A DNA stretch of 64,000 nucleotides from contig NZ_BCNT01000004.1 in NCBI RefSeq assembly GCF_001544075.1, positions 310,001-374,000 of the forward strand, given 5' to 3'. Of this stretch, positions 1 to 64,000 are shown in pieces (the first letter of the stretch is position 1; every line of letters starts with the position of its first letter). The notes beneath the pieces are model-generated. The model was not told where the DNA came from, did not search any database, and saw only the letters and a program-made list of their open reading frames with translations. This DNA comes from Comamonas terrae (GTDB lineage: Bacteria > Pseudomonadota > Gammaproteobacteria > Burkholderiales > Burkholderiaceae_C). The position numbers and the translations under genes were made by a program.

Positions 1-654
1 CTGCTTGAAGACCTCGGGCTCCTCCACGTGGCGGCGGATGTAGATGGCCACCGGCACGATGAGCAGGCCCACGGCGAACGGCAGGCGCCAGGCCCAGCCC
101 ATGAGCTGCTCCTGCGTGAACAGCTCGGTGATCAGCGTGCCCGTGGCCGCGCCGATCAAGAGGGCCAGCATCTGGCCCGTCATCTGCCAGGAGCCGTAGA
201 AGCCGCGCTTGCCGGGCGGCGCCAGCTCGATCAGCAGCGCCGTGGAGGTGCCGAATTCGCCGCCGGCCGCAAAGCCCTGCAGCAGGCGGGCCAGCACGAT
301 GAACAGCGGCGCCAGGATGCCCACGGCCGCATAGGTCGGCGCCAGGGTGATCAGTGCGATGGCCACGGCCATCAGCATGGTCACCAGCACCATGGCGGCC
401 TTGCGGCCCTTGCGGTCGCCGTACAGGCCCAGCAGGATGCCGCCCACCGGACGCATGAAAAAGCCCACGCCGAACACGGCCGTGGTCATCAGGATCTGGT
501 TGATGTTGTCGTCCGGATTGTCGGGATTGCTGGGGAAGAACAGCTTGGCCACGATGGGTGTCATGAAGGCGAAGACCAGGAAGTCATACCACTCCAGGGC
601 ATTGCCAATCACGGCGGCAACGATGTTGCGCTTCGATACGGTGTGCGTTGTCAC
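1..654 (-). CDS. MFS transporter, metabolite:H+ symporter type (3' end off the window)
   Basis: The first 218 residues of an inner-membrane secondary carrier are present; the C-terminal half lies beyond position 1. The N-terminus carries NALEWYDF, a signature of the metabolite:H+ symporter branch of the MFS (proline/betaine, shikimate, alpha-ketoglutarate carriers). The loop between helices 2 and 3 reads GLYGDRKGRK, the MFS loop motif. Helix 4-5 has RLLQGFAAGGEFG, also typical of this branch. The start chosen is GTG at 654, preceded by an AGGACA ribosome site; no ATG lies before the conserved region. It is divergent from the ArgE-type gene at 835. The substrate cannot be named from sequence; small organic acids or betaine-like compounds are usual for the branch. 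Confidence 0.85.
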   Translation of the reverse strand, partial: MTTHTVSKRNIVAAVIGNALEWYDFLVFAFMTPIVAKLFFPSNPDNPDDNINQILMTTAVFGVGFFMRPVGGILLGLYGDRKGRKAAMVLVTMLMAVAIALITLAPTYAAVGILAPLFIVLARLLQGFAAGGEFGTSTALLIELAPPGKRGFYGSWQMTGQMLALLIGAATGTLITELFTQEQLMGWAWRLPFAVGLLIVPVAIYIRRHVEEPEVFKQ

Positions 655-834
655 TTGGGTTGTCCTGTTGAAAGGGGCGCGGAGGCGGGACCGCAAAGGC
701 CGACAGCCAGTATGGTGGCCTTTGCGTTTGCCTTACAGCATAGGTGAGAGCACTTACACTTTTCATAAGCACTGACCGCAGCGGCGCCGCCGGCTTCCCG
801 CCCATCAGGAAGGTGCAGGATTCAGAGAACGAAC

Positions 835-1995
835 ATGACTTGGATGAACACCCGCCAATGGCTGGAGAAACTGGTGTCCTTCGACACCACCAGCCGCAAT
901 TCCAACCTGGCCCTGATCGAATGCGTGCGCGATGCGCTGGCCACCCAGGGCATACAGGCCGAGCTCATGCGCTCGCCCGATGGCGACAAGGCCAATCTGT
1001 TCGCCACCCTGCCTGCGCAGGACGGCAGCACCGAAGGCGGCATCGTGCTCTCGGGCCACACCGACGTGGTGCCCGTGGACGGCCAGCAGTGGGACACCGA
1101 CCCGTTCACCCTGGTGGAGCGCGAAGCGCGCCTGTACGGTCGCGGCAGCTGCGACATGAAGGGCTTCATCGCCGCCTCGCTGGCGCTGGTGCCCGAGTTC
1201 CTGGCCATGCCGCGCGCCAAGCCCATCCACCTGGCCTTTTCCTATGATGAGGAAGTTGGCTGCGCGGGCGCGCCCGTGATGATCAACGCGCTCAAGCTGC
1301 GCGGCGCGAAGTTCGACGGCTGTGTCGTGGGAGAGCCCACGAGCATGCAGGTGGTGGTGGCGCACAAGGGCATCAACCTGTACCGCTGCCGCGTCCACGG
1401 CAAGGCCGCGCATTCCTCGCTGACGCCGCGCGGCAGCAATGCCATCGAGTATGCGGCGCGCCTGATCTGCCGCATCCGCGACATCGCCGACCACTTCAAG
1501 GCGCACGGCCCGTACGACGAGTTCTACGACGTGCCCTTCACCACCATGACGACCAACCAGATCCAGGGCGGCATTGCGGTGAATACCATTCCCGAGTTCT
1601 GCGAATTCGCCTACGAGTTCCGCAACCTGCCGGGCATGTCGGTGGACGGCATCCAGAGCCAGGTCGAGGCCTATGTGCGCGAAGAGCTGCTGCCGCGCAT
1701 GCGCAGCGAATATGCCGAGGCGCGCATCGATATCGAGGCCGGTGCCAGCGCGCCGGCCCTCGAGGCTTCGGAAGAGGCCGCCATCACCCAGCTGGTGCGC
1801 GCGCTGACGGCCGACCAGGACAAGCGCAAGGTGGCCTATGGCACCGAGGCCGGCCTGTTCCACAACGCCGGCATTCCCACCGTGGTCTGCGGCCCGGGTT
1901 CCATCGAGCAGGCCCACAAGCCCAACGAATTCGTGGAGCTGTCCCAGCTCGATGCCTGCGAGCGCTTCCTGCGCAAGCTGGGCCGGTCGCTGTAG
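835..1995 (+). CDS. argE: Acetylornithine deacetylase (M20A metallopeptidase family)
   Basis: A cytoplasmic dizinc hydrolase that removes the acetyl group from N2-acetylornithine in arginine synthesis. The metal-binding pattern is complete: SGHTD (H75, D77), CDMKG (D107), SYDEEVG (catalytic E139, metal E140), GEPTS (E167) and a late AHKPNEF histidine. The internal dimerisation domain is present, and the length of 386 residues fits the ArgE subgroup. The start is ATG at 835; another ATG lies three codons downstream. No other arginine genes are nearby, and the divergent MFS carrier at 1-654 leaves open a role in using an acylated amino acid taken up from outside. Family assignment is firm; exact substrate is inferred. 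Confidence 0.88.
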   Translation: MTWMNTRQWLEKLVSFDTTSRNSNLALIECVRDALATQGIQAELMRSPDGDKANLFATLPAQDGSTEGGIVLSGHTDVVPVDGQQWDTDPFTLVEREARLYGRGSCDMKGFIAASLALVPEFLAMPRAKPIHLAFSYDEEVGCAGAPVMINALKLRGAKFDGCVVGEPTSMQVVVAHKGINLYRCRVHGKAAHSSLTPRGSNAIEYAARLICRIRDIADHFKAHGPYDEFYDVPFTTMTTNQIQGGIAVNTIPEFCEFAYEFRNLPGMSVDGIQSQVEAYVREELLPRMRSEYAEARIDIEAGASAPALEASEEAAITQLVRALTADQDKRKVAYGTEAGLFHNAGIPTVVCGPGSIEQAHKPNEFVELSQLDACERFLRKLGRSL

Positions 1996-2127
1996 ACCTG
2001 GAGCGCCGGTTTCCCCGGCTGTGTCCTGCGGTTTTCCCCGGTTTCGGCCGGCTTGCCGTTTGCCGGCGCTCGTAGCAGCATGTGCGGGTCACGCCTTTGT
2101 GACGAAGACCTCGCTAGGAGCGGATCT

Positions 2128-2622
2128 ATGCGCAACATCTGGAAAGTTTGGCTGGCCTCGGCCTTGATGACTGGTTCGTTTGCAAGCTTTGCCCAGACCC
2201 CGGCGGCGCCGGCAGCGGCCGGCACGCAGACCTTTGTGTGCAAGGACGGCAGCACGACGAGTGCGGCCACGTCCAAGGGCGCCTGCAAGGGGCACAAGGG
2301 CATAGACAAGGACGCCACGGCCAAGGCCGCCGGCGCGGCTCCCGCTGCCGCGCCTGCCGCAGCGGCTCCGGCAGCCAAGGCCGCGGCCCCCGCAGCGGCG
2401 GCAGCCCCAGCGGCCGCGCCGGCCGCCAAGTCGGCCAAGGCACCTGCCGCGACCCCGGCTCCCGGCGGCGGCCCCGGCATGGTCTGGGCCAACGAGAACA
2501 CCAAGGTCTACCACTGCCAGGGCGACCGCTACTACGGCACGACCAAGAACGGCAAGTACATGACCGAGGCCGAGGCCAAGGCGGCCGGCATGCATGCCTC
2601 GCGCAACAAGGCCTGCTCCTGA
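2128..2622 (+). CDS. Secreted DUF3761-type protein with Ala/Pro-rich linker
   Basis: A 164-residue exported protein. A signal peptide runs from MRNIWKVWLASAL to about residue 23 (cleavage near FAQ-TP). A small cysteine-containing module follows (FVCKDGSTTSAATSKGAC), then about 60 residues made almost only of Ala, Pro and Lys, then a C-terminal module with two more cysteines (YHCQGDRYYG ... NKACS). Both folded ends resemble the DUF3761 family of small envelope proteins of unknown function. The start at 2128 has the SD-like TAGGAG seven bases upstream; an upstream in-frame ATG at 2053 would spoil the signal peptide. The linker resembles those of cell-wall or histone-H1-like proteins, so a periplasmic tether role is possible but unproven. 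Confidence 0.7.
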   Translation: MRNIWKVWLASALMTGSFASFAQTPAAPAAAGTQTFVCKDGSTTSAATSKGACKGHKGIDKDATAKAAGAAPAAAPAAAAPAAKAAAPAAAAAPAAAPAAKSAKAPAATPAPGGGPGMVWANENTKVYHCQGDRYYGTTKNGKYMTEAEAKAAGMHASRNKACS

Positions 2623-2766
2623 CATCTCTGCCGCATATGTGCAGGCACTGCCCCGGGCGGGGCGGTGTTTCCGGCGCGGAAAGATCCCGGCCGGCCCGCA
2701 GCGGCGACAATCACCGGGTCGGGCGCGCTTCGCGCCCTTTTCCATTCACTGCTTCCCGGTCCTCCC

Positions 2767-3123
2767 ATGTCCCAGACGATTCCGGCCTGCCCCCAGTGCG
2801 GCCTTGAGAACACCTATGCCGACGGCGCCAGCTATATCTGCCCCGACTGCGCCTTCGAATGGCCTGTGCAGGCCGCTGAGGAAGAGGGCGACGCCGGCGC
2901 GGGCGACGGCATCGTGCGCGATGCCAACGGCAATGCGCTGGCCGACGGCGATGCCGTGATCCTGGTCAAGGACCTCAAGGTCAAGGGCTCGTCCTCGGTG
3001 CTCAAGAAGGGCAGCAAGATCAAGGGCATCCGCCTGGTCGACGGCGCAGACGGCCACAACGTGGACTGCAGGACCGAGCTGGGCTCCATGCTGCTCAAGT
3101 CCGAATTCCTCAAGAAGGCCTGA
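2767..3123 (+). CDS. YjdM/PhnA family zinc-ribbon protein
   Basis: A 118-residue soluble protein of the PhnA/YjdM family. The N-terminal zinc ribbon has two CxxC knuckles (CPQC at residues 7-10 and CPDC near 25-28). The C-terminal PhnA domain (residues about 45-118) has the family pattern DANGNALADGDAVILVKDLKVKGSS and KKGSKIKGIRLVDG. The family was named from phosphonate-related loci, but E. coli YjdM is not essential for phosphonate use and its role is unclear. No phosphonate genes are in the window. It converges on rluE with five bases between the stops. Confidence 0.85.
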   Translation: MSQTIPACPQCGLENTYADGASYICPDCAFEWPVQAAEEEGDAGAGDGIVRDANGNALADGDAVILVKDLKVKGSSSVLKKGSKIKGIRLVDGADGHNVDCRTELGSMLLKSEFLKKA

Positions 3124-3128
3124 ACGGC

Positions 3129-3749
3129 TCAGGCCGGCGCCGCGTCCTTCCACTGGCCCGGCGCCAGCCCGTCGATCGAATACGGGCCTATGGCCACGCG
3201 CACCAGCCGCAGCGTGGGATGGCCGACGGCGGCCGTCATGCGGCGCACCTGCCGGTTCTTGCCCTCGCGGATGACAAGCTCGATCCAGCAGTCCGGAATG
3301 TTCTGGCGTACGCGTATCGGCGGCTCGCGCTCCCACAGCGCGGGCGCGGGCTCCAGCCGGCGCGCCCTGGCCGGCAGCGTCATGCCGTCGCGCAGCTGTA
3401 CGCCGTCGCGCAGGGCCTGCAGCGCGGCTTCGTCGGGAATGCCCTCGACCTGCACCCAGTAGGTCTTTTCCATCTTGTGGCGCGGATCGGCGATGCGGGC
3501 CTGCAAGGGGCCGTTGTTGGTCAGCAGCAGCAGGCCTTCGCTGTCGGCATCCAGCCGGCCTGCCGCGTGCACGCCGGGCACGGCGATCCAGTCCTTGAGC
3601 CCCTGCCAGCGCCCTTCGGGCGTGAACTGGCTGAGCACGCCGTAAGGTTTGTTGAAGCACAGCAGCCGCAGCGGCTCCTGCGGCCCGGCCGCGGGCGCAT
3701 TCAGGAGGCGGCCAGGGCGGCGGGAAGGAGGTGGAAAACGGGAAGGCAT
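3129..3749 (-). CDS. rluE: 23S rRNA pseudouridine synthase, RluE type
   Basis: A single-domain RsuA/RluE-family pseudouridine synthase without an S4 domain. The catalytic aspartate is D67 in GRLDADSEGLLLLT. Other family motifs are FNKPYGVLSQF near the N-terminus and REGKNRQVRRM in the RNA-binding part. In E. coli RluE modifies U2457 of 23S rRNA; the same target is likely here. The start at 3749 (206 residues) is chosen because conserved sequence begins shortly after it; an upstream in-frame ATG at 3839 adds 30 unconserved residues and neither start has a convincing ribosome site. Confidence 0.82.
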   Translation of the reverse strand: MPSRFPPPSRRPGRLLNAPAAGPQEPLRLLCFNKPYGVLSQFTPEGRWQGLKDWIAVPGVHAAGRLDADSEGLLLLTNNGPLQARIADPRHKMEKTYWVQVEGIPDEAALQALRDGVQLRDGMTLPARARRLEPAPALWEREPPIRVRQNIPDCWIELVIREGKNRQVRRMTAAVGHPTLRLVRVAIGPYSIDGLAPGQWKDAAPA

Positions 3750-3863
3750 GGGAGCGCGAGCATAGCCTGCGCCAGGGCGGCATGGCGCTGAACGGATATT
3801 GCGGAACAGAGGCCAAACATGCCGCAAGCGCTTGTCCATCCAGTGCGGGCAGCTATGCTTTTT

Positions 3864-4748
3864 TCAGGGCTGCTGCGGATAGATTTCGCGGGCGCAATCC
3901 AGGAAGGCGCGCGCCGCGCGCGACAGGTAGCCGCTGCGCCACATCAGCACCACGTCCCAGCCCAGCGCCGGGGCGATCAACGGGCGGCTGGAGACGCGGG
4001 CCGGATCGTACTGGGCGATCACATGCTCGAACATCACGGCCACGCCCACGTCGGCGGCCACCAGGTCGCCGATGAAGTCCCAGTAGCGCGTCTGCAGCTT
4101 GACCTGCGGCTCGAAGCCCGCGGCCGCACATTGCTCGAGCACGGCGTCGTGCAGCGCAAAGCCCGAGGTGTAGAGCACGAACGGCAGGTCGCGCAGGTCG
4201 CTCCAGCGCATGGGCTGTTCGGGATTCCTGACGCGATGGGCCGCCAGCGCCACGCGGGTGTGCTGGCGCGCCAGCGTATAGCTCTCCAGCCCGGCTTCGC
4301 TGCCGTTGAACAGACCGAGGGCCATGTCCAGCGTGCCGTCCAGCACGCGCTGGCGCTGGGCCTGGGCGCCCTGTTCGTCCACCTGCAGGGTGACGCCCGG
4401 ATGGCGCTGCTGGTAGCGCGCGATCACCGGCGCCATGTAGTGCCCGAACGATGGCAGGATGCCCACGGACAGCTCGCCGCGCGCAATGCCGTCCACCTCG
4501 GCCACCTCCTGGCGCAGCAACCGGGCCTGGTCCAGCACGCCGCAGCCACGCTCGTACACCACGCGGCCGGCATCGGTGAGCTGCACGCCGCGGCCCTCGC
4601 GCAGCAGCAGCGGGCCGCCCAGCTCGTCCTCCAGCGACTTGACCATCTTGCTGATCGTGGGCTGGGTGACGTGCAGCGACTGTGCGGCGCGGGTGAAGCC
4701 GTTTTGCCGGACGACCTCGATGAAGTAGCGCAGGGCGCGCAGATCCAT
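3864..4748 (-). CDS. LysR-family regulator, CidR-like (divergent to cidAB)
   Basis: A 294-residue LysR-type regulator. The N-terminal winged helix (residues 1-60) has ALRYFIEVVRQNGFTRAAQSLHVTQPTISKMVKSLEDELGG; the remainder is the periplasmic-binding-like effector domain. A good ribosome site (AAGGAA, seven bases before ATG) fixes the start. It is transcribed away from cidA, and an 8-7-8 dyad containing a T-N11-A LysR motif lies between the two starts. In other bacteria, CidR controls the cidAB holin-like operon in response to carbon overflow; by position this protein is the likely counterpart. The effector ligand is not evident. Confidence 0.85.
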   Translation of the reverse strand: MDLRALRYFIEVVRQNGFTRAAQSLHVTQPTISKMVKSLEDELGGPLLLREGRGVQLTDAGRVVYERGCGVLDQARLLRQEVAEVDGIARGELSVGILPSFGHYMAPVIARYQQRHPGVTLQVDEQGAQAQRQRVLDGTLDMALGLFNGSEAGLESYTLARQHTRVALAAHRVRNPEQPMRWSDLRDLPFVLYTSGFALHDAVLEQCAAAGFEPQVKLQTRYWDFIGDLVAADVGVAVMFEHVIAQYDPARVSSRPLIAPALGWDVVLMWRSGYLSRAARAFLDCAREIYPQQP

Positions 4749-4770
4749 GGATATTCCTTTGTTGCATCGA

Positions 4771-4793
4771 AAAAATGAGAATAATTCATTTTT
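4771..4793. promoter_or_regulatory. Dyad in the lysR-cidA divergent promoter
   Basis: AAAAATGA and TCATTTTT form a perfect 8-base inverted repeat with a 7-base spacer. The inner bases TGA-N7-TCA give the T-N11-A pattern (T4776, A4788) expected of a LysR-type binding site. It lies 23 bases in front of the lysR start and 32 before cidA, so it could serve both autoregulation and activation. A possible cidA -10 element (TATACT) is at 4813-4818. Confidence 0.55.
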
Positions 4794-4824
4794 AGAATAT
4801 TGGTGTAAACCCTATACTCGATCC

Positions 4825-5310
4825 ATGTCGAAAACATTGGATGACTCTGCGGCCGGCGGGCGGCCGCGCCTGCCCATCGGGGCACGCGCAGCCCTGCAGG
4901 CCGCCAAGGTGGTGCTGCAGATCGCGCTGCTGAGCACGATCTGGCTGGCCGTGGACATGGCGCGCCAGCGCTTGGGCTGGAGCATGCCGGCCGGGCTGAT
5001 CGGCTTTGCGCTGCTGGCCGTGGGGCTGTTCACCGGCCTGGTCAAGGCGCGCTGGCTGCAGGGCGGCACCAACTGGCTGCTGGCCGAGATGCTGCTGTTC
5101 TTCGTGCCCGCCATGCTGGTGGTCACCGAGTATCCGGACCTGATCCTTCACCAGGGCTGGCGCATCCTGGCCGTGATCGTCACCAGCACGGCCTGCGTGA
5201 TGGCCGCCACGGCGCTGGCCGTGGACCGCGTCTACCGGCTGGAGCTGTGGCTGGCGCGGCGCCGCTCCACGCGCCATGCGGGCCGGGCGGCTTTCCACGC
5301 GGGGGTGTAG
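4825..5310 (+). CDS. cidA: CidA/LrgA family holin-like membrane protein
   Basis: A 161-residue inner-membrane protein with four predicted hydrophobic segments (about residues 28-45, 53-71, 85-102 and 110-130 of this start) and a basic C-terminal tail. The pattern PAGLIGFALLAVGLFTGLVK followed by LLAEMLLFFVPAMLVV is characteristic of CidA/LrgA. Family members act with CidB/LrgB; once described as holin and antiholin controlling autolysis, they are also linked to pyruvate and small-metabolite export. The start at 4825 is preferred since the upstream in-frame extension to 4747 would run into lysR. It is followed two bases later by cidB and is probably driven by the divergent LysR. Confidence 0.85.
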   Translation: MSKTLDDSAAGGRPRLPIGARAALQAAKVVLQIALLSTIWLAVDMARQRLGWSMPAGLIGFALLAVGLFTGLVKARWLQGGTNWLLAEMLLFFVPAMLVVTEYPDLILHQGWRILAVIVTSTACVMAATALAVDRVYRLELWLARRRSTRHAGRAAFHAGV

Positions 5311-5312
5311 CC

Positions 5313-6008
5313 ATGCTTTCCAACCAGGTGATAGGCGTCGTCTCCCTGCTGGCCACGGTGGGCTGCTACTGGGCCAACAAGCGGCTGTACCGCCGGCATC
5401 CGCATCCGCTGCTCATGCCCATCGTGGCCACGCCCATTGTTCTCATCGGCCTGGCGCTGCTCACCCATGTGAGCTATCCGCAGTACATCGCCCAGACGCA
5501 CTGGCTGGTCTGGCTGCTGGGCCCGACCACGGTGGCCTTCGCGCTGCCGCTGTACGAGCACCGCGGCATGCTGGCCAGGCACTGGATGTCCATTGCCACG
5601 GGCGTGGTGGTGGCCAGCGTGGTTTCCATCGGCACCACGGTGCTGCTGGCCCACTGGTTCGGCCTGTCGGACGCGCTGCAAAAGGGCCTGGCCGTGCGCT
5701 CGGTGACCACGCCTTTCGCCATCGAGGCCGAGCGCGTGCTCGGCGGCCCCACCGACCTGGCCGCGCTGTTCGTGCTGATGACCGGCGTGAGCGGCATGCT
5801 CATGGGCGAGACCGTGCTGCGTCTGCTGCCCCGGGTGCGCAGCAAGCTGGCCGCGGGCTCCCTCTTCGGCGCTGCGGCGCACGGCGCCGGCGTGGCCAAG
5901 GCGCGCCAGGCGGGCGAGGTGCAGGCCGTGGTCGCCTCGCTGGTGATGATGATCGCCGGCGCGCTCAATGTGCTGATCGCGCCCTGGGTGCGCAGCCTGC
6001 TGTTCTGA
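5313..6008 (+). CDS. cidB: CidB/LrgB family membrane protein
   Basis: A 231-residue polytopic protein, the obligate partner of CidA. Family hallmarks are HWLVWLLGPTTVAFALPLYEH, the SVTTPFAIE motif near the middle and SLFGAAAHGAGVAKA near the C-terminus. ATG at 5313 follows the cidA stop by two bases, so translation is probably coupled. The pair is thought to form a complex in the inner membrane affecting murein hydrolase activity or carboxylate export. LysR control by the divergent neighbour is inferred from position. Confidence 0.88.
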   Translation: MLSNQVIGVVSLLATVGCYWANKRLYRRHPHPLLMPIVATPIVLIGLALLTHVSYPQYIAQTHWLVWLLGPTTVAFALPLYEHRGMLARHWMSIATGVVVASVVSIGTTVLLAHWFGLSDALQKGLAVRSVTTPFAIEAERVLGGPTDLAALFVLMTGVSGMLMGETVLRLLPRVRSKLAAGSLFGAAAHGAGVAKARQAGEVQAVVASLVMMIAGALNVLIAPWVRSLLF

Positions 6009-6068
6009 CGGCCCAGGAGCGGCCCCTTCTGACAGGCCGCGCAGATGGCGCGGCAGACAATAGCCGGC

Positions 6069-7055
6069 ATGGCTTTTGACCTCTCCTCGCTGCAAAGGCG
6101 CGCCCAACCCCTGCTGCGGCCCGTGCAGCCGCTGATCGATGCCACCGAGCTCTGGCTGCAGGCCGGCGGCCCGCGCATGAGCGCCGCCATGTCGTTCTAC
6201 GGCATTCTGAGCCTGGCCCCGCTGCTGGTGGTGGTCGTCGGCCTGCTGGGCTGGTGGCTGGACCGCAGCTACGTGGAAAGCACGCTGATCGGGCAGGTGC
6301 AGGGCGTGGCCGGCGAGCGCGTCGCCCAGGTGGTGCAGGGCGCGCTGTCCAGCGCCAGGCGCGCGGACGAGGGCTCGCTGGCGTCCGCGCTGGGCCTGGT
6401 CATGATGGTGTCCGGCGCCACCGGCGTGTTCGTGGAGCTGCAGGCCTCGCTCGAAAAGCTCTGGAGCGTGGGCGAGCCCCCGCTGGTGCGGCAGCGGGCC
6501 GCCTGGTGGAGCCTGGCCATGGCGCGCGTGCGCGGCCTGTCCTATGTGGGCGGGCTGGGCTTTCTGCTGCTGGTGTCCATGCTGCTGTCCACCATGATCC
6601 AGCTGGTCACCAAATGGGCCGGAGACCAGCTGCAGCTGGTGCCGCTGGGGCCGCTGCTGCGGGTCATCAACGAAAGCGTGTCCTTCGTCATCGAGGTCAT
6701 CCTGTTCCTGGGCCTGATGCGCATCGGCCAGGGCATCAAGCCGCGTGTGCGCCATCTGCTGTGGGGCGCCGTGGTCGGGGCCGTGCTGTTCACGCTGGGC
6801 AAGCAGGGGCTGGCCTGGTACCTGTCCACGGCGGCCGTGGTCTCGGCCTATGGTGCGGCGGGCTCGCTGGTGGTGGTGCTGATGTGGTTCTACTTCACCT
6901 CGGCCATCCTGCTGTTCTCGGCCGCCACGGCCAAGGCCTGCAGCCGCTGCGACATGCGCGTGGCCCATCTCTGGCGCGGGCGGGACGGCGACGCGCAGGA
7001 CAAGCCGGCCCAGGGCAACGGCCCGCAGCCCGGTCACGCGGGCGAAAATATATGA
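6069..7055 (+). CDS. YihY/UPF0761 family inner-membrane protein
   Basis: A 328-residue membrane protein of the YihY/UPF0761 family, once wrongly annotated as ribonuclease BN. It has the N-terminal RMSAAMSFYGILSLAPLLVVVVGLLG segment, the central EKLWSVGEPP stretch and the late YGAAGSLVVVLMWFYFTSAILLFSA helix. About six transmembrane helices are apparent; the last 40 residues are hydrophilic. The start at 6069 is favoured over an in-frame ATG at 6045; neither has a strong ribosome site. It lies 60 bases after cidB on the same strand, so co-transcription is possible. Molecular function is not established. Confidence 0.8.
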   Translation: MAFDLSSLQRRAQPLLRPVQPLIDATELWLQAGGPRMSAAMSFYGILSLAPLLVVVVGLLGWWLDRSYVESTLIGQVQGVAGERVAQVVQGALSSARRADEGSLASALGLVMMVSGATGVFVELQASLEKLWSVGEPPLVRQRAAWWSLAMARVRGLSYVGGLGFLLLVSMLLSTMIQLVTKWAGDQLQLVPLGPLLRVINESVSFVIEVILFLGLMRIGQGIKPRVRHLLWGAVVGAVLFTLGKQGLAWYLSTAAVVSAYGAAGSLVVVLMWFYFTSAILLFSAATAKACSRCDMRVAHLWRGRDGDAQDKPAQGNGPQPGHAGENI

Positions 7056-7095
7056 AAAATGCGGCATTCGCGCTCTGCCATCCTGCGCAAGCCGC

Positions 7096-7119
7096 TATTG
7101 TTTTTCATTCACCACAATA
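7096..7119. promoter_or_regulatory. Dyad upstream of solitary lysR gene
   Basis: TATTGT and ACAATA form a perfect 6-base inverted repeat separated by 12 bases, ending ten bases before the lysR ATG. The spacing is one base off the usual LysR T-N11-A geometry, so an autoregulatory site is possible but weak. Confidence 0.35.
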
Positions 7120-7128
7120 ACAAGCATC

Positions 7129-8076
7129 ATGGATCGTTTGCTGACCATGCGGGTGTTCCAGTCCGTGGCCGACGAAGGCGGCTTTTCCGCCGCCGCCCGG
7201 CGCCTGGACATGTCCGTGCCCACCGTCACGCGGCTGGTGGCCGACCTGGAAGAGCACCTGGGCACGCGCCTGCTGCAGCGCACCACGCGCAGCGTGAGCC
7301 TGACCGAGGCCGGCGAGGCCTACCTGGAGCGCGTGCGCGGCATCATCAGCGATGTGGACGACGCGTTCTCCATGGCCCAGGCGCACACGGTGGAGCTGTC
7401 GGGCACGGTGCGCGTGCTCATGCCCCCGGTCTTTGCCGAGCACGTGCTGGCGCCGCTGATCACGCAGTTCCATGCGCAGTACCCCAAGGTCATCATCGAC
7501 GTGTTCGTGGAATCGGCCACCGAGGCAGCGATCGGCGAGTACGACATCACCTTCCTGAGCGTGTCCGAGGGCTACAACGGCAACGTGATCGCGCGCCCCA
7601 TCGTCAGCACCTATGGCCTGGCCTGCGCCTCGCCCGAGTACCTGCGCAAGTTCGGCACGCCGCTGCACCCCAGCGACCTGAGCGGCCACCAGGTGCTGCT
7701 GCGCCGCTCCCACCTGACGCGCGGCGACCTGCTGCACATGCACCGCATCGACGATCTGCGCGAGGAGGTCCCCGTGACGGTGACGCCGGTGCTGGTGGCC
7801 AACCACACGGGTACGCTGCTGCGCGCCACGCTGGACGGCGCGGGCATCAGCACCCAGCCGCTGGACCTGATCGCCCGCCACCTGAGCGCGGGCAGCCTGT
7901 GCCATGTGCTGCCGCAATGGACCAGCGGCGTGTTCACGCTCTACGCCACGCTGCCCTCGCGCAAGTTCATGCCCGCGCGCGTGCGGGCGTTCCTGGACTT
8001 TCTCGTGGAGAACACGCGCGGCAACATCGCCGGCGTCCTGCCGGCCGAATTCCCCACGCTGCCGCTCACGCAGTGA
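7129..8076 (+). CDS. LysR-family regulator (solitary)
   Basis: A 315-residue LysR regulator of the CrgA/AaeR-like branch (MDRLLTMRVFQSVADEGGFSAAARRLDMSVPTVTRLVADLE), with the helix-turn-helix at residues about 18-40 and effector domain from about 90. RTTRSVSLTEAGEAYLERVR is the typical dimerisation helix of this branch. It is followed by 240 bases without a gene and then the liv operon in the same direction, so a LysR-liv link is possible but not supported by a divergent arrangement. The target and effector are unknown. Confidence 0.85.
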   Translation: MDRLLTMRVFQSVADEGGFSAAARRLDMSVPTVTRLVADLEEHLGTRLLQRTTRSVSLTEAGEAYLERVRGIISDVDDAFSMAQAHTVELSGTVRVLMPPVFAEHVLAPLITQFHAQYPKVIIDVFVESATEAAIGEYDITFLSVSEGYNGNVIARPIVSTYGLACASPEYLRKFGTPLHPSDLSGHQVLLRRSHLTRGDLLHMHRIDDLREEVPVTVTPVLVANHTGTLLRATLDGAGISTQPLDLIARHLSAGSLCHVLPQWTSGVFTLYATLPSRKFMPARVRAFLDFLVENTRGNIAGVLPAEFPTLPLTQ

Positions 8077-8319
8077 ACCGGCGGCCCGGGCCCTGGTGCG
8101 CCCGGGGCTGTCATCTGCGTTACTCCACGGGCCTCCGATTGCTCGGGGTTTGCCCCATGAATTCCGCACTGCAGAATCTTCCTCTTGTTGATCGCAAATA
8201 GCGCCCTCTAAGCTGGCCCGGCAGATGCGCAAAAGCCGCACTGCATGAGAACGGTTCCACGCGCTTCGCGCCCCCGCGCGGAGGCCGGGAACAGGTTCCG
8301 GACCACTAGGGAGACAAGC

Positions 8320-8385
8320 ATGCGTGACAACACCTCGATCCGCCGGCCCGGGGGCTGGCGGATTTCCCGGCACAGGGAGGCGTGA
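8320..8385 (+). CDS. Possible 21-residue leader ORF overlapping livH
   Basis: ATG at 8320 is preceded by a good ribosome site (TAGGGAGA, four to five bases away) and opens a 21-codon frame, MRDNTSIRRPGGWRISRHREA, ending in TGA that overlaps the livH ATG (TGATG at 8383-8387). Six of 21 residues are arginine. livH's own ribosome site (AGGGAGG) lies inside the frame. The layout fits a translationally coupled leader or a regulatory peptide. No attenuator hairpin with a T-run was seen, so function is speculative and it may be a chance frame. Confidence 0.4.
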   Translation: MRDNTSIRRPGGWRISRHREA

Positions 8386-9248
8386 TGGACGTCTTTCTGC
8401 AACAGGTGCTCAATGGGCTGACATTGGGCGGCATCTACGGTTTGGTGGCCCTGGGGCTGACGCTGGTGTACGGCATCCTGCACGTGCCCAACTTCGCCCA
8501 CGGGGGCTTTTACATGATCGGCGCCTTCGTCGCCCTGCATGCCATGGTGGCCTGGAGCTGGGGCTACTGGCCGGCGCTGCTGATGGCCGCGGTGGCGGTG
8601 GCCGTACTGGGCATCGCGAGCGAGCGGCTGGTGTTCAACCCGCTGCGCAAGGCTTCGCCGCTGCATCCCAAGATAGCCTCCATCGGCCTGCTGCTGTTCC
8701 TGGAGGCCGGCGCCCAGGTACTGTGGGGCGCGGACTTCCAGCGCATGCCCACGCCCTACACCAGCATCATCGAGATGGGCGGGCTGACGGTACCCGCCCA
8801 GCGCCTGCTGATCATCGCCGCGGCCTTTGCGCTGATGGTGGCCCTGCACCTGTTCCTGACGCGCACCGTGACGGGCTCGACCATCGTGGCCATGGCGCAG
8901 AACCGCGAAGGCGCCTCGCTGGTGGGCATAGACGCGAACCGCGTGTCCATGATGACCTTCGCCATCTCGGGCCTGCTGGCCGCCGCGGCCGCCACGCTGT
9001 ACGCGCCCATCAACCTGGTCTATCCGGCCATGGGCCACCTGGTCATCACCAAGGCCTTCGTGATCATCATCCTGGGCGGCATGGGCAGCATTCCGGGCGC
9101 CGTGCTGGGCGGGCTGATCATCGGCTTCGCCGAGAGCTTCGGCGCCTACTACATCTCCACCGACTACAAGGACATCATCGCCTTCGTGCTGCTGGTCGTC
9201 ATTCTGTCGCTGCGCCCCCAAGGGCTGTTTGCCAAGAGGAGCCGCTGA
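8385..9248 (+). CDS. livH: Branched-chain amino acid-type ABC transporter permease LivH
   Basis: A 287-residue permease of the LIV family with about eight membrane segments. Motifs include NGLTLGGIYGLVALGLTLVYGILHVPNFAHGGFYMIGA at the N-terminus and the cytoplasmic coupling loop near LVITKAFVIIILGGMGSIPGAVLGG. It is the first transporter gene of a five-gene set (livH, livM, livG, livF, binding protein) and pairs with LivM. ATG at 8385 overlaps the TGA of the possible leader; GTG at 8382 is an alternative in the same frame. Substrates of the wider family include branched-chain amino acids, amides, urea and aromatic acids; the ligand cannot be fixed here. Confidence 0.9.
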   Translation: MDVFLQQVLNGLTLGGIYGLVALGLTLVYGILHVPNFAHGGFYMIGAFVALHAMVAWSWGYWPALLMAAVAVAVLGIASERLVFNPLRKASPLHPKIASIGLLLFLEAGAQVLWGADFQRMPTPYTSIIEMGGLTVPAQRLLIIAAAFALMVALHLFLTRTVTGSTIVAMAQNREGASLVGIDANRVSMMTFAISGLLAAAAATLYAPINLVYPAMGHLVITKAFVIIILGGMGSIPGAVLGGLIIGFAESFGAYYISTDYKDIIAFVLLVVILSLRPQGLFAKRSR

Positions 9249-9249
9249 G

Positions 9250-10224
9250 ATGAAGAACCTGATCGACAGCCGACTGGCCTGGGCGCTGCTGCTGGCGGCG
9301 GCCATCGCCTTTCCCTGGGTGGCGGGCAACGACTACCACCTCACGGTGATGAGCACGGCCTACATCTTCGCCATCGCCACGCTGGGCCTGAACCTGATCA
9401 CCGGCTACACGGGCCAGCTCAACCTCGCGCACGCGGGCTTCATGGCCGTGGGGGCCTACACGGTGGGCATTCTCACGGTGGACCACGGATGGACCTTCTG
9501 GGCCGCGCTGGCCATGTCGGGCCTGGTCTGCGCGGCCCTGGGCTATGTGATCGGCATCGTCTCGCTGCGCCTGAAGGGCCACTACTTCTCCATCTTCACG
9601 CTGTGCGTGGGCTACATCATGTTCCTCGTGATCGAGAAGTGGGAAAGCCTGACCCACGGCACGGTGGGCATCATGGGCATCCCCGAGCCCGAGGCCATCG
9701 GCGCGCTCACCTTCGACACGCCGGTACGCCTGTACTACCTCGTGCTTTTCTTCCTGGTGGTGCTGGTGTGGGTGATGCGGCGCATCGTCAAGTCGCTGCT
9801 GGGCCGCACCTTCATCGCCATCCGCAACAGCGACGAGCTGGCCGAGGCCCTGGGCATCAACCTCATGCGCAACAAGGTGCTGGCCTTCATGCTCAGCGTG
9901 TTCTACGCGGGCATCGCGGGCGGGATGTACGCGGGCTTCGTGCGCTTCATCGGCCCCGACATGGCCGGCGTGCACCACACCTTCGACATGATGATCTTCG
10001 CCATGGTCGGCGGCATGGGCACGGTGCTGGGGCCGCTGCTGGGCGCCATCGCCATGCCCTGGCTCACGCAGTCGCTGCAGTTCCTGCAGGAGTACCGCTT
10101 CATCGTCTTCGGACCGATCCTCGTGGCGCTGGTGATCTTCCTGCCGTACGGCGTGGTCGGCAGTTTTCTGCAGTGGCGTGCGCGCCGCGATGCGAAGGAG
10201 GGCAAGCCCCATGCTCAAGATTGA
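9250..10224 (+). CDS. livM: LIV-type ABC transporter permease LivM
   Basis: A 324-residue permease. It shows the LivM pattern TLGLNLITGYTGQLNLAHAGFMAVGAYTVGI and the EAA-like loop near AIRNSDELAEALGINLMRNKVLAFMLS. ATG at 9250 overlaps the livH stop region by one base spacing, with a GAGGAGCC ribosome site inside livH. Its last 14 bases overlap livG, consistent with one transcript and tight coupling. Together with LivH it forms the membrane channel of the transporter. Confidence 0.9.
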   Translation: MKNLIDSRLAWALLLAAAIAFPWVAGNDYHLTVMSTAYIFAIATLGLNLITGYTGQLNLAHAGFMAVGAYTVGILTVDHGWTFWAALAMSGLVCAALGYVIGIVSLRLKGHYFSIFTLCVGYIMFLVIEKWESLTHGTVGIMGIPEPEAIGALTFDTPVRLYYLVLFFLVVLVWVMRRIVKSLLGRTFIAIRNSDELAEALGINLMRNKVLAFMLSVFYAGIAGGMYAGFVRFIGPDMAGVHHTFDMMIFAMVGGMGTVLGPLLGAIAMPWLTQSLQFLQEYRFIVFGPILVALVIFLPYGVVGSFLQWRARRDAKEGKPHAQD

Positions 10225-10975
10225 ACGCCTGACCAAGAAGTTCGGCGGCCTGGCCGCCGTGAACGACGTCACCACCACCATCGAGGAGGGCAAGGTCAAC
10301 GCCATCATCGGCCCCAACGGCGCGGGCAAGACCACCTTCTTCAACCTCATCAGCTCCATGCACAAGCCCACCAGCGGCACCATCACCTTCGACGGGCAGG
10401 ACGTGACCTCGCTGCGCCCGGACCAGGTGGCGCGGCTGGGCATTGCGCGCACCTTTCAGACCACCTCGCTGTTCGACCGCGCCACGGTGCTGGACAACCT
10501 CATCGTGGGCCACCGCCTGCGCACGCGCTCGGGCCTGTGGGATGTGCTGCGCGGCTCCAGCCGCCTGCGCGAGGAAGAGCGCGTGTGCCGCGAGAAGGCG
10601 CGTGAGGCGCTGGACTTCGTGGGCCTGTCCCGCATCGCCCACCGCGTGGCCGGCGACATCACGCAGGAGGAGCGCAAGCGCGTGGCCTTCGCGCTGGCGC
10701 TGGCCACCGATCCCCGGCTGATGCTGCTCGACGAGCCCGCCGGCGGCGTCAACCCCGAGGAGACCGAGGGCCTGGCCGAGCTGATCCGCAAGATCGTGCG
10801 CCACGGCATCACGGTGGCGCTGATCGAGCACAAGATGAACATGATCATGAGCCTGGCCGACAAGATCCTGGTGCTCAGCTACGGCGAGAAGATCGCCGAG
10901 GGCACGCCCGAGGAAATCCGCCGCAACCCGGCCGTGATCGACGCCTACCTGGGGAGCGAGCATGCTGAAGTTTGA
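10211..10975 (+). CDS. livG: LIV-type ABC transporter ATPase LivG
   Basis: A 254-residue ATPase with Walker A GPNGAGKT, Walker B LMLLDEP and the switch histidine in VALIEHKM. The usual LivG signature region reads GDITQEERKRVAFALAL instead of a canonical LSGGQ/LPYGQQR, an unusual but conserved-looking variant: the leucine/glycine positions are missing. The C-terminal extension ends IDAYLGSEH, typical of LivG. The start overlaps livM by 14 bases and its end overlaps livF by 14. It energises transport with LivF. Confidence 0.9.
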   Translation: MLKIERLTKKFGGLAAVNDVTTTIEEGKVNAIIGPNGAGKTTFFNLISSMHKPTSGTITFDGQDVTSLRPDQVARLGIARTFQTTSLFDRATVLDNLIVGHRLRTRSGLWDVLRGSSRLREEERVCREKAREALDFVGLSRIAHRVAGDITQEERKRVAFALALATDPRLMLLDEPAGGVNPEETEGLAELIRKIVRHGITVALIEHKMNMIMSLADKILVLSYGEKIAEGTPEEIRRNPAVIDAYLGSEHAEV

Positions 10976-11669
10976 GAACGTCTCGCTGAAATACGGCAGC
11001 TTCCTGGCGCTGGACCGCGTCAGCCTGCATGCGGACCAGGGCGAGCTGGTGGTGCTGCTGGGCGCCAACGGCGCGGGCAAGAGCTCGCTGTTCCTCACGG
11101 CCAGCGGCATCCACAAGGCCGCGGGCGGCTCCATCGCCTGGCAGGGGCAGGAACTGGTGGGGCGCAAGCCCTCGGCCATCGTGCAGGCCGGGCTGGTGCA
11201 GTGCCCCGAGGGGCGCAAGCTGTTCCCGCAGATGACGGTGCGCAAGAACCTGGAGCTGGGCGCCTATGTGCACCGGTGCGACCCCGGCCCCAGCCAGCAG
11301 ACGCTGGAGGAAGTGTTCGAGCTGTTTCCCATCCTGCGCGACAAGCAGCACGACCCCGCCGGCTCGCTGTCGGGCGGCCAGCAGCAGATGGTGGCCATAG
11401 GCCGCGCCATGATGGGCCGGCCCCGCGCGCTGCTGCTGGACGAACCCTCGCTGGGCCTGGCGCCGCTGGTGATCAAGCAGATGTTCGAGGTCATACAGCG
11501 CATCAACCGGGCCGGCACCACGGTGCTGCTGGCCGAGCAGAACGCCTATGCGGCGCTCAAGATCGCCCACCGCGCCTATGTGCTGGAAAACGGCCGCATC
11601 GTGCGCGAGGGCGTGCCTGCGGAGCTGCTCGCGGATGACTCCATCCGCAAGGCTTATATAGGAGCCTGA
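10962..11669 (+). CDS. livF: LIV-type ABC transporter ATPase LivF
   Basis: A 235-residue ATPase with Walker A GANGAGKSS, signature LSGGQQQM, Walker B ALLLDEPSLGLAP and the LLAEQNAYAALKIAHRAYVLENGRIV region diagnostic of LivF. It ends IRKAYIGA as usual. It overlaps livG by 14 bases. After the stop comes a family-type intergenic repeat (11671-11785) and then the binding protein, so the last gene may need its own promoter or readthrough. Confidence 0.92.
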   Translation: MLKFENVSLKYGSFLALDRVSLHADQGELVVLLGANGAGKSSLFLTASGIHKAAGGSIAWQGQELVGRKPSAIVQAGLVQCPEGRKLFPQMTVRKNLELGAYVHRCDPGPSQQTLEEVFELFPILRDKQHDPAGSLSGGQQQMVAIGRAMMGRPRALLLDEPSLGLAPLVIKQMFEVIQRINRAGTTVLLAEQNAYAALKIAHRAYVLENGRIVREGVPAELLADDSIRKAYIGA

Positions 11670-11670
11670 C

Positions 11671-11785
11671 ACCCCCTGAGCTGCCGCGCAGCTTCCCCCC
11701 TCTCTCGCTGCGCGGGAGGGGGACGACGCCCTCGCTGCGGGGCGGCGCGGCCGGCACAGGCCCTTGCTGGGCGTCTCTGGCAAGG
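11671..11785. repeat. Intergenic repeat, copy 1 of 3 (CCCCCTGAG...GCTGCGGGGCGG family)
   Basis: The stretch begins ACCCCCTGAGCTGCCGCGCA and shares long blocks with 23191-23290 (TCTCTCGCTGCGCGGGAGGG, then CCTCGCTGCGGGGCGG, then CCCTTGCT). This copy carries about 15 extra bases between the GGGGCGG block and CCCTTGCT. It sits between livF and the binding-protein gene. Confidence 0.8.
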
Positions 11786-11869
11786 GCCGTGTCCGGAGCA
11801 AAGCTCGGCGCTCAGTGGCCTTTTACGGTTTTTTTTCACGCGACACGACCATTTGCAAAGGAGACAGAC

Positions 11870-13039
11870 ATGACAGCATTTCCCCTGTTCACCCGCCGCC
11901 GCATGACCGCCGTGGCCCTGGCCGGCGCCTTGCTGGCCGCAGGCCCCGCGCTGGCGCAGGAAGTGGTCAAGATCGGCTATTCGGGCCCGCTGTCCGGCGG
12001 CGCCGCGCAGTACGGCAAGAACGTGCTCGACGGCATGCAGATGGCCGTGGCCGAGCTCAACGCGGCCGGCCCCGAAGTGGGCGGCAAGAAGGTCAGGTTC
12101 GAGATCGTGGCGCTGGACGACAAGTACAACCCGTCCGAGACCGCCATCAACGCCCAGCGCCTGGTGCAGCAGCACAAGACTGCGGCCATCCTGGTGCCGC
12201 ACTCGGGCGGCATCTTCGCGCTGCAGACCACCAACGAGCGCAGCAACTTCATCGTTCTGGCCTACAGCTCCGTGCCCCAGATCACGGCGCGCGGCAACAA
12301 GCTCACGCTGCGCATTCCGCCCGAATTCACCTCCTACATCACGCCGTTTTCCAAGTACGAGATGGAGCGCTTCGGCAAGAAGGTGGCCATGATCGGCGCC
12401 GACCATGACTACGGCAAGGCCTGGGCCGCGGCCTTCAAGCCCGGCTGGGAGAAGCTGGGCGGCACCGTGGTGGCCGAGAATCCCATGAGCTACAACCGCG
12501 CCACGGACTTCTACAGCGGCGTGAGCAAGGCCCTGGCCGAAAAGCCCGACGTGCTGTTCGTCGGCGGCGCCTCCGAGCCCACGGCCCTGGTCGTCAAGCA
12601 GGCGCGCGAGCTGGGCTTCAAGGGCGGCTTCATCATCATGGACCAGGCCAAGCTCGACGAGATGGCGCGCGTGCTGGGCGGCGACTACAAGGTGCTCGAG
12701 GGCGCCATCGGCGTGATGCCGGTCTCCGAGGACAGCAAGCCGGCCAACCAGGCCTTCGTGCAGCGCTTCGGCAAGGCCTATCCGGGCCGCATCCCGGGCT
12801 CGGAGGCGCAATGGAACTACACGGCCGTGCATGCCACGGCCAAGGCCATGCAGCTGGCCGGCACCACCTCGGACCCCAAGGCCATCCATGCCAAGCTCGA
12901 CGCGGCCTACAAGGCGCTGGCGGCCGACGTCAACCCCGGCGGCGTGATGGGCGTGGATGCTAAGGGCGGCACCCTGACCCGCGAGCGCGGCGCCGCGGTC
13001 AAGAACGGCAAGATCGAGCCCGTGCAGACCGAGCATTGA
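11870..13039 (+). CDS. LIV-type periplasmic binding protein
   Basis: A 389-residue exported receptor of the LivK/Leu-Ile-Val-binding family. The signal peptide is MTAFPLFTRRRMTAVALAGALLAAGPALA, cleaved before QEVVKIG. The mature N-terminus [33 protein letters not shown] is typical. A strong ribosome site (AAAGGAGA) sets ATG at 11870; an upstream in-frame start at 11789 would lose the signal peptide. As the last gene of the first liv set it delivers the substrate to LivHMGF. Ligand identity is not evident. Confidence 0.9.
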   Translation: MTAFPLFTRRRMTAVALAGALLAAGPALAQEVVKIGYSGPLSGGAAQYGKNVLDGMQMAVAELNAAGPEVGGKKVRFEIVALDDKYNPSETAINAQRLVQQHKTAAILVPHSGGIFALQTTNERSNFIVLAYSSVPQITARGNKLTLRIPPEFTSYITPFSKYEMERFGKKVAMIGADHDYGKAWAAAFKPGWEKLGGTVVAENPMSYNRATDFYSGVSKALAEKPDVLFVGGASEPTALVVKQARELGFKGGFIIMDQAKLDEMARVLGGDYKVLEGAIGVMPVSEDSKPANQAFVQRFGKAYPGRIPGSEAQWNYTAVHATAKAMQLAGTTSDPKAIHAKLDAAYKALAADVNPGGVMGVDAKGGTLTRERGAAVKNGKIEPVQTEH

Positions 13040-13063
13040 TCCATCGCGCAAGATGCTGAAAGC

Positions 13064-13149
13064 ATAGCTGCCAGCGCACGGCAGGTGAAGATTTCATATG
13101 CAAATCCATTTGAAACCTTTCACTGTCAAGCGCTGGCAGCTATTGTTTT
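13064..13149. repeat. Long-loop inverted repeat, AGCTGCCAGCGC family, possible terminator
   Basis: ATAGCTGCCAGCGC (13064-13077) and GCGCTGGCAGCTAT (13130-13143) form a perfect 14-base inverted repeat with a 52-base interior, followed by TTGTTTTG. It lies between the convergent binding-protein and iclR genes and may stop transcription from the left. Single or degenerate arms of the same motif recur at 29013-29033, 31415-31465, 42330-42352 and 60879-60925. Confidence 0.65.
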
Positions 13150-13150
13150 G

Positions 13151-13960
13151 TCAGGCCGCCTGGTCGATGGCCTTCTGCAGGCGGCGCACCATGCGCTCCA
13201 GCTCGGGCTGCACGCGCTGGCGCAGGAAGTCGGCCGAGACCAGGCGGCTGGGCCCGCCGCAGCTGATGGACATCAGCGGCAGGCCGCGGCCCGGCGAGAA
13301 GGCCATGGCCACGGCGTTGACGTTGCTCTGCCAGTCGCCAAAGGAGTGGCAGACCTGGCTGCGGTTTGCATCGCCGGGCAGCGGCCATTGCGGCAGCTGC
13401 GCCATGGCGGCCTGCCATTGCTCGGGCGCATGCGAGCGCAGGTAGTCCAGCGCCTGCTGGCGCTCGGCGGCCGTGCTGGCGGCCAGCCAGGCGCGGCCTA
13501 TGGCCGTGGTCGCCAGCGGCAGGCGCGAGCCCATGTCCAGGTCGCGGTGGGCAAAGCCGGGGCTGGGGCAGTGCTCGATGTAGATCATGTTGTGCCGGTC
13601 GCGCGTGCCCAGCGCGACCTCGGTGCGCGTGGCCACGGCCAGCCGGTGCATCAGCGGCCGCGCGATCTGGCGCACGTCCAGGCGCGAGAGCATGGCGCTG
13701 CCCAGGGCCAGCGTGGCCGTGCCCAGGCGGTACTTGCCTTCCTCGGGCACATGGATCAGGTAGCCCAGCTCGGTGAGCGTATAGGTCAGCCGCGAGACCG
13801 TGGACTTGGGCAGGCCGCAGCGCCTGGCGATGTCCTGGTTGCCCAGCAGCTTTTCGCCCGAGCGAAAGCACGACAGCACCTCCAGCCCGCGCGCCAGCGC
13901 GGTCACGAAGCGTCGGTCAAGCGGGTCGGAAGCCGGGGCGGGGCGCAGCGAGGAGGGCAT
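13151..13960 (-). CDS. IclR-family transcriptional regulator
   Basis: A 269-residue IclR regulator. The N-terminal winged helix (about 20-80) contains ALARGLEVLSCFRSGEKLLGNQDIARRCGLPKSTVSRLTYTLTELGYL; the effector domain holds PLATTAIGRAWLAA and ends with the conserved region around NAVAMAFSPG...LMSISCGGPSRLV. Members of the PcaR/PobR-like branch control aromatic or organic acid catabolism. The start at 13960 has an AGGAGGGC ribosome-like sequence on the other side and is preferred over an upstream in-frame ATG at 14086. It lies between two liv transporters and may regulate either. Confidence 0.87.
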   Translation of the reverse strand: MPSSLRPAPASDPLDRRFVTALARGLEVLSCFRSGEKLLGNQDIARRCGLPKSTVSRLTYTLTELGYLIHVPEEGKYRLGTATLALGSAMLSRLDVRQIARPLMHRLAVATRTEVALGTRDRHNMIYIEHCPSPGFAHRDLDMGSRLPLATTAIGRAWLAASTAAERQQALDYLRSHAPEQWQAAMAQLPQWPLPGDANRSQVCHSFGDWQSNVNAVAMAFSPGRGLPLMSISCGGPSRLVSADFLRQRVQPELERMVRRLQKAIDQAA

Positions 13961-14026
13961 GGCCGCATTATGGAAAGGCCTGCGGCTGCCGCTCTGGAAA
14001 AAGCCCCACGCATGCGGTCCGGCGGC

Positions 14027-14061
14027 AAAAAAGCCTGCGCGCACAAAGGCGGGCAGGCTTT
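14027..14061 (-). terminator. Intrinsic terminator of fpr
   Basis: On the minus strand AAGCCTGC and GCAGGCT form a stem followed by six T (A-run at 14027-14032 on the plus strand). It lies about 45 bases after the fpr stop, in the gap before iclR. Confidence 0.75.
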
Positions 14062-14105
14062 GGTGGCGGCAGCGCGGGGCTGCCATCCGGGGGCGTGACG
14101 CCGGC

Positions 14106-14879
14106 TTATTTCTCGACGAAGGCGCGCTCGACCACGAAGTCGCCGGGCGTGGTGGTGTTGCCTTCCTTGAAGCCGCGGCTTTCCAGCAGCTCCTTGAGTT
14201 CGGCCAGCATGGCGGGGCTGCCGCACAGCATCACGCGGTCGGTCTCGGGGTTGAGCTCGGGCAGGCCGATGTTCTGCGGGAAGGTGCCGGCATTAATCTG
14301 GTTGGAGATGCGGCCCTGGTTGCGGAAGGGCTCGCGCGTCACCGTGGGGTAGTAGACCAGCTTGTCCTTGACGATCTCGCCGAGGAACTCGTGCTCGGGC
14401 AGTTCCTTCTCGAACAGTTCCTGGTAGGCCAGCTCGTTGATGTGGCGCACGCCGTGCACGACCACGACCTTCTCGAACTTCTCGTAGGTCTCGGGGTCGC
14501 GGGCCACGGCCAGCCAGGGCGCCAGGCCGGTGCCGGTACCGATCAGGTACAGGTTCTTGCCGGGCAGCAGGTAGTCGATGAGCAGCGTGCCCGTGGGCTT
14601 CTTGCCCACGATGATGGTGTCGCCCACCTGGATGTTCTGCAGCTTGGAGGTCAGCGGGCCATCGGGCACCTTGATCGACAGGAACTCCAGGTGCTCTTCG
14701 TAGTTGGGGCTGGCGATGGAATAGGCGCGCAGCAGGTTCTTGCCGTCCACCTTCAGGCCGATCATCGTGAAATGGCCGTTGGAAAAGCGCAGCGAGGTAT
14801 CGCGGGTGGTGGTGAAAGAGAAAAGACGGTCGGTCCAGTGGTGGACCGACAGCACGCGTTCTTCAAGAAAAGCACTCAT
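14106..14879 (-). CDS. fpr: Ferredoxin/flavodoxin-NADP+ reductase
   Basis: A 257-residue FAD enzyme that moves electrons between NADPH and ferredoxin or flavodoxin, with a role in redox balance and oxidative stress. FAD-binding motif RAYSIAS is at residues 51-57, the pyrophosphate-binding GTGTGLAP at 114-121, and CGSPAML plus the C-terminal FVVERAFVEK fit subclass I bacterial Fpr. It has its own terminator downstream and 375 gene-free bases upstream. Confidence 0.92.
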   Translation of the reverse strand: MSAFLEERVLSVHHWTDRLFSFTTTRDTSLRFSNGHFTMIGLKVDGKNLLRAYSIASPNYEEHLEFLSIKVPDGPLTSKLQNIQVGDTIIVGKKPTGTLLIDYLLPGKNLYLIGTGTGLAPWLAVARDPETYEKFEKVVVVHGVRHINELAYQELFEKELPEHEFLGEIVKDKLVYYPTVTREPFRNQGRISNQINAGTFPQNIGLPELNPETDRVMLCGSPAMLAELKELLESRGFKEGNTTTPGDFVVERAFVEK

Positions 14880-15254
14880 GATCGTCTACAAAAAATCAAT
14901 GCAGGTCAGACGGAGCTGCCGTTGCAGCAAAAGCCCGGCGGATTGCCATGAAGGCGTTGGTGGCGAAACACGCGGGCAGGAACTGCCTAATGCGATAGCT
15001 GCCGTTTGCCAAGCGGGACAACCTATATTGTCCGGGAAATGGCGGCAAATGGGTGCATCGCATGCCAATGTCTTGAGATTGATTAGTGATAAGCAGAATG
15101 ACGCCGCCTCCATGTGCCCTGGCTCGGCCTGGCTTGACAGCCATTTGCGCGCTGAACTAGCATGGCCGCCTGTGCTCCGCAAGGCAGCACTTCTTTTTCA
15201 TCTATTAATACTCAAACTGAGTATTAGTACAGACAAAATACGAGGAACGTGACG
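14880..15254. other. Gene-free stretch between fpr and the second liv transporter
   Basis: No convincing gene is present. The last 60 bases are markedly AT-rich and hold the dyad at 15206-15226 and the presumed promoter of the binding-protein gene. The other end should hold the fpr promoter, which could not be placed. Confidence 0.6.
15206..15226. promoter_or_regulatory. Perfect 8-5-8 operator-like dyad
   Basis: TAATACTC and GAGTATTA are perfect inverted arms around AAACT, 28 bases before the start of the binding-protein gene and just before its AGGAACG ribosome site. It does not show T-N11-A spacing, so a dimeric repressor of another family (for example the IclR protein at 13151-13960, or a TetR/GntR protein) is more likely than LysR. 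Confidence 0.6.
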
Positions 15255-16457
15255 ATGCAGATGCGCTGGACCCTGCCCCTGCTGACCCTGGCCGCGCTGC
15301 CGGCCTGGGCGCAGGGCGTGATCAAGATCGGCGAGATCAACAGCTACAAGGCCCAGCCTGCCTTCCTGGAACCCTACAAGAAGGGCATGGAGCTGGCCGT
15401 AAGCCAAGTCAATGCGGCCGGCGGCATTGCGGGCCGGAAGCTGCAGCTGGTCACGCGCGACGACAACGCCAACCCCGGCGATGCCGTGCGTGCGGCCGAG
15501 GAGCTGTACACGCGCGAGAAGATCGATGTGCTCACGGGCAGCTTTCTCTCGCACGTGGGCCTGGCGCTGACCGACTACGCCAGGCAGAAGAAGCGCTTTT
15601 TCCTCGCCTCCGAGCCGCTGACCGACAAGATCGTCTGGGCCGACGGCAACCGCTACACCTTCCGCCTGCGCGGCTCCACCTACATGCAGACCGCCATGCT
15701 GGTCGAGCAGGCCGCCAAGCTGCACAAGAAGCGCTGGGCCATCGTCTATCCCAACTACGAGTACGGCCAGTCGGCCGCGGCCACCTTCAAGAAGCTCATG
15801 AAGGAAAGGCAGCCCGACATCGAGTTCGTGGCCGAGCAGGCCCCGGCTTTGGGCAAGATCGACGCGGGCTCGGTGGTGCAGGCGCTGCAGGATGCCAGGC
15901 CCGATGCCATCTTCAACGTGCTGTTCGCCACCGACCTGGGCAAGTTCGTGCGCGAGGGCAATACGCGCGGCCTGTTCAAGGACCGCGAAGTCGTCGGCCT
16001 GCTCACGGCCGAGCCCGAGTATCTGGATCCGCTGAAGAAAGAAGCGCCCGTGGGCTGGACCGTGACCGGCTATCCCTGGTATTCGATTTCCACGCCCGAG
16101 CATGCGGCCTTCCTCAAGGCCTACCAGGAGCGCTTCAAGGAGAGCCCGCGCCTGGGTACCGTCGTGGGCTACAACGCCATCCAGTCGATTGCCGCGGGCC
16201 TGCGCAAGACCGGCGGCAGCGCCGATACCGAAAAGCTCATCGCCGCCTTCAAGGGCCTGGAGGTGGATACGCCCTTCGGCCGCATCACCTACCGCGCGCA
16301 GGACCACCAGTCCACCATGGGCGCCTATGTGGGCAAGACGGCCTACGATGCCAGGCTGGGCCATGGCGTGCTGGTCGACTACCGCTATGCCGACGGCAAG
16401 GACTACCAGCCCTCGGACGAGGACGTGAAGAAGCTGCGGCCTGCGGCCGCGAACTGA
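15255..16457 (+). CDS. LIV-type periplasmic binding protein (second transporter)
   Basis: A 400-residue exported receptor. The signal peptide is short (MQMRWTLPLLTLAALPAWAQ). Mature sequence begins GVIKIGEINSYKAQPAFLEPYKKGMELAVSQVN, a variant of the amide/urea-binding side of the family (FmdD/UrtA-like lineages often start KIGEINSY). ATG at 15255 follows AGGAACG; GTG at 15249 is an alternative. It leads the second liv set but a strong terminator follows at 16482-16509. Ligand unknown. Confidence 0.87.
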   Translation: MQMRWTLPLLTLAALPAWAQGVIKIGEINSYKAQPAFLEPYKKGMELAVSQVNAAGGIAGRKLQLVTRDDNANPGDAVRAAEELYTREKIDVLTGSFLSHVGLALTDYARQKKRFFLASEPLTDKIVWADGNRYTFRLRGSTYMQTAMLVEQAAKLHKKRWAIVYPNYEYGQSAAATFKKLMKERQPDIEFVAEQAPALGKIDAGSVVQALQDARPDAIFNVLFATDLGKFVREGNTRGLFKDREVVGLLTAEPEYLDPLKKEAPVGWTVTGYPWYSISTPEHAAFLKAYQERFKESPRLGTVVGYNAIQSIAAGLRKTGGSADTEKLIAAFKGLEVDTPFGRITYRAQDHQSTMGAYVGKTAYDARLGHGVLVDYRYADGKDYQPSDEDVKKLRPAAAN

Positions 16458-16481
16458 CTGGGCATCGGCGAAAATGCCAGG

Positions 16482-16509
16482 CCACCTGCACTGCCGCAGG
16501 TGGTTTTTT
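16482..16509 (+). terminator. Intrinsic terminator inside the second liv operon
   Basis: CCACCTGC and GCAGGTGG form a perfect 8-base stem with a 6-base loop (ACTGCC) followed by six T. It sits 25 bases after the binding-protein stop and about 60 before the permease start, all genes in the same direction. Partial termination here would make more receptor than membrane complex. Confidence 0.85.
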
Positions 16510-16569
16510 CATGTCCGAGATCGTGAACCCGTTCTGAAGGGAGAGGTGGATGCCGACAAGGAGCTCTGC

Positions 16570-18480
16570 ATGAGCGCGACCGGGCTGCTGGCCCAGCTGC
16601 TCAACGGCCTGGCCAGCGCATCGTCGCTGTTCCTGGTGTCCGTGGGGCTGTCGCTGATCTTCGGCGTCACGCGCACCATCAACTTCGCCCACGGCTCGTT
16701 CTACATGCTGGGGGCCTTCATCGCCTACAGCAGCGTGGAAGCGCTGTCGCCCCATATCGGCTTCTGGCCCGCGCTGCTGCTGGCGCCGCTGGCCTGCGGC
16801 CTGCTGGGAGCGGCCGTGGAAATGCTGCTGCTGCGCCGCATCTACCAGGCGCCCGAGCTGTTCCAGCTGCTGGCCACCTTCGCGCTGGTGCTGGTCATCA
16901 AGGACGCGGCGCTGTGGCTGTGGGGCCCCGAGGAGCTCTTCGGCCCGCGCGCCGCGGGTTTCGAGGGCTCGGTGCAGATCCTGGACCGCCGGTTTCCTGC
17001 CTACGACCTTCTTTTGATGGCCATCGGCCCGCTCGTGCTGCTGGGCCTGACGCTGCTGCTGACCAAGACGCGCTTCGGCACGCTGGTGCGCGCGGCCACG
17101 CAGGACCGCGAAATGGTCGGCGCCCTGGGCGTGAACCAGGCGTGGCTGTTCACCGCCGTGTTCGCGCTGGGCACGCTGCTGGCGGGCCTGGGCGGCGCGC
17201 TGCAGCTGCCGCGCGAGCCGGCCAGCCTGGAGATGGACATGCTGACCATAGGCGCGGCCTTCGTGGTGGTGGTGGTCGGCGGCATGGGCAGCATTGCCGG
17301 CGCCTTCATCGCCGCGCTGCTGGTGGCCGAACTCAAGGCCGTGTGCATCTGGCTGGGCGTGCAGCAGATCGCCGGCGTGGAGATCTCGTTTTCCAAGCTC
17401 ACGCTGGTGGTGGAATTCCTGGTCATGGCCGTGGTGCTGGTATGGCGGCCCTGGGGGCTGCTGGGCAAGCCCCAGGCGCTGGCGCGCAGCGGCGGCGAAC
17501 CCGAGCAGCCGCTGCGTCCCGCGGGCCGGGGCGCCAGCGCGGCCTGGATCGCCTTGCTGGCCGCGCTGGTGCTGCTGCCGCTGGTGACGGGCGCAGGCGT
17601 CGGCAGCTATGCCGCCGTGCTGCTGACCGATATCTTCATCGCCGCGCTGTTCGCGGCCAGCCTGCATTTCATCCTGGGGCCGGGCGGCATGCACTCGTTC
17701 GGCCATGCGGCCTACTTCGGGCTGGGCGCCTATGGCGCGGCGCTGCTGGTGCACCTGCTGGCGCTGCCCATGGAGGCCGCGCTGCTGCTGGGCCCGCTGG
17801 TGGCCGCGGCCGGCGCGCTGCTCTACGGCTGGTTCTGCGTGCGCCTGTCGGGCGTGTACCTGACCATGCTGACCCTGGCCCTGGCCCAGATCAGCTGGGC
17901 CATCGTCTTCCAGTGGGACGATTTCACGGGCGGCAGCAACGGCGTGACCGGCGTCTGGCCGCCGGAGTGGGCATCGAGCGGCGCGGTTTTCTACTGGGTG
18001 GCGCTGGCCGTATGCGCCGCGGGCCTCTGGCTGCTGCGCCGCCTGCTGTTCTCGCCGCTGGGCTATGCCCTGCGCGCCACGCGCGACTCGGCGCTGCGCG
18101 CCGATGCCATCGGCGTGGACGTGCGCCGCGTGCAGTGGACGGCCTTCGTGATCGCGGGCTTGTTCGGCGGCCTGGCAGGCGCGCTGTTCGCGTTCTCCAA
18201 GGGCGGCGTGGCGCCCGATGCCATGTCGGTCGCCAAGTCCGTCGATGCGCTGGTCATGGTGCTGCTGGGCGGCGTGCAGACCCTGGCCGGCCCCGTGGCG
18301 GGCGCGGCGGTGTTCACCTGGCTGCACGACACCGTGGCGCGCAACACCGAATACTGGCGCGCGCTGATGGGCGCCGTCATGCTGGTGCTGGTCCTGGTGT
18401 TTCCACAGGGGATTTCCGGTTTTGCCCAGGCACTGCAGGCGCGGCTTGCTCCTGGAAAAAGAGAGGAGCCACAGCCATGA
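16570..18480 (+). CDS. Fused LivH-LivM permease
   Basis: A 636-residue protein in which a LivH-like permease (about 1-300; NFAHGSFYMLGAFIAYSS, VVVVGGMGSIAGAF) is joined to a LivM-like permease (about 320-630; LHFILGPGGMHSFGHAAYFGLGAYGAALL, ATRDSALRADAIGVDVRRVQWTAFV). The joint is a hydrophilic stretch near LGKPQALARSGGEPEQPL. Separate LivH and LivM are about 290 and 320 residues, so the fusion keeps both complete. ATG at 16570 has AAGGAG seven bases upstream. Its stop overlaps the next ATPase start (ATGA). Confidence 0.9.
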   Translation: MSATGLLAQLLNGLASASSLFLVSVGLSLIFGVTRTINFAHGSFYMLGAFIAYSSVEALSPHIGFWPALLLAPLACGLLGAAVEMLLLRRIYQAPELFQLLATFALVLVIKDAALWLWGPEELFGPRAAGFEGSVQILDRRFPAYDLLLMAIGPLVLLGLTLLLTKTRFGTLVRAATQDREMVGALGVNQAWLFTAVFALGTLLAGLGGALQLPREPASLEMDMLTIGAAFVVVVVGGMGSIAGAFIAALLVAELKAVCIWLGVQQIAGVEISFSKLTLVVEFLVMAVVLVWRPWGLLGKPQALARSGGEPEQPLRPAGRGASAAWIALLAALVLLPLVTGAGVGSYAAVLLTDIFIAALFAASLHFILGPGGMHSFGHAAYFGLGAYGAALLVHLLALPMEAALLLGPLVAAAGALLYGWFCVRLSGVYLTMLTLALAQISWAIVFQWDDFTGGSNGVTGVWPPEWASSGAVFYWVALAVCAAGLWLLRRLLFSPLGYALRATRDSALRADAIGVDVRRVQWTAFVIAGLFGGLAGALFAFSKGGVAPDAMSVAKSVDALVMVLLGGVQTLAGPVAGAAVFTWLHDTVARNTEYWRALMGAVMLVLVLVFPQGISGFAQALQARLAPGKREEPQP

Positions 18481-19238
18481 GCCTGCTGCAGATCGAGGGC
18501 ATCAGCAAGTCCTTTGGCGGCGTGCAGGCCGTGCGGAACGTCTCCTTCGGCCTGCAGGCCGGCGAGCTGCTGGCGCTGATCGGCCCCAACGGCGCGGGCA
18601 AGAGCACCACCTTCAACATGGTGGGCGGGCAGCTCGCTCCGGACAGCGGGCGCGTGCGGCTGGCCGGGCGCGACATCACGGGCCTGCCGCCGCGCGCCAT
18701 CTGGCGCCTGGGCGTGGGCCGCACTTTCCAGATCGCCCAGACCTTTGCCTCGCTCACCGTGGCCGAGAACGTGCAGATGGCCTTGCTGTCGGCCGACCGG
18801 CGCATCTTTGCCTGGTGGAGCCGTGCTGCTGCCCATCGCCGCGCCGATGCGCTGGCGCTGCTGGAGCAGGTGGGCATGCGGGCCCAGGCCGACCGCCCCT
18901 GCAGCGAGCTGGCCTATGGCGACGTCAAGCGCGTGGAGCTGGCCATGGCGCTGGCCCACGGCCCCCGGCTCCTGCTCATGGACGAGCCCACGGCCGGCAT
19001 GGCGCCCGGCGAGCGCGTGGCGCTGATGCAGCTGGCGCGCTGCATCGCGCGCGAGCGCCAGATGGGCGTGCTGTTCACCGAGCACAGCATGGACGTGGTA
19101 TTCGGCCAGGCCGACCGCGTGGCCGTGCTGGTGCGCGGCCAGTTGCTGGCCGAAGGCACGCCGCAGCAGATCCGGGACGATGCGCGCGTGCAGCAAGCCT
19201 ATCTGGGCACGGGCCTGGTATTGGAAAAATCCGCATGA
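18477..19238 (+). CDS. LIV-type ABC transporter ATPase (LivG-like)
   Basis: A 253-residue ATPase with Walker A GPNGAGKST, signature region SELAYGDVKRVELAMAL, Walker B LLLMDEPTAGMAP and the switch histidine in VLFTEHSMDVVF. ATG at 18477 overlaps the permease stop by four bases (ATGA) and has a GAGAGGAG ribosome site. It ends QQAYLGTG as LivG proteins do. It acts with the fused permease and the LivF-like ATPase. Confidence 0.9.
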   Translation: MSLLQIEGISKSFGGVQAVRNVSFGLQAGELLALIGPNGAGKSTTFNMVGGQLAPDSGRVRLAGRDITGLPPRAIWRLGVGRTFQIAQTFASLTVAENVQMALLSADRRIFAWWSRAAAHRRADALALLEQVGMRAQADRPCSELAYGDVKRVELAMALAHGPRLLLMDEPTAGMAPGERVALMQLARCIARERQMGVLFTEHSMDVVFGQADRVAVLVRGQLLAEGTPQQIRDDARVQQAYLGTGLVLEKSA

Positions 19239-19972
19239 TCGACCCTGACACGAAGCTGCTGGAGGTCGAGGACCTCAACGCCTGGTACGGCGCGGCCCAC
19301 ATACTGCATGGCGTGTCGCTGGCCGTGGGGCGTGGCGAGGTGGTGGCGCTGATGGGGCGCAACGGCGCGGGCAAGTCCACCACGCTCAAGAGCATCGCCG
19401 CACTGGTGCCAAGGCGCGAAGGGCGCATACGCTTCATGGGCCGGGCGCTGGAGAAGAAAGCCCTGCACCAGATTGCCCGCTGCGGCCTGGGCTATGTGCC
19501 TGAGGACCGGCGCATCTTCACCGAGCTCACGGTGCTCGAGAACCTCGAAGTCGGCCGCCAGCCGCACCGGCAGTGGCCGGACGGCACGGCCGTGCCGCAC
19601 TGGACGCCGCAAAAGCTCTTCGCGCTGTTCCCCAACCTGGGCGAGATGCCCGACCGCCCGGGCGGGCGCATGAGCGGCGGCGAGCAGCAGATGCTGTCCG
19701 TGGCGCGCACGCTGATGGGCCAGCCGTATCTGGTGCTGCTCGACGAGCCCTCGGAAGGCGTGGCGCCGCTGATCGTGGAGCAGATGGCGCGCACCATCCT
19801 GGAGCTCAAGGCCCGGGGCATGGGCATTCTGCTGAGCGAGCAGAACCTGCCGTTTGCGCAGGTCGTGGCAGACCGCGCCTATGTGCTCGAAAAAGGCCAG
19901 ATCGTGCATGAGGGGCCCATGGCCGAAGTGGCCGGCAATGCGCAGGTGAGAAGGCAGTACCTGGGCGTGTGA
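19235..19972 (+). CDS. LIV-type ABC transporter ATPase (LivF-like)
   Basis: A 245-residue ATPase with Walker A GRNGAGKST, signature MSGGEQQML, Walker B LVLLDEPSEGVAP and the LivF-type LLSEQNLPFAQVVADRAYVLEKGQIVHEG. ATG at 19235 overlaps the previous stop (ATGA). It is the last gene of the second liv set and converges on the lysR gene at 19982 with nine bases between stops; no clear terminator was seen there. Confidence 0.9.
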   Translation: MIDPDTKLLEVEDLNAWYGAAHILHGVSLAVGRGEVVALMGRNGAGKSTTLKSIAALVPRREGRIRFMGRALEKKALHQIARCGLGYVPEDRRIFTELTVLENLEVGRQPHRQWPDGTAVPHWTPQKLFALFPNLGEMPDRPGGRMSGGEQQMLSVARTLMGQPYLVLLDEPSEGVAPLIVEQMARTILELKARGMGILLSEQNLPFAQVVADRAYVLEKGQIVHEGPMAEVAGNAQVRRQYLGV

Positions 19973-19981
19973 GCGCCGCCG

Positions 19982-20842
19982 CTATCCGGCCGAAAGGCGC
20001 ACGCGCGCCCTGAGGTTTTCGAACACCTGGCGGGTCACGGGATTGACCACATGGCTGCGGATGTAGAGGTGGTAGACCAGATCGGGCAGGGCGGGCATGC
20101 CGTCGCCCGCGCCCAGCACGCGCAGGCCGGGGTCCAGCTGCTCCACGCCGCGCGCCGTGACGCCCAGGCCCGCGCGCAGCGCCGCGCGGATGCCGACCAG
20201 GCTGGTGCAGGTGTGGCGCGGTGTCCAGGCGATGCCGGCCGCGTCCAGCGCGTCGCAGCCCAGGCGCCGGAAGATGCTCGGGCCGTCGGCCATGACCAGG
20301 GGCACGGGCCGGGCCGGGTCGTGCGCATAGCCTGCGCCGCAGAGCCAGACCGTGGGACTGGAGCGCAGCACAAAGCCTTCGAAGCCCGGGTCTTCGCGGT
20401 TGGAAATGGCCATGTCCAGCTCGCCCTGGCGCAGCGCTTCCATGAGAAAGGGACTGCGGTCCACATGGATGTCGATCTGCATGCCCGGAAAGTTCAGCGC
20501 GATCTCCTGCAGCACGGGCGGCAGCATGGTGTCGGCCGCGTCGTGCGGCGCGCCTATGCGCACCAGGCCTTGCACCTGGCGCTGCTGCAGATTGCGCAGC
20601 GCCTCGTCGTGGATGGCCAGCATGTGACGCGCATAGCCGAGCAGGCGCTCGCCATGGTCGGTCAGGCGCTTTTGCCGCCCCTGCTTCTCGAACAGCGCAT
20701 GGCCTATCCTTTCCTCCAGCCGCTGCATCTGCTGGGTGATCGCGGATTGCGTGCGGCCCAGCTGCACGGCCGCGGCGGCAAAGCTGCCCTTGGCGCCTAT
20801 GGTGGCGAGCGTGCGCAGCAGGTCCAGGTCGAGCGTGTCCAT
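19982..20842 (-). CDS. LysR-family regulator of the sulfur cluster
   Basis: A 286-residue LysR protein: DLDLLRTLATIGAKGSFAAAAVQLGRTQSAITQQMQRLEE is the N-terminal helix-turn-helix. It is divergent from the thiol dioxygenase gene at 20938. A perfect 9-3-9 dyad with T-N11-A geometry begins at its own start codon. No Shine-Dalgarno sequence precedes the ATG because the dyad occupies that space, so translation may be weak or leaderless. By position it should control the dioxygenase-rhodanese genes. Confidence 0.85.
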   Translation of the reverse strand: MDTLDLDLLRTLATIGAKGSFAAAAVQLGRTQSAITQQMQRLEERIGHALFEKQGRQKRLTDHGERLLGYARHMLAIHDEALRNLQQRQVQGLVRIGAPHDAADTMLPPVLQEIALNFPGMQIDIHVDRSPFLMEALRQGELDMAISNREDPGFEGFVLRSSPTVWLCGAGYAHDPARPVPLVMADGPSIFRRLGCDALDAAGIAWTPRHTCTSLVGIRAALRAGLGVTARGVEQLDPGLRVLGAGDGMPALPDLVYHLYIRSHVVNPVTRQVFENLRARVRLSAG

Positions 20843-20862
20843 ACTTCAATTTTATTGAAGTA
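20842..20862. promoter_or_regulatory. Perfect 9-3-9 LysR-type operator at the lysR start codon
   Basis: TACTTCAAT and ATTGAAGTA are perfect inverted arms around TTT. T20846 and A20858 satisfy T-N11-A with TCA/TGA flanks. The first base of the repeat is the first base of the lysR start codon on the other strand, so a bound protein would cover the translation start and its own promoter; the dioxygenase gene starts 75 bases to the right. Confidence 0.7.
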
Positions 20863-20937
20863 TTTATTGGAGCCGCCTGGATTGTTGGCCCTGGGCCGCA
20901 TGGCTAAAGTGGACGCAACGACTTGAAGGAGCCCCGC

Positions 20938-21528
20938 TTGAACCCGATCACCGAACAACGCCAGCAGGCCGTGGATACGGCCATTTCGTCCATGAAGAGC
21001 GCCATCGGCGCAGGGCCGGCCACGCGCGCCAGCCTCGACGCCGTGCTGCAGCAGCTGCTGGGCCTGGCCGCGCGGCGCGAGCTGTGGCAGCAGGCGGACT
21101 ATCCGGCCCCCGAAGCCGGCGAGCACCAGGCGCGCTACCTGATCGCCGAGGACCCGGACCAGAGCTATGCGCTGTACCTGAACGTGATGCGCCCCGGCAA
21201 GAAGATCGTGCCGCACAACCATACGACCTGGGCCTGCATCGCCGCCGTCGAGGGCACGGAGCACAACCGTGTCTACGAGCGCACCGACGACGGCTCCGTT
21301 CCCGGCAAGGGCACGCTGCGCGAGACCGGCATGGTGGTGGTTGCGCCCGGCACGGGCATCGCGCTCATGCCCGAGGACATCCACTCGGTGGAGATCCGCG
21401 GCGAGCAGGTCATACGCCACCTGCACATGTATGGCCGCGCGCTGGAGACGCTGAACGAGCGCACCAGCTACGACCTGGAAGCCGGCACCTGCCAGACCAT
21501 GTCCATCGGCGTGCAGACACGCCGCTAG
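20938..21528 (+). CDS. Cysteine dioxygenase-family thiol dioxygenase
   Basis: A 196-residue cupin of the cysteine dioxygenase type I family, which uses one Fe(II) to turn a thiol into a sulfinate. The three iron ligands are visible: H93 and H95 in [10 protein letters not shown] and H149 in [10 protein letters not shown]100 and Y165 (in HLHMYG) align with the Cys93 and Tyr157 pair that is cross-linked in mammalian enzymes; most bacterial members have Gly at the first position. The start is TTG at 20938, set by AAGGAG eight bases upstream. The substrate may be cysteine or 3-mercaptopropionate. It is followed by a rhodanese, and faces its LysR regulator. Confidence 0.85.
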
Positions 21529-21607
21529 CCCGCTTCTTTTCCATTTCCTCCTGCTGCCGCAGCGTGCCGCCCCGGCGCGTGGGCGCAGCTTTGCCCGAAA
21601 TTTCGCA

Positions 21608-23188
21608 ATGACCACCTTCGTCAACGCTACCACCCTCAAATCCTGGCTTCACGACGGCCGGGAGATCGCCCTGCTCGACGTGCGCGAGCACGGCCAGTAC
21701 GGCGAGTCGCACCTGTTCTATGCGACGCCGCTGCCCTACAGCCGGCTGGAGCTGGAAATAGAGCGCCTCGTGCCGCGCCGCCAGGTGCGTGTCGTCGTCT
21801 ATGACGGCGGCGACGCTGCCGGCGCCGGCGTGGCCGAGCGCGCCGCGCAGCGGCTGCAGGCCCTGGGTTATTCCCGGGTTGCCGTGCTTGAAGGCGGAAC
21901 GCGGGCCTGGAGCGCGGCGGGCCATGCGCTGTTCGCCGGCGTGAACCTGCCGTCCAAGACCTTCGGCGAGCTGGCCGAGCATGCCTATGGCACGCCGCGC
22001 ATCACGGCGCAGCAGCTGGCGGCGCGGCAGGCGGCAGGCGAGCCGCTGGTGGTGCTCGACGGCCGGCCGGTCCCGGAATTCCACAAGATGAACATTCCGC
22101 AAGCCGTCTGCTGCCCCAACGGCGAGCTGGCCTTGCGTGTGCGCAGCCTGGTGCCCGATGAGCACACCCCCATCGTCATCAACTGCGCGGGCCGCACGCG
22201 CTCCATCATCGGTGCGCAGACGCTGATCAACCTCGGCATTCCCAATCCGGTCTACGCGCTGGAGAACGGCACCCAGGGCTGGTATCTGGCCGATCTGCCG
22301 CTGGAGCATGGCGGCACGCGCCGATATGGCGACGATTCCGGCAGCACGGCGCTGCGCGCTCAGGCCGAGCAGCTGGCGCGGCGCTTCGAGGTGCCCTGCG
22401 TGGACGCCGCAACCGTGCGGCAGTGGAGCAGCGATGCGGACCGCACGCTTTTCCTCTGCGATGTGCGCACGCCCGAGGAATTCAGGGCCGGCACGCTGCC
22501 CGGCGCGCAGCACACGCCGGGCGGCCAGCTGATGCAGGCCGGCGACCAGTACGTGGGCGTGCGTGGCGCGCGCCTGGTGCTGTTCGACAGCGACGGCGGC
22601 GACTTCGGCCTTCGCGCGCCCGTGGTGGCGAGCTGGCTGCGCCAGATGGGACATGACGCCTGCGCGCTGCGCGGTGGCCTGCAAAGCGGGCTGGCGCTGG
22701 AGGAGCCTGTGCCGGCGCAGGCGCCCGCGCTGGCCACGATCACGGCCCAGGAGCTGGACCGCCGCATGCGGCAGGGCGAGGTGGCCGTGGTGGACCTGCG
22801 GCCGGGCATGCAGTACCGGGCCGGCCACGCCACCGGTGCGCGCTGGTCCATACGCCCGCGCCTGGCACAGGACCTGGCGGGCGAACCGCGCCAGGTGGTG
22901 CTGATTGCCGATGAGCCTGCGCTGGCGCAATGGGCCGCGCTGGAGCTGCCGCAGCCGCCATTGCTGCTGGCCGGCGGCATGGCCGCCTGGCGGCAGGCCG
23001 GGCTGCCGGTCGAATCCACGCCCGACAGCCCGGGTGATGCCGAATGCATCGACTACCTGTTCTTCGTGCACGACCGGCACGATGGCAACAAGGAGGCGGC
23101 GCGCCAATACCTGGCCTGGGAAACCGGACTTGTGGCGCAGCTCGATGCCCAGGAGCTGGCGGCTTTCCGCCTGCCAGGGGCGGCATGA
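21608..23188 (+). CDS. Four-domain rhodanese (sulfurtransferase)
   Basis: A 526-residue cytoplasmic protein made of four rhodanese modules (about 1-110, 125-235, 255-375 and 385-500). Only the second carries a catalytic loop with cysteine: C193 in VINCAGRTRSIIG. The third has LFDSDGGDFG and the fourth LIADEPA at the loop position, so they appear non-catalytic. Such tandem proteins accept sulfane sulfur (thiosulfate, persulfide) and transfer it. It lies 79 bases after the thiol dioxygenase on the same strand, suggesting joint handling of cysteine-derived sulfur. Confidence 0.85.
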   Translation: MTTFVNATTLKSWLHDGREIALLDVREHGQYGESHLFYATPLPYSRLELEIERLVPRRQVRVVVYDGGDAAGAGVAERAAQRLQALGYSRVAVLEGGTRAWSAAGHALFAGVNLPSKTFGELAEHAYGTPRITAQQLAARQAAGEPLVVLDGRPVPEFHKMNIPQAVCCPNGELALRVRSLVPDEHTPIVINCAGRTRSIIGAQTLINLGIPNPVYALENGTQGWYLADLPLEHGGTRRYGDDSGSTALRAQAEQLARRFEVPCVDAATVRQWSSDADRTLFLCDVRTPEEFRAGTLPGAQHTPGGQLMQAGDQYVGVRGARLVLFDSDGGDFGLRAPVVASWLRQMGHDACALRGGLQSGLALEEPVPAQAPALATITAQELDRRMRQGEVAVVDLRPGMQYRAGHATGARWSIRPRLAQDLAGEPRQVVLIADEPALAQWAALELPQPPLLLAGGMAAWRQAGLPVESTPDSPGDAECIDYLFFVHDRHDGNKEAARQYLAWETGLVAQLDAQELAAFRLPGAA

Positions 23189-23190
23189 AG

Positions 23191-23290
23191 CTCCCCCTGA
23201 GCGGCTGCGCTGCTTCCCCCTCTCTCGCTGCGCGGGAGGGGGACGGCACCCTCGCTGCGGGGCGGCCCTTGCTTGGTGCCCCTGGCCTGA
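23191..23290. repeat. Intergenic repeat, copy 2 of 3
   Basis: Starts CTCCCCCTGAGCGGCTGCGC and shares TCTCTCGCTGCGCGGGAGGG, CCTCGCTGCGGGGCGGCCC and TTGCTTGGTG blocks with 11671-11785. It separates the rhodanese from the Bug receptor gene. Confidence 0.8.
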
Positions 23291-23378
23291 GTTACGCCAG
23301 TTGCAAAGGCTGCGCCATGCATCGCTGACCTGCTGTAAAGCGCCATCAATCAGATCACATAACGACAGGAGACAAGAC

Positions 23379-24377
23379 ATGTTCGCAATCCCCACTCTGG
23401 CTAGGATGTTGGCCGTCAGCCTCGCGGCCCTGGCCCTGCTCTCGCAGGCAACTGCCGAGCCGCTGGCTGCGCGCAACGGCTTTCCGGCCCAGCCCATACG
23501 CTTTGTCTCGCCGTTCCCGCCCGGCGGCGGCAACGATGCCAGCACGCGCTGGGTGACCACGCGCCTGCCGGAAGTCACGGGCCAGCCGGCCGTGGTGGAA
23601 AACCGCGGCGGTGCCGGCGGCAACATCGGCGCCAAGGCCGTGGCCGAGGCCAAGCCCGACGGCTACACGCTGCTCACGGGCCAGGTGTCGCTGATGGCTG
23701 TCAACCCCACGCTGTATGGCGCGCCGGGCTTCGATCCGCTCAAGAACTTCGTGCCCATCACGCAGATCAATGCCGCGCCCCTGGCCATCGTGGTGCCGGC
23801 GGCATCGCCGCTCAAGAGCTTTGCGGACCTGGCGGAGCGCAGCAAGAGCGCGCCGGGCCGCGTCACCTACGCCACGCCCGGCAACGGCACGCTGTCGCAC
23901 CTGGTGGGCGTGGTGCTGTCCAAGGAAAACGGCGTGCCCATGACCCATGTGCCCTACAAGGGAGCCGGTCCGGCCATCAACGACCTGCTGGGCCAGCAGG
24001 TGGATGTGCTGATCACGTCCACCTCCTCGGTGGCGGGCATGATCCAGTCCGGCCAGATCCGCGCGCTGGCCGTGACCAGCCCGCGCCGCATCGGCGTGTT
24101 CGGCAAGGTGCCGACGCTGGAGGAACTGGGCTACCGCAACGCCCGCTTCGAGGACTGGTATGGCTTCTTCGCCCCGGCGGGCACATCGCCCGAGCGCGTC
24201 GCCTATCTGCACGAAGCCATTGTGCGCACGCTGCGCATGCCCGAGGTGACGCGCCTGATCGTCGAGGGCGGCAGCGAGGTCGTGGCCAGCACGCCCGAAG
24301 CCTTTGCGGCCCAGCTGCGCCAGGACATCGACCGCTGGTCGCGTGTGGTCAAGCTGTCCGGCGCCAAGGTGGAATAG
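23379..24377 (+). CDS. Bug/TctC-family periplasmic solute receptor
   Basis: A 332-residue exported receptor of the Bug (tripartite tricarboxylate transporter, TctC) family. The signal peptide ends near SQATAEP. Family motifs follow: PIRFVSPFPPGGGNDASTRWV, VVENRGGAGGNIGAKAVA, AKPDGYTLL and HVPYKGAGPAINDLLGQQVDV. The ribosome site CAGGAGA sets ATG at 23379. No TctA/TctB membrane genes are in the window. Sitting between the rhodanese and the MetC-like lyase, it may bind a sulfur-containing acid, but this is inferred only from position. Confidence 0.9.
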   Translation: MFAIPTLARMLAVSLAALALLSQATAEPLAARNGFPAQPIRFVSPFPPGGGNDASTRWVTTRLPEVTGQPAVVENRGGAGGNIGAKAVAEAKPDGYTLLTGQVSLMAVNPTLYGAPGFDPLKNFVPITQINAAPLAIVVPAASPLKSFADLAERSKSAPGRVTYATPGNGTLSHLVGVVLSKENGVPMTHVPYKGAGPAINDLLGQQVDVLITSTSSVAGMIQSGQIRALAVTSPRRIGVFGKVPTLEELGYRNARFEDWYGFFAPAGTSPERVAYLHEAIVRTLRMPEVTRLIVEGGSEVVASTPEAFAAQLRQDIDRWSRVVKLSGAKVE

Positions 24378-24406
24378 GCTGTATCCCTTGTCACACGGCC
24401 TGCAAC

Positions 24407-25609
24407 ATGAATCCTGAATTTCCCCCGGCTCCGCAATGGAACCCGCAAACCCGGCTGCTGCGCGCCGGCAAGGCGCCGGCCTACGCCGGCGGCACGGCGG
24501 TCAATCCACCGCTCGTGCGCGCGAGCACGGTGCTGTTCGACAGCACGGCGCAGCAGCGTGAAATGCGCGGGCGCCGCGGCGACGAGCGCATCTTCAGCTA
24601 CGGCGCGCGCGGCACGCCCACGAGCTTTGCGCTCGAAGATGCGGTCAGCGAACTCGAAGGCGCCTACCGCACCCGGCTTCTGCCCACGGGGCTGGCGGCC
24701 ATAGGCATGACGCTGCTGAGCTATCTGCGGCCCGGCGACCACGTGCTGCTCACCGACAGCGCCTACCAGCCCGTGCGCCATATGGCGAGGCAGTTCCTGC
24801 AGCCCTACGGCATCGAATACAGCTTCTTCGCGGCCGACGGCAGCGATGCCGAAGCCGGCATGCGCCCCAACACGCGCATGCTCTATGCCGAATGCCCGGG
24901 CTCGCTGGTCTACGAGATGTGCGACCTGCCCGCGCTCGCGGCCATGGCCCATGCGCGCGGCGCCCTGGTCGTGGTGGACAACACCTGGGGCTCGGGCGTG
25001 CAGTACCGGCCGCTGGCTTTGGGCGCCGATGTTTCCATCATGGCCGCGACCAAGTACCTCTCGGGCCACTCGGACGTGATGATGGGCACGGTCGCCACCA
25101 CGCAGGCAGCGTGGGCGCCGCTGGCCGAGCGCTGCGACGCCTTCGGCATGGCGGTCAGCCCCGACGATGCCTGGCTGGTGCTGCGCGGCATGCGTTCGCT
25201 GGGCGCGCGCCTGCAGATGCATGGGCAGCACGCGCTGGTAGTGGCGCGCTGGCTGCAAGCCCATCCGGCCGTGGCCACGGTCTTCTGCCCGGCATTGCCC
25301 TCGCACCCCGGCCATGCGCTGTGGCAGCGCGACTGCCATGGCACGAACGGCCTGCTGTCGCTGGAATTGCGGCCCGGCACGCCGCAGGCGGCCGTGGATC
25401 GCCTGATCGACGGATTGCAGCTGTTCGGCATCGGCGCCTCCTGGGGCGGCTACGAAAGCCTGGTGACGCAGGCCCATATGGCCGAAGCCCGCAGCGTGAC
25501 CGACTGGAGCCGGCGCGGCCCGGTGGTGCGGCTGCACATAGGGCTGGAAGACCCTGCCGACCTGGTGGCCGACCTGGCCCGGGCCATGGATCAGGCGGGC
25601 CTGGCCTGA
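24407..25609 (+). CDS. metC: Cystathionine beta-lyase-type PLP enzyme
   Basis: A 400-residue Cys/Met-metabolism PLP enzyme. The PLP lysine is K216 in IMAATKYLSGHSD; YGARGTPTSFALE (near 65-78) and VVDNTWGSGV (189-198) are further landmarks of the proteobacterial cystathionine beta-lyase branch. It would split cystathionine to homocysteine, pyruvate and ammonia, or act as a cysteine desulfhydrase. It lies 29 bases after the Bug gene on the same strand and is probably part of the sulfur cluster. It converges on the CitE-type gene with six bases between stops. Confidence 0.87.
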   Translation: MNPEFPPAPQWNPQTRLLRAGKAPAYAGGTAVNPPLVRASTVLFDSTAQQREMRGRRGDERIFSYGARGTPTSFALEDAVSELEGAYRTRLLPTGLAAIGMTLLSYLRPGDHVLLTDSAYQPVRHMARQFLQPYGIEYSFFAADGSDAEAGMRPNTRMLYAECPGSLVYEMCDLPALAAMAHARGALVVVDNTWGSGVQYRPLALGADVSIMAATKYLSGHSDVMMGTVATTQAAWAPLAERCDAFGMAVSPDDAWLVLRGMRSLGARLQMHGQHALVVARWLQAHPAVATVFCPALPSHPGHALWQRDCHGTNGLLSLELRPGTPQAAVDRLIDGLQLFGIGASWGGYESLVTQAHMAEARSVTDWSRRGPVVRLHIGLEDPADLVADLARAMDQAGLA

Positions 25610-25615
25610 TGCTTC

Positions 25616-26488
25616 TCAGCCGGCACGCATCCTGCGCTGCTCGGCCCAGGCGTGGCGCGCCAGGGTCTGCCGGGCCATGTGGAGTATGGGCGCATCGACC
25701 ATCTTGCCGTTGACCGTGCAGACACCGCCGTGGGCAGCCTGCATGGCCTGAACCACGGCGCCGGCATGGGCCACGGCCTGCTCGGAAGGCGCAAACACCT
25801 GATTGACCGTGGCGACCTGGGCCGGATGGATGCACAGCTTGGCGCCAAAGCCCATGCGCAGCGCGCGCTGCGTGTCGCTTTCGATGCGGGCGCTGTCCCG
25901 CGTATCGGTGGTGACGCCGTCCACGGGCCGGGCCAGGCCCGCGCGGCGCGAGGCCAGCACCAGGCTCAGGCGCACGGGCTGCAGTTCGGCTTCGTCCGGC
26001 GCGCACTGCATGCCGGCGTCGACCTGGAAATCCAGATGCCCGAAGGCCAGCCGCGCCACCTGCGGGACACGGGCCAGCGCATCGGCGGCATCCAGGCCCG
26101 CCACGCTTTCCACCAAAGGCACCAGCGCGCAGCGCGGGCCGGCGGCTGCGGCAATCTGCTGCAGTGCAGCGGCGCTTTCGGCCTTGGGCACCATGGTCCC
26201 GGCCGCGCCGACGGCCACCAGCCGCGCCAGGGCCTGCACGTCGTCGTCGAACCAGGGCGTGCCCGAGGCGTTGATGCGCACCAGCAACCGTGCGCGTTCG
26301 GCCGTGGAAAGCAGCTGCAGCGTCTGTTCCAGGGCGAGGCGGGCGGCCGGCTTGTCGTCCGGCGCCACGGCATCCTCCCAGTCGGCGATCACCATGTCGG
26401 CGCCGCTGGCCAGGGCCTTGGCCAGCCGCTCGGGCCGGTTGGCGGGAACGAACAGAAAGGTGCAGGCGTTGTGCAGCAAGGCGCTCAT
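25616..26488 (-). CDS. CitE/HpcH-type lyase, probable citramalyl-CoA lyase
   Basis: A 290-residue TIM-barrel protein of the HpcH/HpaI - CitE family. The N-terminal FLFVPANRPERLAKAL and DWEDAVAPDDK (D36, E38, D39), the RINASGTPWF strand and ALVPLVESVAGL carry the substrate and Mg2+ positions; GAKLCIHPAQV is the C-terminal family motif. Members cleave citryl-, malyl- or citramalyl-CoA. It is the last gene of a seven-gene minus-strand set with CoA transferase, MaoC hydratase and MmgE/PrpD, which favours citramalyl-CoA cleavage to acetyl-CoA and pyruvate. It starts seven bases after the Bug gene stop. Confidence 0.85.
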   Translation of the reverse strand: MSALLHNACTFLFVPANRPERLAKALASGADMVIADWEDAVAPDDKPAARLALEQTLQLLSTAERARLLVRINASGTPWFDDDVQALARLVAVGAAGTMVPKAESAAALQQIAAAAGPRCALVPLVESVAGLDAADALARVPQVARLAFGHLDFQVDAGMQCAPDEAELQPVRLSLVLASRRAGLARPVDGVTTDTRDSARIESDTQRALRMGFGAKLCIHPAQVATVNQVFAPSEQAVAHAGAVVQAMQAAHGGVCTVNGKMVDAPILHMARQTLARHAWAEQRRMRAG

Positions 26489-26495
26489 GGCTGCC

Positions 26496-27512
26496 TCATT
26501 CGGCCGATACGCCGGCCGCCTTGATGACGGTGCGCCAGCGGGCGACCTCGGCTTCCAGGTGCTTGCGCAGGCCTTCGGGCGTGGCCTTGTCGGGCGTGAC
26601 GAGGTCCGAGCTGAGCTCGGCGATGCGTTTCTTGACGTTCTCGTCCTTGATGGCCACGTTCAGCGCCTTGTTCAGCCTGTCTATCACCTCCCCGGGCGTG
26701 CCCTTGGGGGCATACATGCCGTGCCAGACCTTGACGTCGAAGCCCTTGAGGCCCTGCTCGTCCAGCGTCGGGATATTGGGCAGGGACGACAGGCGCTGGG
26801 GCGTGGTCACGCCGAAGACCTTGGCGCGCTTGCCGTCCTGGATCACGGGCACGGTCTGGGTGGTCTGGTCGCACAGCAGGTCCACCTGGCCGCCCATCAG
26901 GTCGTTCATGGCGGGGCCGGCGCCCTTGTAGGGCACGACGGTCAGCTTCACGCCCGCCTGGTGCATGAACAGCATGCCGCACAGCTGCGATACCGCGCCC
27001 ACGCCGGCATTGGCCAGCGACACCGTGTCCTGGTGCTTCTTCACGTAGTCCAGCAGCTCGGGGAAGGTGTTGGCCGGGAAGTCCTTGCGCGACAGCAGGG
27101 TCATGGGCACGTCCAGCACCTGGCCGATGTACTCGAAGTCCTTGAGCGGGTCGTAGGGCAGCTTCTTGTACAGCGAGGGGGCCGTGGCCATGCCCATGTG
27201 GTGGATCAGGATGGTGTAGCCGTCGGGCCGGGAGCGCACGATGCGCGCCGGCGCCAGCGTGCCGCCCGCGCCCACGGTGTTCTCGACGAGCACCGTCTGC
27301 CCGAGGTACTGCCCCATGGGCACGGCGAGCAGGCGCGCCACCACGTCGGTCGGGCCGCCGGCGCTGTAGGGCACGACCAGGGTCACGGGCTTTTCGGGCC
27401 AGGTATTGGCCATGGCGCTTCCAGCCAGGCCCAGGGCCAGCAGGGCGCAGGCGGCCGTGATGCGGCGGCGGTCGGTACCGCGGCGATGGTTGAGGTGTGG
27501 CGATGTGGTCAT
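26496..27512 (-). CDS. Bug/TctC-family periplasmic solute receptor (itaconate-like island)
   Basis: A 338-residue exported receptor. The signal peptide has a long basic N-region (HRRGTDRRRITAACALLALGLAGSAMA) ending before NTWPEKPV. Family motifs: VTLVVPYSAGGPTDVVARLLA, VENTVGAGGTLAPARIV, SRPDGYTILIH and VVPYKGAGPAMNDLMGGQVD. ATG at 27512 has GAAGGAGA eight bases upstream, better than the ATG five codons earlier. It is embedded between PrpD-like and CitE-like genes, so it may bind the pathway's carboxylic acid. No TctAB partner is near. Confidence 0.9.
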   Translation of the reverse strand: MTTSPHLNHRRGTDRRRITAACALLALGLAGSAMANTWPEKPVTLVVPYSAGGPTDVVARLLAVPMGQYLGQTVLVENTVGAGGTLAPARIVRSRPDGYTILIHHMGMATAPSLYKKLPYDPLKDFEYIGQVLDVPMTLLSRKDFPANTFPELLDYVKKHQDTVSLANAGVGAVSQLCGMLFMHQAGVKLTVVPYKGAGPAMNDLMGGQVDLLCDQTTQTVPVIQDGKRAKVFGVTTPQRLSSLPNIPTLDEQGLKGFDVKVWHGMYAPKGTPGEVIDRLNKALNVAIKDENVKKRIAELSSDLVTPDKATPEGLRKHLEAEVARWRTVIKAAGVSAE

Positions 27513-27620
27513 GAATGTCTCCTTCATCTGGGTTCTGGCGGGCTTACTTCCGGTCTTGCGCCGGTTGTTCGAAGGTTCCCGGCCGGGCCGGCCGGGAGAG
27601 GGGAAAAGGCGATGCCAGGC

Positions 27621-28985
27621 TCACGCCAGCAGCGCGGCCGTGCGGCTCCACTGCGCCACCTGCCACAGCTGCTGCACGGCGGCCTCGGCCCGCGCTGCGG
27701 GCACGGCGCCGCCATAGGCGGCCAGGCGCAGCGCCTTGGCCGTGATCTCCTCGCGCGACAGCGTGTTGCCCGGGTCGCCCTTGGGCTCGTCGATGCGGCC
27801 CTGGAGCTGGCGGCCGTCCGTGGTCTGCACGGTGACCTTGCCGATCCAGCGCCGCGGGTAGGCCGTGTCCACCTCGGCATCGAGTTCCATGCGCACTTTT
27901 TCGCGCAGCTCCACGGTCTCGGGCGCCAGGTAGTCGCGGTCGAATTCGCCCAGGCCCGCATGGCCGTGGCGCGCGGCCAGGGCCAGCACGGTGCCCATGG
28001 AAAACTTGCTCTGGTGCACGGTGCTGGGGCTGACCACGGGGCCTAGCACGTCGAGGGCGCCCTGGTGCACATGGCAGGTGACCTGCGCGATGTCGCCGGT
28101 GCCCACGCCATGCGTGCGCATGACCTGCAAGAGCGCATCGGCCGCAGGGTGCGTGTGGCGGCATGACGCATGCCACTTGAACGAAGTCTCGGCCGTGGCC
28201 CAGCGTGTGCCAAGGCCGTCGGTGAGACGGGCGGGATCGGCGTCGCTGGACATGCCCGCGGCCATGCCCTGCGGCCCGGTGAAGATGTGCTGCGCGCCCG
28301 TGAATCCGTCCTGTGCCAGGTAGGCCGCCATCAGTCCCGCAGCGGCCGCGTGGGCCGTGTGCAGCTGTTTGCTGTCGGCGGCGGTGCGCAGGAATTCCCA
28401 CAACCCCGCCGATTGCGTGCCGGCCGAGCCGAAGGCGTGCTGCATCTGCGCGGGCGTCAGCTTCAGCAGCCGCCCGACGGCGGCGGCGGCGGCCAGCGTG
28501 CCCGCCGTGGCCGTGGTGTGGAAGACCTTGTAGTGGCTGCGGCCCAGGAATTCGCCCACACGGATGCCGACCTCGTAGCCCGCCACGCAGGCCGCCATGA
28601 GCTCGGCGCCGCTGGCTCCGATGCTCTGCGCCACGGCCAGCGCGGGCGGGAAGACAACGGCCGCAGGGTGGAACACGGAGCCGTTGTGCACGTCGTCCTG
28701 CTCGGCCACATGCGAGGCCGCGGCATTGGCCAGTGCCGCCATCATGGGCGAGGTGCTGGCGCCGTGGCCTATCACCTCGCTGGGTCCCTGGCCAGGCCCT
28801 TGCGCCAGCGCGAAGCGCGTGATGCTGGCCACGGGCCGCGCCTGGCAGCCTGCCAGCACGGAGCCGAACCAGTCCACCCACAGGTCTTCGGCGCGGCGCT
28901 GCACGGCATCGGGCATGTCGCTCCACTGGAGCCGGGCGGCAAACCGGGCCAGAGGATGGGTGCTTGCTTGGGTTTCTTGCTTCAT
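27621..28985 (-). CDS. MmgE/PrpD family protein
   Basis: A 454-residue member of the family that contains 2-methylcitrate dehydratase, cis-aconitate decarboxylase and iminodisuccinate epimerase. Landmarks are DLWVDWFGSVLAG, EQDDVHNGSVFHPAAVVFPPALAVAQ, the His/Lys segment HYKVFHTTATAGT and FKWHASCRHTHPAADAL. All are present and the length is normal, so it should be active. Relatives are found next to CoA transferase and CitE genes in itaconate loci, where their reaction is not settled. It lies between the CoA transferase and a Bug receptor. Confidence 0.85.
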   Translation of the reverse strand: MKQETQASTHPLARFAARLQWSDMPDAVQRRAEDLWVDWFGSVLAGCQARPVASITRFALAQGPGQGPSEVIGHGASTSPMMAALANAAASHVAEQDDVHNGSVFHPAAVVFPPALAVAQSIGASGAELMAACVAGYEVGIRVGEFLGRSHYKVFHTTATAGTLAAAAAVGRLLKLTPAQMQHAFGSAGTQSAGLWEFLRTAADSKQLHTAHAAAAGLMAAYLAQDGFTGAQHIFTGPQGMAAGMSSDADPARLTDGLGTRWATAETSFKWHASCRHTHPAADALLQVMRTHGVGTGDIAQVTCHVHQGALDVLGPVVSPSTVHQSKFSMGTVLALAARHGHAGLGEFDRDYLAPETVELREKVRMELDAEVDTAYPRRWIGKVTVQTTDGRQLQGRIDEPKGDPGNTLSREEITAKALRLAAYGGAVPAARAEAAVQQLWQVAQWSRTAALLA

Positions 28986-29035
28986 TTCGGGCTCTGTGGC
29001 TTTCGGAGAAAACGCTGGCAGCTATGGTTTTTGAA

Positions 29036-30217
29036 TCAGATGGCCTGGGGCATCTGCAGTGCGTCGATCTGCTCGGCAGACCAGCCGAGTTCGGCCAGGA
29101 TGGCCGCGTTGTGCTGGCCCACGGCGGGCACGGCGTCCATGCGGTAATCGAAGGCGCTGTTCACGCCGGGCGGCAGCAGCGCGGGCACTTCGCCCGCGGG
29201 CGTGGGCACCTGGCGCCAGCGGTTGCGGGCCTGCAGCTGAGGGTGGGCCCACAGGCCGGCCATGTCGTTGACGCGCGCGTTGGCTATTGCCGCCGCGTCC
29301 AGCCGCTCCACCACCTGCGTGGCCGTGAGGCCGGCAAAGATGTCGAGGATCAGCGCCTGCAGTTCGGTGCGGTGCCGGTTGCGTCGGGCGTTGCTGTCGA
29401 AGCGCGCGTCGGTGGCGACTTCGGGGCGCTGCAGCACTTCGTCGCAGAACACTTTCCACTCGCGCTCGTTCTGCAGGCCCAGCATCACGGTGCCGCCGTC
29501 GCCTGCCACAAACGGCCCGTAGGGGTAGATGCTGGCGTGGCTGGCACCCGTGCGCGGGGGCGGGGGGGCGCCGTCGAACGCGTAGTACATCGGGTAGCCC
29601 ATCCACTCGCCCATGGCTTCGAGCATGGAGACGTCGATGTGGCTGCCCTCGCCCGTCCTGCCGCGCAGCAACAGGGCCGAGAGGATGTTGGTATAGGCGT
29701 ACATGCCGGCCGCGATATCGGCCACGGAGATGCCGGCCTTGGACGGTGCATCGGGCGTGCCGGTGATGGAGAGAAAGCCGGCCTCGCTCTGGATCAGCAG
29801 GTCGTAGGCCTTCTTGTCGCGGTAGGGCCCGTCGCTGCCGTAGCCGCTGATGTCGCAGACGATGAGCCTGGGGTTGTGGCTTTTCAGCGTCTCGTAGGAA
29901 AGGCCCATGCGCGCCGCCGCACCGGGCGCGAGATTCTGCACCAGCACGTCGGCCGTCGCCAGCAGCTGCAGCAGCGCGGCCTTGGCCTGTGGCTGTTTCA
30001 CGTCGAGCGCCAGGCTCTCCTTGCTGCGGTTGATCCAGGTGAAGTGCGAGGACTGGCCCTTGACGCGCTGGTCGTAGCCGCGCGCGAAGTCGCCGCTGCC
30101 GGGACGCTCCACCTTGATGACGCGCGCGCCCAGGTCGGCGAGCTGGCGTGTGCAGAACGGGGCAGCCACCGCGTGTTCGAGCGAGACGACGGTGATGCCG
30201 TCCAGAGGTCGGGTCAT
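29036..30217 (-). CDS. Class III (CaiB/BaiF) CoA transferase
   Basis: A 393-residue CoA transferase. The N-terminal LDGITVVSLEHAVAAPFCTRQLADLGARVIKVERPGSGD is the family signature; the candidate catalytic aspartate is D139 in AYDLLIQSEAG, aligned with the active Asp of other class III enzymes. DVSMLEAMGEWMGYP and the C-terminal interlocking segment are present. It likely moves CoA from succinyl-CoA to a dicarboxylic acid such as itaconate, mesaconate or citramalate, given its neighbours. AGAGAGAAG precedes the start. It is 17 bases after the acyl-CoA dehydrogenase. Confidence 0.88.
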   Translation of the reverse strand: MTRPLDGITVVSLEHAVAAPFCTRQLADLGARVIKVERPGSGDFARGYDQRVKGQSSHFTWINRSKESLALDVKQPQAKAALLQLLATADVLVQNLAPGAAARMGLSYETLKSHNPRLIVCDISGYGSDGPYRDKKAYDLLIQSEAGFLSITGTPDAPSKAGISVADIAAGMYAYTNILSALLLRGRTGEGSHIDVSMLEAMGEWMGYPMYYAFDGAPPPPRTGASHASIYPYGPFVAGDGGTVMLGLQNEREWKVFCDEVLQRPEVATDARFDSNARRNRHRTELQALILDIFAGLTATQVVERLDAAAIANARVNDMAGLWAHPQLQARNRWRQVPTPAGEVPALLPPGVNSAFDYRMDAVPAVGQHNAAILAELGWSAEQIDALQMPQAI

Positions 30218-30234
30218 GTCTTCTCTCTTAAAAG

Positions 30235-31401
30235 TTAAAAGGAACGGGGCAGACCGAGGATGTGCTCGGCCACGTAGGAGTAAATGAGGTTGGTGGAGAT
30301 GGGTGCAACCTGGTAGAGCCGCGTTTCGCGGAACTTGCGCTCCACGTCGTATTCGCAGGCGAAGCCGAAGCCGCCGTGGAACTGGATGCAGGCGTTGGCC
30401 GCCTCCCAGCTGGCCTTGGCCGCCAGGTACTTGGCCATGTTGGCCTGGGCGCCCATGGGTTCATGCTTGTCGAACAGCTCGCAGGCCTTCCAGCGCATGA
30501 GGTTGGCGGCCTCGACTTCGATGAAGGCATCGGCGATGGGAAACTGCACGCCCTGGTTCTGGCCGATGGGGCGGCCGAAGACCTGGCGGTCCTTGACATA
30601 GCTGGTCACGCGGTCGAGAAACCAGTAGCCGTCGCCAATGCACTCGGCAGCGATCAGCGTGCGCTCGGCGTTCAGGCCATCGAGGATGTACTTGAAGCCC
30701 TTGCCCTCCTCGCCGATCAGGTTCTCCTCGGGGAGCTCCAGGTCCTCGAAGAACAGCTCGTTGGTCTCGTGGTTGACCATGTTGGGGATGGGGCGCACGG
30801 TGAGGCCCTTCTTCTGCGCCTCGGCCAGGTCCACCATGAAGATGGACATGCCCTCGCTCTTCTTCTTCACGTCGGCCAGCGGCGTGGTGCGCGCCAGCAG
30901 GATCATCCAGTCGCTGTGTTGCACGCGGCTGATCCAGACCTTCTGGCCGTTGACCACGTAGCGGCCGTCCTTCTTGACGGCACTGGTCTTGATCTTGGTG
31001 GTGTCGGTTCCCGTGGTGGGCTCGGTCACGCCCATGGACTGCAGGCGCCATTCTCCGCTGGCGATCTTGGGAAGGTACTTTTCCTTCTGCGCCTTGGAGC
31101 CGTGGCGCAGCAGCGTGCCCATGTTGTACATCTGGCCGTGGCAGGCGCCGGAGTTGCCGCCGCAGCGGTTGATCTCCTCCATGATGACGCTGGCCTCGGT
31201 CAGACCCAGGCCGGAGCCGCCGTATTCCTGCGGGATCAGCGCAGCCAGCCAGCCGGCCTGCGTGAGCGCGTTGACGAAGGCCTCGGGGTAGGCGCGCTGC
31301 TCGTCGATCTTGCGGAAGTATTCATCCGGGAATTCCGCGCACAGCGCGCGGATGGCGTCGCGGATCTCGTGGTGGTTGTTGGAACTGGTGTGTTCGATCA
31401 T
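30235..31401 (-). CDS. Acyl-CoA dehydrogenase
   Basis: A 388-residue flavin acyl-CoA dehydrogenase. Three domains are visible: an N-terminal helical part (to about 125), the beta domain with SMGVTEPTTGTDTTKIKT and WISRVQHSDWMILLART, and the C-terminal helices with GRPIGQNQGVQFPIADAF and IQFHGGFGFACEYDVERKFRE, near the FAD- and catalytic-site region. It oxidises an acyl-CoA, passing electrons to ETF. In related itaconate loci an acyl-CoA dehydrogenase accompanies the core genes, possibly for a methylsuccinyl- or other branched acyl-CoA. Spacing to the CoA transferase is 17 bases. Confidence 0.9.
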   Translation of the reverse strand: MIEHTSSNNHHEIRDAIRALCAEFPDEYFRKIDEQRAYPEAFVNALTQAGWLAALIPQEYGGSGLGLTEASVIMEEINRCGGNSGACHGQMYNMGTLLRHGSKAQKEKYLPKIASGEWRLQSMGVTEPTTGTDTTKIKTSAVKKDGRYVVNGQKVWISRVQHSDWMILLARTTPLADVKKKSEGMSIFMVDLAEAQKKGLTVRPIPNMVNHETNELFFEDLELPEENLIGEEGKGFKYILDGLNAERTLIAAECIGDGYWFLDRVTSYVKDRQVFGRPIGQNQGVQFPIADAFIEVEAANLMRWKACELFDKHEPMGAQANMAKYLAAKASWEAANACIQFHGGFGFACEYDVERKFRETRLYQVAPISTNLIYSYVAEHILGLPRSF

Positions 31402-31414
31402 TTCAAGCCTTCTT

Positions 31415-31465
31415 GAGCTGCCAGCGCTCTTGCATCAAGCACAGGCAGCCATGGTTTCGATAGTT
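31415..31465. repeat. AGCTGCCAGCGC-family inverted repeat inside the island
   Basis: AGCTGCCAGCGCTCTTGC and the degenerate opposite arm CAGGCAGCCATGG lie between the hydratase stop and the dehydrogenase start. It matches the better-formed copy at 13064-13149 and may act as a weak processing or pausing structure within the operon. Confidence 0.5.
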
Positions 31466-31466
31466 T

Positions 31467-32342
31467 TCAAGCCAGCGTGGCCATAGCCTGCATGGTGAGG
31501 AAGCCTTCGTGGTCCTGGGCCCACAGCTCCACGGCCCGGCCGTCCGCGGACGGCTTGCCGTGCACGCTGAACGGGTGCAGATCGAAGGTGGGCCGCACGG
31601 CCTTGAAATCGAACTCGGCCAGCCGCGTGCCGGGCAGGCTGCGGCGCAGCAGGTCGACCAGCAGCGTGGCGATCAGCGGGCCGTGCACGATCAGGCCCGG
31701 GTAGCCTTCGACCTGGGTCACGTACCGGCGGTCGTAATGGATGCGGTGGCCGTTGAAGGTGAGGGCCGAGTAGCGGAACAGCAGCACATCGTCGGGGACG
31801 ATGGTGCGCGACCACATGGCCTGCGCGGGAGGCTGTTGCGGCTGCGGCACCGGATCGCCGGGCCGGGCCAGGGGTCTATAGACGATGTCGTGTTCCTCGG
31901 TCAGCGCCAGGCCGTTCTCGTTCGAGAAACGGTGCTCCACCTGCACGAACAGCAGCTCGCCCGAACGTCCCGCCTTGTGCCTGACGCTCTGGATGGTGGA
32001 AGTGCGCTGCACCTCCTGCCCGACCTGCAGCGGGTTGCGGGCTTCCCAGCGCAGCCGTCCGCCGGCCCACATGCGGCGCGGCAGCGGCACCGGCGGCAGA
32101 AAACCGCCGCGCCGGGGGTGGCCGTCGGGGCCGATCTCGCTCTGGCGCGCATGCGGCAGAAAGTACAGCCAGTGCCACAGAGGTGGAATCTCGGTGCCCG
32201 GCACGGGTGCGGCATCCTCGCGGTCCAGCGTGGCCGACAGCGCGCGCACGGGAGCGGCGGTCATGGTGTCGAGCGTGGTCTCGCTCCTGCCCTGCCAGGA
32301 TTGCAGATGGGCCAGGGAGGCGGGGTCGATGGAGATGGTCAT
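31467..32342 (-). CDS. MaoC-type double hotdog hydratase, probable itaconyl-/mesaconyl-CoA hydratase
   Basis: A 291-residue FAS1-like dehydratase/hydratase with two hotdog halves (about 1-150 and 170-290). The hydratase motif in the second half reads FNGHRIHYD (N197 to D204): H202 of the usual D-x-N-P-I/L-H-x-D is kept while the first Asp is Asn. This altered motif is typical of the mesaconyl-C4-CoA/itaconyl-CoA hydratase group as I recall it. YRPLARPG and GYPGLIVHGPLIATLLVDLL are further family marks. With CoA transferase and CitE lyase it would complete hydration to citramalyl-CoA. Confidence 0.82.
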   Translation of the reverse strand: MTISIDPASLAHLQSWQGRSETTLDTMTAAPVRALSATLDREDAAPVPGTEIPPLWHWLYFLPHARQSEIGPDGHPRRGGFLPPVPLPRRMWAGGRLRWEARNPLQVGQEVQRTSTIQSVRHKAGRSGELLFVQVEHRFSNENGLALTEEHDIVYRPLARPGDPVPQPQQPPAQAMWSRTIVPDDVLLFRYSALTFNGHRIHYDRRYVTQVEGYPGLIVHGPLIATLLVDLLRRSLPGTRLAEFDFKAVRPTFDLHPFSVHGKPSADGRAVELWAQDHEGFLTMQAMATLA

Positions 32343-32425
32343 GGCGATGGCTCAGTGCAAGGTCCCGGGAAGCTGGCGCGCCCCACCCAGGCGTGGTGAG
32401 GGGCGCGCAGCGACACGGCGGGCGT

Positions 32426-33430
32426 TCAATTGATCGTCGCGCCCGAGGTCTTCACGATGCGGGCCCATTTGGCGATGTCCTGCTTCAAGGTGGCGGTTAT
32501 TTCTTCGGGCGTGGCCTGGCGTGCCGGCGTGCCGGCGAGTTCAACGCCCTGGGCCTGCAGCTGGGCGCGCATGTCCTTGTCTGCCATGGCCTGGTGCATG
32601 CCGTCGCGCAGCCTGGCCAGCACCTCCTGGGGCACGCCCGCGGGCGCGAACAGCGCAATCCACAGCGTGCCGTTGTAGCCAGGCACGAATTCGCCCAGGG
32701 CCGGAACGTCGGGCAACACGGGCGAGCGTTGCGCGCTGCTGACCGCCAGCGCCCTGAGCTTGCCCGCCTTGATGTACTGCAGCGTGGACGGCAGGCTGCC
32801 GAACAGCAGCGGCAGCTGTCCCCCCAGTACGTCGTTGAGCGCCGGCGCCACACCCTTGTAGGGCACATGCTGCAGCTCGATGCCGGCCATCTGGTTGAGC
32901 ATCTCGCCCAGCAGGTGGTTGAGCGTGCCGTTGCCCGCGGAGGCGTATTGCAGCGCGCCGGCCCGGGACTTGGCCAGCGCCAGCAGCTCGGGAACCGTCT
33001 TGGCCGGAAACGAGGGATGGGCCAGCAGCACGTTCGGCACGGCGCCGATCATGCTGACTGGCGTGAAGTCCGCCACGGGATCGAAGCCCGGAGCCTTGTA
33101 GAGTGCGGGATTGATGGCCTGGCTGCTGCTGATGGTCATGAGCAGCGTATAGCCGTCCCTGGAGACCTTGGCCACGGCCTGCGTGCCGATATTGCCGCCA
33201 GCGCCGGGGCGGTTCTCCACCACCGTGGCCGCCGCCAGCTTCTCGCCCAGCTTCTGGGCCACGATGCGGCCGACGATGTCATTCGTGCCGCCTGCGGCCT
33301 GGGGCACCACCAGCACAATGGGGCGGCTGGGATAGCTGCCTTGCGCCACGGCCGGGAATGCAGCAGGCAGCCCCAGGCCCAGCAGAATGCTGGCGCAGGC
33401 GGTACGGCGGGATGCGGAGCAGGCATGCAC
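32426..33430 (-). CDS. Bug/TctC-family periplasmic solute receptor (first gene of the island)
   Basis: A 334-residue exported receptor. GTG at 33430 is chosen since GAGGAG lies nine bases upstream and a normal signal peptide follows (ASRRTACASILLGLGLPAAFPAVAQ); the frame is open further to 33556 but without ribosome site. Family motifs: PIVLVVPQAAGGTNDIVGRIVA, VVENRPGAGGNIGTQAVA, SRDGYTLLM and HVPYKGVAPALNDVLGGQLPL. It is divergent from the LysR gene and is the promoter-proximal gene of the minus-strand set. Confidence 0.88.
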   Translation of the reverse strand: MHACSASRRTACASILLGLGLPAAFPAVAQGSYPSRPIVLVVPQAAGGTNDIVGRIVAQKLGEKLAAATVVENRPGAGGNIGTQAVAKVSRDGYTLLMTISSSQAINPALYKAPGFDPVADFTPVSMIGAVPNVLLAHPSFPAKTVPELLALAKSRAGALQYASAGNGTLNHLLGEMLNQMAGIELQHVPYKGVAPALNDVLGGQLPLLFGSLPSTLQYIKAGKLRALAVSSAQRSPVLPDVPALGEFVPGYNGTLWIALFAPAGVPQEVLARLRDGMHQAMADKDMRAQLQAQGVELAGTPARQATPEEITATLKQDIAKWARIVKTSGATIN

Positions 33431-33509
33431 GGCGGGTGTCTCCTCGTTGGAATTTGCCGCTATGCTCGCCGCGCCTGCCGCACGGCACAATCTGTCATAT
33501 TGGAAGCGA

Positions 33510-33530
33510 GGCTTTTGTTTTTTCGAAGCC
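33510..33530. promoter_or_regulatory. LysR-type dyad between lysR and the itaconate-like genes
   Basis: GGCTT and AAGCC flank exactly 11 bases (TTGTTTTTTCG), giving T-N11-A. The site lies 32 bases before the lysR ATG and 80 bases before the Bug gene start, a usual position for a LysR-type recognition site. Confidence 0.55.
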
Positions 33531-33561
33531 TTGCCGGGCCTGGTACATACCCTCAAGCACC

Positions 33562-34488
33562 ATGCAGTTTGACCTCAAGGATCTTCGACTCTTTGTTTTG
33601 ATAGCTCAAACTGGAAGCCTGACAAGGGCTTCAGAGCAATCCCATCTGTCGCTGGCTGCCACCAGTGCACGCATCCGCGCGCTGGAGGAACAGGCCGGCA
33701 TGCCTTTGCTGATCCGAGAGGCTAGGGGTGTAAGGCTTTCGGCGCCCGGCGAGGCCTTTTTGCACCATGCGCGGGCCATGCTGCAGCAGTCGCGCCAGCT
33801 TCAGGCCGACCTGCAGGAGTACGGCGCGGGACTGCGCGGCCATGTGCGCGTGTTTGCCAACACGACGGCGGTGGCGGACTTCATGCCCGACATCCTGGCG
33901 GCCTATCTCACCGAGCATCCCCATATCAGCGTGGACCTGCAGGAGCGCCCGAATGCTGGCATCGCGGCCGACATCCGCGACGGGCGCGCCGACCTGGGAA
34001 TTGTTGCCGGAGCCGTGGATACCCATGGGCTGCGCGTGATGCATTTCAGCACCGATCGGCTGGTGCTGGTGGCGCCCGATACCGAGCGCTGGGCAAAGCT
34101 GGATTGCGTGGCGTTCGCCGATGTGCTGCACGAGCGCTTCGTGGGCATGCACCGCGGCAGCACGCTGCAGACCTTTCTCGACCATTTGGGCCAGCAGCTG
34201 GGGGCCACGCTGAAGCTGCGCATACAGCTATCCAGCTTTGACACCATGTGCCGCATGGTTGCCGCCGGCGTGGGCATTGCCGTGGTGCCCGAGACGGTAG
34301 CCCTGCGCTTTCGCGGCACGCCGCAGGTATGCCGCGTGCCGCTGACAGATGCCTGGGCTGTGCGCCCGCGCTACATGCTGGTGCGCGAGGAGCAGCAGTT
34401 GTCGGCCCACCTGCAGGAGTTGATCGCCGCCATCGAGGACTATCACGATTGCCCGACGCCGGAGTTCCCCGGGGCTAGCGCCCGTTAG
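33562..34488 (+). CDS. LysR-family regulator of the itaconate-like island
   Basis: A 308-residue LysR regulator: MQFDLKDLRLFVLIAQTGSLTRASEQSHLSLAATSARIRALEEQAGMPLLIREARGV is the DNA-binding end and the effector domain follows from about 90. It is divergent from the Bug-hydratase-dehydrogenase-CoA transferase-PrpD-Bug-CitE genes with a T-N11-A dyad between. This is the standard layout for an inducer-dependent activator; itaconate or a related acid is the predicted effector. Its stop overlaps the stop of the opposing gene by four bases (TTAG). Confidence 0.87.
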   Translation: MQFDLKDLRLFVLIAQTGSLTRASEQSHLSLAATSARIRALEEQAGMPLLIREARGVRLSAPGEAFLHHARAMLQQSRQLQADLQEYGAGLRGHVRVFANTTAVADFMPDILAAYLTEHPHISVDLQERPNAGIAADIRDGRADLGIVAGAVDTHGLRVMHFSTDRLVLVAPDTERWAKLDCVAFADVLHERFVGMHRGSTLQTFLDHLGQQLGATLKLRIQLSSFDTMCRMVAAGVGIAVVPETVALRFRGTPQVCRVPLTDAWAVRPRYMLVREEQQLSAHLQELIAAIEDYHDCPTPEFPGASAR

Positions 34489-35561
34489 GCCCGGGCTTGC
34501 GCGTTCAGCTCACGCGCCAGCGTGGCCACCAGATCGGCCGCCGGCATGGCCCGCGCCAGCGGTGCGCCCTGGCCCGCCCAGTGGGCTGCGTAGTCGCTGC
34601 TGCCCTGTGCCGACGCGGCCTGGTGCAGGGCCTTGCCGGCGTCGTACACCATGGGGTAGCCGGGCAGAGCCTGCCCGTAGCCGCGGCCCAGCAGGTGCAG
34701 GCGGTTGACCATGCCGCGCGCGGGGCGGCCCGAGATGGCGGCCGTGATGCCGGTGTCGTAGGCCCTGTCGCTCTGCAGTTCGGCCCGGTAGGCCGGGCTG
34801 GCGGCGGATTCGGGGCAGAGGATGAAGGCCGTGCCCATCTGCACGGCGCAGGCGCCCACCTGCAGCGCGGCCGCAATGCCGGCGCCGTCCATGATGCCTC
34901 CCGCGGCCACCACGGGCAGGCGCGTATGGCGCACGAGGATCTGCACCAGCGCCAGGCTGCTCAACAGCCGGTCCTGTTCCGGATCGAAGCAGCCCCGGTG
35001 GCCGCCGGCTTCCATGCCCTGGGCCACGATCACGTCCACGCCGGCCTGCTGGATCTGCAGGGCCTCATCGAGCGAGGTGGCGCAAGCCATCGTGGTGGTG
35101 CCGGCCTGGCGCAGGGCCTCGATGAATGAAGCTTCGGGCAGGCCGAAATGGAAGCTCACCACTTGCGGGCGCTGGCGCAGCAGCATGGCCTGCAGCGGCG
35201 GGTTGCCGACGGCGCTTGCGTAGATGCAGCGCAGCGCCGTTGGCGGCGCGGCGCCGAAGCGCTCGAACTCCGGCGCCAGATACTCCAGCCATGCGGCTTC
35301 GCGCTGTACATCGGCCGCGGCATTGCGGTGGCAGAACAGGTTCACGTTGAAGGCGCGTGCCGTGAGCGCATGGGTCTGCGCGACATGTTGCTCGGCCTGC
35401 TCCACGCCATAGGCGCCGATGCCGACCGAGCCCAGGCCTCCCGCATTGCTGACGGCCGCCGCCAGCTGCGGCGTGGACGTGCCGGCCATCGGGGCCTGGA
35501 TGATGGGGTGCTGCATGCCCAGGCGGGCCATCCATGGGGTAGGGGCGGTGTTGGCGTTCAC
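34485..35561 (-). CDS. Nitronate monooxygenase-like flavoprotein
   Basis: A 358-residue FMN TIM-barrel protein of the nitronate monooxygenase (2-nitropropane dioxygenase) family. HPIIQAPMAGTSTPQLAAAVSNAGGLGSVG is the N-terminal FMN-binding pattern; VIVAQGMEAGGHRG carries the proposed catalytic histidine region and VVAAGGIMDGAGIAAALQVGACAVQMGTAFI binds the phosphate. It oxidises nitronates or acts on other substrates in this broad family. GTG start with AAAGGAA upstream. It follows the MFS gene by ten bases on the same strand, so the two are likely one operon. Confidence 0.85.
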   Translation of the reverse strand: MNANTAPTPWMARLGMQHPIIQAPMAGTSTPQLAAAVSNAGGLGSVGIGAYGVEQAEQHVAQTHALTARAFNVNLFCHRNAAADVQREAAWLEYLAPEFERFGAAPPTALRCIYASAVGNPPLQAMLLRQRPQVVSFHFGLPEASFIEALRQAGTTTMACATSLDEALQIQQAGVDVIVAQGMEAGGHRGCFDPEQDRLLSSLALVQILVRHTRLPVVAAGGIMDGAGIAAALQVGACAVQMGTAFILCPESAASPAYRAELQSDRAYDTGITAAISGRPARGMVNRLHLLGRGYGQALPGYPMVYDAGKALHQAASAQGSSDYAAHWAGQGAPLARAMPAADLVATLARELNAQARA

Positions 35562-35571
35562 GGGTTTCCTT

Positions 35572-36774
35572 TCAGGCGGCGGCAGTCTTTGGCTGCGCGC
35601 GGCTGGTGGCGATCATGATGGTACCTAGCAGCAGGGCGCAGCCGGCGATGGCGAACAGCGGACGGTAGGTGCCCAGGCCGGCATACATCCAGGCCATGAA
35701 ATAGCCCGAGGTGGCCTGCATGAGGGCAAAGGCCGCCGTGGCATAGCCCCACATGCGCTTGTGCTGCTGCGGGCCGATGAGCTGCATCAGATAGCCCGAG
35801 GTGATGGCGGCCATGCCCGGCGAGAGCGCGCCGACCAGGAACGAAGAGGTGGCGTGGCCCGCAAAGCCGGCCCAGAACAGCGGCATGGCGATGGCCAGGG
35901 TCTTGATCGCATAGGCGCCCGTGGTCGTGCCCCACCAGCCAAAGCGCGTGGCGCAGAAAGCCGCCGCCAGCGGCCCGATGATGGCGCCCACGCCGAAGAA
36001 GGCCCATTGCGTGGACGCATAGGCCGTGCCCAGCTGTTGCTCGCGCGCCAGATAGTCCACCCAGAACACGGTGTGCGGCACAAAGCCGAAGGCGTCGCAC
36101 ATATAGGCCAGCATGACCAGGACCACGGCAGCGCTCCAGGCGGCGCCGGGCGCCGGGCTGGCGGCGCGGGCGGCTGTCACAGCAGGGCTGCCGAAGCGCC
36201 GGGCCTGTGTCAGGCCCACCGACCAGGCCAGTGCGCTGCACAGCGCCATGGCGCACCACACGGCCGTGAGGCTGAGCCGTGCAAGGGCGGGAACCAGCGT
36301 GGCCGAGAGCAGTGCGCCGAAGCCGATGCCGCAGAACATCAGCGGTCCGAGCACGGAGCGGCGCGGCAGCGGTGCGGCCGCCATGGCCATCGACGGGCCC
36401 AGCACCATCAGCACGGCGCCGGTCACGCCCGAGATGCAGCGCCACACAAAGAACCAGGCCATGCCCAGGTCCGCGCCCAGGCCCGGCAAGTCGGGCCGGG
36501 CGCAGGCCGCAAAGCTCAGCGCGGTGGCGGCCCAGCTCCAGGCCAGCGTGCGCAGCATGCCCAGGCGCTCCGCCAGCCGCGCCGCGGCCAGCGCACCGAA
36601 CAGATAGCCCAGCAGGTTGGCGGCCCCGAGATAGGCCACCTGCTCGCCGCTGAACCAGCCGGCCTGCACCATTTGCGGCATCAGGGCCGTATAGCCGAAG
36701 CGGGCCAGGCCCACGCCGGCCAGCGTGGCCATGAAGCCGGTCAGCAGCAGGGGAAGTTCGTTGCGTTGGATCAC
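35572..36774 (-). CDS. YbfB/YjiJ-type MFS transporter
   Basis: A 400-residue, 12-helix carrier of the YbfB/YjiJ MFS family (LTGFMATLAGVGLARFGYTALMPQMVQAGWFS at the N-terminus, the RFGY signature; LSPGMAAITSGYLMQLIGPQQHKRMWGYATAAFALMQATSGY late). The start is GTG at 36774 with no strong ribosome site. It is divergent from a LysR gene and followed by the nitronate monooxygenase-like gene, suggesting uptake or export of that enzyme's substrate. Substrate unknown. Confidence 0.87.
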   Translation of the reverse strand: MIQRNELPLLLTGFMATLAGVGLARFGYTALMPQMVQAGWFSGEQVAYLGAANLLGYLFGALAAARLAERLGMLRTLAWSWAATALSFAACARPDLPGLGADLGMAWFFVWRCISGVTGAVLMVLGPSMAMAAAPLPRRSVLGPLMFCGIGFGALLSATLVPALARLSLTAVWCAMALCSALAWSVGLTQARRFGSPAVTAARAASPAPGAAWSAAVVLVMLAYMCDAFGFVPHTVFWVDYLAREQQLGTAYASTQWAFFGVGAIIGPLAAAFCATRFGWWGTTTGAYAIKTLAIAMPLFWAGFAGHATSSFLVGALSPGMAAITSGYLMQLIGPQQHKRMWGYATAAFALMQATSGYFMAWMYAGLGTYRPLFAIAGCALLLGTIMIATSRAQPKTAAA

Positions 36775-36832
36775 GATGGTCGGGCCGATGGGCTGGAGAC
36801 ACTGACAGGAGGGCAGGTTAGTGGCTTGGGGA

Positions 36833-36849
36833 AATCATGTCCAATGATT
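36833..36849. promoter_or_regulatory. LysR-type dyad between the MFS gene and lysR
   Basis: AATCAT and ATGATT are perfect arms around GTCCA; T36835 and A36847 give T-N11-A. It lies 39 bases before the lysR start and 59 before the MFS start. Confidence 0.55.
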
Positions 36850-36887
36850 GAAAATGATGATGTAAATCTCAAGGAAAGATGGGTGTC

Positions 36888-37859
36888 ATGCAACTCAAGT
36901 CCCTGCGCATGCTGGAGGCCGTCTGCGATACCGGCAGCTTTGGCGCTGCCGCCCAGTTGCTGCACACGGTGCAGTCCAATGTCACGGCCCATGTCAAGAA
37001 GCTCGAGGAGGAAACCGGCGCCCAGCTGCTGGAGCGGGCCAGCCCTGTCCACCCCACGCCGGCGGGGCGCCTGCTGCTGGAGCATGCGCGGCACATGCTC
37101 CGCACGCATGACCTGGCCCTGGCCCAGCTGCAGGGCCTGGACCCGCAGGGCGCCTCGCAGGTGGCCGGCACGCTGCGCATCGGCTCCATGGAAACCACGG
37201 CCGCGCTGCGCCTGCCGGTGCTGCTGGCCCAGCTGCGCCGCCAGCACCCCGGCATCGACCTGGAGCTGGAGGCCCAGCCCACGGCCGCGCTGCTGGAAGC
37301 GCTGATGGCCGGGCGCATCGATTGCGCTTTCGTGAACGGCGCGGCGCCGCACTCCGGGCTGCAGTCCTGGCCGGTGTTCCGCGAGGAGCTGGTGCTGGTC
37401 AGCGGCCAGCCGCTCACGCGCTTTCCAACGCCCCAGGAATTCTGCGCATCGGTGTTCCTGGCCTTCCGCCAGGGTTGCAGCTACCGCCAGCGCGTGGAGC
37501 TGCTCATGGCCTCGCAGGGCGTGACGGCGGTGCGCATCATGGAGCTGGGCATGCTGGACACCATCCTCGGCTGCGTGGCCGCCGGCATGGGCTATGCGCT
37601 GCTGTCGCGCGCGCTGGTGGAGGCGCAGCAGCAGCGTTTCGGGGTGCACTGGATTTCGCTGCCGCCCGGGCTGGCCGAGGAATTCGCGTGGGTGGACACC
37701 TGCTTCGTCACCGGCTCCGTCGCGGGCTGGTCGCCGGCCCTGCGTGCGTTCGCGCAGCTGCTGGGCATCCATGCACAGGCCATTGCGGCCGGCGAGCACG
37801 TCCGGCCGGGGCCGGCGCAGCGGGTACACCGGCGGCAGGCCGAGCCTATGCCTGCATGA
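36888..37859 (+). CDS. LysR-family regulator (divergent to MFS/monooxygenase)
   Basis: A 323-residue LysR protein starting MQLKSLRMLEAVCDTGSFGAAAQLLHTVQSNVTAHVKKLEEETGA. The effector domain (about 90-290) is followed by a 25-residue basic tail. An ATG three codons upstream (36879) has AAGGAA almost touching it, so 36888 is preferred. It should control the divergent MFS/nitronate monooxygenase genes through the dyad at 36833-36849. Its last 14 bases overlap the end of the ComM gene on the other strand. Confidence 0.85.
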   Translation: MQLKSLRMLEAVCDTGSFGAAAQLLHTVQSNVTAHVKKLEEETGAQLLERASPVHPTPAGRLLLEHARHMLRTHDLALAQLQGLDPQGASQVAGTLRIGSMETTAALRLPVLLAQLRRQHPGIDLELEAQPTAALLEALMAGRIDCAFVNGAAPHSGLQSWPVFREELVLVSGQPLTRFPTPQEFCASVFLAFRQGCSYRQRVELLMASQGVTAVRIMELGMLDTILGCVAAGMGYALLSRALVEAQQQRFGVHWISLPPGLAEEFAWVDTCFVTGSVAGWSPALRAFAQLLGIHAQAIAAGEHVRPGPAQRVHRRQAEPMPA

Positions 37860-39420
37860 GCGCACGGCGGTACTGCATGGCCTCGGCCACATGGACCGGC
37901 GCAATCGCCGTGCTGCCGGCCAGGTCGGCAATGGTGCGGGCAACCTTGAGCGTGCGGTGCGTGGCGCGTGCCGACCAGCCCAGCTTGGCTGCGGCCTTGT
38001 GGGCGAACTGCAGGGCCTCGGGCTGGAGCTGCAGATGGGCGTCGAGCAGCGCACCCTGCAGCAAATGGTTGGGCATGCCCTGGCGCTGCATGGCGGCATT
38101 TCTCGCTTCTTCCACGCGGGCGCGCACTTCGCTGCTGGACTCGCCGCCAGGGGCTTCGAGCAGCTCCTGCGCGGGCAGGGCCGCGACTTCGACATGCAGG
38201 TCAATGCGGTCCAGCAGCGGCCCGCTGATGCGCGCCTGGTAGCGCGACACCTGGTCGGGCGTGCAGCGGCAGGCGCGCACGCGCGAGCCCCAGTAGCCGC
38301 AGGGACAGGGGTTCATGGCTGCGACGAGCTGAAAGCGCGCGGGAAATTCCGCACGCTGCGCTGCGCGCGCAATGGTGATGCAACCGGTTTCCAGAGGCTC
38401 TCTCAAGGCCTCCAGCGCGCTCCTGGCAAACTCGGGCAGCTCATCCAGAAACAGCACTCCATGGTGGGCCTGCGAGACCTCTCCGGGTCTTGGGGGCGAG
38501 CCTCCTCCCACCAGGGCCACGGGGCTGGCCGTATGGTGGGGCCCGGCAAACGGGCGCTGGCGCCAGCGCTCGGGGCTGAAGCGGCCGCCGAGGCTGGCAA
38601 TGGCCGCGGTTTCCAGCGCTTCCCCGTCCGTCATGGGCGGCAGCAGGCCCGCGAAACGCTGGGCGAGCATGGATTTGCCCGAGCCCGGTGGCCCGACCAT
38701 CAGCACCCCGTGCGCGCCGGCCGCGGCGATCTCCAGCGCACGCTTGGCCTGGGCCTGGCCGCGCACATCGCGCAGGTCGGGTGCATCCGTCACGGGGGCG
38801 GGCGGCGTCGCCGTCACGCGGTGCCAGCCGGCTGCACCGCAGGCACCGGCGTCCGGTGGCGCAGCGGGCGTTTCCCCGGCATCCGCCGCAACCGGCGATG
38901 CATGGGCCAAGAACTGCGCCACCACGTCGAGCAGGTGGTGGGCGCAGAATACCTGGGCCGAGGGAACAAAGGCCGCTTCCTGGGCGCTGCCGGGCGGCAG
39001 TACCAGTGCCGCCGTCTGCTGCTGGCGCTGCAGGGCCAGAGCCGTGGCCAGAGCGCCGCGCACGGGGCGCAGCGCGCCGGTCAGCGACAGCTCGCCCGCG
39101 AACTCGAAGTCCTTGAGGCGCCGGGCGTCGATCTGCCCGCTGGCTGCAAGAATGCCCAGTGCGATCGGCAGATCGAAGCGACCCGAATCCTTGGGCAGGT
39201 CGGCCGGCGCGAGGTTGACCGTGATGCGCCTGTTGGACGGGAACTCCAGCCCCGCATTGAGGATGGCGGCGCGCACGCGTTCACGCGCCTCCTTGACTTC
39301 CACATCGGCCAGGCCCACGAGCGTGAACGACGGCAGGCCGTTGGCCAGATGGACCTCCACGGTGACGCCCGGGGCCTCCAGCCCCAGCAGGGCACGACTC
39401 TGGATCAGCGCAAGACTCAT
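37846..39420 (-). CDS. comM: YifB/ComM family Mg-chelatase-like AAA+ ATPase
   Basis: A 524-residue AAA+ protein. The N-terminal Lon-like domain (1-170: GLEAPGVTVEVHLANGLPSFTLVGLAD) precedes the ATPase with Walker A GPPGSGKS and Walker B VLFLDELPEF; the C-terminal Mg-chelatase domain holds MNPCPCGYWG and SGPLLDRIDLHVEV. ComM is a hexameric branch-migration helicase that extends integrated DNA during natural transformation. AGAGAGG precedes the ATG. It stands alone between a LysR gene and a MarR gene. Confidence 0.92.
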   Translation of the reverse strand: MSLALIQSRALLGLEAPGVTVEVHLANGLPSFTLVGLADVEVKEARERVRAAILNAGLEFPSNRRITVNLAPADLPKDSGRFDLPIALGILAASGQIDARRLKDFEFAGELSLTGALRPVRGALATALALQRQQQTAALVLPPGSAQEAAFVPSAQVFCAHHLLDVVAQFLAHASPVAADAGETPAAPPDAGACGAAGWHRVTATPPAPVTDAPDLRDVRGQAQAKRALEIAAAGAHGVLMVGPPGSGKSMLAQRFAGLLPPMTDGEALETAAIASLGGRFSPERWRQRPFAGPHHTASPVALVGGGSPPRPGEVSQAHHGVLFLDELPEFARSALEALREPLETGCITIARAAQRAEFPARFQLVAAMNPCPCGYWGSRVRACRCTPDQVSRYQARISGPLLDRIDLHVEVAALPAQELLEAPGGESSSEVRARVEEARNAAMQRQGMPNHLLQGALLDAHLQLQPEALQFAHKAAAKLGWSARATHRTLKVARTIADLAGSTAIAPVHVAEAMQYRRALMQA

Positions 39421-39492
39421 GGGCCTCTCTTTGGCATAGCGGGGTTGGCGCCTAGCTTATGCGCGCGTGCGGCCGGCGGGCAAGAGGGCTTG

Positions 39493-40038
39493 TCACGGCT
39501 TGGCGGCGGGGCGTTGCTGGCTGCGGTTGCGCGGCGCCTTGGGAATGCTGCCCTGCTGCTGCATGGCGGCCGCGCGCTCCCGGATGCGGGCGAAGGCCCG
39601 GGACACGGCTTCCAGCTCCTGCTGCGGCACATCGCGCAGCAGTTCCCGGTTGATGGCCTGGACCTGGGGAAACAGCTCGGCATGCAGCGCCCGGCCCGAA
39701 GGCGTGAGCTGCAGCAGCGCCTGGCGCGCATCGCCGGCCAGCCCGTGCTTGCTCACCAGGCCCTTGGCCACCAGGGCGGAGATGGCGCGCGAGGTGCGGG
39801 TCCGGTCCAGCTGGGCCTGCTCGGCCAGCTCGGAGGGGCGCATGGGGCCGATGTCGGCCAGCAGGCCGACCATGCGCCATTCGCGGCGCGTGATGCCGAA
39901 GCCGCCTTCGCACAGGCGCACCACCATGCTGCCGGCCGAGCCCATGAGGCGGGCCAGGTGGTAGAGGAACATGTCGTCCAGCGTGGATGCCTGCTGCCAG
40001 GGATGGAGCGGGGCCGCAGAGGCCTTGTCGTCAGCCAT
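39493..40038 (-). CDS. MarR-family transcriptional regulator
   Basis: A 181-residue MarR protein. The winged helix runs from about 50 to 120 (ITRREWRMVGLLADIGPMRPSELAEQAQLDRTRTSRAISALVAKGLVSKHG); the last 25 residues are basic and Gln/Pro-rich. It is divergent from a Bug receptor gene at 40135, with a 6-3-6 dyad between. It probably represses that receptor, and perhaps itself, until a phenolic or organic acid binds. The ligand is not evident. Confidence 0.87.
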   Translation of the reverse strand: MADDKASAAPLHPWQQASTLDDMFLYHLARLMGSAGSMVVRLCEGGFGITRREWRMVGLLADIGPMRPSELAEQAQLDRTRTSRAISALVAKGLVSKHGLAGDARQALLQLTPSGRALHAELFPQVQAINRELLRDVPQQELEAVSRAFARIRERAAAMQQQGSIPKAPRNRSQQRPAAKP

Positions 40039-40069
40039 GGGTCGTGCCTGTGGGTTTTCTCTAGGAATG

Positions 40070-40084
40070 ATGGATTAGATCCAT
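40070..40084. promoter_or_regulatory. MarR-type operator candidate
   Basis: ATGGAT and ATCCAT are perfect arms around TAG, 51 bases before the Bug gene start and 32 bases before the marR start. Spacing and length fit a MarR dimer. Confidence 0.5.
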
Positions 40085-40134
40085 TATGGGGAGGCTGCTT
40101 ACAGTGGCGCAAACGACAAGCGAGGAGACAACCC

Positions 40135-41121
40135 ATGCCCAGCCCCTTTTCTTTGCGCCGCGCCGGCCGCATCGCCGGCATCGCGGCCCTGCTGGCCAGC
40201 CCCTGGTGGGCGGCGGCGCAGGCCGCCGATGCCTGGCCCAGCAAGCCCATACGCATCATCGTGCCCAATCCGCCGGCCGGGCCTTCGGACATCGCCATCC
40301 GTCCGATTGCCGCGGCCGTGCAGGGCGTATTGGGGCAGGCCGTGGTCGTGGAGAACAAGCCCGGCGCCAACGGCAACATCGGCGCGGCCGAGGCCGCCCG
40401 CTCGGCCGCCGACGGCTACACCTGGCTCTGGGCCATGGACCCGGTGATCACCGTCAACAAGCACATCTACAAGAACATCGGCTACCAGAGCGATGCGCTG
40501 GTGCCCCTGAATGCCGCGGCCCGCTTCTCGCAGGCGCTGGTCTGCAACCCCAGGCTGGGCTTCAAGACCGTCAAGGACATGATCGACGCGGCCAAGACCC
40601 GCGACCTGACCTATGCCACGGGCGGCGCAGGCTCGCCCGGGCACCTGGTGATGGAGTCGCTGCTGAGCACCGCCGGAGTCAAGATGGTGCACATCCCCTA
40701 CAAGGGGCCGGCGCCCGCCATGCAGGACCTGATGGGAGGCCAGGTGGATTGCGGCTTTCTGGCTGCGCCCACCGCGCTGCCGCAGATCCAGAGCGGGCGT
40801 GTGACGGCGCTGGCGACTTCGGGCAGGCAGCGCTCGGCGCTGCTGCCCAAGCTGCCCACGATTGCCGAGTCGGGCTATCCGGAGTTCGACGGCACCTTCT
40901 GGCTGTTCCTGGCCGCGCCCAAGGGCGTGCCGCCAGAGATCCAGAAGCGCTTCCTCGCGGCCATGGATGCAGCCATCCGCTCGCCGGAGCAGCAGGAGAA
41001 GGTCAAGTCCGTGGACATCGAGATGGTCGGGTCGAGCCCCGAGCAGGCCCAGGCCAAGGCCCGCGAGCTTTCCGACAAATGGGGTGCGCTGGCGCGCAGG
41101 ATCCAGCTCAAGACGGATTGA
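40135..41121 (+). CDS. Bug/TctC-family periplasmic solute receptor (MarR-linked)
   Basis: A 328-residue exported receptor. Signal peptide MPSPFSLRRAGRIAGIAALLASPWWAAAQA. Motifs: PIRIIVPNPPAGPSDIAIRPIA, VVENKPGANGNIGAAEAA, AADGYTWLW and HIPYKGPAPAMQDLMGGQVDCGF. CGAGGAGA sets ATG at 40135. Expression is probably under the divergent MarR protein. A second Bug gene follows 124 bases later in the same direction. Confidence 0.9.
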   Translation: MPSPFSLRRAGRIAGIAALLASPWWAAAQAADAWPSKPIRIIVPNPPAGPSDIAIRPIAAAVQGVLGQAVVVENKPGANGNIGAAEAARSAADGYTWLWAMDPVITVNKHIYKNIGYQSDALVPLNAAARFSQALVCNPRLGFKTVKDMIDAAKTRDLTYATGGAGSPGHLVMESLLSTAGVKMVHIPYKGPAPAMQDLMGGQVDCGFLAAPTALPQIQSGRVTALATSGRQRSALLPKLPTIAESGYPEFDGTFWLFLAAPKGVPPEIQKRFLAAMDAAIRSPEQQEKVKSVDIEMVGSSPEQAQAKARELSDKWGALARRIQLKTD

Positions 41122-41245
41122 TGAACGGGCCGGAGGCTGCGCCGCAATCGCGCCGGCAGCGCGCTGAAAAGGCGCGTTGCCCAGGTCCGGCATGGCCGGC
41201 GGGCTGGCCTACACTGCATTTTTTCGGCGATGTCGCGGGAGATCT

Positions 41246-42235
41246 ATGACGATGCAAAGAAGAACCCTGGTCCGCATGCTGGCGTGCGCCGGCATGGCGG
41301 CGGCCGCAGCCAGCGCGCAGGCGCGTGCCGAGGAAGCGCTGTTCCCGAACAAGGCGCCGCTGCGCATCGTGGTCGGCTATCCGCCCGGCGGCGCCACCGA
41401 CCGCGTGGCCCGCATCGTGGCCGACAAGCTGCAGGCCCGCATGGGCAGCCCGGTGATCGTGGAAAACAAGCCCGGCGCGGGCGGGCGCCTGTCGGCCCAG
41501 CAGGTGAAGAACCTGCCGGCCTCCCAGCCCACGTTGCTGCTGGCCAATCCGGCCGCCATGGTGGTGGCGCCGCTGGTGTTTGCCGACTCCGGCTACGACC
41601 CCGAGAAGGACTTCCGCCCGGTCAGCGAGGTCAACCGCTACGAATTCGGCCTGGCCGTGGCCAGCGCCGTGCCGGTCAAGCAGCTGTCGCATTTGTTCGC
41701 CTGGCTCAAGGCCAATCCGCAGCAGGCCAACTTCGGCGTGCCGGCCACGGGCAGCCTGCCGCACTTTTTCGCTCTGATGCTGGGCGAGGCGGCCAAGGTG
41801 CCCGTGGAGGTCGTGGGCTACAAGGGCTCGGGTCCGCTGCTCACCGACCTGATGGGCGGTCAGGTGCCGATCGCCGTGGACACCCTCGACACACAGATCG
41901 CCCAGCACGAAGCGGGCAAGCTGCGCGTGCTGGCCACCTCGGGCGAAAAGCGCAGCCCGATGGCGCCGGGCATTCCCACGCTCAGGGAGCTGGGCGTGGA
42001 CCTCGTGGGTACGGGCTGGAACACCTTGTTCGCCCCGCAGAGCATGGCGCCGGTCACGGTGCAGCGCCTGTCGCAACTGGTGCAGGAGGTGATGAAGGAT
42101 GCGGACACGCAGCAGAAGTTCGCGGCCTCCAACCTGATGCCCGTGGTCAGCAGCGCCGAGGAAACCGCGCGCATGCTCCGGGCCTACCGCGCCCAGTGGG
42201 CGCCCGTGGTCCAGCGCTCGGGCTTCAAGCCGTGA
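41246..42235 (+). CDS. Bug/TctC-family periplasmic solute receptor
   Basis: A 329-residue exported receptor with signal peptide MTMQRRTLVRMLACAGMAAAAASAQARA. Motifs: PLRIVVGYPPGGATDRVARIVADKL, VIVENKPGAGGRLSAQQVKN and VVGYKGSGPLLTDLMGGQVPIAVD. The usual DGYTLL motif is replaced by QPTLLLANPAAM, a departure also seen in a sub-branch of the family. CGGGAGA precedes ATG at 41246. It may share a transcript with the previous Bug gene. Confidence 0.88.
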   Translation: MTMQRRTLVRMLACAGMAAAAASAQARAEEALFPNKAPLRIVVGYPPGGATDRVARIVADKLQARMGSPVIVENKPGAGGRLSAQQVKNLPASQPTLLLANPAAMVVAPLVFADSGYDPEKDFRPVSEVNRYEFGLAVASAVPVKQLSHLFAWLKANPQQANFGVPATGSLPHFFALMLGEAAKVPVEVVGYKGSGPLLTDLMGGQVPIAVDTLDTQIAQHEAGKLRVLATSGEKRSPMAPGIPTLRELGVDLVGTGWNTLFAPQSMAPVTVQRLSQLVQEVMKDADTQQKFAASNLMPVVSSAEETARMLRAYRAQWAPVVQRSGFKP

Positions 42236-42403
42236 AGCGTTGAGGGCTTATGAATTGAGGAGCGGCTGACGCGCATCCTGCATGGATTTCATGCTGAAAA
42301 TGTCTTGAAGTCGATGTGGATCAAGCGCTAGCTGCTTCTGTTTTTGAAACCAAACGCATGGCGCTCCGGTTCGCCGGGACGGCTTTGCACATTTCTTTTC
42401 ACC

Positions 42404-43732
42404 ATGGCTGATCCCCGCCCCAATCTGATCTTCATCCTGGCCGACGACCTCGGCTATGCCGACCTGGGCTGCACCGGCGCGCGCGATGCGCACAACAATG
42501 CCTGCGACGTCTCGCCGCGCCTGGACGCCATGGCGGCCCAGGGCCTGCGCTTCACGCGCGGCTATTCCAACTCGGCCGTGTGCTCGCCCACGCGCTTTGC
42601 GCTGGCCACGGGGCGCTGGCAGTACCGGCTGCGCGGCGCGGCCGAGGAGCCGATTGCCAGCGTGCACGGCGACAAGGTGCTGGGCCTGCCGCCCGACCAT
42701 CCCACCGTGGCTTCGCTGCTGCGCGACGCCGGCTATGCCACGGCCCTGGTGGGCAAGTGGCACCTGGGCTATCCGCCGCATTTCGGCCCGCGCCTGTCGG
42801 GCTACGAGGAGTTCTACGGCTTCCATGCGGGCGGGGCCGACTATTTCGCGCACTGCGATCCGCGCGGGCGCCCCGACTTCTGGCTCAACGAGCAGCCGCA
42901 CGAGGAAGACGGCTACCTGACCGACCTGCTGAGCCGCCGCGCCGTGGATTTCGTCGAGCGCCAGACGGCCGACAGGCCCTTCTTCCTGTCGCTGCACTAC
43001 AGCGCGCCGCACTGGCCCTGGCTGACGCGCGACGACCGCGAGGAGTCGCTGCGCATCGCGGGCATCGGCAAGCACACCGACGGCGGCTCCATCGCAACCT
43101 ACCAGCGCATGATCCACCACATGGACGAAGGCATAGGCTGGCTGCTCGATGCGCTCGAGAAGAAAGGCATGGCCGAGAACACGCTCATCGTCTTCACCAG
43201 CGACAACGGCGGCGAGCGCTTTTCCAACAACTGGCCCTTCGTGGGCCAGAAGATGGACCTGCTCGAAGGCGGCATCCGCGTGCCGCTGCTGGCGCGCTGG
43301 CCGGCGCGCATCGCACCGGGGGCGGTCAGCGACGTGCCCAACCTGACCATGGACTGGAGCGCCACCTTCCTGGCCGCGGCCGGCGTGGCCGCGCATCCGG
43401 ACTATCCGCTGGACGGCATCAGCCTGCTGCCGCTGATGGACGATGCGCAATGGAATCCGCAGCGCGACCTGGCCTGGCGCATGAAGCACCGCGACCAGCG
43501 CGCGCTGGTGCGCGGCGACTGGAAATACCTGCAGGTCGAAGGCATCGAATACCTGTTCAACCTTGCGGCCGACCCGCGCGAGCGCGCCAATCTGCGCGAA
43601 CGCGAGCCCGGGCGGCTGGCCGAACTGCGCCAGGCCTGGCAGGCGTGGAACGCGGCGCTGCCGCCGATTCCCGAAGAAGCCAGGGTTTCGCTGGTGTTCA
43701 CCAGGGCGGAGCTGCCCCAGGCCAGCTATTGA
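42404..43732 (+). CDS. Type I sulfatase (arylsulfatase-like)
   Basis: A 442-residue alkaline-phosphatase-superfamily sulfatase. Metal ligands D14 and D15 in FILADDLG, and C60 in SNSAVCSPTRFALATGR forms the CxPxR motif whose cysteine becomes formylglycine. GKWHLGYPP and FTSDNGGERFSNNWP complete the active site. No signal peptide is seen, so it is cytoplasmic unless the upstream in-frame extension (start at 42344) matters. A formylglycine-generating enzyme gene is not in the window. It hydrolyses a sulfate ester, possibly for sulfur supply. Ended by a strong terminator. Confidence 0.9.
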   Translation: MADPRPNLIFILADDLGYADLGCTGARDAHNNACDVSPRLDAMAAQGLRFTRGYSNSAVCSPTRFALATGRWQYRLRGAAEEPIASVHGDKVLGLPPDHPTVASLLRDAGYATALVGKWHLGYPPHFGPRLSGYEEFYGFHAGGADYFAHCDPRGRPDFWLNEQPHEEDGYLTDLLSRRAVDFVERQTADRPFFLSLHYSAPHWPWLTRDDREESLRIAGIGKHTDGGSIATYQRMIHHMDEGIGWLLDALEKKGMAENTLIVFTSDNGGERFSNNWPFVGQKMDLLEGGIRVPLLARWPARIAPGAVSDVPNLTMDWSATFLAAAGVAAHPDYPLDGISLLPLMDDAQWNPQRDLAWRMKHRDQRALVRGDWKYLQVEGIEYLFNLAADPRERANLREREPGRLAELRQAWQAWNAALPPIPEEARVSLVFTRAELPQASY

Positions 43733-43753
43733 AACTGCGCTCCCGCACTTCGG

Positions 43754-43782
43754 GCCTGCCGGCATGCCGGCAGGCTTTTTTT
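43754..43782 (+). terminator. Intrinsic terminator of the sulfatase gene
   Basis: GCCTGCCG and CGGCAGGC form a long GC-rich stem around GCATGC, followed by seven T, 20 bases after the sulfatase stop. It ends four bases before the opposing DUF2165 stop. Confidence 0.85.
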
Positions 43783-43785
43783 GCG

Positions 43786-44319
43786 TCACTGCGGTGCATG
43801 CATGCCGCGGGCCGCTGCGTCCTGCCCGGGCAGCGCGTCGTTATCCATGGTGAGGTAGATGAGCACCATCAGCAAGGTGATGAAAAAGCGGAAGGCGTCG
43901 GGCACGCCGTTCCATTGCTTGGACATCCACATGCCGAACCATTCGCCGCCCACGGACATGAACGCCACCTGCCAGGTCAGGAAACCGAGGGTCAGGCCCC
44001 CAATGGCCCAGTTCTTGGCGGCGCGAAAAGCCCCGGGCGCCGCGTTGCGCGCCTTGAGCAGCCTCGCGCCGCCGATCCAGCACAGCACCGCCGTCAAGGT
44101 CTCCAGCGTGATGATGCCGATATAGCCGGCATGGTGCACCCATTCCTGCTGGATCGCACGGTACATGATGCCGTTGCCCGGGAAGGTGGTGTCCATCAGG
44201 AACACGTGGTGCACGAAGGCGAAATTGGTGGCGTAGTCGGTGATGTTGCCGAAGGCGACCAGCGTGGCGAAGAAGGCCATGGCGAGCACCATGGCGGATT
44301 TGGACAGACGAATAAGCAT
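43786..44319 (-). CDS. DUF2165 family small membrane protein
   Basis: A 177-residue inner-membrane protein with four hydrophobic segments. It matches DUF2165: FGNITDYATNFAFVHHVFLMDTTFPGN and YRAIQQEWVHHAGYIGIITLE in the first half, FLTWQVAFMSVGGEWFGMW and AFRFFITLLMVLIYLTMDN in the second. The start at 44319 is preferred as the conserved part begins there; the frame is open to 44568 but the extension is GC-rich non-conserved sequence. Function unknown. Convergent with the sulfatase. Confidence 0.8.
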   Translation of the reverse strand: MLIRLSKSAMVLAMAFFATLVAFGNITDYATNFAFVHHVFLMDTTFPGNGIMYRAIQQEWVHHAGYIGIITLETLTAVLCWIGGARLLKARNAAPGAFRAAKNWAIGGLTLGFLTWQVAFMSVGGEWFGMWMSKQWNGVPDAFRFFITLLMVLIYLTMDNDALPGQDAAARGMHAPQ

Positions 44320-44598
44320 TCGAGGCTCCGAATAAACAACAAGGATGGGATGAATGAACAGGCCGCCGCAGACGCGAGGTCCGGGCCGGTATTCAGGGAG
44401 ACACCAACGGGGTTGGCAAGGAGACGTGCTGGCGCACAAAGGCACGGGGATCGGGACTGGAAAACCTGAAGCCGGCTGAAAGCTGGGGAAGCTTTCATTT
44501 CCGGCTGGATCGAGTCCGTGCCAGGAGGGGGCCCGATTGTCCCTGCTCTGGTCGATGCATGTCAACAAAGGTGCACCGCACTCCAGGCCGCCCGTGGA

Positions 44599-44615
44599 TG
44601 CACTGTTTTGGTGCC
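44599..44615. promoter_or_regulatory. NtrC-type binding site 1
   Basis: TGCACTGTTTTGGTGCC matches the NtrC pattern TGCAC-N6-GGTGCA except the last base. It lies about 170 bases upstream of the expected transcription start. Confidence 0.7.
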
Positions 44616-44669
44616 GCTCGCTCGCCCGGCCCGGCCTGGCGCGGCTTGCGCGAAACGGTGCACCGCTTG

Positions 44670-44686
44670 TGCACAGAAGCGGTGCA
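44670..44686. promoter_or_regulatory. NtrC-type binding site 2
   Basis: TGCACAGAAGCGGTGCA matches TGCAC-N6-GGTGCA exactly. It is centred about 100 bases upstream of the expected start, a normal enhancer distance for sigma-54 promoters. Confidence 0.78.
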
Positions 44687-44750
44687 TGGGAGCCGGCCTT
44701 CCCAGCGCCTGCGGGGAGAAGGCAGGGGGCGGCGCAGGGCCTGCGCCAGC

Positions 44751-44766
44751 TGGCACGGTCTGTGCT
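44751..44766 (+). promoter_or_regulatory. Sigma-54 promoter for torF-glnK-amtB
   Basis: TGGCACGGTCTGTGCT has the -24 GG and -12 GC elements exactly ten bases apart and a full TGGCAC box. Transcription would start near 44777, about 34 bases before the torF ATG. Confidence 0.78.
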
Positions 44767-44810
44767 TTATCCGTTGTGACAAATTTTTTTGCAAACCGGA
44801 GGAACCCAGA

Positions 44811-45919
<1,109 letters not shown>

Positions 45920-45948
45920 GCCCCTTATCCCGTCAGAGAAAGATTGCC

Positions 45949-47292
45949 ATGACCAAGAAGCTTTTGAGTATGGGCCTGGGAGCGGGCCTGCTGGCTGCCT
46001 GCGCCTCCGTGCTGGCCCAGGACGGCGGTGCCGCGGCAGCGCCTGCCGCTGCGGCCGCCGTGGAGGTCGTGCCCACGCTGAGCGCGGGCGATACGGCCTG
46101 GATGCTGACCTCCACCATGCTGGTGATCCTGATGGTCATCCCCGGGCTGGCGCTGTTCTACGGCGGCCTGGTGCGCAGCAAGAACATGCTGTCCGTGCTG
46201 GCGCAGGTGTTCGTGATCTTCTCGCTGATCACCGTGCTCTGGGCCATCTACGGCTTCACGCTGGCGTTCGGCGGCGAAGGGAAGTTCTTCGGCGGCTTCG
46301 ACAAGCTGTTCCTCATGGGCATTGCGCCCGATACGCTGTCGTCCGCGCTCAAGACCATTCCCGAATACGTGTTCGTGGCCTTCCAGTCCACTTTCGCGGC
46401 CATCACCGTGGCGCTGATCGTGGGCGCGTTCGCCGAGCGCATCAAGTTCGCGGCCGTGATCGTGTTCTCGGTGCTGTGGTTCACCTTCAGCTACATCCCC
46501 ATGGCCCACATGGTGTGGGGCGGCGGCCTGCTGGCCGAGGACGGCGCGCTGGACTTTGCCGGCGGCACCGTGGTGCACATCAATGCCGCCGTGGCCGGCC
46601 TCGTGGGTGCCTACATGCTGGGCAAGCGCATCGGCTTCGGCAAGGAGGCCCTGCCTCCTCACAGCCTGACGCTGACCATGGTGGGCGCCTCGCTGCTGTG
46701 GGTGGGCTGGTTCGGCTTCAATGCAGGCTCGGCCGGCGCGGCCAACGGCATTGCGGGCCTGGCCTTCATCAACACCATCGTGGCCACCGGCGCGGCGGCC
46801 CTGTCCTGGATCGCGGCCGAAGCGCTGCACCGCGGCAAGGCCTCGATGCTGGGCGCGGCCTCGGGCGCCGTGGCGGGCCTGGTGTGCATCACGCCGGCCG
46901 CGGGCCTCGTCGGCCCCATGGGCTCCATCGTCATGGGCCTGATCGCCGGCCCCCTGTGCCTGTGGGGCGTGTCTGGCCTCAAGCGCATGCTCAAGGTCGA
47001 TGACGTGTGCGACGTGTTCGGCGTGCACGGCGTGGGCGGCATTCTGGGCGCCATCCTGACCGGCGTGTTCTGCGCCAAGGGCCTGGGCGGCATCGAGCCC
47101 GAAGGCTTCAACATGGGCCACCAGGTGTGGGTGCAGGTCAAGAGCGTGCTGCTGACCATCGCCTGGTCCGGCGTGGTGTCCCTGGTGTCCTACAAGATCG
47201 CCGCGCTGACCGTGGGGCTGCGCGTCAGCGAGGAGTCCGAGCGCCAGGGCCTGGACATCACCTCGCATGGAGAAGTCGCCTACACCCGCTGA
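45949..47292 (+). CDS. amtB: Ammonium transporter AmtB
   Basis: A 447-residue ammonium channel with an N-terminal signal sequence (MTKKLLSMGLGAGLLAACASVLAQ) and 11 membrane helices. The twin histidines of the pore are H210 (GGTVVHINAAVAG) and H360 (VFGVHGVGGILG). The cytoplasmic C-terminus binding GlnK ends VSEESERQGLDITSHGEVAY. It is the last gene of the torF-glnK-amtB unit and is followed by a strong terminator. Confidence 0.95.
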   Translation: MTKKLLSMGLGAGLLAACASVLAQDGGAAAAPAAAAAVEVVPTLSAGDTAWMLTSTMLVILMVIPGLALFYGGLVRSKNMLSVLAQVFVIFSLITVLWAIYGFTLAFGGEGKFFGGFDKLFLMGIAPDTLSSALKTIPEYVFVAFQSTFAAITVALIVGAFAERIKFAAVIVFSVLWFTFSYIPMAHMVWGGGLLAEDGALDFAGGTVVHINAAVAGLVGAYMLGKRIGFGKEALPPHSLTLTMVGASLLWVGWFGFNAGSAGAANGIAGLAFINTIVATGAAALSWIAAEALHRGKASMLGAASGAVAGLVCITPAAGLVGPMGSIVMGLIAGPLCLWGVSGLKRMLKVDDVCDVFGVHGVGGILGAILTGVFCAKGLGGIEPEGFNMGHQVWVQVKSVLLTIAWSGVVSLVSYKIAALTVGLRVSEESERQGLDITSHGEVAYTR

Positions 47293-47327
47293 GCTGGGCC
47301 AGCTCCCTGTACCGTTTCATTACGTTG

Positions 47328-47357
47328 GCCCCGCGGCGCAAGCTGCGGGGCTTTTTT
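47328..47357 (+). terminator. Intrinsic terminator of amtB
   Basis: GCCCCGC and GCGGGGC form a stem followed by six T, 36 bases after the amtB stop. Confidence 0.88.
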
Positions 47358-47478
47358 GCGGGCGGGGGGCTCGGACAAGGGGCGGCGAGGGCGGTCCAAT
47401 CCGCGTCACAGTGCTTGTTCAAAAAAATCAAGCGCCCGGGGATGGGGGCGGGCCGCGCCAGCCGCTACCATGCGGGCC

Positions 47479-48627
47479 ATGGACTCAGCCATCAGCCCCT
47501 CTCCCCGGATCCACCCACTGGCCGAGCGCATCCGCGCCGCGGCCGCCGACAAGACGCCGCTGCGCATACGCGGCGGCGGCAGCAAGGATTTCCACGGCCT
47601 CGCCCTGCAGGGCGAAGTGCTGGATACGCGCGCGCTGGCCGGCATCGTGAGCTATGAGCCCAGCGAGCTCGTCGTGACCGTCATGGCCGGCACGCCGCTG
47701 GCCGAGCTGGAGGCCGTGCTGGCCGCACAGGGCCAGTGCCTGGCTTTCGAGCCTCCGCATTGCGCTGCCGGGGCCACCGTGGGCGGCATGGTGGCTGCCG
47801 GCCTGTCCGGCCCGGCGCGCGCCAGCGTGGGCGCGGTGCGCGATTTCGTGCTGGGCCTGGAGATGGTCAACGGCCGCGGCGAGCTGCTGCGCTATGGCGG
47901 CCAGGTCATGAAGAACGTGGCCGGCTACGACGTCTCGCGCCTGATGGCGGGCAGCTGGGGCACGCTGGGCCTGATCACCGAGGTCAGCCTCAAGGTGTTG
48001 CCCGTGGCGCCGGCCGAGGCCACGCTGCGCTTTGCCTGCTCCCAGCCGCAGGCCCTGCAGTGGCTCAACCAGTGGGGCGGCCAGCCCCTGCCGCTGAATG
48101 CGAGCTGCTGGCTGCAGGAGCCCGCCCAAACCGAGGGTACGCTGTACCTGCGCCTGCGCGGCGCCCGGGCCGCGGTGCAGGCGGCCTGCCGGCGTTTGAT
48201 CGGCGAGTGCGGCGGAGAACCGCTGCCCAACGACCAGGTGGCGGCCGACTGGGCGGCCTGCCGCGAGCAGGCCCTGCCCTGGTTTGCCGAGCGCTCTGCC
48301 GACTGCTGCCTGTGGCGCCTGTCGGTGCCGCAGACGGCGCCGGTGCTGGCGCTGCCTCCGGACTGCACGGGGCCGTTCATCGAATGGCACGGCGCACAGC
48401 GCTGGGTGCAGGCGCCGCGCGGCCTGGGCGCGCCGCTGCAGGCGCTGGCGGCTTCCGTCGGCGGTTCGGCGACGCTTTTCAGGGCTGAAAGTGCTGGCCA
48501 GATCAGCGCAGCCCCCGTTTTCGATGCCGCAGCGGGATCGGCCCTGGCCATCCTGCATCAGCGGCTCAAGCAGGCCTTCGATCCCGAGGGCATTTTCAAC
48601 CGCGGCCGGCTGGCCAGCGCCTGGTAG
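47479..48627 (+). CDS. glcE: Glycolate oxidase FAD-binding subunit GlcE
   Basis: A 382-residue FAD-binding-4 family subunit: TPLRIRGGGSKDFHG and ISYEPSELVVTVMAGTPLAELEAVLAAQGQCLAFEPPH cover the PP-loop region, and TVGGMVAAGLSGPARASVGAVRDFVLG is diagnostic. The length is that of GlcE, not the longer GlcD. ATG at 47479 is preferred, with 47470 possible. GlcE works with GlcD and GlcF to oxidise glycolate to glyoxylate at the membrane. Unusually, glcD is not adjacent: upstream is amtB with a terminator. glcF follows after one inserted gene. Confidence 0.88.
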   Translation: MDSAISPSPRIHPLAERIRAAAADKTPLRIRGGGSKDFHGLALQGEVLDTRALAGIVSYEPSELVVTVMAGTPLAELEAVLAAQGQCLAFEPPHCAAGATVGGMVAAGLSGPARASVGAVRDFVLGLEMVNGRGELLRYGGQVMKNVAGYDVSRLMAGSWGTLGLITEVSLKVLPVAPAEATLRFACSQPQALQWLNQWGGQPLPLNASCWLQEPAQTEGTLYLRLRGARAAVQAACRRLIGECGGEPLPNDQVAADWAACREQALPWFAERSADCCLWRLSVPQTAPVLALPPDCTGPFIEWHGAQRWVQAPRGLGAPLQALAASVGGSATLFRAESAGQISAAPVFDAAAGSALAILHQRLKQAFDPEGIFNRGRLASAW

Positions 48628-48656
48628 GCGTCTTGCAGCCCTTGTCATCCCTGCCC

Positions 48657-49445
48657 ATGCGCCGCCTGCACCTGCTGACCGACAGGCACCGCACCGGTGC
48701 CAGCAACCGCACCCTGGGCCTGCTGCTGGCCTTCAATGCGGGGGCGGTGAATGCCGGCGGCTTTCTGGTCGTGCATTTCTATACCTCGCACATGACGGGC
48801 GTGGTATCGCTGCTGGCCGACAACCTGGTGCTGGGCAACACGGCGCTGGTGCTGGGGGCCATCGGAACGCTGCTGGCCTTCATCTGCGGCGCGGCGGCGA
48901 CGGCCGTGCTGGTCAACTGGGCGCGCCACCGCCAGCTGCGCAGCAGCTATGCGCTGCCCCTGCTGCTGGAGGCCGGCCTGATGCTGGTCTTCGGCCTGCT
49001 GGGCGCGGCCACGCTGGCCTGGTCCACGCCGTTCACCGTGCCGCTGACGGTGCTGCTGCTGGCCTTCATCATGGGCCTGCAGAACGCCACGGTGACCAAG
49101 ATGTCGTCTTCCCAGATCCGCACCACGCACATGACGGGCGTGATCACCGACCTCGGCATGGAGCTGGGGCGCGCCATGTACTGGAACCGCAACGGCAGCC
49201 CGCCCGAGCGCCAGATCCATGCGAACAAGGCGCGGCTCAAGCTGTTCGCCGGCCTGCTGGGCATGTTCATGCTTGGCGGCGTGGCGGGGGCCGCGGGCTT
49301 CAAGCACCTGGGCTTCGTGTTCGTGGTGCCGCTGGCCGTGGTGCTGTGCGTGCTGTCGCTGCCGCCCCTGTGGGCCGACCGTGCCCGCCTGCCGCCGCCG
49401 CTGGGGCGGATGCCGCGATCCCGGTCCGAGCCGTCCAACCCATAA
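48657..49445 (+). CDS. YoaK (DUF1275) family membrane protein
   Basis: A 262-residue inner-membrane protein of the DUF1275/YoaK family with six hydrophobic segments. Family landmarks: AFNAGAVNAGGFLVVHFYTSHMTGVVSLLADN and LLLAFIMGLQNATVTKMSSSQIRTTHMTGVITDLGMELGR, with the paired SHMTG/THMTG motifs. ATG at 48657 is preferred over an upstream TTG. It is inserted between glcE and glcF with 29 and 18 bases on either side, so it is probably in the operon; it might move glycolate or a product, but no function is established. Confidence 0.85.
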   Translation: MRRLHLLTDRHRTGASNRTLGLLLAFNAGAVNAGGFLVVHFYTSHMTGVVSLLADNLVLGNTALVLGAIGTLLAFICGAAATAVLVNWARHRQLRSSYALPLLLEAGLMLVFGLLGAATLAWSTPFTVPLTVLLLAFIMGLQNATVTKMSSSQIRTTHMTGVITDLGMELGRAMYWNRNGSPPERQIHANKARLKLFAGLLGMFMLGGVAGAAGFKHLGFVFVVPLAVVLCVLSLPPLWADRARLPPPLGRMPRSRSEPSNP

Positions 49446-49463
49446 CAAAGAACGGATCCCACC

Positions 49464-50717
49464 ATGCAAACCCAACTCGCTCCCGAATACAGCGCCACGC
49501 CCGAAGGCCAGGAGGCCGAGGCCATTTTGCGCAAGTGCGTGCACTGCGGCTTCTGCACGGCCACCTGCCCGACCTACCAGATCCTGGGCGATGAACTCGA
49601 CGGCCCGCGCGGCCGCATCTACCTGATCAAGCAGGTGCTCGAGGGGCAAAAGCCCACGCGTGCCACGCAGCAGCACCTGGACCGCTGCCTGACCTGCCGC
49701 AACTGCGAATCCACCTGCCCCAGCGGCGTGCAGTACGGCCATCTGGTCGACATCGGCCGCAAGATCGTGGACGAGCAGGTGGAACGTCCCTTGGGCGAGC
49801 GCGCGCAGCGCTGGGCGCTCAAGGAGGGCATGAACTCGCCGCTGTTCGCGCCGGCGCTGCAGCTGGGCCGTGCCGTGCGCGGCCTGCTGCCCGAAGCGCT
49901 GGCCGAGAAGGTGCTGCCCGCCCAGGAGACCGGCGCCTGGCCCGTGCGCGAGCATGCGCGCAAGGTGCTGCTGCTGGCCGGCTGCGTGCAGCCCGCGATG
50001 ATGCCGCGCATCAACTACGCCACGGCCCGCGTGCTCGACGCCGTGGGCGTGCAGACCGTGATTGCCGACAAGGCCGGCTGCTGCGGCGCCGTGAAGTTCC
50101 ACCTCAACGACCAGGACGGCGGCAAGGCCCAGATGCGCGCCAACATCGACGCCTGGTGGCCGCTGGTGGAAAGCGGCGCCGTGGAGGCCATCGTGATGAA
50201 TGCCTCGGGCTGCGGCGTCACCGTCAAGGAGTACGGCCATCTGCTGCGCCTGGACCCGCAATACGCCGACAAGGCCGCGCGCATCAGCGCGCTGACGCGC
50301 GACCTGAGCGAGCTGCTGCCGCAGATGCTGCCCGAGCTCGGCGAGAAGCTGCGGGGCCGCGTGCAGGCACCGTCCGCGCCCGTGGCCTACCACCCGCCCT
50401 GCACGCTGCAGCATGGCCAGAAGCTGCGCGGCAGCGTGGAAACGCATCTGCGCGCCCTGGGCTTCGACGTGCGTGTGGCGCGCACCGAGTCGCACCTGTG
50501 CTGCGGTTCGGCCGGGACCTACTCGGTGCTGCAGCCCGAGATCTCGCACCAGCTGCGCGACCGCAAGATCGCGGCGCTGGACGAGCCCTTCGCGCCCGAA
50601 AAGCCGGCGGCGATTCTCTCGGCCAACATGGGCTGCATCGTCCACCTGCAAAACGGCACCGACGTGCCGGTGCGCCACTGGATCGAGGTGCTCGACGAGG
50701 CGCTGATAGGCGTGTAA
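49464..50717 (+). CDS. glcF: Glycolate oxidase iron-sulfur subunit GlcF
   Basis: A 417-residue protein with two 4Fe-4S sites: C25, C28, C31, C35 (CVHCGFCTATCP) and C75, C78, C81, C85 (CLTCRNCESTCP). Two CCG domains follow (LLAGCVQP... GCCGAVKFH and CTLQHGQ... CCGSAGTYSVLQ). It passes electrons from the flavin subunits toward quinone. The two preceding genes are yoaK and glcE on the same strand. Confidence 0.93.
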   Translation: MQTQLAPEYSATPEGQEAEAILRKCVHCGFCTATCPTYQILGDELDGPRGRIYLIKQVLEGQKPTRATQQHLDRCLTCRNCESTCPSGVQYGHLVDIGRKIVDEQVERPLGERAQRWALKEGMNSPLFAPALQLGRAVRGLLPEALAEKVLPAQETGAWPVREHARKVLLLAGCVQPAMMPRINYATARVLDAVGVQTVIADKAGCCGAVKFHLNDQDGGKAQMRANIDAWWPLVESGAVEAIVMNASGCGVTVKEYGHLLRLDPQYADKAARISALTRDLSELLPQMLPELGEKLRGRVQAPSAPVAYHPPCTLQHGQKLRGSVETHLRALGFDVRVARTESHLCCGSAGTYSVLQPEISHQLRDRKIAALDEPFAPEKPAAILSANMGCIVHLQNGTDVPVRHWIEVLDEALIGV

Positions 50718-50727
50718 CCGGCATCAG

Positions 50728-50762
50728 CATGCCAATGCTGGCATGATGCAGGGTTTTGTTTC
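50728..50762 (+). terminator. Weak terminator candidate after glcF
   Basis: CATGCCA and TGGCATG form a 7-base stem with loop ATGC, then nine bases to TTTTGTTT. The gap to the T-run makes it a weak candidate. Confidence 0.3.
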
Positions 50763-50783
50763 CCCAAGCCCACGGGCTTTGCC

Positions 50784-51572
50784 ATGACTGAAATCATTTC
50801 TGAACCACAAGAACAGAAGGCCGTGTCCGAAGGCCAGGCACAGGTCCAGGCTGCGGCGCAAGACCTGCCGCAAGGCGGCGAGGCCGGTGCCCGCCAGCGC
50901 GCGCGCCGCGGCGGCCGAGGCCGCAAGAACAATGCGCAGGGTGCGCCGGCACAGGCTGCCGCCGGCACCGCAGCCGCTGCGCGTCCCCCGCATCCCGTGC
51001 TGGCCCAGCTGGCCCAGTGGCATCCGGCACTGTTCGGCGAACAGCTGCTGCCGCTCAAGCGCGGCATCTTCGAGGACCTGCTGGCGGCCCATCCCGAGCT
51101 GGACAAGGAAGCGCTCAAGAGCGCACTGCAGCAGCACACGCGCTCCGGCCGCTACCTGGCCGCCATGGCCAGCGGCCAGCAGCGCCACGACCTGGACGGC
51201 AAGCCGGTGGAAGCCACCCTGCCCGAGCATGTGCACCATGCGCTGATCGAGGTGTTCCGCCGCCGCCAGCAGCGCTCGCCCGAAGACCTGACGCCCAAGC
51301 TGCGCAACCGCATCATCATGGCCTACGAGGACTCGGGCCTGTCACGCGAGGAGTATGCCGAGCGCGTGCATGGCAAGGACGAAAAGACCAATGTACTGGT
51401 GGCCGAGGCCCTGGCCGAAGCCGATGCCCGCGCGGCCAAGGACGAAGCCCTGCTGCGCGCCTACACCCTCAGCGGCCAGTCTTCGGAAACCGCGTTTGCC
51501 GAGATGTACGGCATGAACCCGCGCCAGGTGGCGCAGCAGCTGGAACGGGCACGCCGCCGCCAGCGCAGCTGA
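50784..51572 (+). CDS. ProQ/FinO-domain RNA-binding protein
   Basis: A 262-residue protein. Residues 1-65 are a disordered Ala/Gln/Arg-rich arm (RQRARRGGRGRKN). The ProQ/FinO domain spans about 68-180 (HPVLAQLAQWHPALFGEQLLPLKRGIFEDLLAAHPEL and HTRSGRYLAAMASGQQRHDLDGKPVEA). The C-terminal 80 residues contain a helical region, EDSGLSREEYAERVHGKDEKTN. ProQ proteins are RNA chaperones that bind structured sRNA and 3' ends. It stands alone between glcF and the AmiS/UreI gene. Confidence 0.88.
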   Translation: MTEIISEPQEQKAVSEGQAQVQAAAQDLPQGGEAGARQRARRGGRGRKNNAQGAPAQAAAGTAAAARPPHPVLAQLAQWHPALFGEQLLPLKRGIFEDLLAAHPELDKEALKSALQQHTRSGRYLAAMASGQQRHDLDGKPVEATLPEHVHHALIEVFRRRQQRSPEDLTPKLRNRIIMAYEDSGLSREEYAERVHGKDEKTNVLVAEALAEADARAAKDEALLRAYTLSGQSSETAFAEMYGMNPRQVAQQLERARRRQRS

Positions 51573-51819
51573 GCCCTGCGGCCGGGCTTGTCGGCATGCC
51601 CCTGCGGCGCGCCGGCAGCCATCCCACATCCGGCATGCATATGCAAGGCAAGAGTCTTTTGCCATAAGCAATGCATGCCGCCACATCCGGCCATGCGCCT
51701 GCGGGTGGAAAATCCCGCCCGCGTTGCAATGGATCGCTCCCATGCCGTCTGGCCCGCACCCCGTGGGGGCGCAGGCGGCTTTGCGCGTGGAGCAGGCGCG
51801 CATCTGGGAGCAAGAATCA

Positions 51820-52335
51820 ATGTGGCTGGGTTTATCGCTGTTTTACGTCGGGGCCGTGCTGTTCCTGAACGGCCTGTGGATGCTGGGGCGCATCGCCGAC
51901 AAGGAAATCTGGGTCATCAACATCTTCACGGGCGTGGTGTCCCTGTGCATAGGGCTGGCCAGCATTTTCGGCCCGGAAGCCAATGCAGAGACCGTCAAGA
52001 GCGGCGCGCTGACGCTGCTGTTCGCCTTCACCTATCTGTGGGTGGCGTTCAACCGCTTCACGGGGGCGGACGGCCGCGGCCTGGGCTGGTTCAGCCTGTT
52101 CGTGGCCGTCACGGCCGTACCGGTCGCGCTCGATACCCTGGCCGGCGCCAGCACCGGACTGGACTGGTGGATGGGCGTCAATTGGGCGGCCTGGGCCGTG
52201 CTGTGGGCGCTGTTCTTTGTCCTGCTGGCGCTGAGAAAGCCCATCGACCGCTTCACCGGCGTGCTGTGCATCGCCCAGGGCATTCTGACGGGGTGGGTGC
52301 CCGGCTATCTGATCCTGGCGGGAAGATTGGGCTGA
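51820..52335 (+). CDS. AmiS/UreI family channel protein
   Basis: A 171-residue inner-membrane protein with six hydrophobic segments. It matches AmiS/UreI: MWLGLSLFYVGAVLFLNGLWMLG at the N-terminus, AFTYLWVAFNRF in the middle, and GVLCIAQGILTGWVPGYLILAGRLG at the end. The family forms hexameric channels for urea or short amides. ATG at 51820 is preceded by GGGAGCAAG; an upstream in-frame start at 51724 would add non-hydrophobic residues. No urease or amidase genes are nearby. A family repeat follows the stop. Confidence 0.85.
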   Translation: MWLGLSLFYVGAVLFLNGLWMLGRIADKEIWVINIFTGVVSLCIGLASIFGPEANAETVKSGALTLLFAFTYLWVAFNRFTGADGRGLGWFSLFVAVTAVPVALDTLAGASTGLDWWMGVNWAAWAVLWALFFVLLALRKPIDRFTGVLCIAQGILTGWVPGYLILAGRLG

Positions 52336-52420
52336 CCCCCTGAGGCGCTGCGCGCCTTGCCCCCTGGAAGGGGCGACGCCCTTGCAGCGGGGCGGCCCTT
52401 GCTCGGCGTCTCTGGTTGGG
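52336..52420. repeat. Intergenic repeat, copy 3 of 3 (shorter form)
   Basis: CCCCCTGAGGCGCTGCGCGC, CTTGCAGCGGGGCGGCCC and TTGCTCGGCGTCTCTGG blocks match the copies at 11671 and 23191, with the central GGGAGGGGG part replaced by a short CCCCTGGAAGGGG hairpin. It lies between convergent genes. Confidence 0.75.
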
Positions 52421-52431
52421 GTTGCGCCTGT

Positions 52432-53316
52432 TCAAGCTTGCCTTCTTCTGCCCAGGGCCGCCAGCAGCGCGGCGGCCATGATGCAGGCGCCGCCCAGCAG
52501 CGTGCGGGCCGACAGCGTCTCATGGGCGATCAGCACCGAGGACACACTGGCGAAAGCCACTTCCGAGAGCATGACCACCGAGGTCACGCTGGATGGCAGA
52601 TGGGCCGCGCCGAACTGCAGCGCCCAGTTGCCCAGCATTAGCAGCACGGCCAGCGCCAGGGCAATGCCCAGCCAGTCCAGGCGCACGGCCGGAAAAGCCG
52701 GCACCAGGCCGGCGCCGTGGGCCGTCAGCGCCGTGGCAAGGCCCATGGCCATGCATCCGGCGAACATGACCAGCATGCGGGCCTGGCCCGGGATGGCATG
52801 CAGGCGGCGCAGCAGCACATTGGTCAGCGCAAACATGAAGCCGCCGAACACGGCCAGCGCATCGGCCAGGGACAGGCCCTGCACCAGCCCGGCCGGCGAG
52901 GCGTCGGCCGGCAGCAGCACCAGCAGCACGCCGCCGAAGGCCAGCACCAGGCGCAGCAGCGCCATCGGGGTGGGGCGCTCTCCCAGGATGGCCCAGGCCA
53001 GCAAAATGGCCCAGGCCGGCATCAGATAGAACAGCAGGATCACGCGCACCACGTCGCCCACGGTCACGGCCCAGTTGAAGGCCACGTTGTTCAGGCCCGA
53101 ACTGGCCGCCAGCAGCAGGAGCACGGGGTATTGCAGCGCCTGCCGTAGGCTGGACGGGCGCAGCGCGAGCAGGCCGCCCAGCAGCAGGCAGTACATCAGC
53201 GCCGTGGCCCATAGCGGATGCAGGCCTGCGCCATGCATGGCGCGGAACGGCCACCAGGACAGGCCCCAGATGAAGGCATTGAACAGCAGTGCGAAGACGG
53301 GCAGCGGACTGTGCAT
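52432..53316 (-). CDS. DMT/EamA-type transporter
   Basis: A 294-residue inner-membrane carrier with ten hydrophobic segments in two EamA repeats (FNAFIWGLSWWPFRAMHGAG...LPADA and SLADALAVFGGFMFALTNVLLRRL...LGRRRQ). VILLFYLMPAWAILLAWAILGERPTP and VVMLSEVAFASVSSVLIAHETL are the typical helix 4-5 regions of each half. The start at 53316 has no ribosome site: the T-run of an upstream terminator lies directly before it. Substrate unknown; family members often export amino acids or metabolites. Confidence 0.82.
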   Translation of the reverse strand: MHSPLPVFALLFNAFIWGLSWWPFRAMHGAGLHPLWATALMYCLLLGGLLALRPSSLRQALQYPVLLLLAASSGLNNVAFNWAVTVGDVVRVILLFYLMPAWAILLAWAILGERPTPMALLRLVLAFGGVLLVLLPADASPAGLVQGLSLADALAVFGGFMFALTNVLLRRLHAIPGQARMLVMFAGCMAMGLATALTAHGAGLVPAFPAVRLDWLGIALALAVLLMLGNWALQFGAAHLPSSVTSVVMLSEVAFASVSSVLIAHETLSARTLLGGACIMAAALLAALGRRRQA

Positions 53317-53324
53317 AAAGCATG

Positions 53325-53363
53325 AAAAAAGGCATCCGGCGTTGCCAGGCAAGCGCCGGATGC
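53325..53363 (-). terminator. Intrinsic terminator of the LplT-like gene
   Basis: On the minus strand GCATCCGGCG and CGCCGGATGC form a 10-base stem; six T follow after one base. It lies 37 bases after the LplT-like stop and immediately ahead of the DMT gene start codon. Confidence 0.85.
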
Positions 53364-53399
53364 TATTGAATCGGAAGAGCGCGGTCCAAGCCGCGCCGG

Positions 53400-54701
53400 T
53401 CAGTGGCAGTCGCGGCGCGCGATGTCCAGCAGGCGCGCAACCTCCATCGGGTGCTCGCGGCAATTGCGGCGGTGCCAGATGCCGATCAGCAGCATGATGC
53501 CGGCCACCACCAGGCCGAACACGGTGATCGCGCCAAAGGCCGTGAGGCCGAACTTGGTCGAGAGGCTGTAGAACGCGCCCATGGCCAGGATGGCGGCCTG
53601 CTCGTTGAAGTTCTGCACGGCGATGGAGCGGCCCGCGCCCATGAGGTTGTGGCCGCGGTGCTGCAGCAGCGCGTTCATGGGCACGACCAGAAAGCCGCCC
53701 AGGCCGCCGAGCAGGATCAGGAAGGGCACGGCCACCCAGAGGCTGTGGATGAAGATCATGCACACCACCAGCAGGCCCATGCCGATGCCCAGCGGAATCA
53801 CGCTGGTGGCCGTGTCCAGGCGCATGCGCATGGAGGCCGCCACGGCGCCGATGGCCGTGCCGATGGCGACCACGCCGACCAGGGCCGAGGCCTGGGTGGT
53901 GCTGTAGCCCAGCGCGGCCGCGCCCCAGGCCAGCACGATGTAGCGCAGATTGCCCGAGGCGCCCCAGAACAGCGTGGTGGTGGACAGCGAGATCTGGCCC
54001 AGCTTGTCGGCCCACAGGCGCTGGCTGCAGGTCCAGAAGTCGGGCAGCAGGCCGACGATGTTGGCCGCCAGGCTCTTGTCCGGGTCCTGGCGCACCGGGC
54101 GCAGCGGCACGCCGGTCAGCGGAATGCGCAGGTTGAACCAGGCGGCGATGGCGTAGACGGCGATCAGCACCATGATCGCGGCTTCGGCCGGCGTGTCGAT
54201 GCCGGTGTCGATATAGGGGAAGTCCAGCGACAGCAGATGGTGGGATATGGTCGGCCCCACGAGCTGGCCGCCGACCAGCACGCCCAGGATGATGGAGGTG
54301 ATGGTCAGCCCCTCGATCCAGCCGTTGGCCTTGACCAGCTGCGAGGCCGGCAGCAGCTCGGTCAGGATGCCGTACTTGGCGGGCGAGTAGGCCGCCGCGC
54401 CCAGCCCGATGACCGCATAGGCGAGCAGCGGATGGTTGCCGAACAGCATCATCAGGCAGCCGATCATCTTGATGGCGTTGCTGATGAGCATGACGCGCCC
54501 CTTGGGCAGGGCATCGGCAAAGGCGCCGACAAAGGGCGCGAGCACCACATAGAACAGGGCGAACATGGGCACCAGGGCAGCACGTTGCCACTCGGGAGCG
54601 CCATTGGCTCGCAACAGCTCCACGGCGGTCACAAACAATGCGTTGTCTGCCAGCGAGCTGAAAAACTGCGCCGACATGATGGTGTAGAAACCGCGCTTCA
54701 T
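53400..54701 (-). CDS. lplT: LplT-like MFS transporter (lysophospholipid flippase type)
   Basis: A 433-residue, 12-helix carrier matching LplT: MKRGFYTIMSAQFFSSLADNALFVTAVELLR, AYSPAKYGILTELLPASQLVKANGWIEGLTI and FLILLGGLGGFLVVPMNALLQHRGHNLMGAGRSIAVQNFNEQ. In E. coli LplT flips lysophospholipid inward for reacylation by Aas. No acyltransferase gene is adjacent here, so it acts with a partner elsewhere or has a different cargo. Ended by a strong terminator; divergent from alr. Confidence 0.88.
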   Translation of the reverse strand: MKRGFYTIMSAQFFSSLADNALFVTAVELLRANGAPEWQRAALVPMFALFYVVLAPFVGAFADALPKGRVMLISNAIKMIGCLMMLFGNHPLLAYAVIGLGAAAYSPAKYGILTELLPASQLVKANGWIEGLTITSIILGVLVGGQLVGPTISHHLLSLDFPYIDTGIDTPAEAAIMVLIAVYAIAAWFNLRIPLTGVPLRPVRQDPDKSLAANIVGLLPDFWTCSQRLWADKLGQISLSTTTLFWGASGNLRYIVLAWGAAALGYSTTQASALVGVVAIGTAIGAVAASMRMRLDTATSVIPLGIGMGLLVVCMIFIHSLWVAVPFLILLGGLGGFLVVPMNALLQHRGHNLMGAGRSIAVQNFNEQAAILAMGAFYSLSTKFGLTAFGAITVFGLVVAGIMLLIGIWHRRNCREHPMEVARLLDIARRDCH

Positions 54702-54824
54702 GAATAAGCTGAAAGCGGCACCGGCAGGGCCGATGCCAGGGAGTATGGCAAGTGACTGGCGGTTATATCACGCAGGCTGCGGCCGGTGGTGCCAGAATCC
54801 CGTGGGTCCGACTGAGAAAAAAGC

Positions 54825-55931
54825 ATGCCTCGCCCCATTACTGCCACCATCCACCCTGCAGCCCTGCGCCACAACCTGGAGCGGGTCCGCCACGCGGTAC
54901 CCGACGCCAAATTGTGGGCCGTGGTCAAAGCCAACGCCTATGGCCACGGTATCGAAAACGTGTTCGAGGCGCTGCGCGCCGCGGACGGCTTCGCCATGCT
55001 GGACCTGGCCGAGGCGCAGCAGGTGCGCAGCCTCGGCTGGCGCGGCCCCATCCTGCTGCTGGAAGGCGTGTTCGAGCCGCGCGACCTGGAGGTATGCTCG
55101 CGCCTGGGCCTGTGGCATGCCGTGCACTGCGACGAGCAGATCGACTGGCTGGCCGCGCACAAGACCCAGGTGGGCCACCGCGTCTTCCTCAAGATGAACA
55201 GCGGCATGAACCGCCTGGGCTTCACGCCCGAGCGCTACCGCTCGGCCTATGCGCGCCTCAATGCGCTGCCGCAGGTCGACGAGATCTCGTTCATGACCCA
55301 CTTCAGCGATGCCGACGTGGACCATGGGCTGGACCGGCAGCTGGCGGTCTTCCATGCCACCACGCAGGACCTGCCCGGCGAGCGCAGCATCAGCAACAGC
55401 GCGGCCACCCTGCTGCGCGGCGATGCGGCCGAGGTGCGCTGCGACTGGGTGCGCCCCGGCATCGTGCTCTACGGCAGCTCGCCCGACTTTCCCCGGCACG
55501 ACATGGCCGGCTGGCAGCTGCAGCCTTCCATGACGCTGTCCTCCAGGATCATCGGCGTGCAGATGCTGGGCGCGGGCGATACCGTGGGCTATGGCTCGCG
55601 GTTCAGGGCCGAAGGCCCGCTGCGCATGGGCGTGGTGGCCTGCGGCTATGCCGACGGCTATCCGCGCCACTGCGACACGGGCACGCCGGTGCTGGTCGAC
55701 GGCGTGCGCACGCGCACGCTGGGCCGGGTCAGCATGGACATGATGGCCGTGGACCTGACGCCCGTGCCCCAGGCCGGCATGGGCAGCGAAGTCACGCTGT
55801 GGGGCCGCGCTGCCGGCGGCGCGGTGCTGCCCATCGACGAGGTGGCCGCCGCTGCCGGCACCCTGGGCTACGAGCTGATGTGCGCCGTGGCGCCGCGCGT
55901 GGCCAAGGTGGTGGAAGGCGAGGGCCGCTGA
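54825..55931 (+). CDS. alr: Alanine racemase
   Basis: A 368-residue PLP enzyme making D-alanine for peptidoglycan. The PLP lysine is K35 in [10 protein letters not shown] and the second catalytic residue Y256 is in [18 protein letters not shown] and [12 protein letters not shown] are further motifs. No dadA is adjacent, which fits a biosynthetic alr more than a catabolic dadX. Divergent from the LplT-like gene. Confidence 0.92.
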
Positions 55932-55985
55932 CGGCGGGCATGCCGCCTGCCCATTCCCTGCTTGCCCATTCCCTTTGTTTCCTTG

Positions 55986-56018
55986 AAAAAAAGCCGTGCG
56001 GCTGATGGCTGCACGGCT
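55986..56018 (-). terminator. Intrinsic terminator of the porin gene
   Basis: On the minus strand AGCCGTGC and GCACGGCT form a stem closing on CAGCCATCAGCC, followed by seven T. It lies 24 bases after the porin stop. Confidence 0.85.
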
Positions 56019-56041
56019 TTCCCGGTGGCGCCAACGCGGCG

Positions 56042-57031
56042 TCAGAACGCGTGGGAGACCCCGACGCCGAACGCGGTGCCCGAATCCGCGCCGCGCTCGT
56101 AGCTCTTGCGGCCCAGGCTGGCGTAGAGCGTTGTGCGCTTGGACAGCGCATAGTCCGCGCCCAGCGAGTAGAAATGGTTGGTCTGGTCGCCCGAGCCGCT
56201 CAGGCGCTGGCGGCCGTAGCCGGCCTTGAAGGTCGTGGCGCCCACCTGGTAGGTCGCGCCCAGCGTGGCGGCGCGCGCCTTGCTGACGCCGTCGGCCGTG
56301 CGGCTGTAGTCGTAGGCGGCCATCACGGCAGCCGCGCCGAAGCGGTATTTGCCGGCCACGAACGTGTCCTTGTCGCCGCTGCCGTTGCGCTCGAAGGCGA
56401 GCATGCCGGCCAGCGCGCCCTGGTCGTAGTTGAGCGAGGCCGAGTAGCCGCGGCCCTGGTGGCCCGTGGCCTCGGTGCGCTCGGGCGAGCCGCTCAGGTG
56501 CAGCGTGAAGCCGGCCACCGTGGGCGAATCGTAGAAGATGCCGTTGGCCATGCGCCCGTACTCGGCAAAGCCGTTGTTGCTCGCGCGGTCCGTCGGGGTC
56601 AGGTAGTGCCACTGGTACCAGGCGGGCGAGGAGATGCGGTTGAAGTTGGCCCAGGGGTCGAACTGCCAGTCCTGCGACCACATGGCCGACAGTGCGCGGC
56701 CGATGCGCACATGGCCGAAGCCGCCCTGCAGGCCCACGGTGGACTCGTCATGCCAGAAGGGCTTCTTGCCGAAGTCCTCGGTCAGGCCGGTGTCCAGGTC
56801 GAAACGGGTGCTCAGCCGGAACGTGGCCTTGAGGCCGCCGCCCAGATCTTCCGTGCCGGCAATCGCCAGATTGCTGCGTTGGATGGTGCCCAGCTCGCTG
56901 GTCTTGTCAAAGCTTCTGAACACGCCGGCATCGAGCAGACCGCTGATGCTGACCTGGGATTGGGCCGAGGCGGGCAGGGCCGTGGAAAGAAGGGTGGCAC
57001 AACCGAGAGAGAGGCAAATACTCAAACGCAT
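56042..57031 (-). CDS. Trimeric general porin (betaproteobacterial Omp32-like)
   Basis: A 329-residue 16-strand porin. Signal peptide MRLSICLSLGCATLLSTALPASA, then QSQVSISGLLDAGVFRSFDKTSELG. FRLSTRFDLDTG, STVGLQGGFGHVRIGRALS and the C-terminal SGTAFGVGVSHAF (final Phe) are typical. AAGGAG lies ten bases before the ATG at 57031. The promoter at 57274-57303 gives a leader of about 235 bases. Passive outer-membrane diffusion of small, often anionic, solutes. Confidence 0.92.
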   Translation of the reverse strand: MRLSICLSLGCATLLSTALPASAQSQVSISGLLDAGVFRSFDKTSELGTIQRSNLAIAGTEDLGGGLKATFRLSTRFDLDTGLTEDFGKKPFWHDESTVGLQGGFGHVRIGRALSAMWSQDWQFDPWANFNRISSPAWYQWHYLTPTDRASNNGFAEYGRMANGIFYDSPTVAGFTLHLSGSPERTEATGHQGRGYSASLNYDQGALAGMLAFERNGSGDKDTFVAGKYRFGAAAVMAAYDYSRTADGVSKARAATLGATYQVGATTFKAGYGRQRLSGSGDQTNHFYSLGADYALSKRTTLYASLGRKSYERGADSGTAFGVGVSHAF

Positions 57032-57273
57032 CCTGGGAAAACTCCTTGATGGAAATGGCGGCATGGCAGCAGCGCAGCCTGCGCGGCGCGGCCTGTGCGC
57101 ATGCCTGTGGCGATGATGGATGCCGCCGGTCAGCGACTGCGGCGGCGAGGGAAGGGCGTGGCTCTCCGGGAGGAAAGGCCAGCCCGCAAGGCAACCGGGG
57201 CATGCAAGGCGCGGCCGCTGGCTGCGCTCCCCGGTCAAAAAGGTACGCCCCTGCAAGAGGGGCGGTGCGACCG

Positions 57274-57303
57274 ATTATAGAGAGCAGCTGCTCACATCGT
57301 CAT
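57274..57303 (-). promoter_or_regulatory. Porin promoter with palindrome in the spacer
   Basis: On the minus strand ATGACG (-35, 57298-57303) is followed after 18 bases by a perfect TATAAT (-10, 57274-57279). The spacer contains the 12-base palindrome GAGCAGCTGCTC (57282-57293). Confidence 0.65.
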
Positions 57304-57432
57304 GGGCACAGACCCTAGGGCTGTGCGCGGGCGTGCCGCTGGCCTCCGGGATGCGGCCGGCGCCGCGCCCGCCCTGCGGTTGCGGGGAAACCCCGTTGAC
57401 CTCTGGCAAGGCGTTTTCTACATTGGCTGCAA

Positions 57433-57469
57433 ATGAAATACAAATTTCATAAAAATGAGTCAATGAAAT
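57433..57469. promoter_or_regulatory. ATGAAAT operator repeats before the MFS/racemase-fold genes
   Basis: ATGAAAT and ATTTCAT are perfect arms around ACAA (57433-57450); a third ATGAAAT half-site begins 30 bases after the first (57463-57469). This is an AT-rich island 58-95 bases before the MFS start. No adjacent regulator gene is present. Confidence 0.5.
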
Positions 57470-57527
57470 TTGGATGTCATCCAGCGGGGTATCACCCCTT
57501 CCTCTGCGTCCCAACCCAGGAGTTGCC

Positions 57528-58964
57528 ATGGCTGGCCCCGCACTTTCCTCCGGACCTGATTCCCCCCGCGTCGCCGAGCTCGACCGGGCGCTCGACCAGA
57601 TCGGCGTCACCCGATCGCACCACACCATCATCTTCCTGATCCTGATCGGCTGCCTGTTCGACGCGTTCGAGCAGAACGCCGTCGGCATCGTCGGCCCCAT
57701 GCTGCGCGAGCAATGGGGGCTGACGGCCGCCGACATCGGCCTGCTCAACACGGCCACCTTCGCCAGCGCGGCCGTCGGCCGCATCCTGTCGGGCCTGATC
57801 GCCGACCGCTGGGGCCGCCGCACCATGCTGACGGTCGACCTGCTGCTGTTCACCATCGGCGCGGGCATCTGCGCCGCGGCGCCCAACCTCACGGTCATGG
57901 CGCTGGGCCGCGTGGTCGTGGGCTTCGGCCTGGGCGGCGAGATCGCCATCGCCGTCACAATGCTGGCGGAGTTCTGCTCCACCAAGTTCCGCGGCACGGC
58001 CGTGGGCCTGGTGAACGTGGGCGCCGGCGGCCTGGGCAACTTCCTGGCCCCCGGTTTCGGCCTGCTGGTGTTCACGCTGTTCCCGGGCGACAACGCCTGG
58101 CGCTGGCTGTTCGTCGCGCTGATGGTGCCGGCCCTGCTGGGCGCCTTCTACCGCCGCTACATCCCCGAGACGCCGCGCTTTCTGCTGTCGCAGGGCCGCA
58201 TCCGCGAAACCAACGTGGTGCTGTCCCAGCTGGCCTGCGGCCGCCTGTCGGCCCGGAACACGCCGGTGACGCCCTTCCTCACCGACGACGGCAAGGCCCC
58301 CTCCGCGGCCGCCAAGGCCAAGGTGCGGGTGACCGAGATCTTTCGCGGCGCGCTGGCGCGGCGCACCATTCCGCTGTGTGTCACGATCTGGATGGCCTAT
58401 GGCGCACAGATCTCGGTGCTCACGCTGATGCCCACCATTCTCGTCAGCCTGGGCTACACGGTGTCCAAGAGCCTGCTGTTCACCATGATCATGCAGGGCG
58501 GCAGCCTGCTGGGCGCCATCGCGGCCTCGGCGCTGGGCTTCAAGTTCCCGCGCAAGCGGGTGCTGACGGCCGGCGCGGTCTGCGCCGGCGTGGCGGCCCT
58601 GGTCATCGGCTTCGCGGCCAAGAGCATCGCCATGCTGCTGGTGGCCGGCGCCATCTTCCAGTTCTTCGTGCTGCTGCTCAACACCACCATCTGGATCTTC
58701 GCCCCCGAGCTGTACCCGACGCGCGTGCGTGCCTTCGGCACGGCCTTCATCCTGGCCACCGGCACGGCCGCCGGCGCCTGCATGCCGCTGGTGGCGGGCC
58801 GCCTGCTCGAGAGCGCAGGCATAGCCGGCGTCTTCGGCATGGTCGCCGTGATGTACGCGGTCTTCGTGCTCAGCATCCAGAGCGTGCCCGAAACCTACGG
58901 CCGCTCGCCCGATGCCGAGCCGCTGCTGGCCGAGGAACCCGACGCCGCTCCGCGCACCGCCTGA
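57528..58964 (+). CDS. MFS transporter, aromatic acid/sugar-type
   Basis: A 478-residue, 12-helix carrier. GCLFDAFEQNAVGIVGPMLREQWGLTAADIGLLNTATFASAAVGRILSGLIADRWGRR holds the N-terminal acidic DxFE motif and the MFS loop motif; FYRRYIPETPRFLLSQGR is the PESPRWL-like block of the sugar/aromatic acid branch. CAGGAG precedes ATG at 57528. The racemase-fold gene follows 27 bases later with no terminator, so the two are likely co-expressed. Substrate not identifiable. Confidence 0.87.
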   Translation: MAGPALSSGPDSPRVAELDRALDQIGVTRSHHTIIFLILIGCLFDAFEQNAVGIVGPMLREQWGLTAADIGLLNTATFASAAVGRILSGLIADRWGRRTMLTVDLLLFTIGAGICAAAPNLTVMALGRVVVGFGLGGEIAIAVTMLAEFCSTKFRGTAVGLVNVGAGGLGNFLAPGFGLLVFTLFPGDNAWRWLFVALMVPALLGAFYRRYIPETPRFLLSQGRIRETNVVLSQLACGRLSARNTPVTPFLTDDGKAPSAAAKAKVRVTEIFRGALARRTIPLCVTIWMAYGAQISVLTLMPTILVSLGYTVSKSLLFTMIMQGGSLLGAIAASALGFKFPRKRVLTAGAVCAGVAALVIGFAAKSIAMLLVAGAIFQFFVLLLNTTIWIFAPELYPTRVRAFGTAFILATGTAAGACMPLVAGRLLESAGIAGVFGMVAVMYAVFVLSIQSVPETYGRSPDAEPLLAEEPDAAPRTA

Positions 58965-58991
58965 TTCCCGGCTTACTGACGACTTTTGCCC

Positions 58992-59648
58992 ATGCCCAAT
59001 ATTTTGCTCATCAACCCGAACTCGTCCCAGGCCACCACCGACATGATGGTGCGCATCGCGCAGGCCGATGCGCCTGCGGGCTTCACCGTCGTCGGCATCA
59101 CCGCCAACGGCGGCCCGTCGATGATCGTGAACGAGGCCGAGCTGGCCGCCGCGGCCGTCGAGGTCGAGCGCGCCTGGCGCAGTGCCGATGTGCCGCATGC
59201 CGGCGTGATCATCAGCGCCTTCGGCGACCCCGGCATCGACCAGGTGCGTGCGCTCAGCGGCGCCACGCCCGTGGTCGGCATCTGCGAGGCCTCGATGCTG
59301 GAGGCCGCCGAGGGCGGCCGGCGCTTCGGCGTCGCGACGGTAACGCCCGACCTGGTCGATGCCATCGATGCCAAGGCCCGCCAGCTGGGCCTGGGCGAGC
59401 TCTATACCGGCGTGCAGCTCACGCCCGGCGATCCGCGCGCCCTCGCGGCCGAGCCCCGCATCCTGGAGGACGCGCTGGCCATGGCCACGCAGGAGTGCCT
59501 GGACGACGGAGCGCAGGCCGTGATCATCGGCGGCGGCCCCCTGGGCCAGGCCGCGGTCAGCCTGGCCCGGCGCTTCGACATGCCGCTGGTTGCGCCGATC
59601 AGCGCCGCGGTGCGCCGGCTGGGCCGGCAACTGGCCGTCAGCGCCTGA
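58992..59648 (+). CDS. Asp/Glu/hydantoin racemase-fold protein lacking both catalytic cysteines
   Basis: A 218-residue protein of the aspartate/glutamate/hydantoin racemase superfamily. The fold signature is clear: ILLINPNSSQATTDMMV at the start, VIISAFGDPGIDQVRAL around 72-88, VVGICEASMLEA and AVIIGGGPLGQAA near 177-188. In hydantoin racemases catalytic cysteines stand at about 76 and 181 (CFGDPG and GCAGM contexts); here they are A76 and G181. C99 is the family's non-catalytic-context position in GICEAS. The protein is therefore probably not a two-base cysteine racemase. It follows an MFS carrier by 27 bases. Confidence 0.82.
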   Translation: MPNILLINPNSSQATTDMMVRIAQADAPAGFTVVGITANGGPSMIVNEAELAAAAVEVERAWRSADVPHAGVIISAFGDPGIDQVRALSGATPVVGICEASMLEAAEGGRRFGVATVTPDLVDAIDAKARQLGLGELYTGVQLTPGDPRALAAEPRILEDALAMATQECLDDGAQAVIIGGGPLGQAAVSLARRFDMPLVAPISAAVRRLGRQLAVSA

Positions 59649-59696
59649 AGCTATTTCGCGGCCAGCGCCGCGTGCGCCGGCACTTCAGCTTTTTTC
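59645..59696 (+). terminator. Possible terminator after the racemase-fold gene
   Basis: CGCGGC and GCCGCG form an inner stem, flanked by TGAAG and CTTCA, with six T at 59690-59695. It overlaps the end of the opposing gene. The structure is plausible but imperfect. Confidence 0.35.
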
Positions 59697-60866
59697 AAGC
59701 CGTGCCGCCGCCCAGACGCGGTTCATCTCGCTGCAGAAAGGCTGGGCGCAGGGCGCGCGGCCCTGGTACTGGCAGCCTTCGGTGGTGCACAGATGGGTGC
59801 GGTGCTCGCCCAGCGGGCGGCGCTCGCCGGGCACGGCGTTGGCGGCCTGGGCGGCCGCCATCATCAGCCACGGATCGCTCTTGTTCTGCAGCAGCTGCTG
59901 CACTTCCTGTGCCAGCGCCGGCGCTGGAGCGAACAGCGGCAGGCCCGCATTGCCGGGCGCCATGGGCGTGGCGATGTTCGCGGATGTGGCCCCCACGGGC
60001 GCGGACTGGAACTCCAGCCATAGCAGCGCACTGGTACGCGCGCCCGCCGGATGGTCCTGGGGCTGCAGCACCAGGGCCATGGGGCCCGAGGCCGGCAGCG
60101 GCGTGCCTTCGGGCCAGGGCAGGCGCAATGCGGGTGCCGTTGCTGCTGCCTGCGGCGCGCTGTCTGCAGGCGTTGCCGCCCCCATGGACAGGGCCCAGGC
60201 CGGGGGCACCTGCAAGGTCAGCGAAAAGCCGCGCTCGCCCTGAGGGGTGAGCAGCGTGCCCTGCTGTACCCACCAGTTCTGCAGCGGCGGCATGGCAGGC
60301 GCGGTAGGGGCTGCAGCGCAAGAAGAGGGCGCGGCGGCGGCCTGCAGCGCAGCTGCCAGTGTGGGCGACAGTGCCGCGGCCATGCGCAGCGCCGAGGCCT
60401 GGGCGGCATCGCCGGACTCGGAGCCTTGCTGCGCCGCCGCCTGGGTCTGCGCCTGGGCGAGAGCCTGTATCAGCGCCGCCGAGCCGGGCTGGGCCGCGAG
60501 CAGCTGCAGCGGCTGGCCCTGCACGGCGATCTGCTGCAGCATGACCTGCAGCCATTGCTGCAGCGGGGCGGAGAGGCCTTGCGCGGGCCAGGCCGGAGCC
60601 AGGGGCTGTCCCGGTGCCTGGATCTGCAGCGCAAGCTGGGCGATCAGCTGCTCGAAGGCCTGCAGGCGCAGCTCCTGCAGCGCCTGGGCCGACCATTGGA
60701 CGCTGGTGGCCGCAGGCATGGCGGCGGGGGCAGAAGCCGGCGCCGGTACGGCCGCGGCCGGCGGCACCGTGCCCGCCACGGGCGTGGCCGCGGCAGGCGC
60801 AGCGGGATCGGGCACATTTCCCAATCCGGCGGGCAGCGCGGTCGCGGGTGCAATGGGGGTGCTCAT
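59685..60866 (-). CDS. Uncharacterised Ala/Gln/Pro-rich protein with C-terminal four-cysteine motif
   Basis: A 393-residue protein I do not recognise. Residues 1-55 are Ala/Pro-rich; 60-200 are Gln/Leu/Ala-rich and probably helical (LQELRLQAFEQLIAQLALQIQ); 205-330 look like a folded domain (WWVQQGTLLTPQGERGFSLTLQVPPAWALSMG ... GPMALVLQPQDH). The overall build resembles flagellar hook-length (FliK-like) proteins. The C-terminus holds C360, C365, C373, C378 (CX4CX7CX4C), which could bind zinc or a cluster. No signal peptide and no flagellar gene nearby. It lies after the MetH fragment on the same strand. Confidence 0.65.
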   Translation of the reverse strand: MSTPIAPATALPAGLGNVPDPAAPAAATPVAGTVPPAAAVPAPASAPAAMPAATSVQWSAQALQELRLQAFEQLIAQLALQIQAPGQPLAPAWPAQGLSAPLQQWLQVMLQQIAVQGQPLQLLAAQPGSAALIQALAQAQTQAAAQQGSESGDAAQASALRMAAALSPTLAAALQAAAAPSSCAAAPTAPAMPPLQNWWVQQGTLLTPQGERGFSLTLQVPPAWALSMGAATPADSAPQAAATAPALRLPWPEGTPLPASGPMALVLQPQDHPAGARTSALLWLEFQSAPVGATSANIATPMAPGNAGLPLFAPAPALAQEVQQLLQNKSDPWLMMAAAQAANAVPGERRPLGEHRTHLCTTEGCQYQGRAPCAQPFCSEMNRVWAAARLEKS

Positions 60867-60878
60867 GTATCGAAACCG

Positions 60879-60925
60879 ATAGCTGCTTGCGCTTGTACTG
60901 CCTGGGCTGCAGGCCTTTTTAGCCT
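60879..60925. repeat. Degenerate AGCTGC...GCAGGC intergenic repeat
   Basis: GATAGCTGCTTGCGCTTGTA is followed by GGGCTGCAGGCCTTTTT. It matches the AGCTGCCAGCGC-type element at 13064-13149 in degenerate form, in the gap between metH and the uncharacterised gene. Confidence 0.45.
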
Positions 60926-60929
60926 GAAA

Positions 60930-62018
60930 TCAGGCCTCGGCCGGGTAGAACAGCCGGCGCGTGGGCGTGCTCTGCACGGCCTTGGCGATGGCGCCGATGT
61001 GGTCGGGCGTGGTGCCGCAGCAGCCGCCGACGATGTTGACCAGGCCTTCGGCCGCGAACTCGTGCACCAGGCGGCTGGTGACTTCGGGCGTCTCGTCGAA
61101 ACCGGTGTCGCTCATGGGATTGGGCAGGCCGGCGTTCGGATAGCAGCTGATGAAGGTCTCGGGCGCGGCCTTGTTCAGCTCCTGGATGTAGGGGCGCATC
61201 AGCGCCGCGCCCAGCGCGCAGTTCAGGCCGATGGACAGCGGCTGCGCATGGCGCACGCTGTGCCAGAAGGCTGTGACGGTCTGGCCCGACAGGATGCGGC
61301 CCGAGGCGTCGGTCACCGTGCCGCTGATCATGATGGGCAGCACCTCGCCGGTCTGCTCGAAGGCCTCGTCCACCGCGAACAGCGCGGCCTTGGCGTTGAG
61401 CGTGTCGAAGATGGTCTCGACCAGGATCACGTCGGCCCCGCCCTCGATCAGCGCCAGCGTCTGCTCCAGGTAGGCGGCGCGCAGCTGCTCGAAGCTCACG
61501 TTGCGCGCGCCGGGGTCGTTCACGTCGGGGCTGATGGAGGCCGTCTTGGGCGTGGGGCCCAGGGCGCCGGCCACATAGCGCGGATGCTCGGGCGTGCTGT
61601 ACTTGTCGCAGGCCGCGCGCGCGAGCTGGGCGCTCTTGAGATTCATCTCGTAGGCCAGGTCGGCCATGTGGTAGTCCTCCTGCGCGATGCTGGTCGCGCC
61701 GAAGGTATTGGTCTCGATCAGGTCGGCGCCCGCGGCGAGGTACTTCTCGTGGATGTCGCGGATCACGTCGGGGCGCGTGAGCGACAGCAGCTCGTTGTTG
61801 CCCTTGACGTCGTGGGCGAAGTCCTTGAAACGGTCGCCCGAGCTGCCGGGGCCGCCATAGCCTTCGCCGCGATATTGGGCCTCGCCCAGCTTGAAGCGCT
61901 GGATCATGGTGCCCATGGCGCCGTCGAGGATGACGAGGCGCTTGGCAAGAGTTGCGGGCAGTTCTCGGGCCCGGGTGTACGCGGGCTTGCGGGCGGAAAG
62001 GGTATGCGGCTGGCTCAT
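60930..62018 (-). CDS. metH: Homocysteine-binding half of split methionine synthase
   Basis: A 362-residue homocysteine S-methyltransferase module equal to the N-terminal third of MetH. Zinc ligands are C267 (GLNCALG), C333 and C334 ([10 protein letters not shown]); [13 protein letters not shown] and ETNTFGAT are the substrate-binding strands. Pterin-, cobalamin- and activation domains are absent; many betaproteobacteria encode MetH as two proteins. The other half is not next door: the downstream gene is uncharacterised and the upstream gene is alkB. Whole MetH would be about 1200 residues. Confidence 0.9.
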
Positions 62019-62091
62019 AGCCTGCCATTGTAGGAAAGCAGGCCGCCGGTACGCCTTCGTTGTGGGTAAACCAGTTGTGCCCGGCAGGGGG

Positions 62092-62760
62092 CTACGGCTG
62101 CTCCGCCGGATAGCGGGCCTTGGCCATGCGGAAGGTCAGGTTCCAGCGTTCGCTGCCCAGCAGCGGGTGCAGGCCGTCCCTGAGCGGGCCGACGCCGTGG
62201 TAGGCCAGGCGCGTGGGCCCGCCCCAGACCACCACGTCGCCGTGGGCCAGCGCCAGGCGCCGCACCGGGTCCTGGCGCCTGAGGCCGCCCCAGAGGAACG
62301 TGCAGCCCAGGCCCAGCGACACCGACACAATCGGCGCGGCGAAGTCGGCTTCGTCCTGGTCGCGGTGCAGCCCCATCCTGGCGCCGGGCCGGTAGCGGTT
62401 GACCAGGCAGGCATCCGGCGCAAAGCCCGCATAGCCGGCCGCGTGCGCCGCCGCCCGGGCCTGGCCTGCAAGAAACGCGGGCATGGCGGGCCAGGGCTGC
62501 CGGGTCAGCGGGTCCACGGCGCTGTAGCGGTAGCCGCCGGCATCGCTGATCCAGCCCCAGTCGCCGCAGCTGGTCACGGCCACGGACATGGACTTGCCAC
62601 CGGGCACCTGCATGATTCTGAACGGCGATGCGGCCTGCAGTGCCTGCACTTCGGCAATCCATTGCCCGGCCTGTGCCGTGGCAAAGCCGCGCAGCAGCAG
62701 GGCGCCGTCATCGAGAATTTCGGCGGGCAGGGGTTCTGGAGGAAACAACGCAAGCGTCAT
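62092..62760 (-). CDS. alkB: AlkB DNA/RNA demethylase
   Basis: A 222-residue Fe(II)/2-oxoglutarate dioxygenase that reverses 1-methyladenine and 3-methylcytosine damage. Iron ligands H132 and D134 (HRDQDEADF) and H188 (LAYHGVG); 2-oxoglutarate arginines R205 and R211 (RWNLTFRM). These agree almost residue-for-residue with E. coli AlkB numbering. No ada gene is adjacent. It is 40 bases after hutG on the same strand. Confidence 0.92.
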
Positions 62761-62801
62761 GGCCGGCCGATGTCCGTTAAAGGCCCGCTACCGCTGGCGT
62801 C

Positions 62802-63617
62802 CTACCTGGCCTGTGCCTGGGCGAATGCCAGCATGGCCTGCAGCATGCGCTGCATGGTGGGCTGGATGCGCGCGGCGACTTCGGGCAGGTAGTCGAAGGG
62901 CATGTGCTCCTGCATGTAGCTGGACTGCGTCATTTCGAGCTGCACGGCATGGAAGCCCTGCTCGGGCTGGCCGTAGTTGCGCGTGATGTAGCCGCCCTTG
63001 AAGCGGCCGTTGAGCACGCTGGTGTGGCCGGGCGCCTGTTTCGCGATGTCCAGCAGCTGCTGGGCCAGCGCGGGATCGCAGCTCTTGCCGTCGGCCGTGC
63101 CCAGGTTCAGGTCGGGCAGCTTGCCCTCGAAGAAGCGCGGCAGCACCGAGCGGATGCTGTGCGCGTCCCACAGCATGGCCACGCCGTGCTCGCGCTTGAT
63201 GCGGTCCAGTTCGGCGCGCAGCTGGCCGTGGTAGGGCTGCCACCAGGCCTCGCGGCGGCGTGCGATCTCGGCTTCGTCCGGCTCGTCGGCCTTGTTCGCA
63301 TACAGCGGCGTGTCGTCGAAGGTGTCGACGGGGCACAGGCCCGTGACGCTTTGGCCCGGATAGAGGCTGGCGCCGTCGGGCGGACGATTGAGGTCGATCA
63401 CATAGCGCGAATGCGTGGCCACGAGGAGGGATGCGCCCAGGGCCTTGGCGAAGTCGTAGAGCGCGGGCATGTGCCAGTCCGTGTCATGGACTTCGCGGCC
63501 CTCGGGCGTGAGCTTGGCGGCAATGTCGGCCGGCACATGGGTGCCGGTATGGGGCATGGAGACCAGCAGCGGGGCCGTGCCCTGGTGGAAGATGAAGGGG
63601 GGAATGGATGGGCTCAT
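62802..63617 (-). CDS. hutG: N-formylglutamate deformylase
   Basis: A 271-residue zinc hydrolase that splits N-formylglutamate to formate and glutamate, the last step of one histidine-degradation route. Landmarks are PLLVSMPHTGTHVP, HDTDWHMPALYDF, YVIDLNRPPDGASLYPGQ, LWDAHSIRS and QLEMTQSSYMQE. It follows hutF by 24 bases on the same strand. Together they give the five-step HutF-HutG route instead of formiminoglutamase. Remaining hut genes lie outside the window. Confidence 0.92.
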   Translation of the reverse strand: MSPSIPPFIFHQGTAPLLVSMPHTGTHVPADIAAKLTPEGREVHDTDWHMPALYDFAKALGASLLVATHSRYVIDLNRPPDGASLYPGQSVTGLCPVDTFDDTPLYANKADEPDEAEIARRREAWWQPYHGQLRAELDRIKREHGVAMLWDAHSIRSVLPRFFEGKLPDLNLGTADGKSCDPALAQQLLDIAKQAPGHTSVLNGRFKGGYITRNYGQPEQGFHAVQLEMTQSSYMQEHMPFDYLPEVAARIQPTMQRMLQAMLAFAQAQAR

Positions 63618-63641
63618 GGGAGGAGCATCTTTCTCGAAAAA

Positions 63642-64000
63642 TCAGGCGGACTGTAGCAGCTGGCTGCGCGCCTGGATGAATGCATGCTTGGCGACTTCAT
63701 GGCCGCTGTGGCGGCTCTGGCTCACGCGCTGGCAGCCGCCCACCCAGACATCGGCAATCGCCGAAGTGCGGTGGCTGGCGAACACATGGCCGGCATGGGC
63801 GCTGTCGGCCGGCAGGCCGGCCAGTGCCACATGCTCGGCGTCCAGCACGACGAAGTCGGCCTGCCGGCCCACGACGAGGCCGGCCACTTCACCCGGCGCC
63901 ACGCGGCCCGAGGCCTGGGCGCCGCCGGCCACGGCCTGCAGTGTCATGGAGGTCGCCACCTGAGGCTGCAGCCCGCCGCCCAGCACATTGCGCTGGCGCA
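63642..64000 (-). CDS. hutF: Formimidoylglutamate deiminase, C-terminal part (5' end off the window)
   Basis: The last 119 codons of an amidohydrolase are present. RQRNVLGGGLQPQVATSMTLQAVAGGAQASGRVAPGEVAGLVVGRQADFVVLDAEHVALAGL and HVFASHRTSAIADVWVGG match the C-terminal beta domain of HutF. The catalytic zinc residues lie beyond position 64000. HutF turns formimidoylglutamate into formylglutamate and ammonia, the substrate for HutG downstream. Confidence 0.85.
   Translation of the reverse strand, partial: RQRNVLGGGLQPQVATSMTLQAVAGGAQASGRVAPGEVAGLVVGRQADFVVLDAEHVALAGLPADSAHAGHVFASHRTSAIADVWVGGCQRVSQSRHSGHEVAKHAFIQARSQLLQSA

Follow-up and report, generated by a model that had tools for sequence, protein, structure and literature searches.

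The stretch of DNA analyzed here, referred to as the window, is 64 kb long and contains, at positions 25616-34488, seven genes on the minus strand and a divergent gene for a LysR-type regulator. This inventory is the one given in the original prediction, and a check of the open reading frames found all eight genes in their places. The features are:

25616..26488, minus strand: ccl, (S)-citramalyl-CoA lyase homolog of the CitE family (HpcH_HpaI, 3.6e-33), last gene of the operon
26496..27527, minus strand: BugB, TTT-type periplasmic receptor, a member of the BugD/MatC dicarboxylate group (TctC, 4e-65)
27621..28985, minus strand: msi, (S)-(R)-methylsuccinate isomerase homolog of the MmgE/PrpD family (MmgE_PrpD N-terminal domain 7.9e-75, C-terminal domain 1.3e-40)
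29036..30217, minus strand: ict, itaconate/(R)-methylsuccinate CoA transferase homolog, class III, CaiB family (CoA_transf_3, 4.2e-108)
30235..31401, minus strand: mcd, methylsuccinyl-C4-CoA dehydrogenase homolog (acyl-CoA dehydrogenase domains, C-terminal domain 3.4e-34)
31467..32342, minus strand: ich, itaconyl-CoA hydratase / mesaconyl-C4-CoA hydratase homolog (PDB matches of 247 bits; 47.6% identity to the P. aeruginosa enzyme)
32426..33430, minus strand: BugA, the other periplasmic receptor of the TTT type, at the head of the operon (TctC, 2.5e-67)
33431..33561, no strand assigned: divergent intergenic stretch, judged by its position to be the presumed seat of the operon and regulator promoters
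33562..34488, plus strand: LysR-type regulator, divergent (LysR_substrate, 4.8e-44)

The intergenic gaps among the genes of the operon measure 83, 65, 17, 50, 93 and 7 bp. For BugA, a start at GTG 33430, ahead of the signal peptide, appears more likely than the mechanically called TTG 33556, judging from the start codons of relatives. The regulator gene probably begins at the ATG seen at 33562, and these two starts leave a spacing of about 130 bp between BugA and LysR. A consensus scan of positions 25500-34600 found no sigma-70-like promoters (0.6 expected) and four terminators (4.6 expected), i.e. no excess.

The P. aeruginosa reference was locus L036, a cluster of the PA0878-PA0883 type within PA0877-PA0886. 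The original prediction had read the window genes as the itaconate pathway of Ict, Ich and Ccl with additional acyl-CoA dehydrogenase and MmgE/PrpD genes, and had proposed a comparison of the three core proteins with their characterised counterparts. This reading is borne out by identities to the L036 proteins of 71.5% for Ict, 47.6% for Ich and 45.6% for Ccl, together with 78.2% for Mcd and 60.4% for Msi. The homologs of Ich, Ict and Ccl adjoin on one strand, with Mcd and Msi in the same cluster, and the five-gene set is complete. With the P. aeruginosa proteins as queries, window ich was the sole match to Ich in its own genome and window ccl the better of two matches to Ccl (the other at 31%). 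Window msi is the sole match in its own genome at E <= 0.001. Ich has a weak Pfam match only (FAS1_DH_region, 2.3e-9) and two matches in the PDB, 8huc and 8khg, the latter named itaconyl-CoA hydratase, at up to 247 bits. The divergent regulator is 44.4% identical to that of L036, a protein whose next match in the window reaches 24.6%, and it is the counterpart of the regulator adjoining the P. aeruginosa cluster.

According to a 2025 study (PMC12290011), the P. aeruginosa-type cluster encodes a pathway for both itaconate and methylsuccinate, in which the MmgE/PrpD member acts as an (S)-(R)-methylsuccinate isomerase. The operon of the window very probably serves the same degradation of branched C5 dicarboxylates, itaconate and methylsuccinate, in a Comamonas-type bacterium. 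In the proposed sequence of events, Ict would use succinyl-CoA as the CoA donor for itaconate or (R)-methylsuccinate, the latter supplied by Msi from (S)-methylsuccinate as the free acid. Mcd would oxidise methylsuccinyl-C4-CoA to mesaconyl-C4-CoA, Ich would convert either itaconyl-CoA or mesaconyl-C4-CoA to (S)-citramalyl-CoA, and Ccl would cleave this to acetyl-CoA and pyruvate. For the orthologs from C. necator and P. aeruginosa these enzyme steps have been demonstrated (PMC12290011 and studies cited there), and by orthology they may be carried over to the window proteins. The divergent LysR would switch the operon on. Of the alternative inputs suggested earlier, methylsuccinate becomes a main one, and mesaconate is not activated by the CoA transferase of C. 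necator (PMC12290011). Pseudomonas putida KT2440 lacks growth on the acids of this pathway (PMC9875883).

Twenty-three loci of the same genus carry a close MmgE ortholog, and 20 of them show the order Ich-Mcd-Ict-Msi-BugB-Ccl on one strand, which is more than chance would give. Two of the three exceptions (L057 and L069) are contigs measuring 4.6-4.7 kb. The third, L065 from genome G026, has an Msi of 71% identity and lacks the remaining set in the 16 kb fetched; this observation was counted against the enzyme pathway, as was the fact that the activities are read from sequence and that Ich and Ccl are less than 50% identical to tested enzymes. From a wider collection of 80 loci, 53 named five-gene loci were counted, and 27, several of them short contigs, were dropped because the same strand, up to 8 kb from Msi, gave no match to at least one of the five enzymes. 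The pathway described in 2025 appears as a recurrent operon of Comamonadaceae.

A close likeness is found in Comamonadaceae bacterium OTU4NAUVB1, which has all eight gene kinds of the window (identities: BugA 68%, Ich 71%, Mcd 78%, Ict 75%, Ccl 60%, BugB 72%, Msi 70%, divergent LysR 54%), but in the order BugA-Ich-Mcd-Ict-Ccl-BugB-Msi and on a 424-kb plasmid. P. aeruginosa PA0877-PA0886 shares homologs of LysR, Ich, Mcd, Msi, Ict and Ccl (44-78% identity) and differs in its order, Ich-Mcd-Rdo-Msi-Ict-Ccl, in its PA0880 lactonase (Rdo) and in its TRAP transporter IctPQM. No tblastn match to IctP, IctQ or IctM at 1e-3 was found in the whole 64-kb window, nor any to Rdo. The Cupriavidus necator cluster E6A55_22580-22600, known here only from PMC12290011, has the five genes and, close by, a gene for a TTT-type receptor (E6A55_22575); by the same account nothing homologous to the P. 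aeruginosa transporter is present, as in the window. The window differs in having two receptors, with BugB between msi and ccl. The three-gene rip operon of the Yersinia type has a similar overall itaconate chemistry, but by the description in that paper its enzymes are non-homologous or distantly homologous, and Mcd and Msi are missing (PMC12290011). The window operon belongs to an already known type of gene set, here in an arrangement in which stand-alone binding proteins probably take over the capture of the acids from the usual dedicated transporter.

BugB was present in 33 of the 53 named loci. In a PDB search it matched BugD of Bordetella pertussis (2f5x) at 346 bits and MatC of Rhodopseudomonas palustris (6hke) at 245 bits, with 51.2% and 38.8% identity respectively, and it shares an AGGPTD loop with BugD. 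The published ligands are aspartate, with which BugD was crystallised, and malate for MatC. In the tree BugB falls with BugD and MatC in a group of 67 sequences (support 100), within which its own clade has 50 members (support 98), 49 of them, counting the window, beside pathway genes in what is a biased sample. Of the 11 non-self sequences of at least 60% identity in a 399-genome scan that started from BugB, 9 adjoin pathway genes. All 52 sequences of at least 60% identity to BugB carry the AGGPTD loop and a serine at chain position 151, which may correspond to S151 of PMC8556258, a mapping drawn from the Ser in both chains.

BugA is a different and rarer receptor, 34% identical to BugB and present in 8 of the 53 loci. 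It lies outside the BugD/MatC group in the tree and has a GGTND loop and Asn at position 151 in 11 of 11 sequences. For its best relative outside the cluster (72%, genome G006), the 13 kb fetched contain no gene of the pathway, and the neighbors there, a further Bug, a regulator of the LuxR type and a nuclease of the DUF1016/YhcG type, gave no clue to the ligand of BugA. The case for BugA as a pathway receptor is much weaker than that for BugB, which is the more likely of the two to have this role.

The genome encodes 93 Bug proteins and two TctA permeases, the latter on contigs C3 and C25 and the window on C4. No tctA or tctAB gene lies beside the window Bugs, and no complete TctCBA operon is found there. 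Genes like IctPQM occur in 3 of the 53 loci, two of which are without BugB; ten loci carry other Bugs only, and eight have no match to any Bug or TRAP protein. Among the latter, seven of which were inspected through ten chosen ORFs, two have an MFS gene after ccl. In other loci the place of BugB between msi and ccl is sometimes occupied by TRAP or MFS genes, and this exchange beside a constant enzyme set makes the question of the orphan receptor directly testable. In the open-access literature we found neither a characterised Bug for itaconate nor a published answer on uptake.

It was originally proposed that Bug receptors feed the pathway instead of a TRAP carrier. The missing IctPQM match agrees with this, and a feed through BugB is plausible from its neighborhood and phylogeny; for BugA the support is much weaker. 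There may be an even chance that the BugB orthologs are dedicated itaconate/methylsuccinate receptors, a TTT-family counterpart of IctP, which would be orphans sharing a TctAB permease and would replace IctPQM in Comamonadaceae and related Burkholderiales, with BugA as a possible further receptor, lineage-restricted, for a different acid of the pathway. The periplasmic receptor would then catch the acid and hand it over to a TctAB permease encoded elsewhere, a step to which we give about the same odds. With this proposal, one of the 93 Bug receptors of the genome gains a concrete hypothesis about its ligand; the majority of them come without a dedicated permease gene. It is also a substantial possibility, somewhat short of even, that the enzymes act as proposed while the Bugs do not bind pathway acids, BugB taking C4 dicarboxylates or aspartate and BugA something else, with the C5 acids entering by another carrier. 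The closeness of BugB to the aspartate-bound BugD fits this, and the residues typical of the dicarboxylate group are not specific to BugB, serine 151 being kept also in 13 of 13 sequences of 50-59% identity. BugB moreover occurs away from the pathway in G348 (62%) and in G067 (64%), where Msi and Mcd have no match and the CaiB relative reaches only 36%; BugA is without pathway genes in G006, and the eight clusters without Bug or TRAP point the same way. Such a separation is harder to reconcile with the fixed position of BugB in 20 of the 23 same-genus loci, with its occasional replacement there by TRAP or MFS genes, and with G384, in which BugA and BugB adjoin Ich, Ict and Ccl only.

Returning to the enzymes of the proposed C5 pathway, it is very unlikely that the cluster degrades a different acid via CoA esters and resembles the itaconate genes at family level only. 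The moderate identities of Ich and Ccl would suit such a reading, and no window protein reached an NCBIfam equivalog cut-off, Ccl scoring 163.8 bits against RipC_Ccl (NF038242; cut-off 375). These cut-offs are uninformative as a test of membership, because P. aeruginosa Ccl (157.7 bits) and Ict of L036 also fall below them; the scan of L036 covered Ccl, Ict and Msi, the last without a model match at 1e-20. Against a different acid stand Ict, Mcd and Msi, at 60-78% identity to the P. aeruginosa proteins and next to Ich and Ccl, and the presence in 6 of the 53 five-gene clusters of a gene like PA0880, whose P. aeruginosa product opens the itaconate derivative 2-hydroxyparaconate.

The suggestion that the MmgE/PrpD protein links aconitate to itaconate is unsupported, because the characterised isomerase of C. 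necator and P. aeruginosa gave no detectable activity with either aconitate isomer, cis or trans (PMC12290011), and its seven named active-site residues (H88, E91, H102, Y148, H152, K202 and K266) are all kept in window Msi, as H92, E95, H106, Y152, H156, K206 and K270. Among solved chains, cis-aconitate decarboxylases were the weakest PDB matches of Msi (56-64 bits), compared with 124 bits for IDS-epimerase and 161 bits for a Bacillus protein labelled IRG1, the decarboxylase role of which is doubted in the same study (PMC12290011). A cis-aconitate decarboxylase making itaconate from aconitate as an internal feed, a reading that the shared protein family and its conserved residues would suit, was rejected as exceedingly improbable on these low scores, the published inactivity and the 60% identity to the isomerase, second catalytic residue Y148 included.

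The idea that the 2-Mb g40 genomes have Msi but lack Mcd and Ict was discarded for the five Msi-bearing g40 genomes, where Mcd and Ict are adjacent at a second locus. Msi orthologs form a separate band of identity: among the best 40 matches from 507 plasmid records, the first 19 are at least 54.6% identical and the following ones at most 39.4%.

The cluster at 25616-34488 encodes a known pathway, and the original prediction of itaconate-type degradation was correct in outline, with one over-reach; the orthologs have been characterised (PMC12290011) and studied for growth (PMC9875883). The predicted seven minus-strand genes and divergent LysR gene were confirmed as follows.

33430 down to 25616, minus strand, gaps of 7-93 bp: BugA (TctC-type receptor), Ich (hydratase), Mcd (acyl-CoA dehydrogenase), Ict (CoA transferase), Msi (MmgE/PrpD isomerase homolog), BugB (TctC-type receptor), Ccl (CitE-family lyase homolog)
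33562-34488, divergent from the seven-gene set: LysR

A convergent ORF ends at 25609, adjoining the end of ccl. To judge by the habit of its family, LysR would activate the operon.

L036, which has the PA0877-PA0886 arrangement on a plasmid, served as the reference for the identities; it is taken as equivalent to the P. aeruginosa genes because gene order and isomerase residues agree. L036 (NZ_CP131792.1, 706389-725618) holds the P. aeruginosa itaconate/methylsuccinate locus, IctPQM-like transporter genes and neighbours, on an 847 kb record labelled as a conjugative plasmid. Mcd is 78.2% identical (302/386), Msi 60.4% (271/449) and LysR 44.4% (132/297); the three core proteins of the prediction also found their counterparts, Ict at 71.5% (281/393), Ich at 47.6% (131/275) and Ccl at 45.6% (124/272). 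The isomerase positions named in PMC12290011 (H88, E91, H102, Y148, H152, K202 and K266) carry exactly those letters in the L036 Msi, and all seven are kept in the window's Msi when aligned to L036. A search of the C. terrae genome for a second Msi gave no further match at E <= 0.001. In the same genome, the L036 Ich has a single match, the window's Ich, and the L036 Ccl has two, the window's Ccl (47%) and another at 31%. The window's Ich also has two PDB matches of 247 bits each, one of them named itaconyl-CoA hydratase. There is a strong sequence-based case that Ict, Mcd and Msi share the functions of the characterised orthologs, and a less strong one for Ich and Ccl, with identities below 50%.

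The enzyme steps would then be those demonstrated by others. According to PMC12290011, the C. necator and P. aeruginosa Ict orthologs activate itaconate and (R)-methylsuccinate using succinyl-CoA, the dehydrogenase yields mesaconyl-C4-CoA, and the MmgE/PrpD member acts as an (S)-(R)-methylsuccinate isomerase; the authors regard the cluster as one for methylsuccinate more than for itaconate. The growth phenotypes reported for these P. aeruginosa genes in P. putida agree (PMC9875883). Methylsuccinate, one of two alternative inputs originally proposed, is therefore probably a main input. The C. necator Ict does not activate mesaconate, the other proposed alternative (PMC12290011). The over-reach was the suggested conversion of aconitate to itaconate by MmgE/PrpD: activity of the orthologous isomerase with cis-/trans-aconitate, and likewise with itaconate, citraconate and mesaconate, was undetectable in PMC12290011.

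Of 36 same-genus relatives, 23 have a close Msi and all 23 loci were fetched; the order Ich-Mcd-Ict-Msi-BugB-Ccl on one strand is found in 20. Two exceptions (L057, L069) come from contigs measuring 4.6-4.7 kb; the third (L065, G026:C92) has a 71% Msi, the other pathway enzymes being absent in the 16 kb fetched. Among the named loci (best 80 of 569, some from the same genomes as the same-genus loci), 53 encode the full set of five enzymes on a single strand, no more than 8 kb from Msi. Within these 53 from the best 80 of 569, BugB is present in 33, BugA in eight (always with BugB), and IctP/IctM-like genes in three (L123 and L148 without BugB, L131 with it); ten have only other Bugs, and eight have no BugA, BugB, other Bug or IctP/IctM-like gene, two of which (L084, L095) show an MFS gene after ccl. 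The 2-hydroxyparaconate lactonase gene of P. aeruginosa, PA0880, has a counterpart in six of these 53 (L071, L088, L101, L117, L136, L142) and also at L090, but is absent from the window. These copies are 52-61% identical to that of L036 and frequently lie between BugB and Ccl.

Msi genes always adjoined the dehydrogenase gene according to PMC12290011. In three 2-Mb genomes of group g40 (G428, G377 and G112; loci L165, L166 and L168), Ich, Msi, Ccl and BugB lie together without Mcd and Ict, which stand side by side at a separate locus there, as in G259 and G403. G428, G377 and G112 therefore look like exceptions to the adjacency rule, with the gene set still complete. A cluster in G384 (L150, G384:C17:916800-929800) comprises LysR, BugA, Ich, Ict, Ccl and BugB without Mcd and Msi, which adjoin each other on a different contig. 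On an actinobacterial plasmid of Rubrobacter indicoceani (L041), relatives of Msi (61%) and Mcd (59%) are accompanied by a lactate racemase-like gene and a MaoC gene; the 19 kb fetched gave no matches to Ict, Ich or Ccl.

Of these findings, it is the receptor association that merits following. The C. terrae genome has 93 TctC matches vs. 2 TctA matches; many receptors with few permeases is the orphan-receptor pattern of Bordetella and others, C. testosteroni being tabulated in PMC5812351. Among solved relatives, BugB is closest to BugD (346 bits, 51.2% identity), followed by MatC (245 bits); in BugD/MatC a glycine-rich loop and serine S151 are described at the ligand (PMC5812351, PMC8556258). 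The AGGPTD loop is kept in all 52 rows of at least 60% identity to BugB, and so is a serine that falls at position 151 in each of the two deposited chains and that we equate with that S151; this serine marks a wider group rather than BugB, since it is also kept in 13/13 rows of 50-59% identity. A quick tree built from 146 Bugs places BugB in a 50-row clade (support 98): one row is the window's, 48 are labelled as adjoining pathway genes, and one is an exception (L152, G067). This count is biased because most rows were drawn from Msi loci. A scan of 399 genomes started from BugB (106 rows, 105 non-self) is fairer, with adjacency counted by hand from coordinates: 9 of the 11 non-self rows of at least 60% identity adjoin pathway genes, namely Msi in G006, G428, G377, G238, G259, G403 and G112, Ich, Ict and Ccl in G384, and a piece of Msi at a contig end in G328, the exceptions being G067 and G348. 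The 94 weaker rows include just one, G192, with a listed Msi no more than 10 kb away on its contig; two others, G186 and G284, carry a 78-79% Mcd relative in the 13 kb fetched. BugB would hand C5 acids to a shared TctAB permease, along the lines of the Bug feeding first suggested; we consider it an evenly balanced question whether it delivers the pathway's acids in this way.

BugA is 34% identical to BugB and has a GGTND loop with Asn at 151. In the 146-Bug tree it belongs to a separate 11-row clade, all beside the pathway counting the window, subject to the same Msi-locus sampling bias. In the order scan with BugA two non-self matches reach 70%: that of G384 lies within the itaconate cluster, and that of G006, fetched later and left out of the tree, adjoins a 64% LysR relative, with pathway genes absent in the 13 kb fetched. 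Just outside the cluster, the plus strand at 21608-24377 holds a gene that resembles a multi-domain rhodanese by eye and, after it, another Bug (TctC match at ~23547-24356); a tandem pair of additional Bug genes (TctC matches) occupies ~40300-42223, also on the plus strand.
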